DNA of 64,000 nucleotides from Alphaproteobacteria bacterium. GTDB lineage: Bacteria; Pseudomonadota; Alphaproteobacteria; Caulobacterales; Parvularculaceae. This document shows positions 1 through 64,000 of the stretch, one piece after another. The stretch covers positions 1-64,000 of the forward strand of contig WGLT01000009.1 in assembly GCA_016125425.1 (NCBI GenBank), given 5' to 3'. A program made the translations under genes and the position numbers. The notes under the pieces are model-generated. The model did not search any database. It was not told the origin of the DNA and saw nothing but the letters and a program-made list of their open reading frames with translations. The stretch's first letter is position 1. Each line of letters starts with the position of its first letter.

Positions 1-233
1 AAGATCAACCGCCATTGCTGGTTGACGCGGATCGAATGCAGCCCCGCCAGATTGCCGCGCAGCTTCTCGAAGTGATTGCTGGGCGGCACGCGCAAGTCCT
101 GATCGGTCACGGCATCATCGATCATCTGGAGCTTTCTAAACAACCGGGCTTCGAGATCGGACGGAATGTGGCGGGAGCGGACATCATCCACAAAGAAGGC
201 CCGCAGCCAGTCATCCCGAAAGCCTACGATCAC
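1..233 (-). CDS. higB: HigB/RelE-type toxin of a toxin-antitoxin pair, C-terminus cut by the window edge
   Basis: Reading leftward from GTG at 233 gives an open frame to the window edge (about 77 codons). It begins VIVGFRDDWLRAFF and carries FEKLRGNLAG, HSIRVNQQWRLI near its end. This is the layout of HigB-type toxins (plasmid maintenance system killer proteins), small ribosome-dependent mRNA endonucleases in which 'LxGxLxGxxSIRVNxxWRL' is the conserved C-terminal block. The matching HigA antitoxin normally follows directly and would lie left of the window. Position beside relaxase and AlpA genes fits a stability module of the mobile element. The start codon is inferred from the family N-terminus; only the last few residues are missing. 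Family assignment is firm, activity is not tested. Confidence 0.8.
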   Translation of the reverse strand, partial: MIVGFRDDWLRAFFVDDVRSRHIPSDLEARLFRKLQMIDDAVTDQDLRVPPSNHFEKLRGNLAGLHSIRVNQQWRLI

Positions 234-265
234 AGGCCCACTCCAAACATGGGTGTATGTACCAC

Positions 266-293
266 ACTATAACTCATTCCGCAATAGGGAATG
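266..293 (-). promoter_or_regulatory. Probable promoter/operator of the higB-type toxin unit
   Basis: Upstream of the toxin gene lies an inverted repeat CATTCC-N7-GGAATG (275-293), followed on the minus strand by TATAGT (266-271), a good -10 match. The area is visibly more AT-rich than its surroundings. HigA antitoxins usually repress their own operon through such short palindromes, so the repeat is a candidate operator. No well-spaced -35 box is obvious. Confidence 0.4.
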
Positions 294-294
294 T

Positions 295-540
295 TCAAGC
301 GTCCAGCCCAAACAGCTCGTCGAACAAATCGCCGAACCATTGCTCGAACACCTCGATCTCGGCCTCTGTGACCGGGACAGGATGGGGCCAGTCGTCGGTG
401 ACGGTCCAGGCGGAGAGGTCATGCTTGGGCGGCCTGCCGGGGAACGGCCACGGATAGCCCAGCAGCGCCTCAAGCTGCTCGGACGCCGTGGGCGGCCTGA
501 CGCGGGGAGAGCGGGAGCGCGCGCCGCGATCAGACGGCAT
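295..540 (-). CDS. Small conserved hypothetical protein of conjugative elements
   Basis: An 81-residue protein of unknown function. The N-terminus is Arg-rich and basic; the C-terminal half is acidic and ends with a pattern of Glu and aromatic residues (EAEIEVFEQWFGDLFDELF). No catalytic motif or membrane segment is visible. Its ATG overlaps the stop of the AlpA-like gene by 11 bases, so the two are very likely translated together. The setting between an AlpA regulator and a toxin gene beside a TraA relaxase suggests an accessory protein of the mobile element. I recognise no characterised family. Confidence 0.6.
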   Translation of the reverse strand: MPSDRGARSRSPRVRPPTASEQLEALLGYPWPFPGRPPKHDLSAWTVTDDWPHPVPVTEAEIEVFEQWFGDLFDELFGLDA

Positions 541-748
541 CGAGGCTGCGCCCGCTTCCCGGCCGCCACGCCACGGGATCGGCGACCCAACGGTCGATGT
601 CGGATTCCCGCCAGCCCGCGCCGTTGATGCTGATCTTGATCCGGGGCGGGAACGTGCCTTCAGCGATCTTGCGGTAGATGGTGGACCGGGACAGGCCGGT
701 GCGGGCGAGCACAGTGTTCATGCGGATGATACGGTCTGGCTGGCGCAT
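530..748 (-). CDS. AlpA-family DNA-binding regulator
   Basis: A 72-residue protein with a single winged helix-turn-helix near residues 8-52: 'VLARTGLSRSTIYRKIAEGTFPP' type, followed by 'GWRESDIDRWV'. This is the signature of AlpA/MerR-like excisionase-type regulators, which control excision or integrase genes of prophages and integrative elements. The start at 748 is supported by AGGAGG about 11 bases upstream. The gene overlaps the downstream hypothetical gene (ATG inside its stop region), so they form one unit. Its likely role is control of genes of the conjugative element at the left of the window. The target sites are unknown. Confidence 0.85.
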   Translation of the reverse strand: MRQPDRIIRMNTVLARTGLSRSTIYRKIAEGTFPPRIKISINGAGWRESDIDRWVADPVAWRPGSGRSLDAV

Positions 749-877
749 GGCCGGGTTGCCTCCTGCTGGCTGTTTCTGACGATTGCAGAGACCAGACAGA
801 GCGACGATTTGTTGTTGCGCAAGAGTGATTTAGACGTCGTAGCGCCGTGGCGTAGAGGAGGTTAAAAATAGGCGGGG

Positions 878-3811
878 TTAAAGTCCGATGCTCCGGCCTC
901 TGCCGAGGTCGAGGCCGTGGCTGAAGGCGAGTTCCCGACCAAGGCTGCGGCCCGAGTCGATCCCGATGCCGAGGTCGCGCTTGCGGCCCGCGAGGATGGA
1001 TTCCATCTGCGGATCGCGCTCCAGGCTTTTCGCCATGTCGCCCATCGCCGACCGTGTGGCCTTGTAACCGGACATGTCGCCCGCCTGATACTGGCGCTGG
1101 CTGGCTTGGCCGAGTTCCCGCCAGCGTTCCACGAAGCGGTCGGCGCGGCGCTGCGGATCGGTGCGCAGCTCGGTCTCCAACTGGAGGGCGCGCACGGTGC
1201 GATTGACCTGGCCCGTGGCCGCTTCCGAGGCAAGCTCCGGGTCCTTCTTGTAGGCGGCTTCGGCGTCGTGCGGGCCGTAGGGCCGCACCTCCTCGAAGGC
1301 TTTGCGGGCATCCTGCAATTCCGTCACCTGCTCCGGGCTGGCTTGGCCGCCTTGCTCCTGCATATCAAAGATCGCATTCACGGCGCGGGCGTGGCGGACG
1401 AGCGCCCGCGTGCGGGCGCGGCGCAACGCCTCCCCCGGGTCCGCCGCCTTCTTCCTTTCCGGCGCCGCCCGTTCCGGCCCCTGTCCGCCATCGGCGGGCA
1501 GGCGTAGGCCGTCGAACATACCGCGCACCTTCTCAGGCACGACCTTGCGCACGATTTCGGCTACGCGCTCGCGGAAGGTGATCCCGCGCCGCTCGGCATA
1601 GTCCTGCGCCGGATCGGCGCGCTCGTAATCTGACGCCATATCCTTGGCTCGGTCGCGCGACAGAGTGCGGATGAGCCGATCCTGGTCGGCGAAGTCATCG
1701 TGGCCGTAATGCAAGTCCATGTCGTCGCGGTGACGCGACAGGGCGACATAGCTGCCGTGGGCGTCGAGGCCCGGCGTCGCCAGGACATGGGTGCGGTCCA
1801 CCGTCATGCCCTGCGCCTTGTGAATGGTCGCCGCATAGCCGTGGTCGATCCGGTCGTAATCCTTGAGGTCGAACGAGACATTGCGCCCGTCATCCGTGCG
1901 CACGGTCATAGATCGTTCGCCGACCTCAACGACGGTCCCGAGGGTGCCGTTCTTCACGCCAAGCCCGCGCTCGTTCCGAAGGAACATGACGCGATCCCCG
2001 CTGGCGAAACTGCGCTCGCCGCGTTCGACCATGATACGCACGTCGTCGCCCAAGTCGCCGGCAGCCCGCAGCCGCTCGCGTGCGGCCTCGTTGATCGTGC
2101 GCACCTCGGCATTGGTGTGGGTGAGGATGATGCGGCTCTTGTGGGGCGACGCCTGCCGGTCGCGGTCCCAACGGTCGATCAGATCGTCGCGCGCTTGCTC
2201 GCGTGTCGCAGCGGCATGGACCATGCCATACGCGTCATAGGCATGGATCGCGTCGCCGGTGCGGCCGGTCGCCAGATCGCGCGTGGCGTCGCGCTGCCAG
2301 TCCTCCCGCTGACGGCGCACCTCGCCGATCTCCGCCCCGCCGTGGCGCTCAAAGATGGAGCGGAACGCCGCGCCCGCCTCGATAGATTGCAACTGCTGCG
2401 GATCGCCGACCAGCACCACCTTGGCGCCAGCCTCGGCGGCATGGGACAGCACGCGCTCCAACTGGCGCGTGCCGACCATGCCTGCCTCGTCGATGACAAG
2501 CACATCGCGGGACGTGAGCAGGTCGCGGCCCTGTCCCCAGCCATGTTCCAGGCTAGCGATGGTGCGCGAGGCGATGCCCGAGCCGCTTTCCAGATTCTCG
2601 GCGGCGATGCCGGACAGCGCCACGCCCCGGACCTCGTAGCCCGCCGCTTCCCAGGCTTCACGCGCTACGCCCAGCATCGCGCTTTTCCCAGTCCCGGCGT
2701 AACCGACCACGACGCCGAGATCGCGCCCGTCCGTGACATGCGTAAGCGCCTCGGCCTGCTCGCCGGACAGGACAAGGCCGCGCGCTTCCGCCCGCGCGAG
2801 CGCCGTTTCGCGGTCCTTGTCATCGACCTCATGGCGTTCTCGCTCGGCCATGCGTTCTGCGGCGCGATGCAGGCGCTGTTCGGTCTCGATCATGTCGCGG
2901 GTGGTGAAGCGGTCCTCGCCGCGTTCATCCTTGCCAAGTTCGACCAGATCGGGAGCGCCGCGCAGCGCGCACATCACGGTGTTGAACTGCTCGATTCCGT
3001 CGCTGTGCCGGTGCGCGAACATCGCCATGTCGCGCCGCGTGAAGGTCGATTGCTGGTGGGTGATTGCGTCGAACGCCACCGAAGGATCGGCGATGATCCG
3101 TGCGCCGTTGTTGCGCGCGATCTCGCGGTGCATGTCCGCGCGGTCGGCGGCCTCTAACCCTTCGCCCTCGATCCGCTGTGCGGTCGCGCCGATTTGGCTT
3201 TGCGGCTCCAGCGCAATGCCCTGCGCTTCCAGGCTGCGATGGTCGATGCGCGCGTCGATGTCGAGTTCGGCCAGCCGCTCGTTGGCAAGCTCGGCCCAGC
3301 GTTCGCGCCAACGCTCGACCATCTCGGTGCGGTTCCAGTCTCGCACCTTCGGGCCGAAGCCGTCCCCGTCCACGGATCGCATGGTCAGCATGACATGGGC
3401 ATGGGGCTTGGGCGTCCCATCCTCAGCCATGTCCCAATGCACATTGAGATCGGCGATCATGCCCCGGTCCACGAACTCGGCCTGCACGAAGTCGCGGGCG
3501 AGTTCGATGCCCTGGGCTTGCGTCATCTCGCGCGGAAGGGCGAACTCGACCTCGCGGGCAAGCTGGGCATCCTTCCTGACCTCGAACACCTCGACATCGT
3601 TCCAGAGCCGTTCGCGGTCGGACCAATGCTCCGGTGCGTTCTCCGGCAGCATGACCTCGGAGTGGACGACGCCACGCTTGTTGGAGAAGTCGTGGCTGCG
3701 CTCAAGCCGATTATCGCGCAGCCGAGAGGCCGAGCGGTAGGCGGCGGAGGCCACCGCGCTGGAGCCGGCTTTGCGGCCGATGATCTTGACGTGAAGATGA
3801 TAGATCGCCAT
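878..3811 (-). CDS. traA: Ti-type conjugative transfer relaxase/helicase TraA
   Basis: A 977-residue two-module protein. Residues 1-220 form a MobA/MobL-type relaxase domain: the candidate nicking tyrosine Y25 sits in AAYRSA, and the metal-binding histidines are H125 and the HAH pair H137/H139. The middle and C-terminal part is a RecD-like superfamily 1 helicase with Walker A GYAGTGKS (about 370-377), Walker B VLVIDEAGM, a GDPQQLQ motif and a C-terminal HKAQGMT/YVALSRHR block. The protein would nick oriT, stay covalently bound to the transferred strand and unwind the plasmid or element. Length (usual 950-1100 residues) indicates an intact gene. traC and traD lie divergently across a 170-base gap that contains the candidate oriT. 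The type IV secretion genes are not in the window, so the element could be mobilisable only or continue to the left. Confidence 0.93.
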   Translation of the reverse strand: MAIYHLHVKIIGRKAGSSAVASAAYRSASRLRDNRLERSHDFSNKRGVVHSEVMLPENAPEHWSDRERLWNDVEVFEVRKDAQLAREVEFALPREMTQAQGIELARDFVQAEFVDRGMIADLNVHWDMAEDGTPKPHAHVMLTMRSVDGDGFGPKVRDWNRTEMVERWRERWAELANERLAELDIDARIDHRSLEAQGIALEPQSQIGATAQRIEGEGLEAADRADMHREIARNNGARIIADPSVAFDAITHQQSTFTRRDMAMFAHRHSDGIEQFNTVMCALRGAPDLVELGKDERGEDRFTTRDMIETEQRLHRAAERMAERERHEVDDKDRETALARAEARGLVLSGEQAEALTHVTDGRDLGVVVGYAGTGKSAMLGVAREAWEAAGYEVRGVALSGIAAENLESGSGIASRTIASLEHGWGQGRDLLTSRDVLVIDEAGMVGTRQLERVLSHAAEAGAKVVLVGDPQQLQSIEAGAAFRSIFERHGGAEIGEVRRQREDWQRDATRDLATGRTGDAIHAYDAYGMVHAAATREQARDDLIDRWDRDRQASPHKSRIILTHTNAEVRTINEAARERLRAAGDLGDDVRIMVERGERSFASGDRVMFLRNERGLGVKNGTLGTVVEVGERSMTVRTDDGRNVSFDLKDYDRIDHGYAATIHKAQGMTVDRTHVLATPGLDAHGSYVALSRHRDDMDLHYGHDDFADQDRLIRTLSRDRAKDMASDYERADPAQDYAERRGITFRERVAEIVRKVVPEKVRGMFDGLRLPADGGQGPERAAPERKKAADPGEALRRARTRALVRHARAVNAIFDMQEQGGQASPEQVTELQDARKAFEEVRPYGPHDAEAAYKKDPELASEAATGQVNRTVRALQLETELRTDPQRRADRFVERWRELGQASQRQYQAGDMSGYKATRSAMGDMAKSLERDPQMESILAGRKRDLGIGIDSGRSLGRELAFSHGLDLGRGRSIGL

Positions 3812-3841
3812 CGCGATCCGAACATCACCACAGCGAAGCGC

Positions 3842-3870
3842 ACGTCGGAACGACGTATAAGCGCGCCCTC
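3842..3870 (+). other. oriT: Candidate origin of transfer (oriT) with hairpin and nic site
   Basis: Between divergent traA and traC lies a perfect 6-bp inverted repeat ACGTCG-gaa-CGACGT (3842-3856), directly followed by TAAGCGCGCCCTC (3858-3870). Known oriT regions of the RSF1010/Ti-plasmid class have a hairpin followed by a TAAGTGCGCCCT-like nic core, so this differs at one position. By analogy the nick would fall between 3865 and 3866. Location between relaxase and traC/D is also where Ti-type oriTs are found. The assignment rests on comparison from memory and on position. Confidence 0.7.
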
Positions 3871-3982
3871 GAAACTAATTTCTCGGGACTGCTCGCGCCG
3901 TTTCAGCCCGTCCCGGCAACCTTACAGCATTGCGGCAGGCGCTCAACTATCATCGCTCCATCGACAGCTTATGGAGGACATG

Positions 3983-4309
3983 ATGCGAAAGCCACGGGAC
4001 TTCGACGCGGAACTGAAGTCGCTCGAAGACAAGACGCGAGACCTGAAAGCCCGCAAGGTGCAGCAGCTCGGCGAGCTGGTCATCTCGACTGGCGCCGACG
4101 CCCTCAGCACCGACGAACTGGCTGGTGCGCTGATCATGCTGGCCGAAACCAAGGACGCCGGAAAGAGGGAGGCATGGGCGAAACGCGGGGCTGCGTTCTT
4201 TCAAGGGCGGGCACGGCGATCTGCGCCATCGCCTGACCGCGACGCTGGCGGCGCTCAACGGCAATCGGGCAGCGCGCAACCGGCATCAAGCGGCGCAAGC
4301 ACGTCATGA
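3983..4309 (+). CDS. traC: Conjugal transfer protein TraC-like
   Basis: A 108-residue protein: a charged coiled-coil start (KSLEDKTRDLKARKVQQLGELV, residues about 10-32), then STDELAGALIMLAETKDAGKREAWAKRGAAFF and a low-complexity basic/Ser tail. This arrangement is that of Ti-type TraC accessory relaxosome proteins. Three ATGs are available (3971, 3980, 3983). GGAGG at 3973-3977 favours 3983. It is divergent from traA across the candidate oriT and one base apart from traD, so the pair is one operon and probably binds oriT DNA together with TraA. Labels TraC and TraD are exchanged in some annotations of this pair. Confidence 0.75.
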   Translation: MRKPRDFDAELKSLEDKTRDLKARKVQQLGELVISTGADALSTDELAGALIMLAETKDAGKREAWAKRGAAFFQGRARRSAPSPDRDAGGAQRQSGSAQPASSGASTS

Positions 4310-4310
4310 C

Positions 4311-4529
4311 ATGCGCACCTGGCAGATCGAGCGGCGCAAGCGCACCCGGCATCTGATCGAACTCGGCGGCCTCGTCGTCAAAGCCGGGATCGTGGACCTC
4401 ACCGGCGATGACCGCACCATGATCTACGGCGCGCTGCTTTGGATGGCCGACAAGCTCCAAAGCGATGAGCGCGACAAGGCGTCGGCGCTATGGGCCGCAA
4501 AGGGGAAGCTGGCGTTTGAAGATGGCTGA
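4311..4529 (+). CDS. traD: Conjugal transfer protein TraD-like
   Basis: A 72-residue basic protein with the block RRKRTRHLIELGGLVVKAGI at residues 8-27, the hallmark of Ti-type TraD (ribbon-helix-helix-like small relaxosome protein). The remainder is helical with no membrane segment. It starts one base after the traC stop, so the genes are co-transcribed and probably translationally coupled. The frame stays open upstream of this ATG inside traC, but no in-frame ATG is seen there, so 4311 is the sensible start. It marks the right end of the conjugation genes; the next gene is a photolyase on the other strand. Confidence 0.8.
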   Translation: MRTWQIERRKRTRHLIELGGLVVKAGIVDLTGDDRTMIYGALLWMADKLQSDERDKASALWAAKGKLAFEDG

Positions 4530-4558
4530 ACATCGGTATCGTCAAACGACGCGTTCAC

Positions 4559-4572
4559 GCGACATATGTCGC
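4559..4572. repeat. 14-bp perfect palindrome between traD and the photolyase gene
   Basis: GCGACATATGTCGC is a perfect palindrome in the 83-base gap between two convergent genes. It has no T-run, so it is a poor intrinsic terminator. It could be a protein-binding site or part of the boundary between the conjugative genes and the stress locus. Function unknown. Confidence 0.4.
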
Positions 4573-4612
4573 TTCTTGGGACTAATGGTTCAACCCACAA
4601 GCTTGAAAAACG

Positions 4613-6112
4613 CTAGATCGCTTTCGGCGGTTCATGGTGAAGTACTTCTAATTGCATAGTCCGCAAATATGCAAACGCTTCCAAGGCGCGCCGACGCGCC
4701 AATGCATGATCCACGATCGGCGCTGGATAGTGCTTCTGCAGTTCAATCCCCGCGGCCAGACGCACGGCTTCAGGCGCTGTCCAGGGTTTGTGGATGTAGG
4801 CGTCCGGAAGCGCGGCGATCTCAGGCACCCATTGCCTGACATAGTGGCCCGCCGGATCAAATTTCTCGCCTTGGAGGACGGGATTGAAGATACGGAAATA
4901 AGGTGCGGCGTCTGTTCCACAGCCTGCGACCCATTGCCAGTTCATCGCGTTGTTGGCCAAGTCGGCATCGACAAGTGTGTCCCAAAACCAGCGCTCGCCT
5001 TCCTGCCAGGGGATCAGCAGGTGCTTCACGAGAAAGGAGGCGACGATCATCCGGACACGATTGTGCATCCACCCCGTAGTCCAAAGCTCGCGCATGCCGG
5101 CATCGACAATCGGATATCCTGTGCGGCCGCGGCACCACGCCGAGAAATGCTGCCTCCCGGCGTTCCACGGAAACTTTGCAAACTGCGGCTGCAGTGGCGC
5201 CTCCGGAAGAGACGGATAGTGGTGGAGGAGATGATAGGCAAACTCGCGCCAGCCGAGTTCCGACAGAAACTTGTCGGCCGCCGAACGCAGCACAAGGCCT
5301 GCCGATTGGGCCGCGAGCACCGCGTGCCACACCTGCCGGGGGCTGATCTCGCCAAAGCGGAGATGAGGGGAAAGCCGCGATGTCGACGCTATATCAGACC
5401 GGTCGCGCGCGTCTGCATAGCCGGTGGCAGCCCCTTCGAGGAACGCGGTCAGTCGCCGCTGCGCTCCCTCTTCGCCAGGGGACCACAGCTTCTCGAAACC
5501 TTCCGCCCAATTCGGCCGTGCGGGCGTGAGCTGCCATGACTCGAGATCGTCGCTCGGAATGTTGGGGCCGCCGGGCAACCTTTGAGGCAAAGCCAGTGGC
5601 GCATCGGAGATGCCTCTTGCTAGACAGGCGCGCCAGAAGGCCCCGTACAGGCGAAAGGGCTTACCATCCTGGTTCAAAATGCTGCCCGGCTCGAACAGCG
5701 TCGAAGCACAGAAGGTCCGCACCTCAAGGCCTTCTCTCTCAAGCGCGTGCGTTACGGCCCTATCCCGCGCAATCGCGAAGGGCGCATAGCCCCGATTCCA
5801 ATAGACAGCGCGTGCCCCCGTCTGCTGAATCAAGGACATGATCGCGGCCACCGGTCCGCCTCGACACAGCACCAATGCGCCACCCAGGTGCTCGATGTTC
5901 TTGCCCAGCGCCGCGAGGCTATGGTGCAGCCACCAGCGTGCGGCGCCGCCGAGCCGCCACCTTCCGGGCGTCTCATCATCGAGAATGTAGACAGCGACAA
6001 GAGGAGAGCCACGCGCGATCGCCGCAGTGAGCGCCGGGTTGTCGGCGAGACGCAGGTCGTCTCGAAACCAGACGATTACGGGATTGGTTTTCAGCGGGTT
6101 CATGCTGCCCAT
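4613..6112 (-). CDS. phrB: Deoxyribodipyrimidine photolyase (class I CPD photolyase)
   Basis: A 499-residue flavoprotein that uses blue light to split pyrimidine dimers in DNA. The N-terminal alpha/beta domain begins WFRDDLRLADNPAL (about 15-28) and would hold an antenna cofactor. The C-terminal FAD domain shows LGWREFAYHLL, GYPIVDAGMRELWTTGWMHNR and NAMNWQWVAGCG (near 390) with the conserved Asn/Trp residues of class I enzymes. Full length for the family. It is the last gene of the leftward RpoE-promoted operon, 63 bases after tspO. Photolyases are classic members of RpoE-ChrR singlet-oxygen regulons. Start uncertain between 6112 and an ATG nine bases downstream; neither has a strong ribosome-binding site. 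Confidence 0.93.
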   Translation of the reverse strand: MGSMNPLKTNPVIVWFRDDLRLADNPALTAAIARGSPLVAVYILDDETPGRWRLGGAARWWLHHSLAALGKNIEHLGGALVLCRGGPVAAIMSLIQQTGARAVYWNRGYAPFAIARDRAVTHALEREGLEVRTFCASTLFEPGSILNQDGKPFRLYGAFWRACLARGISDAPLALPQRLPGGPNIPSDDLESWQLTPARPNWAEGFEKLWSPGEEGAQRRLTAFLEGAATGYADARDRSDIASTSRLSPHLRFGEISPRQVWHAVLAAQSAGLVLRSAADKFLSELGWREFAYHLLHHYPSLPEAPLQPQFAKFPWNAGRQHFSAWCRGRTGYPIVDAGMRELWTTGWMHNRVRMIVASFLVKHLLIPWQEGERWFWDTLVDADLANNAMNWQWVAGCGTDAAPYFRIFNPVLQGEKFDPAGHYVRQWVPEIAALPDAYIHKPWTAPEAVRLAAGIELQKHYPAPIVDHALARRRALEAFAYLRTMQLEVLHHEPPKAI

Positions 6113-6175
6113 TCAGGACAATCCGGCGCATCTTGGCAGACCGGGATGCATGAAGGCCCGCCGCCGCCAATTTTG

Positions 6176-6691
6176 TCAGCCATTCAGGCGCCATATCTCA
6201 AAGTTCAGTACCGCGGCAAAGCCCACCCAGAGCGCCAGAGGACACAGACAAAGCGCCGCTATCGAGTCGATATGCCGCAGTCGAAGAATGGCTAAAACGA
6301 TCAGCGTCCATTGCGGCACGATGTTCAGCAGCCCGCCTAGGGTGCTATGGAAGCCAAAGAACAAGACCGACCACAACGCGTTGAGAAGAAGCTGAGAAAA
6401 GAAGAGCGCAAGTGCCGTCCGCTTTTCCACCCACGCACGATTTGCCTTCAGCAGCCGCCATACAGCCAAGGCCATCAACCCGTACAGAACCGTCCAAACG
6501 GGCGCGAAGATCCAGTTGGGAGGATTGAAGGCGGGCTTTGCGAGTGCCGCGTACCAGGGGACCAAATTGGGATAGGTCGCCCACTGACCCACCAGGGAAG
6601 CCGCGATGACCGGAACGATTGCAACAGCCGCCCGCTGCCATTTGGGCAATGGGCTCGAAGCAAAAACGTTTCTATCATTCGACGCAGTCAT
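6176..6691 (-). CDS. tspO: TspO/MBR family membrane protein
   Basis: A 171-residue protein with five hydrophobic segments. It contains the family hallmark around residues 50-72: AKPAFNPPNWIF, APVWTVLYGLM, followed by WSVLFFGFHSTLGGL and a WRLNG C-terminus. TspO proteins bind tetrapyrroles and act in porphyrin handling and oxidative-stress signalling. The gene lies between a fatty-acid methyltransferase gene and the photolyase gene on the same strand with gaps of 36 and 63 bases, so it is most likely an operon member under the RpoE promoter at 10168-10197. Binding and removing photosensitising porphyrins would fit a singlet-oxygen response. Confidence 0.9.
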   Translation of the reverse strand: MTASNDRNVFASSPLPKWQRAAVAIVPVIAASLVGQWATYPNLVPWYAALAKPAFNPPNWIFAPVWTVLYGLMALAVWRLLKANRAWVEKRTALALFFSQLLLNALWSVLFFGFHSTLGGLLNIVPQWTLIVLAILRLRHIDSIAALCLCPLALWVGFAAVLNFEIWRLNG

Positions 6692-6727
6692 GATGTGAGG
6701 CCCACGATCAACTTACGGGTTTTGTTC

Positions 6728-7948
6728 TTAGTCTTTCGCGAGCACATATAAGCCAACATCGACGGACGCTGCCCTGAAACCAGCTTCGCAATAGCAGAAA
6801 TAATAGATCCATAGGCGGCGAAACCGTTCCGAAAATCCAAGCTTCGCGATGTCCGGCCACGCTGCAAGAAATCGTTTGCGCCATTCGGCCAATGTGAGCG
6901 CATAGCTGGCCCCGAAGCTTTGTGTCGAAATCAGCCTGAGGCCTGCAATGGCGCCTTGCGCCCCGATAATGGTTTTGGTCGGAAGCATTCCTCCGGGGAA
7001 AATATAACGTTGAATGAAATCGGCGGACCGGCGATAGGCTTGGAATCGCGCTTCGTCTATCGTGATTACTTGCAGGACAGCGATGCCGCCAGCTTTCAGG
7101 CGGTCGTACAGGGTCTTGAAGTAGGCCGGCCAGTACGCCTCACCAACCGCTTCCATCATCTCGATCGAGACGATTCTATCGTATACGCCCTTCGTGTTGC
7201 GATAATCGGTGAATTCAAACGATACTTTGCCGGCAATCGCTTCTCGCTGGACGCGTTGCCGGGCAAAAGCCAGCTGCTCGGAAGACAAGGTAACACCAGT
7301 AACAACCGCGCCGGCGTGCGCCAGCTGCACCGCCAATGCACCCCACCCGCAGCCGATTTCGAGCACATTTTCCCCGCCGCGCAGACCCAGGAGCTCTAAG
7401 ATCTTGGAGAGTTTGGCGTTCTGAGCATCTTCGAGCGATTGTCCGGCGTTCTCGTAAAGAGCTGACGAATACGTCATGCTCGAATCGAGCCAGCACCGGT
7501 AAAATTCGTTGCCGAGATCGTAGTGAAACGCGATGTTCCGGCGACTGCCCGCCTTGCTGTTCGTCCGCAGAAGATGCAGGAGGCGATTGAGCGTGCGAAC
7601 CGCCCAGAATCCAGACATCTTACGATCAACAACGGTTATGTTGCGGGCCGCCAATTCCAGGAGTGCCACAAGATCAGGGCTTGACCAATCGCCGTCGATG
7701 TACGCTTCTGCAAAACCGATATCGCCGTGACTTACAAGACGCCTGATCGCTCGCCATCTATAGACAACTAGCGTAGCCGAAGGTCCAGCGTGATTGCCAG
7801 CATGCTCTATGCGCTCTCCGGAAGGCAGCAGAATGGAGATATGACCACATTCTATCTGTGCAACAATTCTGCGGACGACACGGGTGGCCACAGTCTGCTC
7901 CTGACCGCCTGTAACCCCCAGTGTTTTCGTTCTGCTCTCAAAAGACAT
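6728..7948 (-). CDS. Cyclopropane-fatty-acid-synthase-like SAM methyltransferase
   Basis: A 406-residue class I SAM-dependent methyltransferase of the CFA synthase family. Motifs are HYDLGNEFYRCWLD and MTYSSALY (substrate/bicarbonate side), VLEIGCGWG (SAM motif I, about residue 195) and IVSIEMMEAVGE. These enzymes methylate or cyclopropanate double bonds of phospholipid acyl chains in the membrane. The ATG overlaps the DUF1365 stop by 11 bases, so translation is coupled. Its operon partners are an FAD amine-oxidase-like protein and DUF1365, the same trio found next to rpoE-chrR in Rhodobacter sphaeroides-type clusters, where a CFA-like methylase takes part in furan fatty acid synthesis. Whether this copy makes cyclopropane, methylated or furan lipids cannot be told from sequence alone. 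Confidence 0.9.
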   Translation of the reverse strand: MSFESRTKTLGVTGGQEQTVATRVVRRIVAQIECGHISILLPSGERIEHAGNHAGPSATLVVYRWRAIRRLVSHGDIGFAEAYIDGDWSSPDLVALLELAARNITVVDRKMSGFWAVRTLNRLLHLLRTNSKAGSRRNIAFHYDLGNEFYRCWLDSSMTYSSALYENAGQSLEDAQNAKLSKILELLGLRGGENVLEIGCGWGALAVQLAHAGAVVTGVTLSSEQLAFARQRVQREAIAGKVSFEFTDYRNTKGVYDRIVSIEMMEAVGEAYWPAYFKTLYDRLKAGGIAVLQVITIDEARFQAYRRSADFIQRYIFPGGMLPTKTIIGAQGAIAGLRLISTQSFGASYALTLAEWRKRFLAAWPDIAKLGFSERFRRLWIYYFCYCEAGFRAASVDVGLYVLAKD

Positions 7949-8759
7949 TGGTGCTGTTCTCGTATCGATGATCGATCTTGGAGATTTCTCCGCGCCCGAG
8001 AGTCACTTCTTTGTCAGGTGGAGCAGGTCGGGGATGCAGATCGATCCCCTTCAGCCAGATCAGCAACGCTTCCCAATGGATGCCAAGCATCACCTTGAAT
8101 GTCAGCATCGGATAGACGCAGAAGGTATGTAAAAGAGAGGACTCGGTGAGCTCGTGACGGCGGGCGGTTAGCCTGGCGACGATGAGGGGCCCATCCCGAT
8201 CCCGGCCGGTGACCGACACCGCCAAGTCTTTTCCTGGAGGCAGCACCGAGAACGAATAGTCCATTTCGGTTGTCATGAAGGGCGAGACATAGAAGGATTT
8301 TTGGCTTTCTTGCTGTATCAGGCCTGTGGCGCCGGATGGCACCGGGATCAGATAGCTATGTCGCTGACCGAAGGTATTATTGACCTCGTAAAAGATCGCG
8401 CACAGCGAGCCGTCACGCCGGTGACAGAAGTAGATGCTGAGCGGATTGAAGACATACCCCAGAATGCGCGGCATCGTTAAAAGCCGTATTGCACCGCCAT
8501 GCTCAATCTTGGCTTCTCTCAAATGTCGTTCGACCTTTTCGCGCAAGGATGATTTCCCGCCATCTCCATGATCCCGGTCGTAGAAGCTGAAAAGGTTGAA
8601 TCGGTTGCGCGAGAAGAAGCGAAGCTGTCGTGCCAGTGCGTCGATTTCATCGAGGTCGAGCAGAAAATAGAAGATACGATAACGAAGCTTATGCTCTCGC
8701 GGCCGCAACCGCTGATGCATCACAACCCCGGCATACAGAGCTGATTGGAAACGCGACAT
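7938..8759 (-). CDS. DUF1365 family protein
   Basis: A 273-residue protein of the DUF1365 family: starts SALYAGVVMHQRLRPREHKL, has LDLDEID, LTMPRILGYVFNPLSIYFCH and EVNNTFGQRH, and ends with KGIDLHPRP. No catalytic mechanism is established for this family. It is almost always encoded beside an amine-oxidase-like FAD protein and a CFA-type methyltransferase, as here. The start codon shares one base with the stop of the amine-oxidase gene (TGATG), and the end overlaps the methyltransferase start, so all three are tightly coupled. A role in modifying membrane fatty acids is inferred from this context. Confidence 0.93.
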   Translation of the reverse strand: MSRFQSALYAGVVMHQRLRPREHKLRYRIFYFLLDLDEIDALARQLRFFSRNRFNLFSFYDRDHGDGGKSSLREKVERHLREAKIEHGGAIRLLTMPRILGYVFNPLSIYFCHRRDGSLCAIFYEVNNTFGQRHSYLIPVPSGATGLIQQESQKSFYVSPFMTTEMDYSFSVLPPGKDLAVSVTGRDRDGPLIVARLTARRHELTESSLLHTFCVYPMLTFKVMLGIHWEALLIWLKGIDLHPRPAPPDKEVTLGRGEISKIDHRYENSTNVF

Positions 8760-10138
8760 CAGGCGGCCTCAGTTTTGGGCACGGCCGGCGCGCTTGCGTG
8801 GATATGGATGCGGCCGGATTCCTCCGGAACTGTCCATGGCCGCCGCACGCCGCCAAGGGCTTCAGCAACCGCGAGGCCAGCCTGCAGCCCGTCCTCATGA
8901 AAGCCTGCGCCGAAATAGGCGCCGCAAAACCATGTGTTGCGGCGGCCTTGCAGAGACCAAAGCTCCTTTTGCGCTTCTATGGCTCGAGCATCGAAATGGG
9001 GATGGCTGTAAGTCATTTGTCTTACGATCGCACTGGCTTCGATTTCCCTGTGAGGATTGAGCGTGACGAAGAGCTGTCGATCGCTCGCGAGGCCTTGAAG
9101 GCGATTCATCCAATAGGTGACCGCGAGCTTGCGTCCCTCAGGGTCGCTTCCGGTCATGTAGTTCCAACTTGACCACACCCGCCGCCTTCGCGGCATCAAG
9201 CCTGCGTCGCTATGCAGGACGGCCGCGTTGAAAAGGTAGTGGAACGCGCCCAGGAGACGCCGCTCTTCTCCGCTCGGATCGGCAATTATTTCAAGTGCCT
9301 GGTCAGCATGTGTGGCGATGACAACATGATCGAACTGCCGGCGCCGGCCGTCAAAACTAACGATCTCGACACCATGCCCGGTACGGAAGATCTTCTTGAT
9401 CGGACAGTTTGGTATAACTTCCGACGGCGCTGCGGAGAGAATCCGCACATAAGACCGGCTGCCACCTGCCACGGTTCGCCAGATCGGCCGGCCTGTCAGT
9501 TTCAAAAGCCCATGCGTCTCGCAAAATCGAATAAAGGCAGCAGCAGGATAGGTGCCAATCTTCGCGGCCGGCGTCGACCAGATTGCTGCCGCCATGGGAT
9601 AGAGGTGGTCATTGCGAAAGCCGTCGCCATAGCCTGCCGCGTCGAGAAATTGATCGAGCGTCATTGCGCCCAGGGTCGCAACGGTGCGCGTCGCCTCACG
9701 ATAGAACCGCACCAGGTCGCGCAGCATCATCCAGAAGCGCGGACTGACGACGTTCCGGCCCTGGGCGAACAGGCCCAACAATCCGCTGCCGGAATATTCA
9801 AGTCGCCCGTCGTCGAGAGACACGGCGAACGACATATCGGAACGCTTGGTTTCAACACTGATGTGATCGAACAGCGCGGTCAGATTTGGGTAGGTGGCCT
9901 CGTTGAACACAATGAAGCCGGTGTCCACAGCGAGGCCGTCGGCATCGACGGTATGGCTGTGTCCCCCCAGGCGGCGATCGGCTTCGAACAGGGTAACCCG
10001 GTGTCGCTTCGCGAGCAGCCAAGCGGCGGAGAGTCCGGAAATGCCGCTTCCAATCACCGCGATATCGAGGGGGCGATCCGTCGTTCGCTGGCCTTCGCCC
10101 GAGGGCCTCTGGCCGCTCACTACTATTCCTACGGTCAA
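8759..10138 (-). CDS. FAD-dependent amine-oxidase-like oxidoreductase (possible UfaD-type fatty acid desaturase)
   Basis: About 459 residues. Near the N-terminus is a dinucleotide-binding fold DIAVIGSGISGLSAAWLLAK followed by FEADRRLGGHSHT, and VDTGFIVFNEATYPNL. The C-terminus has TWFCGAYFGAGFHEDGLQAGLAVAEAL. This is the NAD(P)-binding Rossmann/amine-oxidase family paired with DUF1365 and CFA-like methylases. A homologue in R. sphaeroides, adjacent to rpoE, is implicated in desaturation for furan fatty acids. The frame is open to a GTG at 10198, but that codon overlaps the -35 box of the RpoE-type promoter. A TTG at 10138 lies behind GGAGGG with 6-base spacing and downstream of the predicted transcription start, so I place the start there. 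Confidence 0.87.
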   Translation of the reverse strand: MTVGIVVSGQRPSGEGQRTTDRPLDIAVIGSGISGLSAAWLLAKRHRVTLFEADRRLGGHSHTVDADGLAVDTGFIVFNEATYPNLTALFDHISVETKRSDMSFAVSLDDGRLEYSGSGLLGLFAQGRNVVSPRFWMMLRDLVRFYREATRTVATLGAMTLDQFLDAAGYGDGFRNDHLYPMAAAIWSTPAAKIGTYPAAAFIRFCETHGLLKLTGRPIWRTVAGGSRSYVRILSAAPSEVIPNCPIKKIFRTGHGVEIVSFDGRRRQFDHVVIATHADQALEIIADPSGEERRLLGAFHYLFNAAVLHSDAGLMPRRRRVWSSWNYMTGSDPEGRKLAVTYWMNRLQGLASDRQLFVTLNPHREIEASAIVRQMTYSHPHFDARAIEAQKELWSLQGRRNTWFCGAYFGAGFHEDGLQAGLAVAEALGGVRRPWTVPEESGRIHIHASAPAVPKTEAA

Positions 10139-10167
10139 GTCTTTCCCTCCGTGCCCCGAATTGCCAA

Positions 10168-10197
10168 TATTTACGGAAAGGAGCTGGACTTGGATCA
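10168..10197 (-). promoter_or_regulatory. RpoE-type promoter of the leftward lipid/photolyase operon
   Basis: On the minus strand TGATCC (10192-10197) is followed after exactly 17 bases by GTAAATA (10168-10174). This is the ECF RpoE (ChrR-partner) promoter pattern known from R. sphaeroides. Its spacing equals that of the three other sites in this window. Transcription would start near 10162, just before the GGAGGG site of the amine-oxidase-like gene. Confidence 0.8.
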
Positions 10198-10206
10198 CGC
10201 GGGGTG

Positions 10207-10236
10207 TGATCCGATCGAATGCGCCGAGCGTAAGAA
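10207..10236 (+). promoter_or_regulatory. RpoE-type autoregulatory promoter of rpoE-chrR
   Basis: TGATCC (10207-10212), 17 bases, GTAAGAA (10230-10236). The match to the classical RpoE promoter is the best of the four in the window. It is back-to-back with the leftward promoter; their -35 boxes are only nine bases apart. Transcription would begin near 10243, which argues against an ATG start at 10243 for rpoE. Confidence 0.85.
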
Positions 10237-10314
10237 GGGCAAATGGATGCTGCCGGTCTACATTACAGGTTCAGGCACTCGGGGCAGGTCGGTCCGGCAG
10301 CGAGGCTCATTGTT

Positions 10315-10896
10315 TTGAACGAAGCCAGACGAAAACAGGTGGCGCCCTCTCCGCAGGAGCTGGTCCGGCTCATATGTGCCGTCGCGCAGGATCAAGACCG
10401 CCAAGCTTTCGCGCAGCTGTTCGCCTATTTTGCGCCGCGCGTCAAAAGCTTCCTCATGCGATCCGGCCTCACGGATTCTCTCGCAGAGGAAGTCACGCAA
10501 GAGGTCATGATCACGCTCTGGCGCAAAGCCTCCTATTTCGATCCGAGTCGGGCGGGCGCGGCGACATGGGTATTCACGATTGCCCGCAACCGGAGGATCG
10601 ATCGGCTACGCCGCGCGGACGGCCGTAGCCCCAATGTGTCAATGGATCCGAGCGAGGAACCGGAAACGCCTCCGTCAGGCGAAGACCTCGCGATCATGGC
10701 ACAGCGGGATGAGCGAGTGAGAAGGGCCTTGGCCACGCTGCCCGTCGAACAAGCAACCATCGTGCGGCTGTCGTTTTTTGCCGACAAGCCGCACGCAGAT
10801 ATCGCCAAAGAGCTGAACATTCCTCTCGGCACTGTAAAATCCCGTGTCCGTCTGGCGCTCAATCGCCTGCGAACACTCCTGGACAACGACATATGA
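10315..10896 (+). CDS. rpoE: ECF sigma factor RpoE (ChrR-partner, singlet-oxygen type)
   Basis: About 193 residues. Region 2: AFAQLFAYFAPRVKSFLM, AEEVTQEVMITLWRKA and TWVFTIARNRRIDRLRR. Region 4: LATLPVEQATIVRLSFFADKPHADIAKEL with GTVKSRVRLALNRLR at the C-terminus. It resembles the RpoE group (ECF11 type) that answers singlet oxygen. The next gene is chrR, overlapping by four bases (ATGA). The frame is open to an ATG at 10243, but the promoter at 10207-10236 would make that leaderless. A TTG at 10315 behind GCGAGG gives a normal-length N-terminus, and a GTG at 10339 is another option. It most likely drives its own operon and three more transcription units in the window. Confidence 0.92.
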   Translation: MNEARRKQVAPSPQELVRLICAVAQDQDRQAFAQLFAYFAPRVKSFLMRSGLTDSLAEEVTQEVMITLWRKASYFDPSRAGAATWVFTIARNRRIDRLRRADGRSPNVSMDPSEEPETPPSGEDLAIMAQRDERVRRALATLPVEQATIVRLSFFADKPHADIAKELNIPLGTVKSRVRLALNRLRTLLDNDI

Positions 10897-11540
10897 CCAT
10901 CAACCATCATCCCAGCGACGAAACGCTGATGCGTATGGCGGCCGGGACGCTGGGCGCCGGTCCTGCCCTCGTCGTGTCGGTCCACCTTGAACGATGTGCG
11001 GTGTGCCGCGAGCAGATAGCGAATTTCGAAGCCGTTGGCGGTGCGATTCTTGATGCGATGCCGCTCGCCCCACTTGCTGCCGATCTTTTTGCACGCACCC
11101 TGGAGCGGCTTGAGACCCCTCCAAAGCCGGCCAGAGAGAAGACTTTGGGTAAACACGCGGAATTGGGAATAGAGCTTCCGCGGGCGGTGCGGAATTGTGA
11201 GGTTGGTCCCTGGAAGTGGCTGGGTCCGGGATTCATGTGGAGCAAGATCAAGATAGCCGGCAGCCCGGATGCAAAGGTGATGCTGCTCAAGGGAAAGGCG
11301 GGACTTCATCTTCCGGCCCACGGCCATACCGGCCTCGAGTTCATGCAAGTGCTATCCGGCTCACTATCGGACGAACGCGGTCAGTATTTTCCCGGCGATC
11401 TCGATGAAGCTGGAGAAGACGTCGATCATCGGCCGATTGTGGGGGAAGACTCTGAATGCATCTGCCTGGCCGCTCTTGAGGGCGACACACGCCTTCATGG
11501 ACTATTGGGCCGCCTATTGCGCCCGATCGTGGGCTTCTGA
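10893..11540 (+). CDS. chrR: ChrR-type zinc anti-sigma factor with cupin domain
   Basis: A 215-residue two-domain anti-sigma factor. The N-terminal ZAS domain has H6, H31, C35 and C38 (HLERCAVC), the same positions that bind zinc in R. sphaeroides ChrR. The C-terminal cupin domain has H143, H145 and E149 (PAHGHTGLEF) and H179 (DVDHRP), equivalent to the second zinc site shifted by two residues. ChrR holds RpoE inactive and releases it when singlet oxygen or certain organic hydroperoxides appear; the cupin domain is needed for that response. All zinc ligands are kept, so a working sensor is expected. The ATGA overlap with rpoE ensures matched synthesis. Confidence 0.95.
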   Translation: MTINHHPSDETLMRMAAGTLGAGPALVVSVHLERCAVCREQIANFEAVGGAILDAMPLAPLAADLFARTLERLETPPKPAREKTLGKHAELGIELPRAVRNCEVGPWKWLGPGFMWSKIKIAGSPDAKVMLLKGKAGLHLPAHGHTGLEFMQVLSGSLSDERGQYFPGDLDEAGEDVDHRPIVGEDSECICLAALEGDTRLHGLLGRLLRPIVGF

Positions 11541-11555
11541 TCATGGCTGCTTGAA

Positions 11556-12461
11556 ATGATCACGGTGCCGCGCGATGTGGCCGTCTCGAGAACTGGCCGG
11601 CAATTGAAATCCTTTCCCTCAGCGATCGACGCCCTTAACTTTATTGCACGGATCGGTTCAGCACGGCCCCATAGTGGCATTCGCTACGGGCATAGCCAGC
11701 GTCATGTTCTTGATGTCTATCGGCCTCAGTCGAGCGGGCTATCCCCAGTCATCGTCTTCTTCTATGGCGGCGGCTGGGAAGAGGGCGAACGGAGCCGCTA
11801 TTTCTTCGTCGGATCAGCTTTGGCTGCCCAGGGCTTTACGACGGTCATTCCCGATTACCGGCTTTATCCGGAGGTCTGCTTTCCCGGCTTCGTCGAGGAT
11901 GCGGCCGCGGTGATCCGCTGGACATCCGACCACATCGCGGACTTCGGAGGCGACCGGCGCCGGGTTATTGCCATGGGCCACTCCGCCGGCGCCCATATTG
12001 CCGCGCTGCTGGCTTTCGATCGGACATGGCTCGCCAGCGTCAATCTCGACGCGCGCGTCCATCTCAGCGCGATGATCGGGCTTGCCGGACCTTACGACTT
12101 CCTGCCTCTTCGCACGCAGGCGCTGAAGCGGATCTTTGGTCCGGAGGAAGACCTCGCCGCCACACAGCCAATCAACTTCGTTGCTGCCGGCGCGGTGCCG
12201 GTCCTGCTCGCAACCGGAAAGCATGACCGAATTGTCGAACCCGGTAACACGCTCCGTCTTGCCGAGCGCATCCGCGCGGTGGGCGGCGAAGTCGAGGTTA
12301 GGCTCTATGATCGGATCGGTCATCGCACGCTGATCGGCGCCTTCTCGAAACCTCTTCGGTTTCTGGCACCTGTACTGACCGATGTCGTGGACTTTGCTCT
12401 CCGCCAGACCGATCGCCAAAGGCGCCTCGAATGGGCGGTCGCGCAGGGCTATTGCACATGA
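11556..12461 (+). CDS. Alpha/beta hydrolase, esterase type, in the rpoE-chrR operon
   Basis: A 301-residue serine hydrolase of the carboxylesterase/HSL-like group. It has an oxyanion block FFYGGGWEEGE (residues 69-78), the nucleophile elbow GHSAG with S143, and a late His in GHRTLIGAF. ATGKHDRIV probably carries the acid residue region. No signal peptide is visible, so it should be cytoplasmic. It starts 16 bases after chrR and its stop overlaps the next gene's ATG (ATGA). It belongs to the RpoE operon and may hydrolyse or remodel acyl esters along with the lipid-modifying enzymes around it; the substrate is unknown. The ribosome-binding site is weak, so the start is not certain. Confidence 0.85.
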   Translation: MITVPRDVAVSRTGRQLKSFPSAIDALNFIARIGSARPHSGIRYGHSQRHVLDVYRPQSSGLSPVIVFFYGGGWEEGERSRYFFVGSALAAQGFTTVIPDYRLYPEVCFPGFVEDAAAVIRWTSDHIADFGGDRRRVIAMGHSAGAHIAALLAFDRTWLASVNLDARVHLSAMIGLAGPYDFLPLRTQALKRIFGPEEDLAATQPINFVAAGAVPVLLATGKHDRIVEPGNTLRLAERIRAVGGEVEVRLYDRIGHRTLIGAFSKPLRFLAPVLTDVVDFALRQTDRQRRLEWAVAQGYCT

Positions 12462-13288
12462 TAGCCGCGATCGTCGTCGTCGGACTTGTGGTCGGCCTGT
12501 CAGGAGCGATGGCCTGCGCTTGGCTGGTGGCGCTTGCAACCGGCCGGTCGGGATGGATCGACGCAATATGGTCCTTCGCCACCGGCACCGCCGGTGCGGT
12601 TGCCGCATTCATCCCAATTGACAATTCTGAAATCTCGGCACGGCAAGCCCTTGTGGCGGCATTGGCGCTGGTCTGGTCGCTGCGTCTCGGCATCCATATC
12701 GCCTTGCGAACAGCGAAAGGCGGCGAAGACCCGCGTTATCGCCATCTGCGCGACGAGTGGGGAGATGCCTTCAAAAGGCGGCTTTTCTGGTTTCTGCAGA
12801 CCCAAGCACTGGCGGCGGCGGCACTGGTGCTCTCGATCATGGTCGCTGCCCACAATTCGGCGCCTGGTCTCGGCTTCTCGGATTGGCTCGGTATCGCCAT
12901 TCTTTTTGTGGCGGTCGTTGGCGAAGCAATCGCGGATCGTCAGCTCAGCGCATTCCGCTCCGATCCTTCAAACAAGGGCAAGGTCTGCGATGCCGGGCTG
13001 TGGAGCATGTCGCGCCATCCAAACTACTTCTTTGAGTGGCTGGGCTGGCTTGCCTACCCGATCATCGCGATAAACCTTGAAGGTGCCTACCCATGGGCTT
13101 GGTTGGCTCTAGCAGGGCCCTTGCTGATGTACTGGCTGCTTATTCACGCATCCGGCATTCCGCCTCTTGAGGCGCATATGCTGCGCTCGCGCGGTCAAGC
13201 TTTCCAAGAATACCAACACCGAGTCAATGCGTTCTGGCCGGGCCCGCAACGACGCACCGGCCTCGCGAGCAATGGAGAAATGCGATGA
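12458..13288 (+). CDS. DUF1295 family membrane protein (steroid 5-alpha-reductase-like)
   Basis: A 276-residue integral membrane protein with about seven hydrophobic segments. The C-terminal half carries the family signature: FRSDPSNKGKVCDAGLWSMSRHPNYFFEWLGW and GIPPLEAHMLRSRG, YQHRVNAFWP. DUF1295 proteins are related to isoprenylcysteine methyltransferases and 5-alpha-reductases, which act on lipids within the membrane. The ATG at 12458 overlaps the preceding stop (ATGA), and its own stop overlaps the next methyltransferase gene the same way. Constant pairing with CFA-like methyltransferases suggests a partner, perhaps a reductase, in acyl-chain modification. The reaction is not known. Confidence 0.92.
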   Translation: MIAAIVVVGLVVGLSGAMACAWLVALATGRSGWIDAIWSFATGTAGAVAAFIPIDNSEISARQALVAALALVWSLRLGIHIALRTAKGGEDPRYRHLRDEWGDAFKRRLFWFLQTQALAAAALVLSIMVAAHNSAPGLGFSDWLGIAILFVAVVGEAIADRQLSAFRSDPSNKGKVCDAGLWSMSRHPNYFFEWLGWLAYPIIAINLEGAYPWAWLALAGPLLMYWLLIHASGIPPLEAHMLRSRGQAFQEYQHRVNAFWPGPQRRTGLASNGEMR

Positions 13289-14331
13289 GCCTGATCGCCT
13301 CGGCCATTCGCGCCGCCGAACATACCCGATTTGCCGATCCGTTGGCACGTTTGGGTATTGAATACCTGGTCGGTCGCACGAAGCGGAGACTCGCCAGGGC
13401 TTCGAGCCAGGAGGAAGTCGATTTTGCGCGCTCGATGAACGATTGCGCCATTGCCGAGCACGCTGCTGCCGCCAACAAACAGCACTACGAGTTGCCACCC
13501 GAATTCTTCGCGCTTACGCTCGGCCCGCATCGCAAATATTCCTGCTGCCTTTATCCGACCGGGTCGGAAAGTCTGGCCGACGCGGAGCGCCTGGCGCTGG
13601 AGGAAACCGTTGCGCATGCCGACATCGCCGACGGACAGTCTATCCTTGAACTCGGCTGCGGCTGGGGTTCTCTAACGCTCTTCATGGCGGCGCAATTTCC
13701 AGGATCCATCATCACCGCCGTCTCGAACTCCCACCCCCAACGGCTTTTTATCGAGGCACAGGCGGCCGAGCGCTGTCTCTACAACGTTCGCGTAATAACT
13801 GCCGACATGAACGATTTTACGGCGCACGGACGATATGACAGGATCGTCTCCGTCGAGATGTTCGAGCATATGTCGAACTGGAGGCGGTTGCTCAAACGTA
13901 TCAGAACCTGGCTGACCCCGGAAACGGGACGGCTGTTCATACACGTCTTCAGCCACAAGAACTGCCCCTATCGGTTCGACCATAGGAACCAGGCCGACTG
14001 GATCGCCCAGCATTTCTTCACCGGTGGCATCATGCCGAGCCACGGCCTGATCAAGCAGTTTCCGGATTGTTTCGTCGTTGAAAAAGATTGGCGGTGGAGC
14101 GGTCTTCATTATCAGAAGACGGCGTTGGACTGGCTGGCCCGCTTTGATGCAAACCGTCAGCCGATTGATAGCGTCTTGAGCGAGGTCTATGGCGCCGAAG
14201 CCGGACTTTGGCGCCAACGGTGGCGTCTCTTCTATCTGGCAACCGCGGGATTGTTCGGGCACGACGGCGGTCAGGTATGGGGCGTGAGTCATTATCTCCT
14301 TCGCCCCGTCAGAAACTCTGTGCACGCATGA
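13285..14331 (+). CDS. Second CFA-synthase-like SAM methyltransferase
   Basis: A 348-residue class I methyltransferase. It contains NKQHYELPPEFFALTLGPHRKYSCCLYP, ILELGCGWGSL (SAM motif I, about 119-129), ITAVSNSHPQR, RYDRIVSVEMFEHM and VHVFSHK. This subgroup resembles plant coclaurine-N-methyltransferase-like and CFA-like enzymes and differs clearly from the 6728-7948 copy, which has the canonical HYDLGNEFY block. It overlaps genes on both sides by ATGA, so it is an operon member driven by the rpoE promoter. With DUF1295 and an esterase it forms a second lipid-modification module of the same stress response. The substrate is unknown. Confidence 0.88.
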   Translation: MSLIASAIRAAEHTRFADPLARLGIEYLVGRTKRRLARASSQEEVDFARSMNDCAIAEHAAAANKQHYELPPEFFALTLGPHRKYSCCLYPTGSESLADAERLALEETVAHADIADGQSILELGCGWGSLTLFMAAQFPGSIITAVSNSHPQRLFIEAQAAERCLYNVRVITADMNDFTAHGRYDRIVSVEMFEHMSNWRRLLKRIRTWLTPETGRLFIHVFSHKNCPYRFDHRNQADWIAQHFFTGGIMPSHGLIKQFPDCFVVEKDWRWSGLHYQKTALDWLARFDANRQPIDSVLSEVYGAEAGLWRQRWRLFYLATAGLFGHDGGQVWGVSHYLLRPVRNSVHA

Positions 14332-14891
14332 GCGCCGCTAGGCACATTTGGGATCGCGCTGCGGCCTATGCGTCTCATGACGATCCCATGGTCGCCGCCT
14401 GTAACCTGATTGCCCTCGTCGTGGCATCCAACCAACCGTTCTATCCGCTCTACGTCTATTGGGCCGTGAGCGGCCATGTCTGGCCAACCTTCTTCACGTT
14501 CCTGTCGACACCGCTTTTCCTGGCCGTGCCGGCGGTTGCCAGGCGCTATCCCAAGGCCGGCCGCGCGCTCTTGCCCATCATTGGCATGGCCAACACGATT
14601 GTGAGCGCAAAGGTTTTCGGGCAGGCGTCCGGGCTGGAAATCTTCTTGATCCCCTGTGCCCTGATCGCGACGATCTTCTTCCGGACTTCGGAACGGCTAT
14701 TCACCGTCATTCTGGTCGGCGCGGCTTTCCTTATCTATCTAGGATTGGATGGCGCGTATGGCACCCCCGTACATGTTTATTCGCCTTTAGAGAACCAATC
14801 ATTTTTTAAGTTAAATGCCATGAGTGCAGCAACGCTTACTGTATTCATCGGGCTTCTCGCGTCAGGCTTGATAAGCAACATCAAGACGTGA
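14328..14891 (+). CDS. Uncharacterised membrane protein ending the rpoE operon
   Basis: A 187-residue hydrophobic protein with about six membrane segments (from LIALVVASNQPFYPLY through AATLTVFIGLLASGLI) and a short C-terminal tail. I recognise no family with confidence. The layout recalls the membrane anchor of sensory enzymes such as cyclases or kinases, but no output domain follows. The ATG at 14328 overlaps the methyltransferase stop (ATGA); the longer upstream frame inside that gene is ignored. The 3' end overlaps the convergent DUF2177 gene by 11 bases. It should be induced with rpoE. Toward its end the DNA is noticeably AT-richer than the rest of the operon. Confidence 0.7.
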   Translation: MSAARHIWDRAAAYASHDDPMVAACNLIALVVASNQPFYPLYVYWAVSGHVWPTFFTFLSTPLFLAVPAVARRYPKAGRALLPIIGMANTIVSAKVFGQASGLEIFLIPCALIATIFFRTSERLFTVILVGAAFLIYLGLDGAYGTPVHVYSPLENQSFFKLNAMSAATLTVFIGLLASGLISNIKT

Positions 14892-15291
14892 CCGCAAACG
14901 CGCGAGCGATGAGAAACCCCGCGGTCGCCGCTACGGCAGTCAAAACCGTTCCCCAACAAAGATCGGCTACGGTCACAATGACCGGCCAGTTCTTGAGCGT
15001 CGCTTGGTTGGTCAGGTCGTAGGTCGCATACGCAAAGAGGCCAAGGAATGCGCCGTAAGATGCAGCTGTGGTCCATCGATCGCTGGCGAGGGCCGGGACG
15101 ACGGCAAACACGACAATGCCCGCAATATATATGAGATAGAACATTGCTGCGGGCGCCAGCCGAAAACTCTCAACCAGCATTTCGCCCATCAGTGGCCGGT
15201 ACAGCTTTTGCGCGGCTAGGGTCAACCAAATCGCATCGATGGCGAGGAAAACCACACCGGTCGCAACGTAGGCAATGCTATAGGTTTTCAA
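14881..15291 (-). CDS. DUF2177 family membrane protein
   Basis: About 136 residues with four membrane segments, starting KTYSIAYVATGVVFLAIDAIWL and containing FYLIYIAGIVVFAV, FAYATYDLTNQATLKNWP and WGTVLTAVAA. These are hallmarks of DUF2177, a small membrane family of unknown activity that recurs in RpoE-ChrR clusters. The open frame extends to 15492 but crosses the RpoE-type promoter at 15320-15349. A TTG at 15291 behind AAGGAAGGG is the plausible start and gives the family length. It is transcribed alone, convergent with the rpoE operon and divergent from the fasciclin gene. Confidence 0.88.
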   Translation of the reverse strand: MKTYSIAYVATGVVFLAIDAIWLTLAAQKLYRPLMGEMLVESFRLAPAAMFYLIYIAGIVVFAVVPALASDRWTTAASYGAFLGLFAYATYDLTNQATLKNWPVIVTVADLCWGTVLTAVAATAGFLIARAFAVTS

Positions 15292-15319
15292 CGCGGGTCC
15301 CTTCCTTGATCGGCAGGCC

Positions 15320-15349
15320 TTTCTACGCAGTGCCGCGATAAACGGATCA
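15320..15349 (-). promoter_or_regulatory. RpoE-type promoter of the DUF2177 gene
   Basis: Minus strand TGATCC (15344-15349), 17 bases, GTAGAAA (15320-15326). Architecture is identical to the other three sites. Predicted transcription start is near 15313, 22 bases upstream of the TTG start of DUF2177. Confidence 0.8.
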
Positions 15350-15412
15350 CGGGACATCACGTCACGCACTCGTCGCATTTGAATCTCCGCCTTCACAGCG
15401 TCACACCGCGCG

Positions 15413-15442
15413 TGATCCAAGCAGACGTCGTTTACGTATTTC
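15413..15442 (+). promoter_or_regulatory. RpoE-type promoter of the fasciclin gene
   Basis: TGATCC (15413-15418), 17 bases, GTATTTC (15436-15442). The -10 element is less perfect than at rpoE, but -35 and spacing are exact. It lies 37 bases before the ATG of the fasciclin gene and back-to-back with the DUF2177 promoter. Confidence 0.75.
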
Positions 15443-15478
15443 TTGGTGCCCAGCAAGGGCTCAATCAAGGAGAGTCTC

Positions 15479-16042
15479 ATGTTTGCACGCAACTTATCTG
15501 CCGTCGTCGTTGCCGGCTCGCTCGCGTTTGCCGCTTTTGGCGGAACAGCCTATGCCGAAAATCCGATGGTCGGCGGCGCCGCGATGTACCCCAACAAGAA
15601 CATCATTGAAAATGCCGTCAATTCCAAGGATCACACTACACTCGTCGCGGCGGTGAAAGCGGCGGGTCTCGTCGAAACCCTTGAAGGCAAGGGTCCTTTC
15701 ACAGTCTTCGCGCCGACCAATGAAGCTTTTGCCGCACTTCCGAAGGGCACCGTCGAAAGTCTGCTCAAGCCCGAAAATAAGGAAAAGCTGGTCAAGATCC
15801 TCACCTGTCATGTCATCGCAGCAGATGCCACCGCCGCCGTTGTCAAGAAAATGGTCAAAGATGATGGCGGCGCGCACAAGGTAAAAACCGTGGGCGGCTG
15901 CATGCTCACCCTGCGCGATAAGAATGGCCACGTTACAGTCACTGACGAGAACGGGAATACGGCCGATGTCACAATCGCCGACGTCAAGCAGTCAAACGGC
16001 GTCATTCACGTGATTGACAAGGTGCTTCTGCCGAAGTCCTGA
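15479..16042 (+). CDS. Secreted fasciclin (FAS1) domain protein
   Basis: A 187-residue protein with a Sec signal peptide (MFARNLSAVVVAGSLAFAAF, likely cleavage after AYA near residue 26) and one FAS1 domain. Domain hallmarks are TLVAAVKAAGLVETLEGKGPFTVFAPTNEAF, LTCHVIAADA and GVIHVIDKVLLP at the end. FAS1 proteins are periplasmic or surface adhesion/binding modules, and this small stand-alone type is common in proteobacterial stress regulons. The start follows AAGGAG with good spacing. Its own RpoE-type promoter sits just upstream, so it should be induced with rpoE; a hairpin follows the stop codon. Confidence 0.93.
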   Translation: MFARNLSAVVVAGSLAFAAFGGTAYAENPMVGGAAMYPNKNIIENAVNSKDHTTLVAAVKAAGLVETLEGKGPFTVFAPTNEAFAALPKGTVESLLKPENKEKLVKILTCHVIAADATAAVVKKMVKDDGGAHKVKTVGGCMLTLRDKNGHVTVTDENGNTADVTIADVKQSNGVIHVIDKVLLPKS

Positions 16043-16059
16043 GCGGTCGGGAACTTATG

Positions 16060-16083
16060 GCCGGGCGATCTGGATCGTCCGGC
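16060..16083 (+). terminator. Probable terminator hairpin after the fasciclin gene
   Basis: GCCGGGCGAT-ctgg-ATCGTCCGGC forms a 10-bp stem with one G-T pair, 18 bases after the stop codon. It is followed by TACTTTC, only a weak T-tract, so termination strength is uncertain. Confidence 0.5.
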
Positions 16084-16174
16084 TACTTTCCGTCTTAGGG
16101 TGCGTTTCGAACTCATGCTGAAGGTGCAATGCGTCGGATGAGGACCATAGCAAAGGCCGCCGCTCTCCTCCTGG

Positions 16175-16312
16175 CGGCATCACGTAGAAGATCGCGTTGA
16201 CGATCTCGCGCAGAGACCAAAAAATAGGTGTTGCCCCTTAGTTTCAGTACGGGCACCAGCGGCTCGACCAGCCGCCGATTCGCATCCGTCAAATCCATTT
16301 CTAATCGAAACC
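16175..16312 (-). pseudogene. Relic of an IS5-family transposase N-terminus
   Basis: Minus-strand translation gives MDLTDANRRLVEPLVP in one frame, then LREIVNAIFYVMPP in a shifted frame. Both blocks match the start of IS5-group transposases, where a DLTDxxWxLxxPLLP block is followed by an LREVVNAILYVLRTG block. The frameshift and the loss of everything after FYVM show that it is a dead fragment. No terminal inverted repeats were found. It lies right after the stress locus and probably records an insertion event at the border of acquired DNA. Confidence 0.6.
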
Positions 16313-16319
16313 CCGCGTA

Positions 16320-16733
16320 AGTGTGCTGCCGGCGAGTGGCTTGGGGCGACATCGCTCGCCCCAAAATGGCCCGAACAAGCCCTTGAAACCACAGGCGCTT
16401 CAGTCGCTAACCCTTTGGGGGCGGGCTCTTAGCGATTACCTTCTTGTAGGGGTATAGCGCAAACGTAGTGATCATCGATATCTGGCGTGGTCCGCCACCC
16501 AATAGATAGCGGACAACAATAACTTATGCGGGGGCCGGGCATTTCACCCGGCAAATCGCCCCTCAGTCCGAAGATCGATTTCGCCTCGCAAGGGGCCGGG
16601 GCCGCGTCGCGCGCGGTCGCCGGTTTTCGGGAAGGACCCTGATCGATAGCGGCAGACGGGCGCGCGGTCCGCCATCGGACATTTCGCAACCCGACAGCGC
16701 CCGAACGTCGCCTTCCCGGGATTTAGCCGTCCC
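16320..16733. other. Non-coding stretch between the transposase relic and the sugar transporter
   Basis: No convincing gene on either strand; the short frames lack recognisable protein character. The stretch includes a 7-bp inverted repeat TCGCTAA (16403-16409) / TTAGCGA (16430-16436). It probably consists of decayed sequence around an old insertion. Confidence 0.5.
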
Positions 16734-16769
16734 GACGGAAGAGAGCGCCGCCTGGCGCTCTCTTCCGTC
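16734..16769. repeat. Perfect 16-bp inverted repeat downstream of the sugar transporter gene
   Basis: GACGGAAGAGAGCGCC, loop GCCT, then the exact reverse complement. The 32-base stem is perfect. It stands 33 bases after the stop of the leftward transporter operon, so an RNA hairpin terminating or protecting that transcript is likely. No T-run follows on either strand. A mobile palindromic repeat is an alternative. Confidence 0.6.
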
Positions 16770-16802
16770 AGAAAACCGATCGCCGTCTCGCGGCCGGCCG
16801 GC

Positions 16803-18242
16803 TCACCCGTCCATATGCTCCAGTTCGACGCCCTTGGTCTCGCGGACCATCGCCCGGACGAAGAAGACCGAAATGACGGCGAAGGCCGCGTAGATGGCGT
16901 AGGCGCCGGCAAGCGTGATGGTCGTCAGGAGGATGGGGAAGGTCATCGTGACCAGGAAATTGGTTCCCCACTGGAACAGGCCTGAGACGGCGAGCCCGGA
17001 GCCGCGAATCTGGTTGGGAAACATCTCGCCGAGCATAACCCACATCACCGGCCCCCAAGAGAAGTTGAAGAGGGCGACATAGGCGACCGCCGACAGCAAG
17101 GCGAGCTTGCCGAAGAGGGGCGGCAGCGTCACCGCGCCGCCTGCGCCGACCTGGGCGTTGAGGAAGGCGACGGCCATCAGCGCAAGGGTCGCCGACATGC
17201 CGAGCGAGCCGATCAGCAAAATGGGTTTGCGTCCATGCAGGTCGATCACCATGAGCGTGACCGCGACAGCAAGGATCGAAACCCCGCCCATGATGACATT
17301 GGTGAGAAGCGCGTCGCTCTCCGAGAAGCCGACCGACTGCCACAACACCGCGCCGTAATAGAACACGACATTGATGCCGACGAGCTGCTGGAACGAAGCA
17401 AGGCCGATCCCGACCCAGACGATTGTCCTGATACGCTTCGTCGCCGGATTGATGAGGTCCGAAAAGCGCGGCCGATGATGGTCGGCCGCAAGCGAAGCCT
17501 CGATTTCGCTGACCTTTTGCGCGGCGGCGCGCTCGCCGAACAGTCGCGCCAGCACCGCCTTCGCCGCGTCCTTGCGTCCTTTGAGCGCGAGAAAGCGCGG
17601 GCTCTCGGGGATCGTCAGCAGGGCGAGAAAGAAGATCGCAGCGGGCGCGATCTCCATCCAATACATCCAGCGCCAAGCCTTGAAGCCGAGCCAGAAATCG
17701 GCCGTCGCCGAGCCGGCGAAAAGCGCGAGCAGATAGTTGCTGATGAAAGCCGCCGTGAGGCCGACAATAATCGCGACTTGCTGGATGCTGGACAGGCGCC
17801 CCCGCAGCCGCGCCGGAGCCACTTCGCTGATATAGGCAGGCGCGAGCACGCTCGCCGCGCCGACCGCCAGCCCGCCGATAATCCGGTAGATGACGAATTC
17901 AAGCGAGCCGTTAGCGACGCCCGATCCCCATGCGCTGACGATAAAGAACACCGCTGCGACGATAAGTATGCTCCGCCGGCCGAAAATGTCGGCGAGGCGA
18001 CCGGCAAAAAACGCGCCCGCCGCGCAGCCCAGCAGCATGGAGGCGACATTGAAGCCCGTTCCCACATTTGTCGAATGAAAGGCCTGCCTTAGTCCGTCGA
18101 CGGTGCCGTTGATCACCCCGCTGTCGAAGCCGAACAGAAATCCGCCGATCGTCGCGATCAGGCTGATCAGTATGATCGCGCCGAGATTCATTTCCTGCAA
18201 AGAGGCAGCCGATTCGGCGGATGCGCTTGGAGTGGATGACAT
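16803..18242 (-). CDS. Sugar porter family MFS transporter (xylose/glucose-H+ symporter type)
   Basis: A 479-residue 12-helix transporter of the sugar porter family. Signatures are GFLFGFDSGVINGT in helix 1, GRLADIFGRRSIL in loop 2-3, PAYISEVAPARLRGRLSS, IPESPRFLALKGR before the central loop, QQLVGINVVFYY in helix 7 and EMFPNQIRGSG. It would import a monosaccharide into the cytoplasm by proton symport. It starts 101 bases after the GH43 gene on the same strand behind AAGGA, so it is the last gene of the TonB-receptor operon. It would take up the sugar released in the periplasm. The exact sugar (glucose, xylose or another) cannot be fixed. Confidence 0.9.
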   Translation of the reverse strand: MSSTPSASAESAASLQEMNLGAIILISLIATIGGFLFGFDSGVINGTVDGLRQAFHSTNVGTGFNVASMLLGCAAGAFFAGRLADIFGRRSILIVAAVFFIVSAWGSGVANGSLEFVIYRIIGGLAVGAASVLAPAYISEVAPARLRGRLSSIQQVAIIVGLTAAFISNYLLALFAGSATADFWLGFKAWRWMYWMEIAPAAIFFLALLTIPESPRFLALKGRKDAAKAVLARLFGERAAAQKVSEIEASLAADHHRPRFSDLINPATKRIRTIVWVGIGLASFQQLVGINVVFYYGAVLWQSVGFSESDALLTNVIMGGVSILAVAVTLMVIDLHGRKPILLIGSLGMSATLALMAVAFLNAQVGAGGAVTLPPLFGKLALLSAVAYVALFNFSWGPVMWVMLGEMFPNQIRGSGLAVSGLFQWGTNFLVTMTFPILLTTITLAGAYAIYAAFAVISVFFVRAMVRETKGVELEHMDG

Positions 18243-18343
18243 GGCCGGTTTCCTTCACCTTGATCTTGTTTTCGCCGACAGCCGCCCGACGCTTCGCCAA
18301 TGCGTCGAGCAATACAGCGGCATGTGTTTGACATTACAACACT

Positions 18344-20200
18344 TTACAGTCCCGAACGACGAGCTTCGTCTGAGTCGGCCGATATTCGCCTGATCGGGCT
18401 GAGTTTGGAAACGCCGCTGGCGTTGAACGCTTCGACCGCGACGTAATAGGGCGCGCCCTTGTTGAGCGAGGTGAGTTCCAGCGCCGGATGAGACGGATCG
18501 GCGAGCTGGTCTGCGAATTTCTGGTAGGTGAAGGTCAGCCGATCGGGACGCACGCCCCACCGAACATTGTAGCCGATTGCGCCCGCGCTCGCCGACCATT
18601 GAATATGCGCGTTCCGCGCGTCCGCTTCGCGTCGGGCGTCGATGCGCGCAGGGGCGGGCGGGGCCGCGCCCCCCGCATTGCCGAATATGCGAATTTCGGC
18701 GATCGCGAGGTGGGCGGCGCCGACATGGCCGTGCGCGTAACGGACAAAGCGGGCGCGGACCGGGCGGGGCAACTCGAAATAGGCGTTGGGCCGGTCGCGG
18801 CGCGGCGGTTTGGTGCGGGCGATCTCGCGCCAGCTCTTTCCGTCTTCGGACGCTTCGAGATGAAAGTCGGCGTAGATATCGGGGGCGTCGGCGAATCGGG
18901 CCGATTTGTAATCGGCGAAATCGACCTGGATCGCGCGGAGAGTCTGGACCGATCCGAGATCGATCGTCAGCGTTTCGCCGGGTTTGTTGTCGCGGGCGAC
19001 CCAGAAGGTCTGATAGTTATCGTCTGTCACATGGCTCGCGGCGAACTCGCCCAGCGTTGATGATGCGGTCGCGGGCTTTTTGTAGCTCAGCAGCATCCAG
19101 CCGGTGAACAGGCTCTCCGGATCCTTGACCCGCCGCCTGGGAACATAGTGGGGGAAATCTCCGAACCGCGTCGACGCCGCCATTTGTCCGTCGGGCCAGA
19201 AGCGCGTCGGAAATATGGCGACGCGGCGCTCGAATTTCCAATTGTAACCGACCCACGGCGTGCCCGAATTCCACCAATTTCCATAGTTGTCCTGAAAGGT
19301 TGATCCGTGGCCCGCGCCGACGACAAATCCGCCCGGCTTGTAGCTTACCGGATTCCATGGCGCGTAGGTGAAAGGTCCGAGCGGCTGGTCGCCGACATAG
19401 GCGCCGTTCGCGTAGACGTTGAACTCGGTCCCAGGCGCCGCATACTGAAGATAATAACGGCCGTTGACCTTGGTCATCCAGGCTCCCTCGATATAGGGAT
19501 CCACGGCTTGGCCAGCGGCGTCCTTGCCGTCATGATCGCGGCCGAATCGCTCCCAGCCATGCTCGTCCGGATTGAGGGCGATTAACGGTTCGGGGCGCGT
19601 CTCGTAGACGAGCCGGCGGTCGTCAAAGGCGATCTTTTGCCCGTAGATCGGGAAGACATTTGATGAATCCCAATAGAGATACCATTGGCCGTCGTCATCC
19701 TTGAACAGCGCCGGATCCCACGGCCCGGGCGGAACTTCGCCCGGCTTCATTGCGGCGGACGGCTTGTCGACCGAACCGGGGAGGGGCGGCATCCTCCGTA
19801 CGAGGAAATCCAGCTTGCCGGTATCAGGCGCGGTCGTCTCCAGGATCGATCCCGGCTTCATCATCGCCGGCATAAGGACAAGCTTTTCGCCGTCCGCCCA
19901 CGCAGCGGGAGCCACCATGGAGTGAAACGGCCAGCGGCTGGGCTTGACGAAGCGCCAGTTGATAAGGTCGGTCGAGCGCCAATAGCCGTCCGCGAGCGTG
20001 AGGAAAAGATAATAGGCGCCGTTGAAATTGACGATCGCCGGGTCCGCTCCCGTGCGGTAGGAAACGCCGCTGTTGATCTGCTCGAAATTGTAGCGGTAAT
20101 CGAGATCGATCGGATTGGCGTAGGTATGCGGCGTCGCTCCGGCGCTGGCGCCGCCGGGCGCAAGCGCGGCGAACGCTGCGGCGATACTCAACAATCTCAT
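18344..20200 (-). CDS. Secreted GH43-type glycoside hydrolase with discoidin and fibronectin-III-like domains
   Basis: A 618-residue exported enzyme. Residues 1-20 are a signal peptide (ending GGASA). A five-bladed propeller region follows, with TGADPAIVNFNGAYYLF carrying the likely base D53, PWDPALFKDDDGQWYLYW, and EGAWMTKVNGRYYLQY with a candidate acid Glu. Residues of about 375-505 form an F5/8 type C (discoidin) sugar-binding module (PATASSTLGEFAASHVTDDN, TIDLGS). The C-terminus is fibronectin-III-like. GH43 enzymes are inverting arabinofuranosidases, xylosidases or galactosidases. The start overlaps the DUF6445 stop (ATGA). It probably trims side chains of the polysaccharide handled by this locus; the specificity is unknown. 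Confidence 0.82.
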   Translation of the reverse strand: MRLLSIAAAFAALAPGGASAGATPHTYANPIDLDYRYNFEQINSGVSYRTGADPAIVNFNGAYYLFLTLADGYWRSTDLINWRFVKPSRWPFHSMVAPAAWADGEKLVLMPAMMKPGSILETTAPDTGKLDFLVRRMPPLPGSVDKPSAAMKPGEVPPGPWDPALFKDDDGQWYLYWDSSNVFPIYGQKIAFDDRRLVYETRPEPLIALNPDEHGWERFGRDHDGKDAAGQAVDPYIEGAWMTKVNGRYYLQYAAPGTEFNVYANGAYVGDQPLGPFTYAPWNPVSYKPGGFVVGAGHGSTFQDNYGNWWNSGTPWVGYNWKFERRVAIFPTRFWPDGQMAASTRFGDFPHYVPRRRVKDPESLFTGWMLLSYKKPATASSTLGEFAASHVTDDNYQTFWVARDNKPGETLTIDLGSVQTLRAIQVDFADYKSARFADAPDIYADFHLEASEDGKSWREIARTKPPRRDRPNAYFELPRPVRARFVRYAHGHVGAAHLAIAEIRIFGNAGGAAPPAPARIDARREADARNAHIQWSASAGAIGYNVRWGVRPDRLTFTYQKFADQLADPSHPALELTSLNKGAPYYVAVEAFNASGVSKLSPIRRISADSDEARRSGL

Positions 20201-20940
20201 GAACGGTCGGCCTCCAATTGCACGAAAAAATTGCCGGTCAGCCGGCCGGTCCGGGGATCGGGGCTGAGCGAGGCGGTTGGCGGAATGAGCCCGGAGTGAA
20301 GCAGGCTTCCTTGATAGATCAAAGTTCGTCCCGGGCGCGCGTCGATTGCAAGGAGCAGTTCGTAATGCGGATCATCCGCGCCGACATAGCCGGCGTCCGG
20401 ACTCTGTCGGCGCGCATCGGCGGTCGCGGCGGCGACAAAACCTCCGGCATTCGCGTCGGTGACCTGTTCAACGCCGGTCGATTTGTGGCGGAAGAAGCCG
20501 GTGCCGCCGCCGTCTGGAACATTGAGATAGTGCAGAACCGCCAAGAGATCCGGATCTGTCGAGTCGAAATGCGGCGCGCGCTGCTGATGGTCGAGCAGAG
20601 ACGGCGCGCGCGTCACCATTGAAAAACTCGCTTCGAGGACGCGAAAGCTGTCGCGCCCGAAGGCGCCGGCGATAAAGGGCGCAGCGGCGTTCATGAGCGT
20701 GCGAACATAGCTGTCGGCTGTTTCATTCGGCGCGATCACCCGTCGAAGGCCGGGATAGTTGTTTGCGGCGCAGGGGAACGGCGCGAGGCTGGCGGCCAGA
20801 TCGATGACGGACTCTATGCCCTCGATGAGTCCGTCAATAACCGCGACGGGATGACCGCCTCGCCCGATCCGATGCAGTTTCGCGCATGGCGAGGTTGAGG
20901 TGCGGGGCGCGGCGTGGGAGGAGTCGCCCGCGCCCCGCAT
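20197..20940 (-). CDS. DUF6445 family protein
   Basis: About 247 residues, cytoplasmic. Motifs are HPVAVIDGLIEGIESVIDLAASL, NNYPGLRRV, HFDSTDPDLLAVLHYLNVP, GGTGFFRHKSTG and IYQGSLLHSG. The H-x-D and late His pattern resembles 2-oxoglutarate/Fe(II) dioxygenase-like folds, although no activity is established. DUF6445 genes recur next to TonB-dependent receptors and tryptophan-halogenase-like genes, exactly as here. The frame is open to a GTG at 20979 overlapping the receptor gene; ATG 20940 behind GAGGAA is preferred. The stop overlaps the GH43 start. The role in the sugar locus is unknown. Confidence 0.75.
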   Translation of the reverse strand: MRGAGDSSHAAPRTSTSPCAKLHRIGRGGHPVAVIDGLIEGIESVIDLAASLAPFPCAANNYPGLRRVIAPNETADSYVRTLMNAAAPFIAGAFGRDSFRVLEASFSMVTRAPSLLDHQQRAPHFDSTDPDLLAVLHYLNVPDGGGTGFFRHKSTGVEQVTDANAGGFVAAATADARRQSPDAGYVGADDPHYELLLAIDARPGRTLIYQGSLLHSGLIPPTASLSPDPRTGRLTGNFFVQLEADRS

Positions 20941-20959
20941 TTCCTCAGCGGGAATGTCG

Positions 20960-23959
20960 TCAGAAACTGTATCTGACACCGGCCTGGAACTGCCGGGCGT
21001 CGTTTCCGACCTGGCTGTCCTCGATGAGCGGAGGCGGCGAGCCGCCGCCGGCGCCCCACGACGAGTAATTGCGGTTCAGCCAATTGAAGACGTTGAACAC
21101 CTCGAAGTCGAAAGCGAGCTCATTGCCCCAAGGCGTCTTGATTGTTTTCTCCAGACGAAGATCGAGGCGCTTATAGGCGATGAACGGTTTCGGATAGAAG
21201 ACGCCGCCCATCTTGGCGTAGCAGCAAGCCCCGTCAGGCGCCTGCAATGAGCTGTTCCATGGCGCGATGATGTTGCCGAACGCAGGGCCGGATGACAGGG
21301 TGAGCTGGCCTGACAGGACGACGTTCCACGGCGCGCGATATTCGCCGCTTGTCACCAAGCGGTATTTTTCCACGCCGTTGACCCAGCCCCATCCATAGGC
21401 GGTTTGGGACGGGCCATTGTAAAACTCGTCTGAATTCAGCTCCTGCTGATCGTTGGTTCGCGCAAGTTGGAAGGTGAGCGCCGACTGCAATCCCCAGATG
21501 CTGTCATCGGTGAATGGCTTGTCGACCTTCAGATAGATGGCGTTATAGACGGCTTTGCCGTCGCTCCGTCCGACGTTCAGCTTGCCGGAGAAACCGGGCA
21601 GCACGCCGCCTCCGGCTGGACAGCCGGGATAGGTTGTGTTCGAAATATTGTCCTGGATCCAAGTGTCTCCGCCGTCGGTGCATCCAATTACGTTGCCCAT
21701 CGAATCAAACTGAAGGAAGCGCGTGTACCAACCATTGGTGTAGAAGTTCGCGCGCGTGAACTGGAAGATTCGATGCGAAATGACATGAGAGTAGGTGATT
21801 GAAGTGGTGACTTCGCCGAAGCGGTGGCGAATGCCGAAATCGAACTGATCTGAATACGGCATGCGCGTCTTGTTGTTGAGCACCCAGACAGGACCGCCTG
21901 TTCCCGCGCCTTGCAGAAATGTCCGCAAGGCCTCCGGATCGGTGCAATAGGCTGGCCCCGATCCGCTGGCGCAGACGCCGCCGAAATCATACGTCACGAC
22001 ATTATTGCTATTGGTCAGCGTCTCGATGACGCCCTCTATAAACAGCGAACGGTCAAAATAGCGGCCGGCGCCGCCGAAGAGCACGGTTTGGTCGTCGCCG
22101 TTGACGTCATAGGAGAAGCCTATGCGCGGCTGGAATTCGTCATATTCGGGCTTGCGGTTATTGCCGGTCGAGATGTAATCCGCCGGGTCGATCCCCCGAG
22201 CCTGCCAGCCTTGGTAGTTCTGCAGCGCCGTGACAATCGCCGCCGGCGTCACATATTTGTTGTTGTTGGCGTTTGTTTCGAAATCCCATCTCAGGCCGGC
22301 GTTGATCGTCCAATGCTCGTCGGGGCGCCACTCGTCTTCCACATAGAAGCCGAGCTGGATATCCTTTCCCGCAACGGTCGGAGTCGGGGCGATATTAATT
22401 CTGGCGCCATAAGGAATCGTCGGATCGAAACTGCCGCTCGGCCCCGGATTGTAGAAATAATAGCTGCCGTTGAAATGGTCGTTGACCGTTCGCGACAGAT
22501 TGAGCCGAACGACCTGAAAACCTGACTTCAGCGTATGCTGGCCGAAGAGCCAGGTAGCATCGTCTTTCACTGTCCATGTTTTTTGGCTGTCGCCCTGCTC
22601 GAAGAAGTGCGCGCCCAGCAGGGCGAGACTGTCAAACGTATCGGGCGAGGGATCGCTCGCCTGCGTCGACGAGATCACATATTCCGGCCCTGTTCCGACG
22701 CTCGGAGTCGACTGCGTTCCCTTGTCGTAGGACACGTTGAGAGAGTTCAGGAAGTCGCCTGAGGCGTGACGCCAGGTAAGCTGGTAACGGTTTTCATGCG
22801 TCAGGATAGTTCGCCCATGCGACGGCGCCGCATTGGCGTCGATATCGCTGAGATTGTTCTCGCGGCGAATGAACGCGCTGAAGTTGACCGTATCGTCAGG
22901 CGAGGCGAACCAGGTCAGCTTTCCGAAGTAGAGCCCTTGATGAAAGTCGAAATTATGCGGCACTTCGATCTGCGAGGTGATCGACGTCGGCAAGTTGTTG
23001 CCCGTCGGCAGATTGCCGGTTGTCGCCGGCAGATTCTCAATCGTGCCTTCGCCCGCGACGTAGAAGGTCAGCTTGCCGGGGATGATCGGTCCGCCGAGTT
23101 CGCCGCCGAACTGCTTGCGGCTGTAAGTCGGCTTAGGAACATTGTTACGCTTGTCGAAATATGGCTGCGTTATGAATTTGTTGGGCTGATATTCGAGAAA
23201 AGCGGAGCCGTGCAGCTCGTCGCCGCCGGTTTTGGTGACGGCGGAGAGCAGCGCAGATCCGGCTTGTCCCGTTTCGGCGCCGAAGTTCTGCGTGACAACC
23301 TGATATTCCTGAATTGCGATTTGAGGGAAGGGATTGCCGAGCCCGAAATTCTGGCCGAACACGCCGCCATGGTTGATCGGGTTTTTGATGCTGATCCCGT
23401 CGAGCAGCACGTTGACGTTCGACGCGCTGACCGCGCCAGCCTGAATTTGCGCCGTCCCGCCGCGCGTGACTGTGACGCCTGGCGCCAAAGCGGCGAAGCT
23501 CAGAAAGTTACGCTGGTTCTGCGGCAATGTCTGGATTTGAGCCGGCGTGATGTTGGTCGAAACCGCTGACGTGCGAACGCCGATCGTTTGGCGCTGGCCA
23601 GTGACGACGATGCTTTCGCCTGAAGCGTCCGTCTCCGTCGTAAAATTCAGAATGGCGGTCTGGCCGACGAGAAGCGTCGTGTTTTGCGCGCCCTTGCCGG
23701 CGACGCTGACCGAATAGGACGACGGACGCAAACCGAGAATTCGGTAATTGCCCGACTCATCGACCGTTCCGACCGCCTTTCGGCCGGTATGGGTGTCGAT
23801 CGCAATGACCTGGGTGCCGGCCGGCGCCCCGTCGACATGGCCTTCCAAAGCGGCGGTGTCGGTTTGCGCAAACGCCGGCGAGGCCAAGCCCAATGCAATC
23901 GCCAAAGCCGTCGCGGATACGCCCTTCTGGAACCGATTACATCTCGAGTGTCGAGACAT
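20960..23959 (-). CDS. TonB-dependent outer-membrane receptor (Oar-like, carbohydrate locus)
   Basis: A 999-residue outer-membrane transporter. There is a signal peptide (cleavage after AFAQ near residue 32), then a carboxypeptidase-regulatory-like domain (GTVDESGNYRILGLRPSSYSV, residues about 60-85). The plug begins near SIVVTGQRQTIGVRTSAV and includes NVNVLLDGISIKNP. A long beta-barrel follows and ends in the outer-membrane signature GVRYSF. Such receptors import oligosaccharides with energy from TonB-ExbBD. It is the first gene of an operon with DUF6445, GH43 and an MFS porter. A LacI-type operator overlaps its -35 region, so it should be repressed until sugar is present. Confidence 0.92.
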   Translation of the reverse strand: MSRHSRCNRFQKGVSATALAIALGLASPAFAQTDTAALEGHVDGAPAGTQVIAIDTHTGRKAVGTVDESGNYRILGLRPSSYSVSVAGKGAQNTTLLVGQTAILNFTTETDASGESIVVTGQRQTIGVRTSAVSTNITPAQIQTLPQNQRNFLSFAALAPGVTVTRGGTAQIQAGAVSASNVNVLLDGISIKNPINHGGVFGQNFGLGNPFPQIAIQEYQVVTQNFGAETGQAGSALLSAVTKTGGDELHGSAFLEYQPNKFITQPYFDKRNNVPKPTYSRKQFGGELGGPIIPGKLTFYVAGEGTIENLPATTGNLPTGNNLPTSITSQIEVPHNFDFHQGLYFGKLTWFASPDDTVNFSAFIRRENNLSDIDANAAPSHGRTILTHENRYQLTWRHASGDFLNSLNVSYDKGTQSTPSVGTGPEYVISSTQASDPSPDTFDSLALLGAHFFEQGDSQKTWTVKDDATWLFGQHTLKSGFQVVRLNLSRTVNDHFNGSYYFYNPGPSGSFDPTIPYGARINIAPTPTVAGKDIQLGFYVEDEWRPDEHWTINAGLRWDFETNANNNKYVTPAAIVTALQNYQGWQARGIDPADYISTGNNRKPEYDEFQPRIGFSYDVNGDDQTVLFGGAGRYFDRSLFIEGVIETLTNSNNVVTYDFGGVCASGSGPAYCTDPEALRTFLQGAGTGGPVWVLNNKTRMPYSDQFDFGIRHRFGEVTTSITYSHVISHRIFQFTRANFYTNGWYTRFLQFDSMGNVIGCTDGGDTWIQDNISNTTYPGCPAGGGVLPGFSGKLNVGRSDGKAVYNAIYLKVDKPFTDDSIWGLQSALTFQLARTNDQQELNSDEFYNGPSQTAYGWGWVNGVEKYRLVTSGEYRAPWNVVLSGQLTLSSGPAFGNIIAPWNSSLQAPDGACCYAKMGGVFYPKPFIAYKRLDLRLEKTIKTPWGNELAFDFEVFNVFNWLNRNYSSWGAGGGSPPPLIEDSQVGNDARQFQAGVRYSF
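23929..23940. promoter_or_regulatory. Possible auxiliary LacI operator inside the receptor gene
   Basis: GGAACCGATTAC differs in one base from the 12-bp operator core GTAACCGATTAC found at the two main sites. It lies in the first codons of the receptor gene, 133 bp from the main operator. It could support a repression loop, or be chance. Confidence 0.4.
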
Positions 23960-24046
23960 TCTTTCCTCCCTGCTCGCCAGCCTCGCTCTATGGGCGAGCG
24001 GCGTTTTTCTTGGTGGAGCAGCGAGATCAAGCCGCCGCCACTTCGA

Positions 24047-24075
24047 ACTATGCTCAATCTTGTAATCGGTTACAA
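24047..24075 (-). promoter_or_regulatory. Promoter and LacI-type operator of the TonB receptor operon
   Basis: A palindrome TTGTAA-N4-TTACAA (24060-24075) contains, on the minus strand, the core GTAACCGATTAC. The same 12 bases occur between lacI and the GH3 gene. On the minus strand TTGTAA (24070-24075) and CATAGT (24047-24052) are 17 bases apart and form a plausible -35/-10 pair. A bound repressor would therefore cover the -35 box. Confidence 0.75.
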
Positions 24076-24127
24076 TTGATTCTTGAACGGACGGACCGAA
24101 TGGGGCGGGGACTGTTGCATCGAGGCC

Positions 24128-25696
24128 TCAGCCCCTTTTGATCGGCGCCCCGATCGCCTCTTCAAGCCGGCTCTCGCGCTCCGGCAGGCGAGCGATGAAG
24201 GCCCCGTGATCGGGCATTCCGGCGACGATTTCGGCGATGGTTTCCGCTATGTCGCTGAGATAGCCGGCCAATTGCCCGTCATCGACGAAACGGGCGACCG
24301 GGTCGGCCTTCGCCGCCAGTCCCTGGCCGAGAAGCACCTGGACCCAGCTTTCCTCGGCGAAGAGCTCCAGCTTGCTGCGCCCGAAAAACCTGGCCGAGGA
24401 TTGAAAAAGCGCCAGACGCTGGGCCAGCGAGTCCGGGATGGCCATTTCGCGCACATAATCCCAGAAAGCTTCGCCCCGCCTGCGCGTGACCTTGTAATGG
24501 GCGATGATGAAGTCGCGAATGTCCTCATATTCGAGCCGCGTCTGCGCGTTGAATTCATCGATATCGGCCTGGCGAAAGCCCTGCGCGGGAAACAAGGCCA
24601 GCAGTCTGTGAACGGCGGTCTGGATCAAGTGAATGCTCGTTGACTCGAGCGGTTCGAGAAAGCCGCTGGAAAGTCCGATCGCGACGACATTCTTGCGCCA
24701 GGCCTCGATCCGGCGCCCCGGACGGAACCGCACGGGCCGCGGATCGGCCAACGCCTTCGAGTCGAGCCCGCCCAGAAGCGTCGCCGCCGCTTCGTCGTCG
24801 CTCATCAGTTCGGCCGCATAGACGAGCCCGTTGCCGATGCGATGTTGCAGCGGAATGCGCCATTGCCAGCCTGCTTTGCGCGCGGTCGAGCGCGTATACG
24901 GAGTAAGAGGCGCGACGCGTTCCGACGGAACCGCCAGCGCGCGGTTGCAAAGTAGCCATTGATTCCAGTCTTCATAGCCGACGCCGAGCGCGCCCTCGAT
25001 GAGCAGGGCGCGCATGCCGGAACAGTCGACAAACAGATCGCCGCCGATGCGGCGCCCATCCGAGAGAACAAGCGATTCGACGAAGCCTGAATCGCTATCC
25101 GTGACGACCTCGACGATCCTTCCTTCGATTCTTTCGACGCCGCGCCCTTCACATTCGCCGCGAAGAAATCTTGCGAATAAAGACGCGTCGAAATGATAGG
25201 CGAAATCAAGGTCCGCAAGCGGAGAATTGACTGCGCGGACGTCCTGAAAACGAAAACGGTTGCTGAGCGCAGCGCGGCAGTTAATCGAATAATTATCGAA
25301 ATGTTCGACCTTCAGGCCTCTTTCCCTGGCGGCGAGCCAAAGCTGATGGGCGTGCAGCCAGAGCATGTCGCGGCCGATCCGGCCGAAACCGTGAATGTAG
25401 GACTCGCCAGGCGCGCCCCAATCGACAAACTGAATGCCGAGCTTGAAGGTCGCCATGCTCGCGTGAAGCATGCGCAACTGGTCGACGCCCGCCAGCGCCA
25501 TATAATTTCGGATGTGAGGGATCGTCGCTTCGCCGACGCCCACAATTCCGATTTCGTCGGATTCGACGAGCCGAACCGTGACCTGACTTAGCAGTTTCGA
25601 CAGGACCGCCGCCGTCATCCAGCCGGCCGTGCCGCCGCCGACGATCGTGACTTCGCGAACCGGATCGTCCGTCCGCCTCATGTGAGAATCGGCCAT
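24128..25696 (-). CDS. Flavin-dependent tryptophan-halogenase-like enzyme
   Basis: A 522-residue FAD enzyme. It has the nucleotide fold VTIVGGGTAGWMTAAVL (residues 16-32), GVGEATIP, and K85 in FKLGIQF, equivalent to the catalytic lysine (K79) of PrnA/RebH. It also has the halogenase block GWQWRIPLQ (WxWxIP) and LEPLESTSIHLIQ with the catalytic Glu-Ser region. All residues needed for halide oxidation to hypohalous acid are kept. Members of this branch sit beside TonB-dependent receptors, and some brominate indoles in vitro; their natural substrate is unknown. It lies 21 bases after the GH144-like gene on the same strand, so it is co-transcribed with lacI. No flavin reductase gene was seen nearby. 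Confidence 0.87.
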   Translation of the reverse strand: MADSHMRRTDDPVREVTIVGGGTAGWMTAAVLSKLLSQVTVRLVESDEIGIVGVGEATIPHIRNYMALAGVDQLRMLHASMATFKLGIQFVDWGAPGESYIHGFGRIGRDMLWLHAHQLWLAARERGLKVEHFDNYSINCRAALSNRFRFQDVRAVNSPLADLDFAYHFDASLFARFLRGECEGRGVERIEGRIVEVVTDSDSGFVESLVLSDGRRIGGDLFVDCSGMRALLIEGALGVGYEDWNQWLLCNRALAVPSERVAPLTPYTRSTARKAGWQWRIPLQHRIGNGLVYAAELMSDDEAAATLLGGLDSKALADPRPVRFRPGRRIEAWRKNVVAIGLSSGFLEPLESTSIHLIQTAVHRLLALFPAQGFRQADIDEFNAQTRLEYEDIRDFIIAHYKVTRRRGEAFWDYVREMAIPDSLAQRLALFQSSARFFGRSKLELFAEESWVQVLLGQGLAAKADPVARFVDDGQLAGYLSDIAETIAEIVAGMPDHGAFIARLPERESRLEEAIGAPIKRG

Positions 25697-25717
25697 GACC
25701 TTCCTCTCGCTGCGTTC

Positions 25718-27121
25718 TCAGGCGACGAGCCAACCGCCCTGAAATCCGGCGCGTCGCAGGCCCCGGCGGATTCGGGGATCGCGGCGCATGACGCGCCACA
25801 CCGCATCGCGTCGATAATTCGCGATCATCGCCAGAATCGCGCCCTGATCGATGCCAAGATGGTCGCGCGCCACCCAGCCGTGAATCGGGTCGATCGAGCC
25901 GGCGCGAGCCTTGAGAGAAGGGTCGCGCACGCTTGGGTTAAAGCTGTCGGCGAAGCCGTAGCGCCGGTAAAGCCCCGGCCAGGCGGCGAGCGCCCGCGCG
26001 GCGGGCGCCACGATTTCAGGCGCGAAAGGCAGCGAAGCGAGCGCCGCAGTCGGCGCCAGCGTTCCGTCGTCAAAGCCGTCCGGTTCTCCGATCGGTCCGC
26101 GTGCGGAATAGCCGCGGATTTTTCGCACCGCGCCCGAATGGCGCAGTTTCAATGCGCCGGGCCCGTCGCAGGCGGTCAAGCCCCAGATCGTCCCGGAATA
26201 GCCGTCCCAGCCCAGCGGGTTGGCCATGCAGTAGGCGCGATTCGCTATGGTCGCCCGCCGGCTGTTTTCGAAATAGTCGAATCCCGCCTCACGATTGACG
26301 GCGTCCCATATGCCGCGAAAATCGAACCACACATGGCTGTATTGATGGCCGAACAGCGGCGCGAATGCGATGCGTCGCGTGGCGCCCGCGCCGCGCCAGC
26401 ATGCGCCGATCGTGTGCGTCCAAGCCTCCCAGGCGCCGTCTTCGACCGCATGGTCATGCGAGCCCAGCGCCAGAAGCGGGACCATCATCCCTTCATTGTA
26501 GGCGGTCCAGCCACGTTCGATAAAACCGGTTTCGGGGCGCCAGCCCATCGATACGTCGCCGCGACCGCGCTGGAACCAGCGCCAGTCGGCCCGTTCTACG
26601 ATGCGGCTGGCGAGACGCCTGATTTCGGCTTCGTCCGGATGCGGAGCGTCGAACCAGCCGGCGGCGAAGATCATGCCGAGAAACAAGATGGCCGAATCGA
26701 CGCTCGAAAGTTCGGACCGTTTGTAACGCAGCCCGGTATCGAGATGCAGGAAGTGATAGAAAAATCCGTTGGCGCCCGACGCATTGACGGGATCCTCGCC
26801 CTGCGGCGCGGAATCGAAGAAGCGTAATGTCGCCAGCGTGCGCCGGCGGGCGTCGGCGCGGCTGATCCAGCCGCGTTCGACCCCGATCGGGTATGCGGTC
26901 AGCGCAAATCCGACCGCCGCGATCGAGCAGGGGCCTTCGCCGGGCCAGCGGTCCGGCGTCAGGCCGTTGTCGTCCCGGCTGAGATTCCAGAAAAAATGGA
27001 AAGTGCGGCGTTCAATGTCGTCGATCAGCGACGCGAACGCCGGCGGCTTCGACATCGCGCCGGCGGCGCCCAGCGCGGGAATCGCGGCGAGCCCGGCGAT
27101 CGTTCGGCGACGCGTAATCAT
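25718..27121 (-). CDS. Exported glucoamylase-family protein (GH144-like endo-beta-1,2-glucanase candidate)
   Basis: A 467-residue protein with a twin-arginine-type leader (RRRTIAGLAAIPALGAAGA). The (alpha/alpha)6-type domain shows RRTFHFFWNLS, SIAAVGFALTAYPIGVERGW, ELSSVDSAILFLGMIFA, GWTAYNEGMM, FGHQYSHVWFDFRGIWDA, WGLTACDGPGA and DDGTLAPTAALASLPFAPE. This is the Glycoamylase (PF10091) family, whose characterised members include GH144 endo-beta-1,2-glucanases. The start overlaps the lacI stop (ATGA), so it is translated with the regulator. It probably cuts the backbone glucan in the periplasm. Family assignment is strong, linkage specificity is inference. Confidence 0.85.
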   Translation of the reverse strand: MITRRRTIAGLAAIPALGAAGAMSKPPAFASLIDDIERRTFHFFWNLSRDDNGLTPDRWPGEGPCSIAAVGFALTAYPIGVERGWISRADARRRTLATLRFFDSAPQGEDPVNASGANGFFYHFLHLDTGLRYKRSELSSVDSAILFLGMIFAAGWFDAPHPDEAEIRRLASRIVERADWRWFQRGRGDVSMGWRPETGFIERGWTAYNEGMMVPLLALGSHDHAVEDGAWEAWTHTIGACWRGAGATRRIAFAPLFGHQYSHVWFDFRGIWDAVNREAGFDYFENSRRATIANRAYCMANPLGWDGYSGTIWGLTACDGPGALKLRHSGAVRKIRGYSARGPIGEPDGFDDGTLAPTAALASLPFAPEIVAPAARALAAWPGLYRRYGFADSFNPSVRDPSLKARAGSIDPIHGWVARDHLGIDQGAILAMIANYRRDAVWRVMRRDPRIRRGLRRAGFQGGWLVA

Positions 27122-28152
27122 GCCGGGCCGCCCAGTGTGCTGGCTCGAGCGACGAGTTCGAGCGGCTGGTTGTGGGCGGTCGGCCCGATCTGGCCGTTCT
27201 TGATCATCGCGACGAGGCGGTTGACGGCGTCCGAACCGATTTCGGCGACGTGCACGCGGATGGTCGACAGTCCGAGGTGGCGTGCGAGCGGAATGTCGTC
27301 GAACCCGATCACGGCGACGTCTTCGGGAATGCGCAGGCCGTGCGCGCGAAGCGCCTCCATCGCGCCGATCGCCATCATATCGTTCGCCGCCATCAAGCCG
27401 TCGAAACTATCGCCGCGCTTCAGCCAGTTTTCGACCGCCCGCGCGCCGCTGTCCTCTCTGAAATCCCCGATCGCGATGAGCGGTTCGGCCGCGCCCGCTT
27501 TCGTCACGGCCTCGACGAATCCGTCGCGGCGCTGGCGCGCGTCGAAATTGTTTTCATGACCCATAATATGAGCGAGGCGTCGCCGGCCTATGTTCAGGAG
27601 GTGGCGCGCGCCCATAGCGCCGCCGGCGCGATTGTCGATGCCGATGGACGGCCTGTCAGCGCTCGCTTCGCTGATCACTTCGACGCCCGGCAGCTCTGCG
27701 GGCATGAGCGCATCGATCGTTTCGCGCGAGAGCTGCGGCGCCATCACGATCACCCCGTCGACGCGGCCGCGCATCACCGCCAGCGCCTGGCCGGCGAGCG
27801 CCGGGTCGGCGTGCATCGTCGACAGCAAAAGCAGATAGCCGTGATCGCTGGCGGCCTTGTCCATCCCGCGGATGAGCTCGGAGAAGAATTCGCCGTAAAG
27901 ATCGGGCAGAACCACGCCGAGCGTGCCCGTCTTTGCATTCGACAGGCTCCGCGCTGCGGCGTTGGGCACATATTGCAGATCGGCGATGGCGCGCATGACG
28001 CGTCCGCGAGTCTCCTCGCGAATATTCTCGTGTCCGTTGAGTGCGCGCGATACGGACGCCACCGATACGCCGGCGCGCCGCGCCACGTCGCGGATGGTAG
28101 CGGGCCGTTGTTTCACTTCTTCTCTTCTTCGCCGCGTTTTTAACACCGCCAA
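27118..28152 (-). CDS. LacI-family transcriptional repressor of the carbohydrate locus
   Basis: A 344-residue regulator: N-terminal helix-turn-helix ATIRDVARRAGVSVASVSRAL (18-38) and hinge helix YVPNAAARSLS. The periplasmic-binding-protein-like sensor domain has TGTLGVVLPDLYGEFF, GIDNRAGGAMGARHL and VAVIGFDDIPLARHLGLSTI. It would bind an oligosaccharide or sugar and leave its operator. It is divergent from the GH3 gene. The 12-bp palindrome between them (28193-28204) and its copy before the TonB receptor are the probable binding sites. The gene heads an operon with the GH144-like and halogenase genes, so it is likely autoregulated. Confidence 0.93.
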   Translation of the reverse strand: MAVLKTRRRREEVKQRPATIRDVARRAGVSVASVSRALNGHENIREETRGRVMRAIADLQYVPNAAARSLSNAKTGTLGVVLPDLYGEFFSELIRGMDKAASDHGYLLLLSTMHADPALAGQALAVMRGRVDGVIVMAPQLSRETIDALMPAELPGVEVISEASADRPSIGIDNRAGGAMGARHLLNIGRRRLAHIMGHENNFDARQRRDGFVEAVTKAGAAEPLIAIGDFREDSGARAVENWLKRGDSFDGLMAANDMMAIGAMEALRAHGLRIPEDVAVIGFDDIPLARHLGLSTIRVHVAEIGSDAVNRLVAMIKNGQIGPTAHNQPLELVARASTLGGPA

Positions 28153-28190
28153 GCGCGACAGCGATTGCGTTTTGCGGCGGACTGACTGAT

Positions 28191-28206
28191 ACGTAACCGA
28201 TTACAT
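28191..28206. promoter_or_regulatory. LacI-type operator between lacI and the GH3 gene
   Basis: ACGTAACCGATTACAT holds the core GTAACCGATTAC (28193-28204), identical to the core in front of the TonB receptor. It is 41 bases upstream of the lacI ATG and 27 bases upstream of the GH3 ATG. It can therefore control both divergent operons. Confidence 0.75.
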
Positions 28207-28230
28207 TGGCGACGACCAGAGGTTTTTGGG

Positions 28231-30516
28231 ATGAACCAAGGGCGGGTATCGCGACGGACATTGCTGGCGGGAGCAGGGGCCGCTCTTGCATGGTCGGCGT
28301 CGCCGCTGCGGGCGATGCTGCAACAGGCCGAGGCCGAGGCCGGTCCGGCGACGCGCAGGTCGATAGCGGCGTTAATCAAAGAGATGACTCTGGAGGAGAA
28401 GGCCGGCCAGCTGACATTGATGCCGGCCGCCTGGAGCGGGGGCGTTGCGACCGATCTCAATCCGCCCGGGGCGGACAATAATTTCACCAAGCAAATCGCC
28501 GCGGCGGTCGCGGGCGACCTCACCGGCGTGTTCAACGGCAATGGCGCGGCGATGGCCTTGCGCATGCAGCGCGCGGTGATGGAGCGATCGCGCCTGAAGA
28601 TTCCATTGCTGTTTGCGGCCGACGTCATCCACGGCTATCGCACGATCTTTCCGGTCGGCGTCGGAGAGGCCGCCAGCTTCGAGCCGGCGCTCGCGGAGCG
28701 CACCGCCCGGATCGCCGCATTCGAAGCGTCGGGCGCCGGAATCGATTGGACCTTCGCGCCCATGGTCGACATCGCGCGCGATCAGCGATGGGGCCGCACG
28801 ATGGAGGGCGCCGGCGAGGACGTGCTGATCGGCCGGCTGTTCGCGGCCGCGCGTGTTCGAGGATTTCAGGGAAAAAGTCTTGCGCGCGACGACACGCTGA
28901 TGGCTTGCGTCAAGCATTTCGCAGCCTATGGGGCGGCCGAAGCCGGTCTCGACTACAATAGCGTCGACATGTCCTTGCCGCGGCTGGTCGAAATCTATCT
29001 TCGCCCCTACCGCGCCGGAATCGATGCGGGGGCAGGCTCTGTGATGACCGCGTTCAATGAGCTCAACGGCGTTCCCTCGACCGGCAATCACTGGCTGCAG
29101 ACCGAAGTGCTTCGCGACGATTGGGGTTTTGAGGGATTTGTGGTCAGCGACTACACGAGCGACGAGGAGATGATCGCCGCCGGGTTCGCCGCCGACCGGC
29201 GCGAGGCGGCGCGGATCGCGTTCCTCGCCGGAGTCGACATGTCCATGACGTCGGGCGTTTATCGGGAGCATTTGCCCGGTCTGGTGCGAGACGGGCTCGT
29301 CAGCGAGGATCAACTCGACCGCTCGGTCCGCAGAGTGCTGGCCGCCAAGGCCGCGCTCGGATTGTTCGATGATCCCTTCCTCAGGATCGACCCCGCGCGC
29401 GAAAAGAAACGCAGCCGCCTGCCGTCGAGTCTCGCGCTTGCGCGCGAGGCGGCGCAGAAATCGATCGTGCTCGTCCGGAATGAGGGCGACCTGCTGCCGC
29501 TTTCCCCGAAAACGAAACTCGCGTTGATCGGGCCGTTCGTACGGGACGGACGCGATATCAACGGCCCATGGGTGGTTTACGGCGACAACGGACAATCCGT
29601 CGATCTCGCGGTCGGATTGAAGAATGCGGGCGCTGATTTTTCGATGACGCTCGGAAGCGACGTCGAGGCGCCGATCCCCGGCGGGATCGAGGCGGCGGTC
29701 GCCGCTGCGCGCGCCGCCGACGTGGTGTTGCTGGCGATTGGCGAAAGCGAACGCATGTCCGGCGAGGCGCAATCTCGCAGCGAAATCGTTCTGCCTGCGC
29801 CGCAACAGGCGTTGGCCGAGGCCGTAGCGCAAACCGGCAAGCCGATCGTGGTCATTCTTCGAAACGGCCGCGCGCTCGCTCTTCACGGCGCGGTCAAAAA
29901 CGCGCCGGCGATTCTCGTCACCTGGTTTTTGGGTTCGGAAAGCGGCAACGCGATTGCGGACGTGCTTTTCGGCAAGGTCTCTCCGTCCGGTCGCTTGCCG
30001 GTCAGTTTTCCGCACGAAAGCGGGCAAGAGCCTTATTATTACGCGCATAAGAGCACAGGCCGCCCGAACCCGCCGGGACCGCTGCAGGAATACAAGGCGC
30101 ACTACCGCGAGACGGCGAACAATGCGCTATTCCCGTTCGGCCACGGCCTGACCTATGGAAAGATCAGCTATTCGGATCTCGCGCTGTCGGCGAAGCGTCT
30201 CTCCGGCGGGTCGATCGAAGTCGCTGCGACCATCCGCAATTCCGGGTCTCGCGCCGCGGTCGAAACAGTCCAGCTTTACACCCATCAGCGCGTCGCCAGC
30301 ATGACGCAACCGGTGCGCCAATTGCGCGCATTCCGGAAAATCGCGCTTGGCGCGGGAAAGGCGAAGACGGTGCGGTTCGTTTTGACCGGCGAAGACCTCG
30401 CATTCGTCAACGGCGCCGGAAAGTGGGTGCGCGAGGCCGGCGTGATTGACGTGTGGATAGCGCCGAACGCAGAAGCGGAAGGCGTACACGGAACTTTTGA
30501 CTTTGCGCCCGCATGA
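28231..30516 (+). CDS. Exported GH3 beta-glucosidase (BglX-like)
   Basis: A 761-residue glycoside hydrolase family 3 enzyme. Residues 1-35 are a twin-arginine-like leader (RVSRRTLLAGAGAALAWSAS). The (beta/alpha)8 domain has FAADVIHGYRTIFPVGVGEAA, ACVKHFAAYGAAEAGLDYN and VVSDYTSDEEM, with D307 as the nucleophile. The second domain has ARKSIVLVRNEG-like and GESERMSGEAQSR blocks, and a fibronectin-III-like C-terminus ends near SKLS-type loops. It hydrolyses beta-linked gluco-oligosaccharides in the periplasm. It is the first gene of the rightward operon under the LacI operator; its stop overlaps the GH31 start (ATGA). Confidence 0.92.
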   Translation: MNQGRVSRRTLLAGAGAALAWSASPLRAMLQQAEAEAGPATRRSIAALIKEMTLEEKAGQLTLMPAAWSGGVATDLNPPGADNNFTKQIAAAVAGDLTGVFNGNGAAMALRMQRAVMERSRLKIPLLFAADVIHGYRTIFPVGVGEAASFEPALAERTARIAAFEASGAGIDWTFAPMVDIARDQRWGRTMEGAGEDVLIGRLFAAARVRGFQGKSLARDDTLMACVKHFAAYGAAEAGLDYNSVDMSLPRLVEIYLRPYRAGIDAGAGSVMTAFNELNGVPSTGNHWLQTEVLRDDWGFEGFVVSDYTSDEEMIAAGFAADRREAARIAFLAGVDMSMTSGVYREHLPGLVRDGLVSEDQLDRSVRRVLAAKAALGLFDDPFLRIDPAREKKRSRLPSSLALAREAAQKSIVLVRNEGDLLPLSPKTKLALIGPFVRDGRDINGPWVVYGDNGQSVDLAVGLKNAGADFSMTLGSDVEAPIPGGIEAAVAAARAADVVLLAIGESERMSGEAQSRSEIVLPAPQQALAEAVAQTGKPIVVILRNGRALALHGAVKNAPAILVTWFLGSESGNAIADVLFGKVSPSGRLPVSFPHESGQEPYYYAHKSTGRPNPPGPLQEYKAHYRETANNALFPFGHGLTYGKISYSDLALSAKRLSGGSIEVAATIRNSGSRAAVETVQLYTHQRVASMTQPVRQLRAFRKIALGAGKAKTVRFVLTGEDLAFVNGAGKWVREAGVIDVWIAPNAEAEGVHGTFDFAPA

Positions 30517-32864
30517 AACGCATCAAATCGCTCGTCATTCTGATCTTGGCAATCTTGGTCTCGCCGGCCGCGGCGAGCGTCGTTCCCCTGCCTCACGGCG
30601 CGGAGGCTGCGTCGGGCGCGCGAAAGGTCCGCGTCACCGCGTTGCAGGACAACGTGCTCCACATCGAGATGACCGACGCCGCCGGCCATTGGCCGGAAGC
30701 GGCGAGTTGGGCGGTGCTGGCGAAGTCGCGCGCCGCTTCGGCGCCGGTGCGCGCCAGCGCCGGCGGTTTTGAGACGGACGCGTTGAAAGTGACGGTCGAT
30801 CCCTCGAGCCTTCGCCTGGCTGTCGAGCGGAAGGACGGCGGGACAATCATTGACGGCCTCGGCGGCGGCCCCGCGCCGTCGGGCGAGGGCGTCGTCGTCG
30901 ATGCCGAAATGCCGACCGGGCAACATATTTTCGGCATGGGCGACAAGACCGGCTCCATCGACCGCGCCGGGCGCAGTTTCATCGACTGGAACACCGACGC
31001 CTATAATTTCACCAGCAGCACCGATCCCCTGTACAAGTCGATTCCCTTTTTCATCGCCGCCGGGGCGGGACGGCAGCCTTATGGCCTGTTTTTCGATAAT
31101 ACGTTCCGTACACGGTTTGATTTCGGGGCGCGTAGGCCGGGGCGAATCGCGATCGACGCCGACGGCGGCCCGATCGATCTGTACCTGATCACGGGCCCCT
31201 CGATCGGGGATGTTGTTCGCGGTTATGTCTGGCTGACCGGCGCGGCGGCGATGCCGCCGCGATGGGCGTTCGGATATCAGCAGTCGCGCTGGAGCTATAT
31301 GAGCGAGGCGGAGGCGCGCCAGCTTGTCCGGCGCTTCGCCGACGAGCGGTTTCCCCTCGATGCTGTCTGGTTCGATATCGACTACCAGGATCGAAACCGT
31401 CCGTTCACGATTGACCGAAAGGCTTTTCCTCATTTCGAAAAGCTAATCGCCGATTTGAACAAGCAGGGCGTTCACTCGATACCGATCGTCGATCTGCATA
31501 TCGCCGCGGCGCCCGGCCAGGGATATGCGCCCTACGATTCCGGCGTCGCGGGCGATCATTTTGTGAAGCGCGCGGACGGGAAAACCTATGTCGCGCCGGT
31601 GTGGCCCGGCCCGTCTGTTTTTCCGGACTTTACGCAGGAGCGCACGCGGCGCTGGTGGGGCCGCATGTTCAAAATGTTCGCGGATATGGGCGTCGGCGGC
31701 ATCTGGAACGACATGAACGAGCCGGCGATCTTCGAAACGCCGTCGAAGACGATGCCGCTCGACAATCTGCATCGCATTTCCGGGGACGGATTCGCCCCGC
31801 GCACGGCCACGCACGCGGAAATCCATAATGTCTACGGCATGGAGAACAGCCGAGCGACTTTCGAGGGGCTGCTCGCATTGAGGCCGAACCAACGGCCCTT
31901 CGTGATGACGCGCGCCTCCTACGCCGGCGGCCAGCGCTATGCGACGACGTGGAGCGGCGACAACAGCTCGTCATGGGACCATCTCAAGCTCGCCGTTCAG
32001 CAGATGGAGAGCCTCGGACTGTCGGGATTTTCTTTCCCGGCCAATGACGTCGGGGGATTCACGGGCGGGCCGAGCCCCGAGCTTCTCACCCGCTGGTTCC
32101 AATATGCGGCGTTCATGCCCGTCTTTCGCGATCATAGCCAAAAGGGCGCGCCGCGCGCCGAGCCCTGGGTCGACGGCGAATCCGAACTCGCCATCCGCCG
32201 CCATTATGTCGAGGAACGCTACAGGCTGCTGCCCTATATCTATGCTCTCGCCGAGAAGGCGGGCCGGACTGGCGAGCCGATGATGCGCCCGCTATTCTAC
32301 GACTATCCGCAACTGCTCGACTCCGATTGCGATCAGTCGATGCAGTTCACGCTGGGAGGGCGCCTCTTGATCGCGGGAAATCCGCGCCCGGAATCGCCGC
32401 GCGACTATCAGGCCTGTTTGCCGGCGGGCGGGTGGTACGATTATTGGACGGGAAAGCCGGCGCCGACCAAGCGCCCGCTGATGATTACGCCCAGGCACGA
32501 AGTCTTGCCCGTATTTGTGCGCGCCGGTTCGATCATCCCGCGCCAGCCGTCTGTCATGCATACAGACGCCAAGCCTGACGGTCCGCTAGAGCTCGATATT
32601 TATCCGGGTCCGGACTGTTCGGGTGTTCTCTATGACGATGACGGCCGCTCGATAAAAGGAGACTTTCGGCGTCAAATCGTGACTTGCGCCGTTGACGCCG
32701 GCGGCGCCGTCACGGTGCGCTTTTCAAAGCCGGAAGGACGATTCAAGCCGTGGTGGCGCCAAATCGCCATTGTCGTTCATACCGAAAAGGGCGAGCGGCG
32801 CCGGATGATAGATGCGCCCAACGCTCCCATGACGGCAGTCATTCCGTCGATGCAGGCGCCATGA
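30513..32864 (+). CDS. Exported GH31 alpha-glucosidase/alpha-xylosidase
   Basis: A 783-residue GH31 enzyme with a signal peptide (residues 1-21, ending AAA). The N-terminal beta-sandwich has GQHIFGMGDKTG. The catalytic barrel contains PRWAFGYQQSRWSYMSEAEAR, DAVWFDIDYQDRNRPF and GIWNDMNEPAIF with nucleophile D400. It also contains TWSGDNSSSWDHLKLAVQ with the likely acid/base Asp, and GFSFPANDVGGF. The C-terminal beta domain has the usual VLPVFVRAGSIIP. It removes alpha-linked glucose or xylose. ATGA overlaps with both neighbours make a tight GH3-GH31-transporter operon. Presence of both alpha- and beta-acting enzymes points to a branched or mixed-linkage glucan. Confidence 0.92.
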   Translation: MKRIKSLVILILAILVSPAAASVVPLPHGAEAASGARKVRVTALQDNVLHIEMTDAAGHWPEAASWAVLAKSRAASAPVRASAGGFETDALKVTVDPSSLRLAVERKDGGTIIDGLGGGPAPSGEGVVVDAEMPTGQHIFGMGDKTGSIDRAGRSFIDWNTDAYNFTSSTDPLYKSIPFFIAAGAGRQPYGLFFDNTFRTRFDFGARRPGRIAIDADGGPIDLYLITGPSIGDVVRGYVWLTGAAAMPPRWAFGYQQSRWSYMSEAEARQLVRRFADERFPLDAVWFDIDYQDRNRPFTIDRKAFPHFEKLIADLNKQGVHSIPIVDLHIAAAPGQGYAPYDSGVAGDHFVKRADGKTYVAPVWPGPSVFPDFTQERTRRWWGRMFKMFADMGVGGIWNDMNEPAIFETPSKTMPLDNLHRISGDGFAPRTATHAEIHNVYGMENSRATFEGLLALRPNQRPFVMTRASYAGGQRYATTWSGDNSSSWDHLKLAVQQMESLGLSGFSFPANDVGGFTGGPSPELLTRWFQYAAFMPVFRDHSQKGAPRAEPWVDGESELAIRRHYVEERYRLLPYIYALAEKAGRTGEPMMRPLFYDYPQLLDSDCDQSMQFTLGGRLLIAGNPRPESPRDYQACLPAGGWYDYWTGKPAPTKRPLMITPRHEVLPVFVRAGSIIPRQPSVMHTDAKPDGPLELDIYPGPDCSGVLYDDDGRSIKGDFRRQIVTCAVDAGGAVTVRFSKPEGRFKPWWRQIAIVVHTEKGERRRMIDAPNAPMTAVIPSMQAP

Positions 32865-34204
32865 CATTGGAGACGGCGCAGCAGCCTAAATGGCGCCTTG
32901 CGCTGTTCGCTTTCGGCGATTTCGGCTTCAACCTTTATTGGCAGAGCCTGTCGCTGTTCCTCCTGTTTTATTATACGGAAACGCTTGGCTTCGGCATCGC
33001 CGCCGCCGGCGCCGCCTATATGCTCGCATCGGTGTTCGACGGCCTTGCAGGGTTTGCGATCGGCTTGTGGATCGACCGGCGCGCCAATCCCTCCCGCTTT
33101 CCGACCACGCTGATGATCGGCGCTGCGCCGCTCGCCCTGACTTTCGTGCTCGCCTATCTTCCGCCGGACGGAACGGGCCTGTCCGGCCTCATTATCATTT
33201 GCGCAAGCCAGTTTCTGTTTCGGCTCGCTTATGCGGTCACGAATCTTTCCTATCTGGCGATGAGCGCGCGCGTCAGTTTCAATCCGGGCGACCGGGCGCT
33301 GGTCGCCGGAATGCGCATGATATGGGGCGCCATCGCGACGCTGATCGTCAGTCTGGCGACGCGCCCCCTCGGGGCGCTGCTCGCCGGCTCAGAATCGCGC
33401 GCATACCTCGCCTCGGCGATCGCGTTTGCGCTCATTGCGACCATCGTATTGTTGTTTGTCGGCGCGACCTATCGGGACGCCGCCTGTCCGGGACCGGCCG
33501 GAAAATCTCGGGACATGAATACGACGCGTACGGTGAAGTCCCTGCTTGTCGCTCTCGCCGGCAACCGGAGTTTCCTTTTTGTGGCGGGCGCGATGATAAC
33601 AATGATCATCGGCGTGACCATGGTCTCGAAGACCGTGCTCTATTACTTCACCTACGCGCTCGGCAGCACGCGGGCGGGCGAACTCACCCTCGCAGATATG
33701 ACGCTGGTCGGGTTGGTCGCCGTGCCTTTATGGATGTTGCTCGAAAGACGGATCGGCACGCGGCGGACCTGGTCGGCCGCGATCAACCTCGCGCTGATCT
33801 TGCTGCTGGGCCTTGCGGTCTTCGGCGCGAGCGGTCAGGCCGCCGCCCACGGCTTCCTCGCCGCTTTTCAGGGCGCGGTGATGGGGCTCGATTTCGCCCT
33901 CTGGGCTCTGCTCCCGGCGACGATCGACGAGGGCGAGATGCAAAGCGGCGCCCGCGTCGAGGCGGCGCTGTTCGGGTTGGTCGCCATGCTGCAGCGGGTC
34001 GCGATCGGGGCGGCGACGGGCCTGATGGGCGCAAATCTTCAGCTTGCGGGATTGCAGATGGGGGCGCCGCTGAGCGAAGGAACGTCGCTCGGAATCAGAC
34101 TGCAAATCAGCGTTATTCCCTGCCTGTTCTTCGCGGCGTCCGCGATTTTGATCCTGCGAAGCGGGGTCGCCGCGACCCGGGCCTTCAATCGCACCGGCGC
34201 GTGA
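32861..34204 (+). CDS. GPH-family (MFS_2) sugar/cation symporter
   Basis: A 447-residue membrane protein with 12 hydrophobic segments, of the glycoside-pentoside-hexuronide symporter type (relatives of MelB and of the transporters next to GH31 genes). Typical blocks are FNLYWQSLSLFLLFYYTETLGF in helix 1, FDGLAGFAIGLWIDR at loop 2-3 and YAVTNLSYLAMSARVS. The ATG at 32861 overlaps the GH31 stop (ATGA). It likely imports the disaccharide or monosaccharide produced by GH3 and GH31. The locus thus has two inner-membrane sugar carriers of different families. Confidence 0.87.
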   Translation: MTLETAQQPKWRLALFAFGDFGFNLYWQSLSLFLLFYYTETLGFGIAAAGAAYMLASVFDGLAGFAIGLWIDRRANPSRFPTTLMIGAAPLALTFVLAYLPPDGTGLSGLIIICASQFLFRLAYAVTNLSYLAMSARVSFNPGDRALVAGMRMIWGAIATLIVSLATRPLGALLAGSESRAYLASAIAFALIATIVLLFVGATYRDAACPGPAGKSRDMNTTRTVKSLLVALAGNRSFLFVAGAMITMIIGVTMVSKTVLYYFTYALGSTRAGELTLADMTLVGLVAVPLWMLLERRIGTRRTWSAAINLALILLLGLAVFGASGQAAAHGFLAAFQGAVMGLDFALWALLPATIDEGEMQSGARVEAALFGLVAMLQRVAIGAATGLMGANLQLAGLQMGAPLSEGTSLGIRLQISVIPCLFFAASAILILRSGVAATRAFNRTGA

Positions 34205-34383
34205 CCGCCGGCGCGCTTGCAAAACTTCTCCATGCCCTGCGCAGGGCGACGCGATCGACGCTGGCGGGCGTATTGGCGGCTCCCGCCCGCGACCGCCGGC
34301 CGCTCCGCCGATCCGGAGCTTTTGCCGCGAGGACGCAAACGCGTTAATCCCTTAAATGACAGGCAACATTATGAAAGGGCGTC
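34205..34383. other. Intergenic stretch with two palindromes before ppc
   Basis: It contains a perfect 14-bp palindrome GCCCTGCGCAGGGC (34234-34247) and the inverted pair GGCGGG (34263-34268) / CCCGCC (34282-34287). Both could terminate the sugar operon transcript, though no T-run follows. This is the probable border between the carbohydrate locus and core genes. Confidence 0.4.
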
Positions 34384-37233
34384 ATGGCGCCATCACCGCA
34401 GGATATCGCAACGCCGACTTCGCGCGATCCGCGCGCATGGGCCGATTGGTGCCTTGCGCGGCTCGAAGCCTATGAGCAGGAAGCCGCTTTCGATCCGCTG
34501 ACGAACTCGGTGCGCCGGCTTGCGCACGATCTCACCGAGGCCCAGGGCGCGGGCGTGATCGACCACGCCGGGCTTGCGGCCGCCGCGAAGGCGCTTTGCG
34601 ACGCGGCCCTTCTCGCCCGGGCGGATGCGTTCGGCGCGGCGCATGGCTGCGGCGGCGTCCAGACCGCCGTCGACGCCTGTCTCGCCCGATTTGAGGGCGC
34701 GGATTTCACGCTTGTCAAAGAGGCCGTCGAGCGCGCGCGCGCCGGGGCGGTTTTCACCGCGCATCCGACATTTGCGATGTCGCGGGCGTTGCGCGCGGCG
34801 TTCGCCGCCAGAGCCTGCGCGAAGGACGAGGCCGCGCGGCGGGCCGCGGCGGCGCGAGTCGCCGGGCTGGCGCATGCGCCTGATCGCGAACTGTCGCTCG
34901 CGGACGAACATGTCGACGCCCAAGCCGCCATCATGCGCGCGCAAGACTCAATCGCCGCCGCGGTGCGCGCGATCCTGATCTGGGCGAAAGCGAGATATCC
35001 CGATCGTTGGACGCAGCTTTCGCCCGCGCCGCTGACGCTTGCGACCTGGGTCGGTTACGATCTCGACGGGCGGACCGACATTCACTGGAGCGACACCTTC
35101 CGGCTGCGGCTGGAGGAAAAGGCGGCGCAGCTTCGTCGCTATGCGCGCGCCATGACGGCGGCGATCGCGGTCGAGGGTCAGGCGGGCGCCGAGCGCATTT
35201 TGAAACAGCTTGAGGCGGCGGCGGATTTCGCCTCCGAGCAGGCGGCTTTATTCGCCGGCGACTTTTCCGATCCCGCCATTGTCACCGCCGCGGCCAATGC
35301 GCTGACGCGCGATGATCCGCGGCGCCTTGTGAGTCTGAAGCCTGTGATCGAAGCGCTCGACGCGCTGATCGAAGGGGCGTCGGACGATGAGGCCAGGCTC
35401 AGCCTGTGCGTTTTGCGGTCCGAGATGAAAAATTGCGGGCTTGGCGTCGCGCGCGTGCATCTTCGCATCAACGCGGCGCAGATCCGATCGGCGCTGCGGG
35501 GCGATTTCGATCTCGACCCGAACCGCCAGTTTCTCGACCGGACGGCGCTCGATATCGCAGCCGAGAAAGCGGCGGAGGCGCGCGCCCGGAAAATCAACAT
35601 CGCCTCGATATTCTTCGAGGAGATGACGGCGCACCGCCAGTTCATGCTCGCCGCCGAATTTGCAAAACATATCGACGCCGACACGCCGATCCGCTTTCTC
35701 ATCGCAGAATGCGAAGCGCCGGCGACCGTGATGGGCGCGGTCTATCTGGCGCGCCTCTACGGCGTCGAAAAACTGCTCGACATTTCGCCATTGTTCGAAA
35801 CGCCTGAGGCGATCGAGCGCGGCGGCCGCCTGATGGAGCGCCTTGTCGCTGCGCCGGCGTTCGTTGACTATATTCGCGCGCGCGGCCGCATCGCCATCCA
35901 GCTCGGATTTTCCGATTCCGGACGATTTATGGGGCAGGTGGCGGCTAATCTCGCCATCGAACGGCTGCATATTCTGTTCTCCAGGGCGCTCGCCCATGCC
36001 GGCTTGACCGACGTCGAGGCGGTCATTTTCAACACCCATGGCGAGTCCATGGGGCGCGGCGGCTATCCGGGCGACATGCAGGCACGGCTCGATTACCTCA
36101 TGACGCCGTGGGCGAGGGCGCGCTATGCGCATGACGGCGTCGCGCTCTGCGCGGAAAGCAGCTTCCAGGGCGGCGACGGCTATTTGCATTTCGAAACGGA
36201 AGCATTGGCGTCCGCGACGGTCTGCGCGCTTCTTAACTGGGCGTTCGAGCAGCCCGCGGCTGATCGCTCCGACCGGTTTTACGCCGACATCAATTATTCC
36301 TGGGACTTCTACCGCGCCGTGAAGACCTGGCAGGAGCAGCTCTTCGACAATCCCGACTATCAGGCGACGATAGGCGTTTTCGCCCCCGGCATTCTCTTCG
36401 CTACGGGCTCGCGGCGCGCGCGCCGCCAGAGCGGGGCCGTCGTGGTCGGACCGCGCGCCCTGCGCGCCATCCCGCATAATGCGATCCTTCAGCAAATGTC
36501 CGCGCCTGTGAATGTATGCGGCGGCATTGGCGAAGCGACGGGCGCGGAGATCGATCGGCTCGAAGATCTCGCGAATGCGTCCGCGCGCATGGCGCAGGTA
36601 TTGGGCCTTGTGCGGCGCGCGCGCGCCCTGACGAGCCTGCCGGCGTTGCGCTCCTATGCGGTGATTTTCGACGCGAGCTTCTGGATCGCGAAAGCGGCGC
36701 GCCGCGCCGACGGCGACGCGGCCATTCTCGAAGAGATCGCCCTTCGCCTGTCCTCGATGCGGATTCCGGTGGCGTTCAACCGACTTGCAAATCATCTGGC
36801 GGCCGACCTGTCAAAGCTCGATCGCGTCTTTCGCGATATCGAGCATGACGAAAGCGTCGGCAGACGCAAAATGCGTCGTCCGATCCACGCGCTTCATGCT
36901 ATCCGGCAGGCGATGATCATGCGGGCCTTTATGTTAGTCGCGGGACTTCCCGGATTCTCTCCGCGCCACGATGTGAGTCGCGAAAGCATGTTCGATCTGG
37001 CCTTCGAGCTGCGATTCGATGAGCTTGCGGACACGCTGGAGGTCATTTTCCCGGCCTCGAATGCGAATGTCGCCGCGCTTGCCGGGATCGAAGAGCCCGC
37101 CGATCCGCCCGACGCAGAGATCCGCGGCTATCCTGAAATTCAGGCGAATGTCATTGCGCCGCTCCGTGAAATTCACCGCGCCATTCGCGAAATCGGCGTC
37201 GGCGTCGCGCATTTCTACGGCGCTTACGGCTAG
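34384..37233 (+). CDS. ppc: Phosphoenolpyruvate carboxylase, divergent type
   Basis: A 949-residue protein with PEPC architecture. It carboxylates phosphoenolpyruvate to oxaloacetate to refill the TCA cycle (or feed a serine cycle in methylotrophs). The first catalytic block is present as FTAHPTF, with its His but Phe instead of the usual Glu/Gln. [12 protein letters not shown] is kept. The GYSDSxKDxG block reads [10 protein letters not shown], so Arg replaces Lys. The glycine-rich HGRGGSxGRGG loop is shortened to HGESMGRGG. The C-terminus ends in [10 protein letters not shown] instead of the common NTG end. The start follows AAGGGCG. The gene is whole, so it probably represents a separate PEPC subfamily with altered regulation. 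Convergent with tdk, overlapping by four bases. Confidence 0.85.
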
Positions 37234-37817
37234 GCGCCGCCGCCGGAGAATTTCTCGAAGAAGTGACGCCGGCAAAGCGTCGTGTACCGGTCGTCGCCGC
37301 CGATTTCGATTTTTTCGCCTTCGCGGACGGCCCGGCCGTTTCTGTCGACGCGCAGATTCATGGTCGCCTTGGCCCCGCAGGCGCAGATCGTTTTGAGCTC
37401 GGATATCTCATCGGCGAGCGCCAGCAGCCACTGGCTTCCCTCGAAAAGATCGCCGCGGAAATCGGTCCTCAGTCCGTAGCACAGCACGGGAATCGCCAGT
37501 TGGTCGACGACCGCGGCGAGTTCGAGCACGTGTTTTTTTCTCAAAAACTGCGCTTCATCGACGAAGACGCAGGCGACAGACGCCGCGGCGTGTTCGGCGC
37601 AGACATCTGCGAACAAGTCGAATGCGTCGTCATAGACGCGCGCGTCTCCCTCCAGCCCGATGCGCGAAGCGACCACGCCTTTTGCGACGCGATCATCGAC
37701 CGCCGCCGTGTAGACAAGGGTGCGCATGCCGCGTTCGCGATAGTTGAAGCTCGCCTGCAAGAGCGTCGTCGATTTGCCGGCGTTCATTGCGGAGTAGTTG
37801 AAATAGAGTTTCGCCAA
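37230..37817 (-). CDS. tdk: Thymidine kinase (type II)
   Basis: A 195-residue enzyme phosphorylating thymidine with ATP in the salvage pathway. The P-loop is [12 protein letters not shown] (residues 6-17), the DEAQFL block (near 99) is the Mg/catalytic region, and [11 protein letters not shown] and [19 protein letters not shown] follow. The zinc site is completed by the CxC here and by CRRHF at the end. Length is typical. It lies two bases downstream of dapF on the same strand, so they are co-transcribed. The 3' end overlaps ppc convergently. Confidence 0.95.
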
Positions 37818-37819
37818 AT

Positions 37820-38662
37820 TCAGAGCCCTTCCGGCAGGACGCCTTCAAATTCAAATGCGATCGGTCCGGTCATGCGTACGTGATTGTCCTCGCCCCATTC
37901 GATCGCCAGCGGCCCGCCGTCGAGCATGACGGTCGCCTTGCGCGCCGTGAGACGGCGCCGGTTCGCCGCGACCAGGGCCGCGCATGCGGCCGTGCCGCAC
38001 GCCTTCGTGATCCCGGCGCCGCGCTCCCATACGCGCAAGCGAATGAGATGGTCGCTCTTGACCTCGGCGACGCCGACATTCGTGCGCTGCGGAAACATGG
38101 GATGATTCTCGACAAGCGGGCCGAACCGGTCGAGCGCCTGCGCTTCGGCGTCCTTGACGAAGAAAATGCAGTGCGGATTGCCCATATTCACCGCCGACGG
38201 CCCCCACAGAACGGGGTTGTCGATGGGGCCGAGCTTTACGTCGACAAAGCGCGTGTCTTGCGTTTCCTCTGCGAGCGGAATATCGCGCCAGCCGAATTTC
38301 GGCTCTCCCATATCGACGGTGACGCGCTTGTCGCCGGCGCGCCACACCGAGATGAGGCCGGCGCCCGTTTCAAATCCGGCCTCTTGCGCGCCGGCTTCCT
38401 CCATCAGCAGCCAGCCGACGCAGCGCGCGGCGTTGCCGCAGGCGCCGACTTCGGAGCCGTCGGCGTTGAAGACGCCCATAAAAGGGCCGTCCCGCTCCTC
38501 GATGGTGATGACCTGATCGCAGCCAATGCCGGCCTTGCGGTCTGCGATCAGACGCGCGGCTTCGCCTGTCATGCGCGCGCGCGATTTCCTGAGGTCGACG
38601 ATGACAAAATCATTGCCCAGGCCGTTCATCTTCAGAAAGGGCGTTCCGGAGAGTTGAGACAT
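37820..38662 (-). CDS. dapF: Diaminopimelate epimerase
   Basis: A 280-residue enzyme that converts LL- to meso-diaminopimelate for lysine and peptidoglycan synthesis. The two catalytic cysteines are present: C75 in GACGNAARC and C222 in [11 protein letters not shown]. Other hallmarks are [13 protein letters not shown] at the N-terminus and [11 protein letters not shown]. It is pseudo-symmetric as usual. It precedes tdk by two bases, and the envelope genes to its right are on the same strand, 27 bases upstream, so they may share a transcript. Confidence 0.96.
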
Positions 38663-38689
38663 GCTGGTCCCGCGCCGCGTCGCCCCTAT

Positions 38690-39481
38690 CTATGGGCGCG
38701 GCGCCTGAGCGGCAATATGCGTTGCGGCGGAAACCAGCGTCTCGGGACGGATCATAAACAGGGCGAGCCCGGCGAGGATCGCCGCGCCAGCCAGCGCCAG
38801 CCGCGAGCGCAGGCCCGCGGCGGCTCCGACCAGCGCGGCGCCGATAGCGACAATCGCGCATTCGCCCGGCGCGAGGCGCGGCGCATTGGCGAGGGCGACG
38901 CCCGCGGGCGACTGAAACAGCCACACGAGATAGCCCGCCGACAAAAGCGCCATCGCCAGCGGCGCTGAGAGCGCCGTCAGCACGCCCGCGATCTTGCGCG
39001 CATCCGTCCGGATCCCGGCGAACAGGACGCAAGCGGCGCCGATCAGAATCGGCATGGCGGCGAGCGTCGCATTGTTCAGGAAGGGTCCGGCGCCGGCGGC
39101 GAGGCCGACCGCCACGACAGGGCCGGGCGCTGTCGTGCCTGAAGCGGCCGTGAGCGCGCGCGCCGCGAGAAAAAGGGCGACAAAATACAGCGCGGCGGGC
39201 GCGCCGAGCGCGATCGCATAGAGGGCGATGGGGTTGAAGAGGCACAGCACGAGGCTCACGAAGCCTGCGTCGGCCGCGAATGCGGCGGCGAGCCCCATGA
39301 TCGCCGCCGCGCCGACGGCGCCGACGGCCTCGCTGATCCCGGCGGCGTGAAGGGCGAAAGTGAGATCGGGCGGGAAATCCCGGCGCAATACCGGCAACCG
39401 ATCCGGGTTCGGATCAAAAAGGGCCGCGCCGAGCGCGCCGCCCAGCGCCGATCCGATCGCATATCGAAAGCGCCGCTTCAC
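38690..39481 (-). CDS. Uncharacterised multi-spanning membrane protein next to a glycosyltransferase
   Basis: About 263 residues with roughly seven or eight hydrophobic helices. It begins KRRFRYAIGSALGGALGAALFDPNPDRLP and ends THIAAQAPRP. A glycine/alanine-rich N-terminal helix is followed by a short periplasmic-like loop (PDRLPVLRRDFPPDLTFAL). I recognise no family. The likely start is a GTG at 39481 that overlaps the glycosyltransferase stop by four bases; the much longer frame running back to 40201 is only a shadow of that gene. Tight coupling suggests a role in synthesis or export of the product of the glycosyltransferase, for example an envelope polysaccharide. This is inference. Confidence 0.7.
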   Translation of the reverse strand: MKRRFRYAIGSALGGALGAALFDPNPDRLPVLRRDFPPDLTFALHAAGISEAVGAVGAAAIMGLAAAFAADAGFVSLVLCLFNPIALYAIALGAPAALYFVALFLAARALTAASGTTAPGPVVAVGLAAGAGPFLNNATLAAMPILIGAACVLFAGIRTDARKIAGVLTALSAPLAMALLSAGYLVWLFQSPAGVALANAPRLAPGECAIVAIGAALVGAAAGLRSRLALAGAAILAGLALFMIRPETLVSAATHIAAQAPRP

Positions 39482-41169
39482 GCCGCCTTGCGTTCCGGAA
39501 ATGAGGCTGCGCGTTCGCGCGACAGGGGCGAGCGGCCATGCGCGGTCTTTTCCCAATAGGACGGCCGCGTCGCGAGCTGCCAAAGCGCCATGTAGGCGGC
39601 CAGCGAGGACAGCCACCAATAAACCGGCGCGAGCAGCGCGCATGGCGCGAGTTCGACAAGACCGCGCCGCAGAGGCGCGATGACGCCGAGATAGATGAAG
39701 AAGCAATTTCCGGCGAGCAGCGCGAAGAGATTGAGCGCAAGCAAGGGTCCGGGAAAGAAGGCGGCTACGGCGTCGGCGCCGGAAAGGAGCTGCCAGCAAA
39801 ACACCGTCCAGAGGAAGGGATTGATGAGAGCGCTCAGAAAATTGCCGCCGATAAAGAGCTGGTTCGCCGCGACGCCGCGCCAGCCCGCAACGCCCCGAAG
39901 CTCGTTCGGCCGGCGCATATGCACAAGCCAGGTCTGCATATGGCCTTTCATCCAGCGCGAACGCTGGCGCAGCCAGGCGCCGATATTCGCGCACGCCTCC
40001 TCGAATGTCGTGGAGTCGAGCACTTCGGTGCGAAAGCCGTGTCGGGCGAGACGGAAGCCGATATCGGCGTCTTCCGTGACGTTGAAAGGGTCCCACCCGC
40101 CGATTTCGATCAAGGTGCTTGTACGGAAGAAATTGGATGTTCCCCCGAGCGGAATGGGAATTTTCAGCCGTTCGAGCGCCGGCAAAAAACTGTCGAACCA
40201 CAGCGCATATTCGACCGCAAAAAGCGAGGTCAGCCAGTTTTCGAACGCGTTATAGTAATTCAGCCGCGCCTGCACGCAGGCGAGACTGTCGTCGCCCGCC
40301 GCGAAAGCCGCCGCCGCCTTGCGGAGCTGGTCATGCTCGGGCGCGTCTTCGGCGTCATAAATTACGATGAGATCTCCGCGCGCGAGATAAAGGGCGTGAT
40401 TGCAGGCCTTGGGTTTCGTGCGCGGTTCGGAAGCCGGAATGGCGAGGCACTCAAAGACACGGTCGAGTCCGAGCCGGCGCGCCTGCGTCAATGTCTCCGC
40501 GTCGTCCTCCTCGAAAATAAGTTTGATGTCGAGGCGGTCAGCCGGATAATCGAGCGCCGACAGCGCGGCGGCGAGGCCTTCGAGACTGTCCGCCTCCCGG
40601 TAGAGCGGACACAAGATCGTAATTGTCGGAAGTTCGGCGTCCGCGAGCGGCGGCGGCGCGGCCTTTTCCGATTCCGCAAAGCTCTCCGAGATCAGCCGCA
40701 ATCGGAAGAAAATCACGACCAGAAAAAACCCGGTCAGAAAAATATTGGCGGCGATCAATGTGACGTGCGGCGCAGCGGCGAAACAGAAGGCGGCGGCCAG
40801 GATCATGGCGGCCGCGACATTGCGTTGTCCGGGGGTCATCAGACGCATCGACGAAGCGTGCGGCATCCGTCGCGCGAGAGCATGCCGCGAAGCGTCGACA
40901 AGGTCGCGTTCAAATCGCGCGCCGAGTAGGTCGCTGAAAATGCGACGCGGCAGACGCGATGTCTTTCGCAGCGGAATCCTTGCGGCGCATGGACGGGCTT
41001 CAGCGGCGCGAAGCTCGACGGCGGTCCCGTCCGATCGACGCCAGGGCAGTCTCCCCGCGCGCGCATAGGCCCTCACATGTTCGAAGCGCTGCATCGTCGC
41101 GTCCGGCGGGCCGGCCCAGATGTCGAGATCGGATTCCTGCGAGAAAAGGCGCATCAAAAGCTTGTCCAA
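39478..41169 (-). CDS. Membrane glycosyltransferase family 2 (processive type)
   Basis: A 563-residue membrane enzyme. A cytoplasmic N-terminal stretch of about 110 residues without clear motif is followed by two helices (about 115-155). The GT-A domain (about 175-400) has TITILCPLYREADSLEGL, IYDAEDAPEHDQLRKA with the DxD-like site, FNVTEDADIGFRLARHG and the QRSRWMKGHMQTW (QxxRW) motif. Several C-terminal helices follow. These are the motifs of cellulose-synthase/NfrB-like processive beta-glycosyltransferases. It overlaps the upstream outer-membrane protein gene by 16 bases and the downstream membrane protein gene by four, so all three act together, presumably in an exopolysaccharide. The sugar is unknown. 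Confidence 0.87.
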   Translation of the reverse strand: MDKLLMRLFSQESDLDIWAGPPDATMQRFEHVRAYARAGRLPWRRSDGTAVELRAAEARPCAARIPLRKTSRLPRRIFSDLLGARFERDLVDASRHALARRMPHASSMRLMTPGQRNVAAAMILAAAFCFAAAPHVTLIAANIFLTGFFLVVIFFRLRLISESFAESEKAAPPPLADAELPTITILCPLYREADSLEGLAAALSALDYPADRLDIKLIFEEDDAETLTQARRLGLDRVFECLAIPASEPRTKPKACNHALYLARGDLIVIYDAEDAPEHDQLRKAAAAFAAGDDSLACVQARLNYYNAFENWLTSLFAVEYALWFDSFLPALERLKIPIPLGGTSNFFRTSTLIEIGGWDPFNVTEDADIGFRLARHGFRTEVLDSTTFEEACANIGAWLRQRSRWMKGHMQTWLVHMRRPNELRGVAGWRGVAANQLFIGGNFLSALINPFLWTVFCWQLLSGADAVAAFFPGPLLALNLFALLAGNCFFIYLGVIAPLRRGLVELAPCALLAPVYWWLSSLAAYMALWQLATRPSYWEKTAHGRSPLSRERAASFPERKAA

Positions 41170-41954
41170 AGCCCCAAGAACCAGGCGTCGCCGAGCAGCA
41201 GATTGCGGCCCGCCGCCTCATGCGTGAATCCGGCTTGTACGGACAAGCGCCGGCTCGCTTGCCAGACAAGCGACGGCTGAAGCTTGATGACATCGTAATC
41301 GAGGCCGCCGGGCGCGGGGGCGGCGACCGCCTTCGTCGAAAAGACCTCGGCGAGAACAAGTAGTCGATGAGTCGGCCGGGCGCCGATCAACACATCGCCT
41401 CGTATCTGGTCGGAAGCCGAGCCGAAGCGCCGACGATAGCCGATTTCTGCGGTCATATAGATTTTGAAAGGCGACGCGGCGAGATTGCGTCCATAGAGGG
41501 CGCGCAGCTCGACATCGGCGCCTTCCCGCTGCAAATCGGCGCGCGGCCCGGCGTCGAATCTTGCGGGGACCGAAGCGACCAGGCTCATTGCGAAGGCGTC
41601 GCGCCCGTTACGCCATATCTGCCGCTCGGCGAAGCCCTGAATTTCCGAAAATCCTGACGCGGTCGACGTTGTAAGGCCGTCAAAATAGGTCGATGTTCCG
41701 TAAACGATCTTCCCGCCGATCATCGTCGAGCGTGTCAGCCCGAACTCGAAATACAGGTCATCGTCATAGCGGTTGAATCTTTGGGGAGCGCCATCGGGGA
41801 AGACCGGCTCGCCGCGCGCGACCAGATAGGCCGCGCGGTTGGAGATGAAAAAATGGCCCGGATCACGCGTCCATGGGGAGGCGTGCGCCAGCGCGCCAGA
41901 CAGGAGCGCGAAGACAGATGCGATGGCGTGCGCCCATCCGCCTCCGCGCCCCAT
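41154..41954 (-). CDS. Predicted outer-membrane beta-barrel protein, first gene of the glycosyltransferase operon
   Basis: A 266-residue protein with a signal peptide (cleavage near ALAHAS, residue 25). After that come alternating beta-strand-like segments such as FEFGLTRSTMIGGKIVYG, AFAMSLVASVPARFD and KIYMTAEIGYRRRFG, ending in an aromatic residue (WFLGLWTSF), as outer-membrane barrels do. No named family is recognised. Its end overlaps the glycosyltransferase start by 16 bases. A porin-like exit channel or envelope protein for the polysaccharide is a reasonable guess, supported only by context. Confidence 0.7.
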   Translation of the reverse strand: MGRGGGWAHAIASVFALLSGALAHASPWTRDPGHFFISNRAAYLVARGEPVFPDGAPQRFNRYDDDLYFEFGLTRSTMIGGKIVYGTSTYFDGLTTSTASGFSEIQGFAERQIWRNGRDAFAMSLVASVPARFDAGPRADLQREGADVELRALYGRNLAASPFKIYMTAEIGYRRRFGSASDQIRGDVLIGARPTHRLLVLAEVFSTKAVAAPAPGGLDYDVIKLQPSLVWQASRRLSVQAGFTHEAAGRNLLLGDAWFLGLWTSF

Positions 41955-42023
41955 CCAGCCTTCTCCCCCGTAAACGGCCGCAAGATTATTGTTTCACGAT
42001 AACATCGCTCTTTAACGGATGAT

Positions 42024-42051
42024 TCGGAAAAATCCGAGCAACCAATGGTTG
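42024..42051. promoter_or_regulatory. Two adjacent inverted repeats between the outer-membrane protein gene and DUF2905
   Basis: TCGGA-AAAA-TCCGA (42024-42037) is followed immediately by CAACCA-A-TGGTTG (42039-42051). They lie in an AT-rich intergenic stretch 70 to 97 bases upstream of the outer-membrane protein gene and just downstream of DUF2905. They may be a regulator binding site for the envelope operon or a weak terminator for DUF2905. Confidence 0.4.
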
Positions 42052-42072
42052 TTCGCGAAAATTTCCTGCCGA

Positions 42073-42273
42073 TTACTTGCCGAAAAGACGAATGATGAGC
42101 GTGAGCGCAATACTGATAAGGATCATGCTTGTAATCGGGAAATAGAAGGAAAAGCCGTCCCGGTGGATCACTATGTCGCCTGGCAGCCGGCCGAGTCCCA
42201 GCCGGCCGATCCACGGCCATAGCAGGCCGGCGGCGATCAGCAGCGCGCCGACAAGGATCAGGACTTTGCGCAT
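42073..42273 (-). CDS. DUF2905 family small membrane protein
   Basis: A 66-residue protein with two membrane helices: RKVLILVGALLIAAGLLWP and PITSMILISIALTLIIRLFG. Between them is the conserved GRLPGDIVIHRDGFSFYFP block that defines DUF2905. Function unknown; it sits in the inner membrane. ATG 42273 matches the family start, while the frame upstream is shadow. It is a lone gene, divergent from the small gene at 42411. Confidence 0.92.
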   Translation of the reverse strand: MRKVLILVGALLIAAGLLWPWIGRLGLGRLPGDIVIHRDGFSFYFPITSMILISIALTLIIRLFGK

Positions 42274-42410
42274 GGCGAAGGCGTCCGGCTTGCTATCTGA
42301 CGGCGCACAGGAAATAGCCGCGTCCCGCCGCGGCTTCAACCGGGGCTCGCCACCGCCATGCCGCATCTGCTAAAGCGAGCATGAAGCGAGTCTGAACAGG
42401 GAAGGCCCCG

Positions 42411-42632
42411 ATGACGAAGGAACCCGACCGGATCACCATTCTTGCGCGTGAATTCACCGCTGCGGCGCTGGAGTTTCATCGCGGCCGGATGGCGGAGAAG
42501 GGCTATCGCCTTGAGGGGTCGATCACGCCGCGGGCGTTCAAAATGCTCGAAGGGACAAACCAGCCGGTCGATCTGTTCGACGGGGAGCCCTTGTTCGCCG
42601 TGACCTTCGTCAAACGCGATTCGGGCGATTAA
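42411..42632 (+). CDS. Small conserved hypothetical protein
   Basis: A 73-residue soluble protein: ITILAREFTAAALEFHRGRMAEKGYRLEGSITPRAFKMLEG, then VDLFDGEPLFAVTFVKR. A helix followed by two strands is likely. No family is recognised with confidence. It starts behind GGAAGG and ends with a four-base overlap with the convergent amidase gene. Codon pattern and ribosome-binding site argue for a real gene. Confidence 0.65.
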   Translation: MTKEPDRITILAREFTAAALEFHRGRMAEKGYRLEGSITPRAFKMLEGTNQPVDLFDGEPLFAVTFVKRDSGD

Positions 42633-43489
42633 CCTTCGCCGGCGTCGCCGGATAGGACGCCGTAAAGATCGGGCCGCCGGTCGCGGAAAAAGCCCCAGCC
42701 GGCGCGCAGCTCCGCGATGCGGCCGAGATCGACGGTCGCGGCCGCGAAGCCTTGTTCGTGTCTGCCGAGTTCGGCCAGGAAATCGCCGCCTTCGTCCGAG
42801 ATGAAAGACGAGCCGTAGAATATCTGTCCTTCTTCGTCGCCAATTCGGTTGGCGGCGGCGATCGGAACGACATTCGACACGGCGTGGCCGATCATGGCGC
42901 GCCGCCAGCGCGGACACGTATCGAGCGACGGATTTTCCGGTTCTGATCCGATCGCGGTCGGATAGAGGAGAATTTCCGCGCCCTGGAGCATCATCGCGCG
43001 CGCGGCTTCCGGGAACCATTGGTCCCAGCAAACGCCGACGCCGATCGCGCCGAACCGGGTGCGCCATGTCTTGAAACCGGTGTCTCCCGGCTTGAAATAG
43101 AATTTCTCTTCATAACCCGGACCGTCGGGAATGTGGCTCTTGCGATAGACGCCGAGCAGCGAGCCGTCGGCGTCCGCCATGACGAGGCTGTTGAAGTATT
43201 CGGGCCCCGCCTTTTCGAAGATCGAAATCGGCAGAACGACGCCGAGCTCGCCCGCGAGAGGGGCCAGTTCCCGAACCGCCGGGTGCTCCTTGTACGGATA
43301 AGCTTGCGCGAACCAGCGCGTCTCCTCCCGCTTGCAGAAATAAGGCCCTTGAAAAAGCTCCGGAGGGAGAATGACGTTCGCGCCGTCCTTCGCCGCATCG
43401 CGCGCCAGACGCGCGACCGTTTTCAGATTGGCGTCCATGTCTTCGCCGAAAGCGGCTTGCAGGACGGCGATGCGCAAGGGGCTTGCCAT
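42629..43489 (-). CDS. aguB: N-carbamoylputrescine amidase-like carbon-nitrogen hydrolase
   Basis: A 286-residue nitrilase-superfamily enzyme. The catalytic triad is E44 (PPELFQG), K117 (YRKSHIPDGPGY) and C154 (GVCWDQWFPE). The blocks FKTWRTRFGAIGVGVCWDQW and GSEPENPSLDTCPRWRRAM are very typical of AguB, which hydrolyses N-carbamoylputrescine to putrescine, CO2 and ammonia. No agmatine deiminase gene is adjacent, so a related amide cannot be excluded. Start at ATG 43489 by family length; the frame to 43561 is shadow. Divergent from the isomerase-like gene at 43578. Confidence 0.9.
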   Translation of the reverse strand: MASPLRIAVLQAAFGEDMDANLKTVARLARDAAKDGANVILPPELFQGPYFCKREETRWFAQAYPYKEHPAVRELAPLAGELGVVLPISIFEKAGPEYFNSLVMADADGSLLGVYRKSHIPDGPGYEEKFYFKPGDTGFKTWRTRFGAIGVGVCWDQWFPEAARAMMLQGAEILLYPTAIGSEPENPSLDTCPRWRRAMIGHAVSNVVPIAAANRIGDEEGQIFYGSSFISDEGGDFLAELGRHEQGFAAATVDLGRIAELRAGWGFFRDRRPDLYGVLSGDAGEG

Positions 43490-43577
43490 GGGGCGGGCTC
43501 TTTGTTTGTGCGTTCGGCGCTTGACGAGATAGCGACCAGACCCGGAACATTCAATGCGCAATCACCGGAGGGGCCTA

Positions 43578-44216
43578 ATGGCGACGCTCGATATCTACTG
43601 GTCTTTTCGCAGCCCCTATTCGCATCTGGCGATCGACCGGCTGGCCTCGATCGCCGAGAGCCATGATCTCAAGACCAATTTCCGCCCCGTGCGCCCGCTC
43701 GCCATGCGCGAGCCCGACTTTTTCGAGAAGAATCGGCCGCAATTCCTGCCTTACCTTCTCGTGGACGCGTTCCGCGAAGGCGAGCGGCTCGGGGTGACGA
43801 TAAAGCCGCCGCGCCCCGACCCGATCAGCATGAATATGGCGACAGGCAAGGTCGACCCGGCCCAGCCTCTGATGGAGCGGGTGATGGCCCTGGCGATTGC
43901 GGCCGGGCAGGCGGGGCGCGGGCTCGAATTCGCGCGCGCCCTGTCGCACCGGATCTGGGGCGGGGTGGAAAACTGGGACAAGGGCGGCGCCGTCGCCGAG
44001 GCCGCGCGCGAGGCCGGACTTGAATTGCCGGCGCTCGAAGACTGGGCGCGCGCGAACGCCTCGAAAGTCGCGGAGACGATCGCGGCCAATGAGGCCGAAC
44101 AGCTCAAACATCATTGGGGCGTGCCGCTGATGGTGCTCGACGGCGAGCCCTTTTTCGGACAGGACCGCGTCGACGCGCTCGTCTGGCGGCTTCGACAACG
44201 CGGCCTGCAGCGTTGA
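43578..44216 (+). CDS. DsbA-like thioredoxin-fold protein (2-hydroxychromene-2-carboxylate isomerase type)
   Basis: A 212-residue cytoplasmic protein beginning ATLDIYWSFRSPYSHLAIDRL. The SPYS motif replaces the CxxC of DsbA, as in 2-hydroxychromene-2-carboxylate isomerase (NahD) and kappa-class glutathione transferases. The C-terminus has HHWGVPLMVLDGEPFFGQDRVD. The fold is thioredoxin with a helical insert. Without aromatic degradation genes nearby the true substrate is open; a glutathione-dependent isomerase or oxidoreductase is likely. GGAGG precedes the ATG at 43578. Confidence 0.85.
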   Translation: MATLDIYWSFRSPYSHLAIDRLASIAESHDLKTNFRPVRPLAMREPDFFEKNRPQFLPYLLVDAFREGERLGVTIKPPRPDPISMNMATGKVDPAQPLMERVMALAIAAGQAGRGLEFARALSHRIWGGVENWDKGGAVAEAAREAGLELPALEDWARANASKVAETIAANEAEQLKHHWGVPLMVLDGEPFFGQDRVDALVWRLRQRGLQR

Positions 44217-44237
44217 GCGCGCCGGCGCGCGCCAGAT

Positions 44238-44795
44238 TTATTTGCCGGGCGTGAAAAACGTTTCCGCTTCGGCGGCCGTGACTTTGCCGTCCTTATTGGC
44301 GTCGATAAGCTGGAAAATCCGTTTGTGTACGGCCTGCATTTCGCTCAGCGAGACGGCGCCGTCATTATTCGTGTCCATCGCCGCCATCATCATCATGGAT
44401 CCCATGCCCATTATGCCGTGCCCCATGGCGCCTGCGCCCATCATGCCGGATCCGCCCCCGCGCATCATGGCCTCCCGATCCATCATGCCGGCGCCGCCTT
44501 GTCCTTGCGGCGGCCCCATCTGACCCATCGGCATGGGCGGGCGCGCCTCGTCGGCTTCGAGCTTGCCGTCCTTGTTGGGGTCCATCCGATCGAACATGCG
44601 TTTCTGGACGGCTTCGAATTCGTCGAGCGAGACGGCGCCGTCGCCATTCGCATCGAGCACGGCGATCATCACTGGAATCATGTGGCCGCGCATCCCCATG
44701 CCACGGCCCATGCCCTGTCGCGGGCCGGCCGCCATTGCTGCGCCCGTAATCAAGAGAGCCGCTGACGCGACCCCGATCATTGTTGTGTAACGCAT
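44238..44795 (-). CDS. Exported EF-hand calcium-binding protein with Met/Gly-rich linker
   Basis: A 185-residue protein: signal peptide (residues 1-22, cleavage after AMA) and four EF-hand loops in two pairs. The loops are DANGDGAVSLDE, DPNKDGKLEADE, DTNNDGAVSLSE and DANKDGKVTAAE. Between the pairs lies a long Met- and Gly-rich linker (about residues 85-135) that could bind metal such as copper. AGGAGG precedes the ATG at 44795. It would bind calcium in the periplasm. It is divergent from the lipoprotein genes, and an FNR-like box lies 66 bases upstream. Confidence 0.87.
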   Translation of the reverse strand: MRYTTMIGVASAALLITGAAMAAGPRQGMGRGMGMRGHMIPVMIAVLDANGDGAVSLDEFEAVQKRMFDRMDPNKDGKLEADEARPPMPMGQMGPPQGQGGAGMMDREAMMRGGGSGMMGAGAMGHGIMGMGSMMMMAAMDTNNDGAVSLSEMQAVHKRIFQLIDANKDGKVTAAEAETFFTPGK

Positions 44796-44860
44796 GATAT
44801 CCTCCTTTTTTATGACTCCGCCGCAGCGCAGCACGGTATGAGGCGTCTGAGCGAACCGCG

Positions 44861-44874
44861 CTGATTCAAATCAG
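44861..44874. promoter_or_regulatory. FNR/FixK-like box
   Basis: CTGAT-TCAA-ATCAG is a perfect 5-4-5 palindrome and matches eight of ten defined positions of the FNR/FixK consensus TTGAT-N4-ATCAA. It lies between the divergent EF-hand (start 44795) and lipoprotein (start 44960) genes, so either could be under oxygen-responsive control. Confidence 0.4.
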
Positions 44875-44959
44875 ATGCGCGTCGCGCCGCTCATTTGCGG
44901 TGGACGCATGGTCGCGGCGCGCTCTAGCGTCGCCTTTTAACGCAGATAAGGAACGAGTG

Positions 44960-45274
44960 ATGGGCAAGATTCCGGCGCGGCTACTCGTCGCAATCCTTCT
45001 TGCGGGCGCGGCGGGCTGCGCGACGCTTTCGCCGAAATCGCGCGTCGAATCGGAGCTTGCCTCGCTTGGCATGAGCCAGGCGCGCGCCGGCTGCATCGCA
45101 AGCGAACTCGATCGCCGGCTCGACGGACAGGACATGCGGGCCGTAGCGGATTTTCTCGGCGGCCTTCGTCGTAATGACGATGACGACGTTCTCGGCTCTT
45201 TGTCGCAAATCCAAAATCCCCGCGCCGTCGCAGCGATCGCCAGCGCCGGCATTTCCTGTACGATCGGGCGTTAG
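44960..45274 (+). CDS. Small putative lipoprotein
   Basis: A 104-residue protein with a lipoprotein signal: PARLLVAILLAGAAGC, lipobox AAGC with Cys 20. The mature part is mainly helical: VESELASLGMSQARAGCIASELDRRLDGQDMRAVADFLGGL. It ends with a second Cys (GISCTIGR). AAGGAA precedes the ATG at 44960. The next gene encodes a related small lipoprotein-like protein with the same LGxxxxRxxCxA pattern, so the two are probably tandem paralogues. Function unknown. Confidence 0.75.
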   Translation: MGKIPARLLVAILLAGAAGCATLSPKSRVESELASLGMSQARAGCIASELDRRLDGQDMRAVADFLGGLRRNDDDDVLGSLSQIQNPRAVAAIASAGISCTIGR

Positions 45275-45596
45275 GGCGAGCGCCGCGATTTTCGTCGCGG
45301 CGGCCGCTTGTCTCGGCGCGTGCGCGAGCGGCGCGGGCCCGCGCGTGCGCGCCGGCGCCGACGACGCCTCGCGTATCGCGGCCGGCCTGCGCCGCCTCGG
45401 CGCAACCGAGACGCGCAGCGACTGTTACGCCGCGCGCATCGCGGATGATCTCGACTTCGCAGGGGAGGAAGAAGCCGCCAGGATCGTCGAGAATGCGCGC
45501 GACCGCGAGGACATGAAAAACGGCGTCTTGAGCGCCAGCGCGCCGGTCAGGCGCGCCTTCATCGCCGCCAATCTTCGCTGCAAGCACGGCCTGTAG
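45174..45596 (+). CDS. Second small putative lipoprotein, start uncertain
   Basis: The recognisable protein runs from about 45270: VRASAAIFVAAAACLGAC (lipobox LGAC) followed by a helical mature domain AAGLRRLGATETRSDCYAARIADDLDFAGEEEAARI. It has the LGxxxxRxxCxA pattern of its upstream neighbour. The only in-frame standard starts are ATGs at 45174 and 45180, inside the previous gene. They would put about 36 odd, basic residues before the signal sequence. A non-standard start near 45270, coupled to the upstream stop, is possible. The 3' part is well supported, the 5' end is not. Confidence 0.55.
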   Translation: MTMTTFSALCRKSKIPAPSQRSPAPAFPVRSGVRASAAIFVAAAACLGACASGAGPRVRAGADDASRIAAGLRRLGATETRSDCYAARIADDLDFAGEEEAARIVENARDREDMKNGVLSASAPVRRAFIAANLRCKHGL

Positions 45597-45637
45597 CAGG
45601 CGCTTTCTTTCGCGGCGGTCTCGTGTAGAAACGGCGC

Positions 45638-46756
45638 ATGAAAGAAGCTCCCGTTTCCGGACGCGCCGCGCCGCGCTTTTCGCGTGTCGAAGACGCGTTC
45701 CGCGCCAATTTCGCCGACGGTCTCGAACTCGGCGCGGGCTTTGCGGTTTTCGAAGACGGCGAATGCGTCGTCGATCTCATCGGCGGCTTCTCCGACAAGG
45801 AGGAAAAAACGCCGTGGTCGGATAATACGCTCGCCTGCGTCTATTCGAGCGGAAAGGCGGTGATGGCGCTGCTGATGGCGCGCGCCGTCTCTAGCGGACT
45901 TCTCGATTACGACGCCCCGATTGCGCGCTACTGGCCGGAATTCGCGGCGAACGGCAAGGCGCAGATCACGCTCGCCGACGCGCTGTCGCATCAGGCGGGG
46001 CTGGTCGGGATCGCCGAAGAGATGCCGCCGGACGAATGGCTCGACAGGGAGAAAATGGCGGCGCGGGTCGCCGCGATGGCGCCGCTTTTCCCGCCGCGAT
46101 CGGCTTCCGGCTATTCGCCGCAGCTTGTCGGATTCGTCGGAAATGAGCTGATGCGCCGCGTCGCCGGACGCTCAATCGGCGCGATACTCCGCGAAGATTT
46201 CGCCGGGCTCGATCTTCATTGCGGTCTTGCGCCCGATGAAATGGCGCGAGTCGCTTATATGCCGAAGCCGCCCAAGGCGCCCGATCTCGGGGAGATGACG
46301 GAGCTGAAACGCATCGCCTTCGCCAAGCCGTGGTCCGCGCCCGGCAAGGTCTCGCGCCAGGACTGGATGGCGGCCGAAATTCCTTCCTCCAACATGCATG
46401 TCACGGCGCGCGCGCTGGCGGAATTCGTCCATCCTTTTGCGAATGGCGGCCGGCGGGGCGGCGAAACCTTGCTGTCGGCGCGCGCGCTGGAAGGCGCGCT
46501 CGCCGAGCGCATACGCGGCGACGATCTCGTGCTGCCCTTTCATCTCGCCTGGTGCGCGGGGCTGATGAAGAACATCAACGGCCATTTCGGACCGAGCCAA
46601 ACCGCTTTCGGACATGCCGGTTTCGGCGGCTCGTCGGTGCTCGTCGATCCGGAGCGGAAAATCTCCGCCGCTTATGTCATGTCAAAAATGTCGCCCTATC
46701 TTGTCGGCGATCCGCGCGGGCTGCGACTCGTCAATGCGGTCTACGCCTCGCTTTGA
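45638..46756 (+). CDS. Serine beta-lactamase-like hydrolase (EstB-type esterase)
   Basis: A 372-residue protein of the beta-lactamase/class C fold. S70-x-x-K73 in VYSSGKAV is the nucleophile motif. ALSHQAGL, YSPQLVGFVGNELMRRV (YxN-like region) and the late FGHAGFGGSSVLVDPE block follow. This matches family VIII esterases, which cleave short acyl esters and rarely lactams. No signal peptide is seen, so it is cytoplasmic. It is not obviously linked in function with its neighbours. Confidence 0.88.
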   Translation: MKEAPVSGRAAPRFSRVEDAFRANFADGLELGAGFAVFEDGECVVDLIGGFSDKEEKTPWSDNTLACVYSSGKAVMALLMARAVSSGLLDYDAPIARYWPEFAANGKAQITLADALSHQAGLVGIAEEMPPDEWLDREKMAARVAAMAPLFPPRSASGYSPQLVGFVGNELMRRVAGRSIGAILREDFAGLDLHCGLAPDEMARVAYMPKPPKAPDLGEMTELKRIAFAKPWSAPGKVSRQDWMAAEIPSSNMHVTARALAEFVHPFANGGRRGGETLLSARALEGALAERIRGDDLVLPFHLAWCAGLMKNINGHFGPSQTAFGHAGFGGSSVLVDPERKISAAYVMSKMSPYLVGDPRGLRLVNAVYASL

Positions 46757-46759
46757 CAG

Positions 46760-47041
46760 CTAGAAGGAAAGGCTGACGTCGAAGGTCACATAGGCGGGCG
46801 GCTCGCCGCCGAAAGCCTTCGCCATTGCGGCTTCTTTTCTCATTTCCGCATAGCGGTCCGCCGTTACGGCGGCGGCTCGCCGTCCCTTCGCGGTGACGGC
46901 GAGATCGGCGCCGACAAGCGAAAAGCTGGCGAGCGTTTTCGCCCGCTTTTGCGGCGCGTCGCCGCGCGCGAACCCATCGCCGGCGAGCGCGGAGCCGGCC
47001 AAAAGCCAGACTGCGAGCGCAATCGTCACGAGTTTCAACAT
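46760..47041 (-). CDS. Small secreted hypothetical protein
   Basis: A 93-residue protein with a signal peptide (LKLVTIALAVWLLAGSALA, cleavage near residue 20). The basic, alanine-rich mature part ends YVTFDVSLSF. No family is recognised. A ribosome-binding site AGGACGGGG lies just upstream. It is convergent with the EstB-type gene, three bases apart. Confidence 0.6.
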   Translation of the reverse strand: MLKLVTIALAVWLLAGSALAGDGFARGDAPQKRAKTLASFSLVGADLAVTAKGRRAAAVTADRYAEMRKEAAMAKAFGGEPPAYVTFDVSLSF

Positions 47042-47161
47042 GCCCCGTCCTCCCTTTTTTCCGGGAATGATGATCGAGACGAAACTCTCTATGGACAGTT
47101 GGCGCGCGCGGTTGCGTTTGTTTCAAACCTGTCCGCTATGTCCTGATAAATCTTAGTCAAA

Positions 47162-48115
47162 TTAGCGGCGAATGCGCCGGTCGAGCCAGTCGAGCATGAT
47201 TGCGTTCAGCTCCGCAGGCTTCTCCCACGTCACCCAATGTCCGCATCCGGACAAAACGCGCTTCTCGAGATCGGGGACGAGCGCCTCCATGCCGTCTGCG
47301 GATTCAGGCGGCAGGAAGAGATCCAGTTCGGCGCCGATCCAGAGCGCGGGCGCGCGCACGGTTTCATCCCGGCCTTCCATCAATTCCCAATTGCGGTCGA
47401 TATTGCGGTAGAGATTGATCCCGCCGCGCAGCCCGGAGCGGCGATAGGCGTCGATATAAACGTTGAGGTCCGCCTGCGAGAGGACGAGCCTGTCGGCGTG
47501 CGGCGCAGCGCCTTCCTTGAAACGGCTCATCAGGTCGTAGACGCCCGGAATAAGATCGGGCCAGCGCTCGCGCGGCGCAGGTTTCGTGAAGACGAAACGG
47601 AAAAACCGTTCGAGATCGGCCTCGAACAGTTTCTCGGGCGCGCCTTCCTCCTGAAACCGGATGAAATAATGGTCCGTGGTCAGACGTTTGGCGATGATCG
47701 ACAAGGGCGGCGCGGGCGGACGCAGGCGCAGCGGCGTTGATACGCCGATGACGCCGGCCACGCGCTCAGGGCGCAGCTGGCCCATCGACCAGACAAGCGC
47801 GCCGCCCCAATCATGTCCGCAAAAAACCGCTCTTTCGATGTCGAGCGCGTCGAGAAGCGCCGCGAAGTCGGCGCTCATGTGATCGCAGTCGTAAAGCGTC
47901 CTGTCGGCGGGCGCCTCGGAGGCGCCGAAGCCTTTGACGTCGACAGCGATGGCGCGCCAGCCGGCCTCGGCGAGCGGTCCGAGCTGGTTTTTCCACGAAT
48001 AGGCGATCTCGGGCCAGCCATGGAGAAGAATGACAGGAAATCCGCGCCCGGCCTGATAGGTCGCTAGCCGGACGCCGCCGGCGTCGACAAATGTCGGTTC
48101 GGGAAAGGCGCTCAT
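47162..48115 (-). CDS. Alpha/beta hydrolase, epoxide-hydrolase-like
   Basis: A 317-residue alpha/beta hydrolase. HGWPE (32-36) is the oxyanion HGxP motif. GHDWGGALVW carries the nucleophilic Asp D102, typical of epoxide hydrolases and dehalogenases. The charge-relay His is in SGCGHWVTWEKP near 295. A cap domain with tyrosines (TTDHYFIRFQEEG, NLYRNIDRNWE) supports epoxide hydrolase over dehalogenase. Soluble enzyme. ATG 48115 fits the family; the frame extending to 48220 runs into the next gene's promoter. Confidence 0.88.
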   Translation of the reverse strand: MSAFPEPTFVDAGGVRLATYQAGRGFPVILLHGWPEIAYSWKNQLGPLAEAGWRAIAVDVKGFGASEAPADRTLYDCDHMSADFAALLDALDIERAVFCGHDWGGALVWSMGQLRPERVAGVIGVSTPLRLRPPAPPLSIIAKRLTTDHYFIRFQEEGAPEKLFEADLERFFRFVFTKPAPRERWPDLIPGVYDLMSRFKEGAAPHADRLVLSQADLNVYIDAYRRSGLRGGINLYRNIDRNWELMEGRDETVRAPALWIGAELDLFLPPESADGMEALVPDLEKRVLSGCGHWVTWEKPAELNAIMLDWLDRRIRR

Positions 48116-48218
48116 CGACGAAGGATGGGCGCGATAGCCGCCGCGCGCAAGCCGTCCTGGCGGCGCGCCTGCTTTCCGATATTTCCAAGGCCCGCCGGCT
48201 TCGTTAAGCGATGCTCCC

Positions 48219-48644
48219 ATGAGCGAGACAGAATCGAATGACGCCCGGCCGGCGCCGGAGGGCTGGGTGATCCAGCATCGCTTCGCGGGCTTCGCCTATG
48301 AAGCGGGGCCTTTCTATTTCCGCGAGGATGAGGCGACGCCCGGCGTCGGCTTCTACGCCGAGCCGCGACACGCCAATCTTGCGAATATCGTCCATGGCGG
48401 CGCCTTGCTGACGCTCGCCGACATGTCGCTCTTCGACATCGCTTTCCGCGCGGTCGGGCGGTTCAAGGCGCTCACCGTCACGCTCAATTCGGAATTTTTG
48501 GGGCCGGGACCGATCGGCGAGTTCATTGAAGCGACGGGCGAAGTCACTCGCGCAGGCAGGAAGCTCATCTTCTGCCGCGGCCTCGTGACGGCGCGCGGCG
48601 CGCCCATCATGAGCTTTTCGGGGACGGTGAAGCGGCTCGCATAG
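48219..48644 (+). CDS. PaaI-like hotdog thioesterase
   Basis: A 141-residue hotdog-fold thioesterase. NIVHGGALLTLADMSLFDIAF holds the HGG-x-x-x-x-x-AD motif of the PaaI/YiiD group. TVTLNSEFLGPGPIGEFIEATGEV and KLIFCRGLVTARG follow. It should cleave an acyl- or aryl-CoA. The 3' end overlaps convergent rarD by 38 bases. The substrate is not evident from neighbours. Confidence 0.9.
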   Translation: MSETESNDARPAPEGWVIQHRFAGFAYEAGPFYFREDEATPGVGFYAEPRHANLANIVHGGALLTLADMSLFDIAFRAVGRFKALTVTLNSEFLGPGPIGEFIEATGEVTRAGRKLIFCRGLVTARGAPIMSFSGTVKRLA

Positions 48645-49575
48645 CCGCCGAGGCCAGGCGCGCCTTGCGTTCGGCGCGGTTGGTCCGCGCCGCATCGACG
48701 GAAAAAATCGCGAGCGCCGTCCAGATCAGGCCGAAGCAGACCGCATGCGCGATCGTGAACCGCTCGCCGAAAACGAGGCCGAGCATGAGCTGTCCGGTCG
48801 GCGCGATATATTGCAGAAATCCGATAGTCGAAAGACGCAGCCGGCGCGCAGCGAGCGCGAAGCAGACAAGCGGCACGACGGTGGCGGGTCCTGCGAGCGC
48901 GAGCAGTACGGAAAGCTGCGCGCCGCCCGCGCCGAACGAGGCCGCGCCGGCGTGTTCGAGCCGCAGCAAATAGAATAGCGCGACCGGCGACAAGATCGCC
49001 GTCTCGATGAAAAGCCCCGGCATGGCCCCGACGGGCGTCGTTTTTCGGATATAGCCGTAGATCGTGAAGAGAAGCGCGAGCGTGATCGCCGCCCATGGAA
49101 AACGTCCGGCGCCGAAAGTGAGAACGAGAACGCCCGCCGTCGCCAGCGCCACCGCCGTCATCTGCGCCGGCCGCAGGCGCTCTTTGAGGACGAAGACGCC
49201 GATCGCCACATACATCAAAGGATTGATGTAATAGCCAAGGCTCGCCTCAAGAACGCGGTCGTGGCTGACCGTCCAGATATAGACGCCCCAATTGCCGGCG
49301 ATCGCGATCGCCGAGAGGGCGAGCCAAAGCGTGACGCGTCCCGAACGGAAAGCGGCGGCGACTTCCGGCCATTGTTTGCGCAAAGCGATGATGACGGCGC
49401 CGAAGGGAACCGACCAGACGATCCGGTGGCTGAGAATTTCGAGCGCCGACGCGGTGTCGATCGCCTTGAGATAGACCGGAAACAGTCCCCACCAGACGAA
49501 GGCGGCGATTCCGCAGAAAAGCCCGAGACCGATTTCGGCCTCGTTCGATCCGCGCGAAGGCGGCGGTTCGTTCAT
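48607..49575 (-). CDS. rarD: RarD protein, EamA/DMT superfamily transporter
   Basis: A 322-residue protein with ten predicted helices in two EamA repeats. RarD hallmarks are GLFCGIAAFVWWGLFPVYLKAI, LSHRIVWSVPF, NWGVYIWTVSHDRVLEASLGYYINPLMYVAIG and LQYIAPTGQLMLGLVFGE. RarD proteins are linked with chloramphenicol sensitivity and metabolite export, but a firm substrate is lacking. It lies one base downstream of asd on the same strand, so it is likely co-transcribed with asd. Confidence 0.93.
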   Translation of the reverse strand: MNEPPPSRGSNEAEIGLGLFCGIAAFVWWGLFPVYLKAIDTASALEILSHRIVWSVPFGAVIIALRKQWPEVAAAFRSGRVTLWLALSAIAIAGNWGVYIWTVSHDRVLEASLGYYINPLMYVAIGVFVLKERLRPAQMTAVALATAGVLVLTFGAGRFPWAAITLALLFTIYGYIRKTTPVGAMPGLFIETAILSPVALFYLLRLEHAGAASFGAGGAQLSVLLALAGPATVVPLVCFALAARRLRLSTIGFLQYIAPTGQLMLGLVFGERFTIAHAVCFGLIWTALAIFSVDAARTNRAERKARLASAAMRAASPSPKSS

Positions 49576-49576
49576 G

Positions 49577-50605
49577 TCACGCCGCGCGTTTCAGAAGACC
49601 GCGATTATTGAGAAGCTCGGCGATCTGGACGGCGTTGAGGGCTGCGCCTTTTCTCAGATTGTCCGAGACCACCCAGAGCGCGAGGCCGTTCTCGACGGTC
49701 GGGTCAATCCGGATCCGGCTGACAAAGGTCGCAAAGTCGCCGACGCATTCGACAGGCGTCACATAGCCGCCGTCCTCGCGCTTATCGACCACGAGCAGGC
49801 CCGGCGCCTCGCGAAGGATCTCGCGCGCTTCATCGTCGGATAGCGGCTTTTCGAATTCGATGTTCACCGCTTCGGCGTGGCCGACGAAAACCGGCACGCG
49901 CACGCAGGTGGCGGTGAGCTTGATCTTCGGATCGAGGATTTTCTTCGTCTCCGCCGTCATCTTCCATTCTTCCTTGGTGAAGCCGTCTTCCATGAAGACG
50001 TCGATATGGGGGATGACGTTGAAGGCGATCTGCTTTGTGAATTTTTCCGGCGTCGGGGAGTCGTTGACGTAAATGCCCTTCGTTTGATTGAAGAGTTCGT
50101 CCATCGCCTCCTTGCCGGCGCCGGAGGTGGATTGATAGGTCGAGACGACGACTCGCTTGATGGTCGCGGCGTCATGCAGCGGCTTCAGCGCGACGACGAG
50201 CTGCGCGGTCGAACAGTTCGGATTGGCGATGATGTTCTTTTTCGAAAATCCGCGCACCGCGTCGGCGTTCGCTTCCGGGACAATCAGCGGCACGTCCGGA
50301 TCCATCCGCCAGTAGGAGGAGTTGTCGATGACGACGGCGCCCGCCGCCGCCGCCTTCGGCGCCCATTCCTTGGCGACGGCGCCGCCGGCTGAAAAGAGCG
50401 CGATGTCGACATTGGAGAAGTCGAAGGTTTCAAGGTCGCGGCATTTGAGCGTTCTGTCGCCGAAGGAGAGTTCGCGGCCGATCGACTGGCGCGAGGCGAG
50501 CGCATAGACTTCTTTCGTCGGGAACAGCCGCTCCGCCAGAATGGCGAGCATTTCCTGACCGACATTGCCGGTCGCCCCGACGACGGCGACGTTGAAACCT
50601 GACAT
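49577..50605 (-). CDS. asd: Aspartate-semialdehyde dehydrogenase
   Basis: A 342-residue enzyme that reduces aspartyl phosphate to aspartate semialdehyde with NADPH, the branch to lysine, diaminopimelate, threonine and methionine. VVGATGNVGQEML (8-20) is the NADP site, the nucleophile is C131 in NPNCSTAQLV, and the catalytic His lies in VPVFVGHAEAVN. Full length. The dapF gene for the same pathway is also in the window, about 11 kb to the left. Confidence 0.97.
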   Translation of the reverse strand: MSGFNVAVVGATGNVGQEMLAILAERLFPTKEVYALASRQSIGRELSFGDRTLKCRDLETFDFSNVDIALFSAGGAVAKEWAPKAAAAGAVVIDNSSYWRMDPDVPLIVPEANADAVRGFSKKNIIANPNCSTAQLVVALKPLHDAATIKRVVVSTYQSTSGAGKEAMDELFNQTKGIYVNDSPTPEKFTKQIAFNVIPHIDVFMEDGFTKEEWKMTAETKKILDPKIKLTATCVRVPVFVGHAEAVNIEFEKPLSDDEAREILREAPGLLVVDKREDGGYVTPVECVGDFATFVSRIRIDPTVENGLALWVVSDNLRKGAALNAVQIAELLNNRGLLKRAA

Positions 50606-50776
50606 AGCGTATTCCTTATTGCAGGCGCGAAAAGTGGCGAATGAGAGCCCGCTGTCAAGGCGCCATTTCTAAGGCGGGCGATAGAGAAATTTCGCCGCGG
50701 CGCCCGACGCGCCTATAAGGCGGGCCTTACCGATGCAGCGGCCGCGCAAAAACAAGAATAATAGAGAAAAACAGAT

Positions 50777-52021
50777 ATGACCAATTTGGAGGACCTGCAA
50801 AATCTCGCCGTCGCGACGGCGATCGGCTTCATCATCGGCTTCCAGCGCGAATGGCGCGATGTCGAACAGGCCAAGTCCCACACTTTCGCCGGCGCGCGAA
50901 CCTTTGCGCTGGTCGGGCTGGTCGGCGGCGTATGCGGACTTCTCGCCGGGCCGAGTCTGCTGCTCGTGGCGATCGGTTTGGTCACCATCGGCGGGCTCGC
51001 CATCGTCGCCTATTGGAGTCAGGCGAGAAGCACGCCGGGGACGGGCGGCACGACCGAGGTCGCCTTGCTCGGAACCTTCCTCCTCGGCGCGCTTGCGGCG
51101 CGGGGCGAGGCGCTCGCCGCGTCCGCCGCCGGCGTCATCATCGCGATCCTGCTCGCCCTGAAACCGATGGTTCAGCGCTGGGCGCATTCGATGGACGCGC
51201 GCGAAATCAACGCGGCGCTGCGATTCCTTGCGATCACCGTCATTATTCTGCCGATCCTGCCGAACCAGGGCTATGGCCCCTATGAGGCGCTCAATCCCCG
51301 CCGCATCTGGGAGCTGGTCGTGCTGATCAGCGGGCTGTCCTTCCTCGGCTATTGGCTGACGAAGCTTTACGGGGCGCGCGGCATATTGCTGACGGGGATC
51401 GTCGGCGGGCTGGCCTCGTCGACCGCGACCACGCTATCGCTCTCGCGTCTCGTCGAGCGAGGGTCGACGAGCGCGAAAGCCGGCGCGGCCGGAATTATCG
51501 CCGCAAATGTCGTCATGCTCGCGCGCATGGCCGCGCTTCTGTCCGTCATGTCGATGAATGCGCTCGAGGCGATCTGGCCGGCGCTCGCCGCCGGGGCCGT
51601 CGCGGGGATATTAGCCGCGGTCTTTTTCTGGGGCCGGGAAGAGGCGCGCGGCGCGGCCGTGACGCTCGGCAACCCGATGGAGCTTAAGCCTGCGCTGTTC
51701 TTCGCCGCGCTGCTCGCCTTCGTCTCCATCGTGTCGCGCGCGGCCAACGCCGAGTTCGGGACGAAAGGCGTCCTGGCGGTCGCCTTCGCAACCGGACTCG
51801 CCGATGTCGATTCGATCACGCTGACGGCCGGCGCGCAGGCCCGGACGGGGTCGCTCCTGGCCCAGACGGCGGGCGCGGCGGCGCTCATCGCCGCCTTCGC
51901 CAATATTATCGTCAAGGGGGCGCTTGCGCAGATGATCGCCGGGTCGAAGACCGGCTGGCGCGTCGCCGCCGGCTTCGCCCTGGTCGTCGCCTCGGGCGCG
52001 GCGGCGTATTTTCTCGCCTAG
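50777..52021 (+). CDS. MgtC/SapB family membrane protein with DUF4010
   Basis: A 414-residue protein. The N-terminal MgtC-like unit has AVATAIGFIIGFQREW, GARTFALVGLVGGVCGLLA and GGTTEVALLGTFLLGALAARGE. The C-terminal DUF4010 region has LVVLISGLSFLGYWLTKLYGARGILLTGIVGGLASSTATT and GVLAVAFATGLADVDSITL. About a dozen membrane helices. Possible role in ion or magnesium-linked homeostasis; transport is not proven for this group. It lies 70 bases upstream of sucC on the same strand, with a spacer that contains no clear terminator. Confidence 0.9.
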   Translation: MTNLEDLQNLAVATAIGFIIGFQREWRDVEQAKSHTFAGARTFALVGLVGGVCGLLAGPSLLLVAIGLVTIGGLAIVAYWSQARSTPGTGGTTEVALLGTFLLGALAARGEALAASAAGVIIAILLALKPMVQRWAHSMDAREINAALRFLAITVIILPILPNQGYGPYEALNPRRIWELVVLISGLSFLGYWLTKLYGARGILLTGIVGGLASSTATTLSLSRLVERGSTSAKAGAAGIIAANVVMLARMAALLSVMSMNALEAIWPALAAGAVAGILAAVFFWGREEARGAAVTLGNPMELKPALFFAALLAFVSIVSRAANAEFGTKGVLAVAFATGLADVDSITLTAGAQARTGSLLAQTAGAAALIAAFANIIVKGALAQMIAGSKTGWRVAAGFALVVASGAAAYFLA

Positions 52022-52090
52022 CCGTTTCGTTGCGCTGCGCCTCGAGCGGGTTATAAGGCGGCCGGGTCCGGCCAAAAGGAAAATTCTGCA

Positions 52091-53284
52091 ATGAACATTC
52101 ACGAGTATCAGGCCAAGCGCATTCTGAAGGACTATGGCGCGCCGGTGTCAGAGGGCCGCGCGGTCGTCAAGGCGTCGGAGGCCGAAGCCGCCGCGAAGGA
52201 ATTGCCGGGGCCGCTTTACGTCGTGAAGGCGCAGATCCACGCCGGCGGGCGCGGCAAGGGCAAGTTCAAGGAGCCGCAGGCGGGCGAAAAGGGCGGCGTC
52301 CGCCTTGCGAAGTCGCCGGCCGAGGCGGCCGAGTTCGCCAAGCAGATGCTGGGCAACACGCTCGTCACCAAGCAGACGGGCCCGGCCGGCAAGACCGTCA
52401 ACCGGCTTTATATCGAAAACGGCTCCGACATCGAAAGGGAGCTTTATCTTTCCGCTCTGGTCGACCGCGGGGCGGGGCGCATCGCCTTCATCGCCTCGAC
52501 CGAAGGCGGCATGAATATTGAAGAGGTCGCGGAGGAAACGCCCGAAAAGATCGTCACCGTGCGGATCGACCCGGCGACGGGCGTCATGCCCCATCACGGA
52601 CGGCGCATCGCCGCCGCGCTCGCCCTCAAGGGCGATCTCGCCAAACAGTGCGTCAAGCTCGTCGGCGCGATCTATCGCGCCTTCACCGAAAAAGACATGA
52701 GCCTTCTCGAGATCAATCCGCTGATCGTGACGAAGGACCAGCGCCTGCTCGTGCTGGACGCCAAAATGGGATTCGACGACAACGCGCTCTTCCGTCACCA
52801 GAATATTCTGGAGATGCGCGACGAAACGGAGGAGGACCCGCTGGAGCGGCGCGCCGCCGAATTTGATCTTTCCTATGTGAAGCTCGACGGGAATATCGGC
52901 TGCATGGTGAACGGCGCCGGCCTCGCCATGGCGACGATGGACATCATCAAGCATTACGGCGCCGAGCCCGCGAACTTCCTCGATGTCGGCGGCGGCGCGA
53001 CGAAAGAGAAAGTGACCGAGGCGTTCAAGATCATCACTTCGGACCCGGGCGTCAAAGGCATTCTCGTCAACATTTTCGGCGGCATCATGCGCTGCGATGT
53101 CATCGCCGAAGGCGTCATCGCGGCGGTGAAGGAAGTCGGCCTAAAAGTCCCGCTCGTCGTCCGCCTTGAAGGGACGAATGTCGAACTCGGCAAGAAGATC
53201 TTGTCCGAATCCGGCCTCGCCATCACGCCGGCCGACGATCTCGAAGATGCCGCGCAGAAAGTCGTGAAGGCGGTGCAGGGCTGA
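52091..53284 (+). CDS. sucC: Succinyl-CoA synthetase beta subunit
   Basis: A 397-residue ATP-grasp subunit. [19 protein letters not shown] is the typical N-terminus. [20 protein letters not shown] gives the nucleotide loop, [11 protein letters not shown] and [13 protein letters not shown] the metal site, and [18 protein letters not shown] and [15 protein letters not shown] the CoA-ligase part. With SucD it makes ATP (or GTP) from succinyl-CoA. AAGGAA precedes the ATG. First of the linked TCA genes; unusually, two small genes separate it from sucD. Confidence 0.98.
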
Positions 53285-53311
53285 CGCCGGCGCGGCGCAA
53301 ATTCAGGAAAT

Positions 53312-53740
53312 ATGGCGAGTAAAGATCAATTCACCTTCCTTCATCCTCTCCGCGTGCGCTGGGGCGAATGCGACGCGCAGGAGATCGTCTTCAACGTCAA
53401 TTACTTCCTCTATTTCGACGTCGCGATGACGGAATGGCTGAGGGCGCTCGGCTATCAGACCGAAATGACGATCGAATTCTTCACCGTGCGGGCCGAGGCC
53501 GACTACAAGGCGCCGGCCCGCTTCGACGACGAACTTGAAGTCGGCGCGCGCTGCGCGCGCATCGGCGAGAAGTCGATCACGCTCGCCTATGCGATCTTCC
53601 GCGGCGAGGCGCTGTTGACCGAGGGCCGCATCACTTACGTCCACGCCGACCGCGAGACGCGGACGTCTTCGCCTCTTCCCGTCCACTTCATCGAGCGCGT
53701 TCTTGCGTTCGAGAAGACGCCGCCGGAGCGCAAGACATGA
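53312..53740 (+). CDS. YbgC/4HBT-type acyl-CoA thioesterase between sucC and sucD
   Basis: A 142-residue hotdog thioesterase of the 4-hydroxybenzoyl-CoA type. [29 protein letters not shown] contains the conserved Asp and the Asn-Tyr block. [27 protein letters not shown] follows. AGGAA precedes the ATG. It starts 27 bases after sucC and overlaps the cupin gene by ATGA. Acyl-CoA hydrolysis is expected; whether succinyl-CoA or another CoA ester is the target is unknown. Confidence 0.88.
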
Positions 53741-54096
53741 AAAAGATCAACATCCCCGCGGCCTTCGACCGCATTTCCGATCATTGGTCGCCGCATATCG
53801 CCGCCCGGCTCAACGGTCAGGAAGTCCGCCTCGCCAGGATCAAGGGCGATTTCGAATGGCATCATCACGAGGGCGTCGATGAGGCGTTCTTCGTCGTCAA
53901 GGGCCGCTTCACCATGCGCTTCCGCGACAAGGACGTCGCGATGGAGGAGGGCGATCTGATCGTCGTCCCGGCCGGCGTCGAGCACATGCCGCAAGCGGGC
54001 GAGGAATGCTGGATCATGATGTTCGAGCAAGCCGGAACCTCGAATACCGGCGAGCATGAAAGCGAGCGAACGAAGCGCGATCTGCCAGTCCTCTAG
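53737..54096 (+). CDS. Cupin-domain protein between sucC and sucD
   Basis: A 119-residue single cupin. Motif 1 is WHHHEGVDEAFFVVKG (His-His-Glu metal site, residues about 41-56) and motif 2 is GDLIVVPAGVEHMPQAGEE with the fourth His. A small metal-binding barrel of this sort can be an isomerase, dioxygenase or sensor. ATGA overlap with the thioesterase gene shows coupling. Function unknown. Confidence 0.88.
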   Translation: MKKINIPAAFDRISDHWSPHIAARLNGQEVRLARIKGDFEWHHHEGVDEAFFVVKGRFTMRFRDKDVAMEEGDLIVVPAGVEHMPQAGEECWIMMFEQAGTSNTGEHESERTKRDLPVL

Positions 54097-54172
54097 CCCG
54101 CGGCCGGGTTGCCCCGCGGGCGGGGCGCCCTTATGACCGCCCTGCTTCCCGCCTCTTTCTTGGAAATCCGCA

Positions 54173-55072
54173 ATGTCAATTCTCGTCGACAAGAACACCA
54201 AGGTGATCTGCCAGGGCCTCACCGGCGCGCAAGGCACCTTCCACACCGAACAGGCGATCGCCTATGGGACCGCGATGGTCGGCGGCGTCGTCCCCGGCAA
54301 GGGCGGGACGGTCTGGAAGGGCGGCGCGGCGGCCAAAGGCGCCGAACTCCCGGTGTTCGAAACGGTCGCGGAGGCGCGCGCCAAAACTGGCGCCGACGCC
54401 AGCGTCATCTATGTGCCGCCCGCTTTCGCCGCGGACTCGATCCTTGAGGCGATCGACGCCGAAACGCCGCTCGTCATCTGCATCACCGAGGGCATTCCGG
54501 TCCTCGATATGGTCAAGGTGAAACGCGCCCTCGACGGCTCGAAGACGCGCCTCGTCGGGCCGAACTGCCCGGGCGTCATCACGCCGGGCGAATGCAAGAT
54601 CGGCATTATGCCGGGACATATTCACAGGAAAGGCCATGTGGGCGTCATCTCGCGCTCCGGCACGCTGACCTATGAGGCCGTCCACCAGACGACGATGGCT
54701 GGGCTCGGCCAGTCGACCTGCGTCGGCATTGGCGGCGACCCGGTCAAGGGCTCGGATTTCATCGAAATCCTCGAGCTGTTCCTCGCCGACGACGACACCC
54801 ATTCGATCATCATGATCGGCGAAATCGGCGGGTCGGCCGAGGCGGAGGCCGCGCGCTTCCTCGCGTCCAATAAGGTCAAGAAGCCGACCGTCGGCTTCAT
54901 CGCCGGCGTCACCGCGCCCCCGGGCCGGCGGATGGGCCATGCGGGCGCGCTCGTCTCCGGCGCAGACGACACCGCCGCGGCGAAGATCGAGGCGATGCGC
55001 TCGGCCGGAATCACGGTCGCGCCGACGCCGGCCTCCATGGGCCGCACGCTTCTTGAAGTTCTCAAAAAATAA
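54173..55072 (+). CDS. sucD: Succinyl-CoA synthetase alpha subunit
   Basis: A 299-residue CoA-binding subunit. [31 protein letters not shown] is the typical start, [21 protein letters not shown] the CoA region, and [13 protein letters not shown] carries the His that is phosphorylated in the reaction. It pairs with SucC, 890 bases upstream. The next gene is sucA, about 100 bases on. Confidence 0.98.
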
Positions 55073-55173
55073 AGATTGCGCCGCTAGGTCTAAGGCTTGT
55101 TAGCCATTGAATCGTCTCGCGGTTGGCGTATCTAGGGGGCGAAACGGCGCGACGACCTAACGTGGATTACGCC

Positions 55174-58149
55174 ATGGCGAAAGACGGCGAGGCCTCCTCA
55201 GGCGGGGGAGCAGCAAAGCGCGCCGCAGATGTGACGGACAGCCTGTTCCTTTCAGGCGCGAACGCCGCCTATCTCGACGCACAATATGCGCTCTACGCGA
55301 AGAATCCCGGCGCGGTGTCGGCGGACCTGCGCGCCTTTTTCGATCGCCTCGACGATCCGGCGGGCGTCGCCGAGAAGAACGCCGAGGGACCGAGCTGGAA
55401 GCGGCGCGACTGGCCGCCCGTCGTCAACGGCGAGCTGACGGCCGCCCTCGACTCCGATTGGGGAGAGGTCGCAGAAACCGTCAAATCGAAGATCGAGGCG
55501 CGCGCGCCGGCGCTCGACGCCAGGACGGTCCACCAGCAAACGCGCGACTCCCTGCGCGCTTTAATGCTGATTCGCGCCTATCGCATCCGCGGGCATCTCC
55601 TCGCCGATCTCGATCCGCTCGGTCTGACGCCGCGAAGCGTTCATCCCGAGCTCGATCCGGCGAGCCTCGGCTTCACCGAAGCCGATATGGACCGGCCGAT
55701 CTTCATCGATCATGTGCTCGGCCTCGAGACCGCAACCTTGCGCCAGATTCTCGACATCCTGCGCCGCACCTATTGCGGAACTTTCGCTGTCGAGTTCATG
55801 CACATCACCGATCCCGAGCGCAAAGCGTGGCTGCAGGAGCGCATCGAAGGGCCGGACAAGGACATTTCATTCACGCCTGAAGGCAAGCAGGCGATCCTGA
55901 AGAAACTCATCGAGGCGGAAGGCTTCGAGAATTTCCTCAACAAGAAATACACGGGCACCAAACGCTTCGGTCTCGACGGCGCCGAAGCGATGGTTCCCGC
56001 GCTTGAGCAGATCATCAAACGCGGCGGCGCGCTCGGCGTGAAAGAGATCGTCATCGGCATGCCGCATCGCGGCCGGCTCAACGTTCTCGCCGCCGTGATG
56101 GGCAAGCCCTATCACCACATCTTCCACGAATTCCAGGGCGGGTCGGTGACGCCGGAGGATGTCGGCGGATCGGGCGACGTCAAATATCATCTCGGCGCCT
56201 CTTCGGACCGCGAATTCGACGGCAATCGCGTGCATCTTTCGCTGACGGCGAATCCGTCGCATCTCGAGGCCGTCGATCCGGTCGTTCTCGGCAAGGCGCG
56301 CTCCAAACAGGATCGCATCGAGCCCGGCGACATCGAAGCGCCGCGCACGCATGTGCTTCCGCTGCTGCTGCATGGCGACGCCGCCTTTGCGGGGCAGGGG
56401 ATCGTCGCTGAGTGTTTCGAGTTTTCAGGCCTTAGAGGCTACCGGACCGGCGGGTGCATTCACTTCATCGTCAACAATCAGATCGGCTTTACGACGAGTC
56501 CGAAATTCGCGCGCTCCTCGCCCTATCCGTCGGATGTCGCGAAGATGGTCGAGGCGCCGATCTTCCACGTGAACGGCGACGATCCCGAAGCGGTGGTCTA
56601 TGCGGCGAAGGTCGCGACGGAATACCGCCAGAAATTCGGCGCCGACGTCGTCATCGACATGTTCTGCTATCGCCGGTTCGGCCACAATGAAGGCGACGAG
56701 CCGAGCTTCACGCAACCCTTGATGTACAAGAAGATTCGCGCCCACAAGACTGCGCGCGAAATCTATGCGGCGCGCCTCGTCAATGAGGGCACGATTGATC
56801 AGGGCTGGGAGGAGCGCGAACGCGCCGCCTTCGAAACCTACCTGAACAGCGAGTTTGAGGCGGCGACGGCGTTCAAACCCAACAAGGCGGATTGGCTCGA
56901 CGGGCAATGGTCCGGATTCGTGCCGCCTGTCGACGACGACCGGCGCGGCGACACCGCCGTCGATCTTGAGACCCTGAAACGGATCGGCAAGACCATCACG
57001 TCTTACCCGTCCGATTTCAAAGCGCACCGCACGCTCGCGCGCATTCTGAAGCAGAAGAGCGAGACGATCGAGAAGGGCGCCGATATCGACTGGGCCACTG
57101 CTGAGGCGCTCGCCTTCGGCTCGCTTCTGCTCGAAGGCTTCGGCGTCCGGCTGTCCGGCCAGGATTCGCGGCGCGGCACGTTCTCGCAGCGCCACGCCGT
57201 CTTCATCGACCAGGAGACCGAGAAGACCTATACGCCCCTGCGCCATCTCAAGGGCGCCAAGGCGACATTCGAAGCGCATGACTCGAACCTTTCCGAGTTT
57301 GCGGTCATGGGCTTCGAATACGGCTATTCGCTGGCCAATCCGAAATTCCTCGTTCTCTGGGAGGCGCAGTTCGGCGACTTCGCAAACGGCGCGCAGGTGA
57401 TTATCGACCAGTTCCTGTCGTCGGGCGAACGCAAATGGCTCAGAATGTCGGGCCTCGTCCTTCTTCTGCCGCATGGCTATGAGGGGCAGGGGCCGGAGCA
57501 TTCCTCAGCGCGGCTCGAACGTTTCCTGCAGCTCTGCGCGCAGGACAATATGCAGGTCGCCAATTGCACGACGCCCGCCAATTATTTTCACATTTTGCGG
57601 CGGCAAATGCGGCGGAACTTCAGAAAGCCGCTCATCATGATGACGCCGAAATCGCTGCTTCGTCATAAGAAAGCGGTGTCGACTTTCGCCGAGATGGGGC
57701 CCGGCTCTTCATTCCATCGGGTATTGTGGGACGACGCGGAATCGCGGCCGGGCTCGACAGTCAAGCTTGTCTCTGACGACAAGATCCGCCGCGTGGTGAT
57801 GTGCACGGGCAAGGTCTATTACGACCTGCTCGAAGAACGCGAGCGGCGCGGCGTCAACGACGTTTACATCCTGCGCGTCGAACAGCTTTATCCGTTCCCG
57901 GCTCATTCGCTGATGGCCGAGCTGCAGCGCTTCAAGAAAGCCGATATGGTCTGGTGCCAGGAGGAGCCCAAAAATATGGGCGCATGGTTCTTCATGGAGC
58001 CGAATATCGAGTGGACGCTTGAGCAGATCGGCGCGAAAACGAAGCGCGCGCGCTATGTGGGCCGCGCCGCGTCCGCCTCGCCTGCGACGGGGCTGATGAG
58101 CAAGCACAAACTGGAGCTTGAAGAGTTTTTGAACGAGGCGTTCGCCTGA
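55174..58149 (+). CDS. sucA: 2-oxoglutarate dehydrogenase E1 component
   Basis: A 991-residue thiamine-diphosphate enzyme that decarboxylates 2-oxoglutarate and passes the succinyl group to lipoyl-OdhB. The N-terminal E2-binding stretch is DSLFLSGANAAYLDAQYALY. Core motifs are GMPHRGRLNVLAAVMGKPYHHIFHEF, KYHLGASSDREF, GDAAFAGQGIVAECF, HFIVNNQIGFTT and FRRFGHNEGDEPSFTQP-like. The C-terminal PDH-like domain has SQRHAVFIDQ, WEAQFGDFANGAQVIIDQ and WCQEEPKNMGAW. The start is set at ATG 55174; a longer frame begins with TTG 55123 but has no ribosome-binding site. Confidence 0.97.
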   Translation: MAKDGEASSGGGAAKRAADVTDSLFLSGANAAYLDAQYALYAKNPGAVSADLRAFFDRLDDPAGVAEKNAEGPSWKRRDWPPVVNGELTAALDSDWGEVAETVKSKIEARAPALDARTVHQQTRDSLRALMLIRAYRIRGHLLADLDPLGLTPRSVHPELDPASLGFTEADMDRPIFIDHVLGLETATLRQILDILRRTYCGTFAVEFMHITDPERKAWLQERIEGPDKDISFTPEGKQAILKKLIEAEGFENFLNKKYTGTKRFGLDGAEAMVPALEQIIKRGGALGVKEIVIGMPHRGRLNVLAAVMGKPYHHIFHEFQGGSVTPEDVGGSGDVKYHLGASSDREFDGNRVHLSLTANPSHLEAVDPVVLGKARSKQDRIEPGDIEAPRTHVLPLLLHGDAAFAGQGIVAECFEFSGLRGYRTGGCIHFIVNNQIGFTTSPKFARSSPYPSDVAKMVEAPIFHVNGDDPEAVVYAAKVATEYRQKFGADVVIDMFCYRRFGHNEGDEPSFTQPLMYKKIRAHKTAREIYAARLVNEGTIDQGWEERERAAFETYLNSEFEAATAFKPNKADWLDGQWSGFVPPVDDDRRGDTAVDLETLKRIGKTITSYPSDFKAHRTLARILKQKSETIEKGADIDWATAEALAFGSLLLEGFGVRLSGQDSRRGTFSQRHAVFIDQETEKTYTPLRHLKGAKATFEAHDSNLSEFAVMGFEYGYSLANPKFLVLWEAQFGDFANGAQVIIDQFLSSGERKWLRMSGLVLLLPHGYEGQGPEHSSARLERFLQLCAQDNMQVANCTTPANYFHILRRQMRRNFRKPLIMMTPKSLLRHKKAVSTFAEMGPGSSFHRVLWDDAESRPGSTVKLVSDDKIRRVVMCTGKVYYDLLEERERRGVNDVYILRVEQLYPFPAHSLMAELQRFKKADMVWCQEEPKNMGAWFFMEPNIEWTLEQIGAKTKRARYVGRAASASPATGLMSKHKLELEEFLNEAFA

Positions 58150-58241
58150 GGCGAGCGAATAGCGAACAGGAAGCAGCGAATAGAAATCAGGCGTCGGCGG
58201 TCGAAATCGTTCTACTCGCTTTTCGCTATTTGCTATTCGCC
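58150..58241. repeat. Imperfect inverted repeat built from GCGAATAGC-like units between sucA and odhB
   Basis: Right after the sucA stop comes GGCGAGCGAATAGCGAA (58150-58166). Just before the odhB start comes TTTCGCTATTTGCTATTCGCC (58221-58241), largely its reverse complement. A third GCGAATAG copy is at 58176-58183. The 108-base gap is AT-richer than its neighbours. It looks like a palindromic intergenic repeat element that could fold in the mRNA between two genes of one operon. Confidence 0.55.
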
Positions 58242-58257
58242 AGGAGCGCAAGCGACT

Positions 58258-59781
58258 ATGGCCACTGAAATCCGCGTACCAACTCTCGGCGAATCCGTCA
58301 CCGAGGCGACGATCGCGCGCTGGCTGAAAAAGGAAGGCGACACGGTCACCGCGGACGAGCCCTTGGTCGAACTTGAGACGGACAAGGTGTCCGTCGAGGT
58401 TCCGGCGCCGTCTGCGGGCGTGCTTTCCGAGATCGCCGCCCGGGAGGGCGACACTGTCGAGGTGAATGCGCTGCTCGGAATGATTGGCGCGGCGGGCGCG
58501 AAATCGGCGGCGAAATCAGCCGCGCCTGCGCCGAAGGCCGCCAGGGCGCCCGAGAAAAAAGCCGCGCCGGCGGGCGCGGGCATGGATGTCGAGGTTCGCG
58601 CGCCGGCCGGCGGCGAATCCGTCACCGAGGCCGATGTCGGCGAATGGTTCAAACAGGAAGGCGATAGGGTTGCGGCCGACGAGCCGCTCGTCACGCTTGA
58701 AACCGACAAGGCGGCGATGGAGATCGTCGCCCCGGTCGCCGGCGTCGTGAAAAAGATCGCCGCGAAGAAGGGCGAAACGGTCGAGGTCGGCGCGCTTCTC
58801 GCGGTCATCGCGGCTGGCGCCAACGGAAACGGCGCGGCCGCCGCGAAAACGGCGACGCCCGCAAAGGGCGGGGCCGGCGCCGGAAGCGACGTCAGCGAGG
58901 CGCCGTTATCGCCGGCGCCCCGCCGCATCGTCGAAGAGCGCGGGCTCGACGTGTCGGCGATCAAGGGCACGGGCAAGGACGGCCGCATCACCAAGGGCGA
59001 TGCGCTCGCCGCCGCCGCGCCGGCCGCGCCTGCGAAGGCGAAAACTATCGACGCGCCGGCGCGCGCGCCCCGCGACATCGGTCCGCGCGAAGAACGGGTG
59101 AAGATGTCGCGCCTTCGCCAGACCATCGCGCGGCGGCTGAAAGAGGCGCAGGACAACGCGGCGATGCTGACCACCTTCAACGACGTCGACATGACGGCGG
59201 TGATGGCGCTCCGCTCTCAGTACAAAGAGCTGTTTGAGAAGAAGCACGGCGTGAAGCTCGGCTTCATGTCCTTCTTCGTCAAGGCGTGCGTGCACGCTTT
59301 GAAGGAGGTGCCGGAGGTCAACGCCGAAATCGACGGAACCGACATTATCTACAAAAATCATTACGACATCGGCGTGGCGGTCGGCACCGATCGCGGTCTC
59401 GTCGTGCCGGTCGTGCGCGACGCCGACGCCCTGTCGATGGCCGAGATCGAAAAAACAATCAATGATTTCGGCCGGCGCGCCCGCGCGAACGAGCTGACGC
59501 TGGAAGAGATGCAGGGCGGCACGTTCACCGTGTCGAATGGCGGCATTTACGGCTCGCTCCTGTCGACGCCGATTTTGAATCCGCCGCAATCGGGCGTCCT
59601 CGGCATGCACCGCATCGAAGAGCGCCCGGTCGCGCGCGGCGGCGAGGTGGTCATCCGCCCGATGATGTATCTGGCGCTTTCTTATGATCACCGCATCGTC
59701 GACGGCAAAGGCGCCGTCACCTTCCTCGTGCGCGTCAAGGAAAATCTCGAAGACCCGCAGAGATTGATGCTGGATCTTTAA
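58258..59781 (+). CDS. odhB: Dihydrolipoamide succinyltransferase (E2 of 2-oxoglutarate dehydrogenase) with two lipoyl domains
   Basis: A 507-residue E2 subunit (sucB in some schemes). Two tandem lipoyl domains are present, with lipoylated lysines K43 (ELETDKVSV) and K151 (LETDKAAM), joined by an Ala/Lys/Pro-rich linker. The E3-binding domain ([28 protein letters not shown]) follows, and the catalytic domain ends with [14 protein letters not shown], which holds the active His/Asp. Most proteobacterial OdhB proteins have one lipoyl domain and about 400-430 residues, so the second domain is unusual. GGAG-like sequence precedes the ATG. Works with SucA and Lpd. Confidence 0.96.
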
Positions 59782-59839
59782 GGCGCCGGAGAAACGTTAA
59801 TCAAAGCGGCCGCAATGGCGCGGCCGCCGGAGAATGCGC

Positions 59840-61249
59840 ATGGCTAGTGACTACGACGTCGTCATCATCGGAGGCGGGCCGGGGGGCTATAACGCCGCGA
59901 TCAGGGCGGGCCAGCTCGGCCTCAAGGCCGCCTGCGTCGATGCGCGCGAGACCAAGAAATTCGGCGGAACCTGCCTCAATGTCGGCTGCATCCCGTCAAA
60001 GGCGCTGCTTCACGCCTCGGAGATGTATGAAAAGGCGGAAAAACAGTTTCCTTCGCTTGGCGTGAAAACAGGCGGCGTCTCGCTCGATATCAAGCAGATG
60101 ATGGCGCAAAAGGATGAGGCGGTCGAAGGCCTCACCAAGGGCGTTGAATTCCTCCTGAAGAAGAACAAGGCTGACGCGATACTAGGGCGCGGCGAGATCA
60201 TCGCACCGGGCAAGGTCCGCGTAACCGGCGCGGACGGCAAGACGCAGGACCTCGCTGCAAAGAATATCGTCATCGCGACGGGTTCGGAAGTCGCGCCCCT
60301 CAAAGGCGTCGATATCGACGAAAAACAGATTGTCTCCTCGACCGGCGCGCTCTCGCTTTCTTCCGTGCCGAAACATCTTGTCGTTATCGGCGGCGGCGTG
60401 ATCGGGCTTGAGCTCGGTTCGGTCTGGCGCCGTCTGGGTGCAAAGGTGACGGTGATTGAATTTCTCGACCGCATTCTGCCGACGATGGATGGCGAAGTCT
60501 CGAAGCAGTTCCAGCGCATCCTGCAAAAGCAGGGCATGAGCTTTAAACTCTCGTCGAAAGTGACAGGCGCGACGAAATCAAAATCAGGCGTGAAGTTGAC
60601 GGTCGAGCCGGCGGCGGGCGGCGAGGCCGAGACGGTCGAGGCCGACATTGTTCTCGTCTCGATCGGGCGCCGGCCCTACACGAAAGGGCTTGGGCTCGAA
60701 AAGCTCGGCGTCGCGACGGACCCGCGCGGTTTCGTCGTGACCGATCATTTCCGCACCAATGTCGATGGGATTTGGGCGGTCGGCGACGTCATCCACGGGC
60801 CGATGCTGGCGCACAAGGCCGAAGACGACGCCGTCGCCTGCATTGAGCTGATCGCGGGACGCGCCGGACATGTCAATTACGACGCGGTGCCGAGCGTTGT
60901 TTACACCTGGCCTGAAGTCGCGATGGTCGGCAAAACGGAAGAGCAGTTGAAAGCGGCGGGCGTTCAATACAAGGTCGGAAAATTTCCTTTCATGGCGAAC
61001 AGCCGCGCGCGTACAAATCACGAAACGGACGGTTTCGTGAAACTGCTCGCCGACGCAAAAACTGACCGGCTTCTCGGCGCTCATATTATCGGCGTGGAAG
61101 CAGGCGAGCTTATCGCCGAATGCGTCTCCGTCATCGAATTCGGCGGCGCTTCGGAAGACATCGCCCGCACCAGCCACGCCCATCCCTCGCGCTCGGAGGC
61201 CGTGCGTCAAGCGGCGATGGGCGTCGAAGGCTGGACGATGCAGTCCTGA
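59840..61249 (+). CDS. lpd: Dihydrolipoamide dehydrogenase (E3)
   Basis: A 469-residue FAD enzyme reoxidising dihydrolipoyl groups with NAD. VVIIGGGPGGYNAAIRA (7-23) binds FAD. The redox disulfide is C45/C50 in GGTCLNVGCIPS. VVIGGGVIGLELGSVW is the NAD site, and HAHPSRSEAVRQA near the end holds the catalytic His-Glu pair. GGAGA with 6-base spacing favours ATG 59840 over 59834. Last of the 2-oxoglutarate dehydrogenase genes; its stop overlaps the next ATG (TGATG). Confidence 0.97.
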   Translation: MASDYDVVIIGGGPGGYNAAIRAGQLGLKAACVDARETKKFGGTCLNVGCIPSKALLHASEMYEKAEKQFPSLGVKTGGVSLDIKQMMAQKDEAVEGLTKGVEFLLKKNKADAILGRGEIIAPGKVRVTGADGKTQDLAAKNIVIATGSEVAPLKGVDIDEKQIVSSTGALSLSSVPKHLVVIGGGVIGLELGSVWRRLGAKVTVIEFLDRILPTMDGEVSKQFQRILQKQGMSFKLSSKVTGATKSKSGVKLTVEPAAGGEAETVEADIVLVSIGRRPYTKGLGLEKLGVATDPRGFVVTDHFRTNVDGIWAVGDVIHGPMLAHKAEDDAVACIELIAGRAGHVNYDAVPSVVYTWPEVAMVGKTEEQLKAAGVQYKVGKFPFMANSRARTNHETDGFVKLLADAKTDRLLGAHIIGVEAGELIAECVSVIEFGGASEDIARTSHAHPSRSEAVRQAAMGVEGWTMQS

Positions 61250-61509
61250 TGACAGTCGCGCCGAGCGATATCATCGGGATCGTCGGCGTCGCCCTGATCG
61301 TCGTGACCTATTTTCTTTCGCAGATCGGCCGCATGAGCGTTACCGAGCCGCTTTATCCGGCGCTGAACGCCGTCGGCTCCCTGCTGATCCTCATCTCGCT
61401 CGCTTTTACGATGAATATCGCTTCGGCGGCGATCGAGGCCTTCTGGCTTCTCATCTCTGCGGTCGGACTTGTCCGGGCGCTGACGATAGGGCGGAAGAAA
61501 AACGACTAG
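61249..61509 (+). CDS. CBU_0592-like small membrane protein
   Basis: An 86-residue protein with three helices: IIGIVGVALIVVTYFLSQIGR, LYPALNAVGSLLILISLAF and AIEAFWLLISAVGLVRAL. The PLYPALNxxGSLLILxSL block is shared by a family of small membrane proteins of unknown function. The ATG shares a base with the lpd stop (TGATG), so it is coupled to lpd. The 3' end overlaps the convergent HIT gene by four bases. The longer frame from 61120 is shadow. Confidence 0.8.
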   Translation: MTVAPSDIIGIVGVALIVVTYFLSQIGRMSVTEPLYPALNAVGSLLILISLAFTMNIASAAIEAFWLLISAVGLVRALTIGRKKND

Positions 61510-61937
61510 AGCGCATTCGCATTCGCGCTGAGCCCGAGCGCCTTTGCGAGCGCGACGGCGAATGTTTCGCCGTCGCCCGCCGGATAGGGCTCGCGCGCGC
61601 CTGCGCCCCAGACAGGCCCCGGCCAGGCGGCGTCGCCGACCTTCCGCGCGACGACATGTATGTGAAGCTGGCGCACTTCATTGCCGAGCGCGCCGACATT
61701 CATCTTGTCGGCGCCGGCGAGGCGCGCGAGCGTTTCGGCCGCGAGCGCGGTCTCCTCGGCCAGAAGGGCCCGGTCGGCGCGGGACAGTTCGTAGATCTCG
61801 CACAGCCGCGGCCGGCGCGGGACGAGAATCGCCCAACGGAAGCGCCTGTCGTTCATCAGACGGACCTCGCATAAGTCGAGCTGACCCACGCAAAGCGTGT
61901 CCGCAGCGAGGCGCGAATCGAGCGCGAACGGCGTCAT
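61506..61937 (-). CDS. HIT-like nucleotide-binding protein
   Basis: A 143-residue protein of the histidine-triad superfamily. QLDLCEVRLMNDRRFRWAILVPRR is the N-terminal half and NEVRQLHIHVVARKVGDAAWPGPVWG the C-terminal. The triad reads QLHIHVV, with H92 and H94 conserved. HIT enzymes hydrolyse or transfer nucleotides; this DUF-like bacterial branch has no assigned substrate. GGAGG five bases upstream selects ATG 61937. Confidence 0.9.
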   Translation of the reverse strand: MTPFALDSRLAADTLCVGQLDLCEVRLMNDRRFRWAILVPRRPRLCEIYELSRADRALLAEETALAAETLARLAGADKMNVGALGNEVRQLHIHVVARKVGDAAWPGPVWGAGAREPYPAGDGETFAVALAKALGLSANANAL

Positions 61938-62080
61938 GAGGGCCTCCAAGCACTGGATTTCAGCGGGAAATCTAGCCTAGAGTGCGCGCCTTGTCCGCGG
62001 GGCGCGCCCGCGGATTTTGTTGCATCAGGCCGTCTCGGGCGAGGGGGCCGGGCGCGGGGGCGCCGCAATCGGGAGGAATC

Positions 62081-63568
62081 ATGACGGACGCTGCAGCAAC
62101 GCCGGCGGGCGAGAAGACGATTCTAGGGCATCCGCGCCAATTGTGGATGCTGTTCATGACGGAGTTTTGGGAGCGGTTCTCTTTCTACGGCATGCGCTGG
62201 GCGCTGACGCTGTACATCGTGGCGCAATTTTTTGGCGGCGATCCCTCCGGACAGGCTTACGCAAGCCGCACCTACGGTGCCTTTCTGGCCTTGGTGTATG
62301 CGACCTCCATTTTCGGCGGTTACGCCGCCGACCGTCTGATCGGCTATCAGCGTTCGATCCTTCTGGGCGCGCTCATCACGGCCGCCGGCCTGTTCATGAT
62401 CACAATTCCGAATCAGCAAATCTTCCTCGCGGGCCTCGCCGTGGTCATCACCGGCAACGGTCTATTCAAGCCCAATATCTCCACAATGGTGGGGCATCTT
62501 TATGCGCCGGGCGATCCGCGTCGCGACCGCGGCTTCACCATTTTCTACATGGGAATCAACGCCGGCGCGCTCGTCGCGCCGCTGGTGACAGGCTGGCTCG
62601 CGAGCACGCTGACCGACACGCCGATGGCGCAAAACTACAAGATCGTCTTCATCACGACCGGAATCGGCATGATCATCAGCTTCCTCTGGTTCTGGTTCGG
62701 ACGCAGACAGCTCGGCGAAATCGGCCGGCCGCCGGAAGGGAGCGGCGTCGGAAAAACCGCGATCGTTCTCATCGGCGCCGCCATCTGCGCGCCGATCGTC
62801 TATCTGCTGTTATCGCGCGTGGGCGCCGATCTGATTCAATACGGCCTGAGCGCCATGTTCGTGATTCTGGCGATATTGATGATCGCCGAAGGCGTCAGAG
62901 AGGGCAATGTCCAGCGCGATAAGGTGCTCGCCATGATCGCGCTCTTCATTTTCAATATTCTGTTCTGGTGCTTCTTCGAACAGGCCGGCAGTTCGTTCAA
63001 CTTCCTGGCCGAGAACATCGTCAATCGGGATCTTGGCGGCTGGGAGTTCCCGGTCGGCTGGTTCCAGTCGGTCAATCCGATCGCGATCGTCATCCTCGCG
63101 CCGATCGTGACGATGATCTGGGCCGCCTTGAGTTCGATGAACGCCGAACCCTCCGTTCCCCGGAAGTTCGGCATGGGTTTGATCCTCAACGGCCTGAGCT
63201 TCACAGTGCTGATGTTTGCGCTGTCGAGCCTCGTCTCTAACGGCCACATCCCGCTCTGGCCGCTCATGCTCACCTATGTGATCCAGACGCTGGGCGAGCT
63301 TTGCCTGTCGCCGATCGGTCTTTCCATGGTGACGAAGCTTGCGCCGGTGCGGTCTGTGGGACTCGCGATGGGCGGCTGGTTTCTGTCCATTTCGATCGGC
63401 AACAACCTTTCCGGCATTTTCGCCGGTTCGGTGAGCGGCGAAACGGGAATGACCGTCGCTTCCGCGCTGCATGGATTCACCTTCAGCTTCTATCTGCTGG
63501 TCGGCGCGGGGATTGTGCTCTTCCTGATATCGCCCTTCATCGCCAAGCTCATGCACGGCGTGAAATAG
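62081..63568 (+). CDS. POT/PTR-family peptide transporter
   Basis: A 495-residue MFS protein with 14 or so helices. TEFWERFSFYGMRWALTLYI contains the ExxER-like motif that binds the proton. FTIFYMGINAGALVAPLVTGWLA is the PTR2 signature, and NILFWCFFEQAGSSFNFLAEN carries the helix 7 block. It imports di- and tripeptides with protons. GGGAGGAATC precedes ATG 62081, while the frame from 61982 is extended shadow. A strong terminator follows. Confidence 0.93.
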   Translation: MTDAAATPAGEKTILGHPRQLWMLFMTEFWERFSFYGMRWALTLYIVAQFFGGDPSGQAYASRTYGAFLALVYATSIFGGYAADRLIGYQRSILLGALITAAGLFMITIPNQQIFLAGLAVVITGNGLFKPNISTMVGHLYAPGDPRRDRGFTIFYMGINAGALVAPLVTGWLASTLTDTPMAQNYKIVFITTGIGMIISFLWFWFGRRQLGEIGRPPEGSGVGKTAIVLIGAAICAPIVYLLLSRVGADLIQYGLSAMFVILAILMIAEGVREGNVQRDKVLAMIALFIFNILFWCFFEQAGSSFNFLAENIVNRDLGGWEFPVGWFQSVNPIAIVILAPIVTMIWAALSSMNAEPSVPRKFGMGLILNGLSFTVLMFALSSLVSNGHIPLWPLMLTYVIQTLGELCLSPIGLSMVTKLAPVRSVGLAMGGWFLSISIGNNLSGIFAGSVSGETGMTVASALHGFTFSFYLLVGAGIVLFLISPFIAKLMHGVK

Positions 63569-63594
63569 CCGCGCCGCAACGACGACGACGAATC

Positions 63595-63620
63595 GGCCGG
63601 GCCTTCGCGCCCGGCCTTTT
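63595..63620 (+). terminator. Rho-independent terminator after the peptide transporter
   Basis: GGCCGGGC, loop CTTCGC, GCCCGGCC, then TTTT (63617-63620). The 8-bp GC stem with a U-run is a canonical intrinsic terminator 26 bases after the stop. On the minus strand it could also follow the ABC ATPase gene. Confidence 0.85.
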
Positions 63621-63639
63621 CGTCTGCGTTGTCCGGGGT

Positions 63640-64000
63640 TCAATCGCCGAAGCGGATCTCCAAGCGGTCTCCCGCCTTCGAGACGCTCGCCGCGACCCCG
63701 AAAGCGCTCGCCAGATGGGTCTCCGTGAGCGCGCCCGCCGGCGCATCGTCTGCGATCGCCCGTCCGTTGGCGAGGAGAATGATCCGCGTGCAGAAACGGG
63801 CGGCGAGGGAGAGATCATGCAGCGCGGCGATGACCAGCGTCCCGTCGTCGGCGCGCGCGCGCAAGACTTTCATGATCGCAAGTTGATGGCGCGGATCGAG
63901 CGCTGCGGTCGGCTCGTCCGCGAGCAGGATCGGCGCCTCGGCGGCGAGCGCGCGCGCCAGATGCATGCGCGCGGCTTCGCCGCCCGACAGCGTCGTCGCT
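63640..64000 (-). CDS. ABC transporter ATP-binding protein, iron/heme type, N-terminus outside the window
   Basis: The last 120 residues of an ABC ATPase. Visible parts are the signature TLSGGEAARMHLARALA, Walker B ILLADEPTAALD with the catalytic Glu, the H-loop ALHDLSLAARFCTRI and the tail LANGRAIADDAPAGALTETHLASAFGV. The tail pattern is that of the FecE/HmuV/BtuD group importing heme, ferric siderophores or cobalamin. Walker A and the permease genes would lie to the right of the window. The exact substrate cannot be assigned. Confidence 0.85.
   Translation of the reverse strand, partial: ATTLSGGEAARMHLARALAAEAPILLADEPTAALDPRHQLAIMKVLRARADDGTLVIAALHDLSLAARFCTRIILLANGRAIADDAPAGALTETHLASAFGVAASVSKAGDRLEIRFGD

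Follow-up and report, generated by a model that had tools for sequence, protein, structure and literature searches.

Results of our analysis indicate that the flavin-dependent halogenase encoded in the window, i.e., the whole stretch of 64,000 nucleotides that was analysed, is rather probably a standard component of those proteobacterial sugar loci that are organized around a TonB-dependent receptor (CUT loci), and that it serves the receptor and not the glycan. The position of its gene within a sugar locus, the core observation of the original prediction, is confirmed, and the overall interpretation of the locus given there is supported. Annotations of tryptophan halogenases near sugar loci of Caulobacter and Xanthomonas have been noted before, and both the CUT loci and the halogenase family are already known; as far as the literature searched shows, it is their link, as read from the sequences, that appears to be new. 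No description of a halogenase–TonB or halogenase–sugar link was found in this literature, which came mostly from outside subscription journals and included the accessible sections of PMC10919026, PMC11658791, PMC8269204, and PMC11340318 (papers given by PMC number are cited here and below for such sections). Table 1 of PMC11340318 contains one transposon insertion in a "tryptophan halogenase" gene, in a colony-morphology mutant of Sphingomonas sp. LM7.

The 522 aa ORF at positions 24128-25696 of the minus strand apparently represents an intact flavin-dependent halogenase. The Pfam profile Trp_halogenase (PF04820) covers residues 16-471 of its product (585 bits, E 1.4e-175), and all motifs that characterize the family could be located, namely, GxGxxG (GGGTAG, residues 20-25), the catalytic lysine (Lys85), WxWxIP (WQWRIP, 277-282), and Glu-Ser (Glu351-Ser352), of which K85, WxWxIP, and the Glu-Ser block had been correctly predicted. 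The corresponding residues of PrnA and RebH match these catalytic motifs. The best matches among proteins of solved structure are Xcc4156 (6y1w), 9luq, and BrvH (6frl), with scores of 466-482 bits and alignments that span nearly the whole protein, from residue 7-13 to residue 504-505; BrvH and Xcc4156 share the motifs of the window halogenase. PrnA, RebH, and other halogenases of free tryptophan belong to the same Pfam family, but the alignments with PrnA and RebH stop at residues 432-434, yet those with the tryptophan 5-halogenases 2wet and 2wes reach residue 502. Judging by the conserved residues and the solved relatives, the enzyme should be catalytically competent, and its location is likely to be cytosolic, as no signal peptide is discernible by eye and the FAD motif starts at residue 20. 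As noted originally, no flavin reductase is encoded nearby, at least as concerns the PF01613 family; the single member found genome-wide lies on a different contig.

The minus-strand genes of the locus are, in the order of transcription, those of a LacI-family regulator (27118..28152), a glycosidase of the PF10091 glycoamylase family (25718..27121), the halogenase, a TonB-dependent receptor with the OMP_b-brl_4 barrel (20960..23959), a DUF6445 protein (20197..20979), a GH43-like enzyme with an F5/8 type C domain (18344..20200), and a sugar porter family MFS transporter (16803..18242). Divergently, on the plus strand, they are accompanied by genes of a GH3 enzyme (28231..30516; BglX model over the cut-off), a GH31 enzyme (30513..32864), and a GPH-type sugar symporter (32750..34204), the last of which matches MFS_2 and scores below the cut-off of the NCBIfam gph model. 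The assignments are based on profile matches; that of the receptor was additionally made with PF00593 in a search of its own genome, while its CarboxypepD_reg-like N-terminus scores below the cut-off. The predicted order of glycosidase, halogenase, and TonB receptor in a LacI locus thus holds, but the glycosidase, described originally as GH144-like, is assigned by its profile to the PF10091 glycoamylases, and the naming of glucan as the polymer of the locus is a guess. No natural-product genes were found among the ten locus genes scanned with profiles, in agreement with the original prediction. A TonB receptor, degradative enzymes, an inner-membrane transporter, and a sugar regulator, all of which are present in the window locus, are also the components of the CUT loci of Xanthomonas and Caulobacter described in PMC1790865; the window locus differs in the addition of the halogenase and DUF6445 genes, and the word "halogenase" does not occur in the main text of that paper. 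Elsewhere in the window, a gene of an ECF-type sigma factor is followed by genes of a ChrR-type cupin, a hydrolase, a DUF1295 protein, and a cyclopropane-synthase-like protein (10243-14331). A MobA/MobL relaxase-helicase fusion is encoded at 878-3811, on the 291 kb contig shared with the sugar loci. The sigma factor/ChrR group is presumably an oxidative-stress regulon.

The palindrome TGTAAYCGRTTACA, of the LacI operator type, was found at three positions of the locus: a perfect match upstream of the receptor gene, between it and the halogenase gene (24061..24074), and two sites with one mismatch, one just inside the receptor ORF (23928..23941) and one between lacI and the GH3 gene (28192..28205). 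By chance, 0.06 sites with up to two mismatches would be expected in the window, and in the entire 2.87 Mb assembly the only three sites with up to one mismatch are those at the halogenase locus. The operator (up to one mismatch) is also present in 11 of the 14 loci of the window type that were scanned. Nine operator-bearing loci of this type have the halogenase gene at a position other than behind lacI and include its upstream region; the operator directly precedes the halogenase gene in six of them (L013-L018; two mismatches in five and one in one) and not in L010, L011, and L020. Outside the window-type loci, among those retrieved by then, single sites occur in three (L116, L162, and L168). 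As the operators are confined to the locus in this genome and recur in related loci, LacI most likely controls the halogenase gene along with the rest of the sugar locus, and the regulator may be expected to bind the predicted sites. The proposed co-transcription of the halogenase with the regulator fits the overlap of the LacI and glycoamylase genes and the 21 bp gap between the glycoamylase and halogenase genes, but, given the perfect operator between halogenase and receptor, the minus-strand genes are probably transcribed as two units that share a regulator, not as a single operon. A promoter scan performed no better than it did with shuffled sequences (5 versus 4.0).

Three halogenases were found in the genome, and all three are encoded inside TonB-receptor sugar loci. 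The second locus, of xylose type, comprises genes of LacI, an FGGY kinase, GH43, a receptor, SapC, Cupin_8, the halogenase, GH3, and GH115; the third, of starch type, comprises those of LacI, an alpha-amylase, a receptor, the halogenase, another alpha-amylase, and GH97. As PF00593 has 17 matches in 16 receptor genes of this 2.87 Mb genome, the chance that one halogenase would lie near a receptor is about 4%, a rough estimate for a reach of about 7 kb per receptor. Consecutive genes of receptor, SapC (PF07277), Cupin_8, and halogenase occur in the xylose-type locus L005 (9930-16782), and the same order is repeated in L169-L174 and L179. The predicted structure of SapC has a pLDDT of 39.5.

Among the nearest named loci (the best 80 of 307), which originate from Alpha-, Beta-, and Gammaproteobacteria as classed by their titles, HMMs built from the window locus and its sister loci detected a TonB receptor in 76, and in 74 of the 80 the receptor lies less than 400 bp from a halogenase (54 receptors of the starch type, 12 of the window type, and 8 of the xylose type). 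This is the outcome of the genomic survey on which the originally proposed halogenase–receptor link had been made to depend, and it bears the link out. The exceptions are L021 and L036, with receptors at 1.6 kb and 7.6 kb, L012, L056, and L068, in which the halogenases run to the contig end, and L043, in the 21 kb of which neither the HMMs nor tblastn with three receptors detected one. The latter is a starch-type locus with a halogenase and GH13 and GH97 labels. GH labels are present in 58 of the best 80 loci, and GH or LacI labels in 62. Twenty further neighbours, picked for Pfam analysis mostly from loci with no GH label, include two GH2 mannosidases, GH92, GH115, a dehydratase of the sugar-acid type, an FGGY kinase, and an MFS transporter, as well as an RNase, a phosphatase, and two proteins of no family. 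Hence, the sugar enzymes beside the halogenases differ, while the TonB receptor is their constant partner, in loci of starch, xylan, and mannan type alike. Aromatic groups of the glycan were considered as the halogenase substrate and set aside, as 33 of the best 80 loci carry GH13/GH97 labels and starch contains no aromatics.

The same linkage was found in a second sample, from the order. At least 80 of 120 genomes of the order have a PF04820 match, which is over the cut-off in at least 77, and in 17 halogenase loci picked among the matches listed for these genomes, a receptor is present in 15, two of them recognized only with an added fourth receptor HMM. Eight of these receptors lie within 400 bp of the halogenase, and seven are separated from it by about 1.9-2.0 kb that contain SapC and Cupin_8; of the two loci where no receptor was found, L175 and L185, the latter stops at the contig end. 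In L175, with no recognized TonB receptor in 15 kb, genes of a PRA isomerase (PF00697) and of a PALP-family protein reading like trpB lie about 5 kb from the halogenase gene (6881-8416). At least three kinds of receptor are linked to halogenases: OMP_b-brl_4, TIGR01782, and one with a Plug match only.

When the search was started from the receptor, homologs of the starch-type receptor of this genome were found in 48 of the 120 genomes of the order, its own included, and a search of 142 genomes of the class gave two matches only. Among 58 receptor neighbourhoods from the other 47 genomes, 46 contain a halogenase, which is less than 400 bp away in 41, and 12 do not, one of which (L135) is cut by the contig end. 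With the receptor of the halogenase-bearing L122, those of the halogenase-free loci L119 and L121 from the same genus share 95% and 94% identity, respectively. These LacI–receptor–GH3 loci, with the halogenase absent or present, offer a natural comparison. Such halogenase-free versions indicate that these loci can do without the enzyme, provided that its function is not supplied in trans by other copies; the genomes of L119 and L121 each have 10 other clear halogenase matches.

Halogenase genes also occur in tandem. A census of 276 halogenase genes over all sets revealed 18 four-gene and 7 three-gene arrays and 23 genes whose products lack both the catalytic Lys and the Glu. Such a dead copy is the second gene in 16 of the 18 four-gene and 6 of the 7 three-gene arrays (22/25; related species recur among the arrays, so they are not independent), e.g., L054:7026-8471, L058:6941-8470, L050:6940-8448, and L065:7003-8460. 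The remaining doubly dead halogenase is the second gene of one pair, and none of the 68 genes at other array positions is of this kind. Two of the three second genes outside this count have lost one residue, Lys in L048 and Glu in L055. Four dead copies align with the window halogenase over the full length at 23-27% identity, and two score 225 and 229 bits against PF04820, versus 585-649 bits for the three live enzymes of the genome. In a rooted tree, dead second copies do not form a single clade. From these sequences, we read the second array position as a conserved position of a pseudo-halogenase.

The DUF6445 protein encoded next to the receptor is a predicted 2OG-Fe(II) oxygenase. Its sole Pfam match is DUF6445 (PF20043), and in an alignment of 14 sequences H137, D139, and H228, which make up an HxD...H iron triad, are invariant, while the putative 2OG-binding R246 is present in at least 90%. 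Its predicted model (pLDDT 90.6) has the fold of 2OG-Fe(II) oxygenases: the first match was HygX in Foldseek (E 3.3e-6, TM 0.48) and OGFOD1 in VIA-align (Z 15.0, rmsd 3.1 over 184 residues), the latter closely followed by further matches, many of them tied, among which are lysyl and prolyl hydroxylases as well as PiuC (9qn4, Z 12.9). This fold match is common to many 2OG oxygenases and is not specific to the CciO/PiuC family. In 299 genomes of the phylum, PF20043 has 24 matches in 16 genomes, and 14 of the 23 neighbourhoods other than that of the window, several of which share a genome, contain a halogenase; the recurrence of DUF6445 with such halogenases was thus rightly anticipated. For strong matches (E <1e-50), a halogenase lies within about 7 kb in 13 of 19, whereas L162, L163, and L164 have a receptor and no halogenase, and L148, L151, and L154 have neither. 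The four weak matches (L165-L168) include one with a halogenase, 6.3 kb away. In the literature searched, mostly from outside subscription journals, no mention of DUF6445 was found.

In 47 starch-type loci, pairwise halogenase distances are more closely correlated with receptor distances (r 0.697, Mantel p 0.001) than with GH13 distances (r 0.187, p 0.014), the difference in bootstraps being 0.38-0.62, although the GH13 set may mix subfamilies, its largest distance being 2.3 against 1.4 and 1.1. In 21 loci, the correlation with GH97 reaches r 0.73, and the partial correlations with the halogenase are 0.47 for the receptor given GH97 and 0.28 for GH97 given the receptor. On the halogenase tree, the receptor family changes 17 times versus 49 in shuffles, and the glycan context 44 times versus 124. 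Since GH97 also correlates and the tree changes are alike for receptor and glycan, these data do not prove that the halogenase coevolves with the receptor alone.

A search for receptor residues that accompany the halogenase gave negative or uninformative results, the tests being weak because only a few genera are represented among the receptors without a halogenase. The six tryptophan columns present in more than half of 101 halogenase-adjacent receptors, or of the starch-type ones, are retained equally well or better, or almost so, in 12 halogenase-free ones (0.75-1.0). No conserved tryptophan is specific to halogenase-bearing receptors, and when five receptors from a single genus were compared, two of them halogenase-free, no W/Y/H/F column was halogenase-specific and all six tryptophans were common. 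The 67 starch-type receptors have 20 conserved W/Y/H/F/C/M columns, two of which (Tyr630 and Phe996, L007 numbering) are retained by less than half of a halogenase-free set, and both track lineage or locus type. The W, Y, H, and C contents do not differ, while the F content is higher with the halogenase (p 0.018, 67 versus 5 receptors, uncorrected). In the light of these negative tests and of the halogenase-free loci, modification of the receptor itself is possible though unsupported.

The best reading of these data, drawn by analogy, is that of a cytosolic oxidative accessory devoted to sugar TonB receptors, comparable to CciO, the cytoplasmic dioxygenase encoded next to the Caulobacter TonB receptor CciT and strictly required by it (PMC12004947, PMC12004943), although CciT protein is still made when CciO is absent (PMC12004947). 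The pairs CciT-CciO, PiuA-PiuC, and Fiu-YbiX resemble the window locus in that a TonB receptor is encoded beside an oxidative enzyme, but they concern iron, are Fur-regulated, and include no halogenase, CciO itself being none. Under the CciO-like reading, release of LacI would induce the halogenase together with the locus, the enzyme would work in the cytosol with FADH2 supplied by a reductase encoded elsewhere, and it would serve its cognate receptor rather than the glycan. DUF6445, as well as Cupin_8 and SapC of the sister loci, may form one set with the halogenase, and this set would be a sugar-receptor counterpart of the CciT-CciO arrangement. We infer that the halogenase is active and works for the receptor. 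As to the acceptor, an aromatic group in a receptor-linked peptide or protein is a tentative candidate, and so is a free small molecule. It is rather unlikely, though conceivable, that outer-membrane sugar receptors of proteobacteria have halogenases and 2OG oxygenases of their own in the cytosol, by which the receptor chain, or a peptide that partners it, would be tailored prior to export or in its course; the catalytically dead paralogues would then be their partners in multi-halogenase arrays.

The strongest alternative, plausible but short of probable, is that the halogenase modifies a free aromatic compound encountered by the cell during feeding, such as an indole, a phenolic, an inhibitor of plant or microbial origin, or a ligand produced by the cell itself, and so acts in detoxification or makes an antibiotic or a transported ligand; where the molecule is the receptor ligand, it overlaps with the CciO-like reading. 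Two of the nearest solved relatives, BrvH (PMC5945002) and Xcc4156 of Xanthomonas (PMC7336383), act on indoles in vitro, the halogenase is cleanly absent from loci whose receptors stay 94-95% identical, and the models proposed for CciO include making or oxidizing the receptor substrate or removing an inhibitor (PMC12004947). On the other hand, BrvH, which lacks tryptophan-binding residues, is only weakly active on indole and inactive on tryptophan, and indole as its native substrate is questioned by the authors who described it (PMC5945002). Natural-product genes are absent from the ten scanned, and since starch-, xylan-, and mannan-type loci are all linked, the molecule would have to be glycan-independent.

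Defence at the feeding site by released hypohalous acid or hydrogen peroxide would exploit a true intermediate of flavin halogenases, but this intermediate reaches the substrate site by way of a tunnel inside the enzyme (PMC11021962), the enzyme is probably cytosolic, and most tandem arrays hold one dead copy, which together make it very improbable. Equally improbable is a passenger gene, i.e., a natural-product halogenase that is mobile or in decay and plays no part in sugar use: 12 of the 58 receptor neighbourhoods do lack a halogenase and 22 of 227 copies lack the Lys, the Glu, or the first Trp, but Lys is retained in 206 and Glu in 208 of the 227, the losses are mostly at one fixed array position, and position and operators are conserved across Alpha-, Beta-, and Gammaproteobacteria as classed by titles.

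Halogenases of the BrvH/Xcc type have so far been studied as biocatalysts, and the words "TonB" and "receptor" do not occur in the main texts of the BrvH and Xcc4156 papers (PMC5945002, PMC7336383). Their genes lie beside those of sugar receptors, in loci that also encode a predicted oxygenase and a conserved pseudo-halogenase, and this suggests TonB-dependent sugar uptake as the process in which to look for their natural role. The linkage with the receptor points to a job in nutrient uptake and not in the making of natural products. The pairing joins the unexplained receptor–oxygenase pairs CciT-CciO and PiuA-PiuC, and the function is a common one, given the number of genomes of the order with PF04820 over the cut-off. 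If tailoring of the receptor is true, it would represent a nutrient-uptake function for halogenases and a system of post-translational halogenation.
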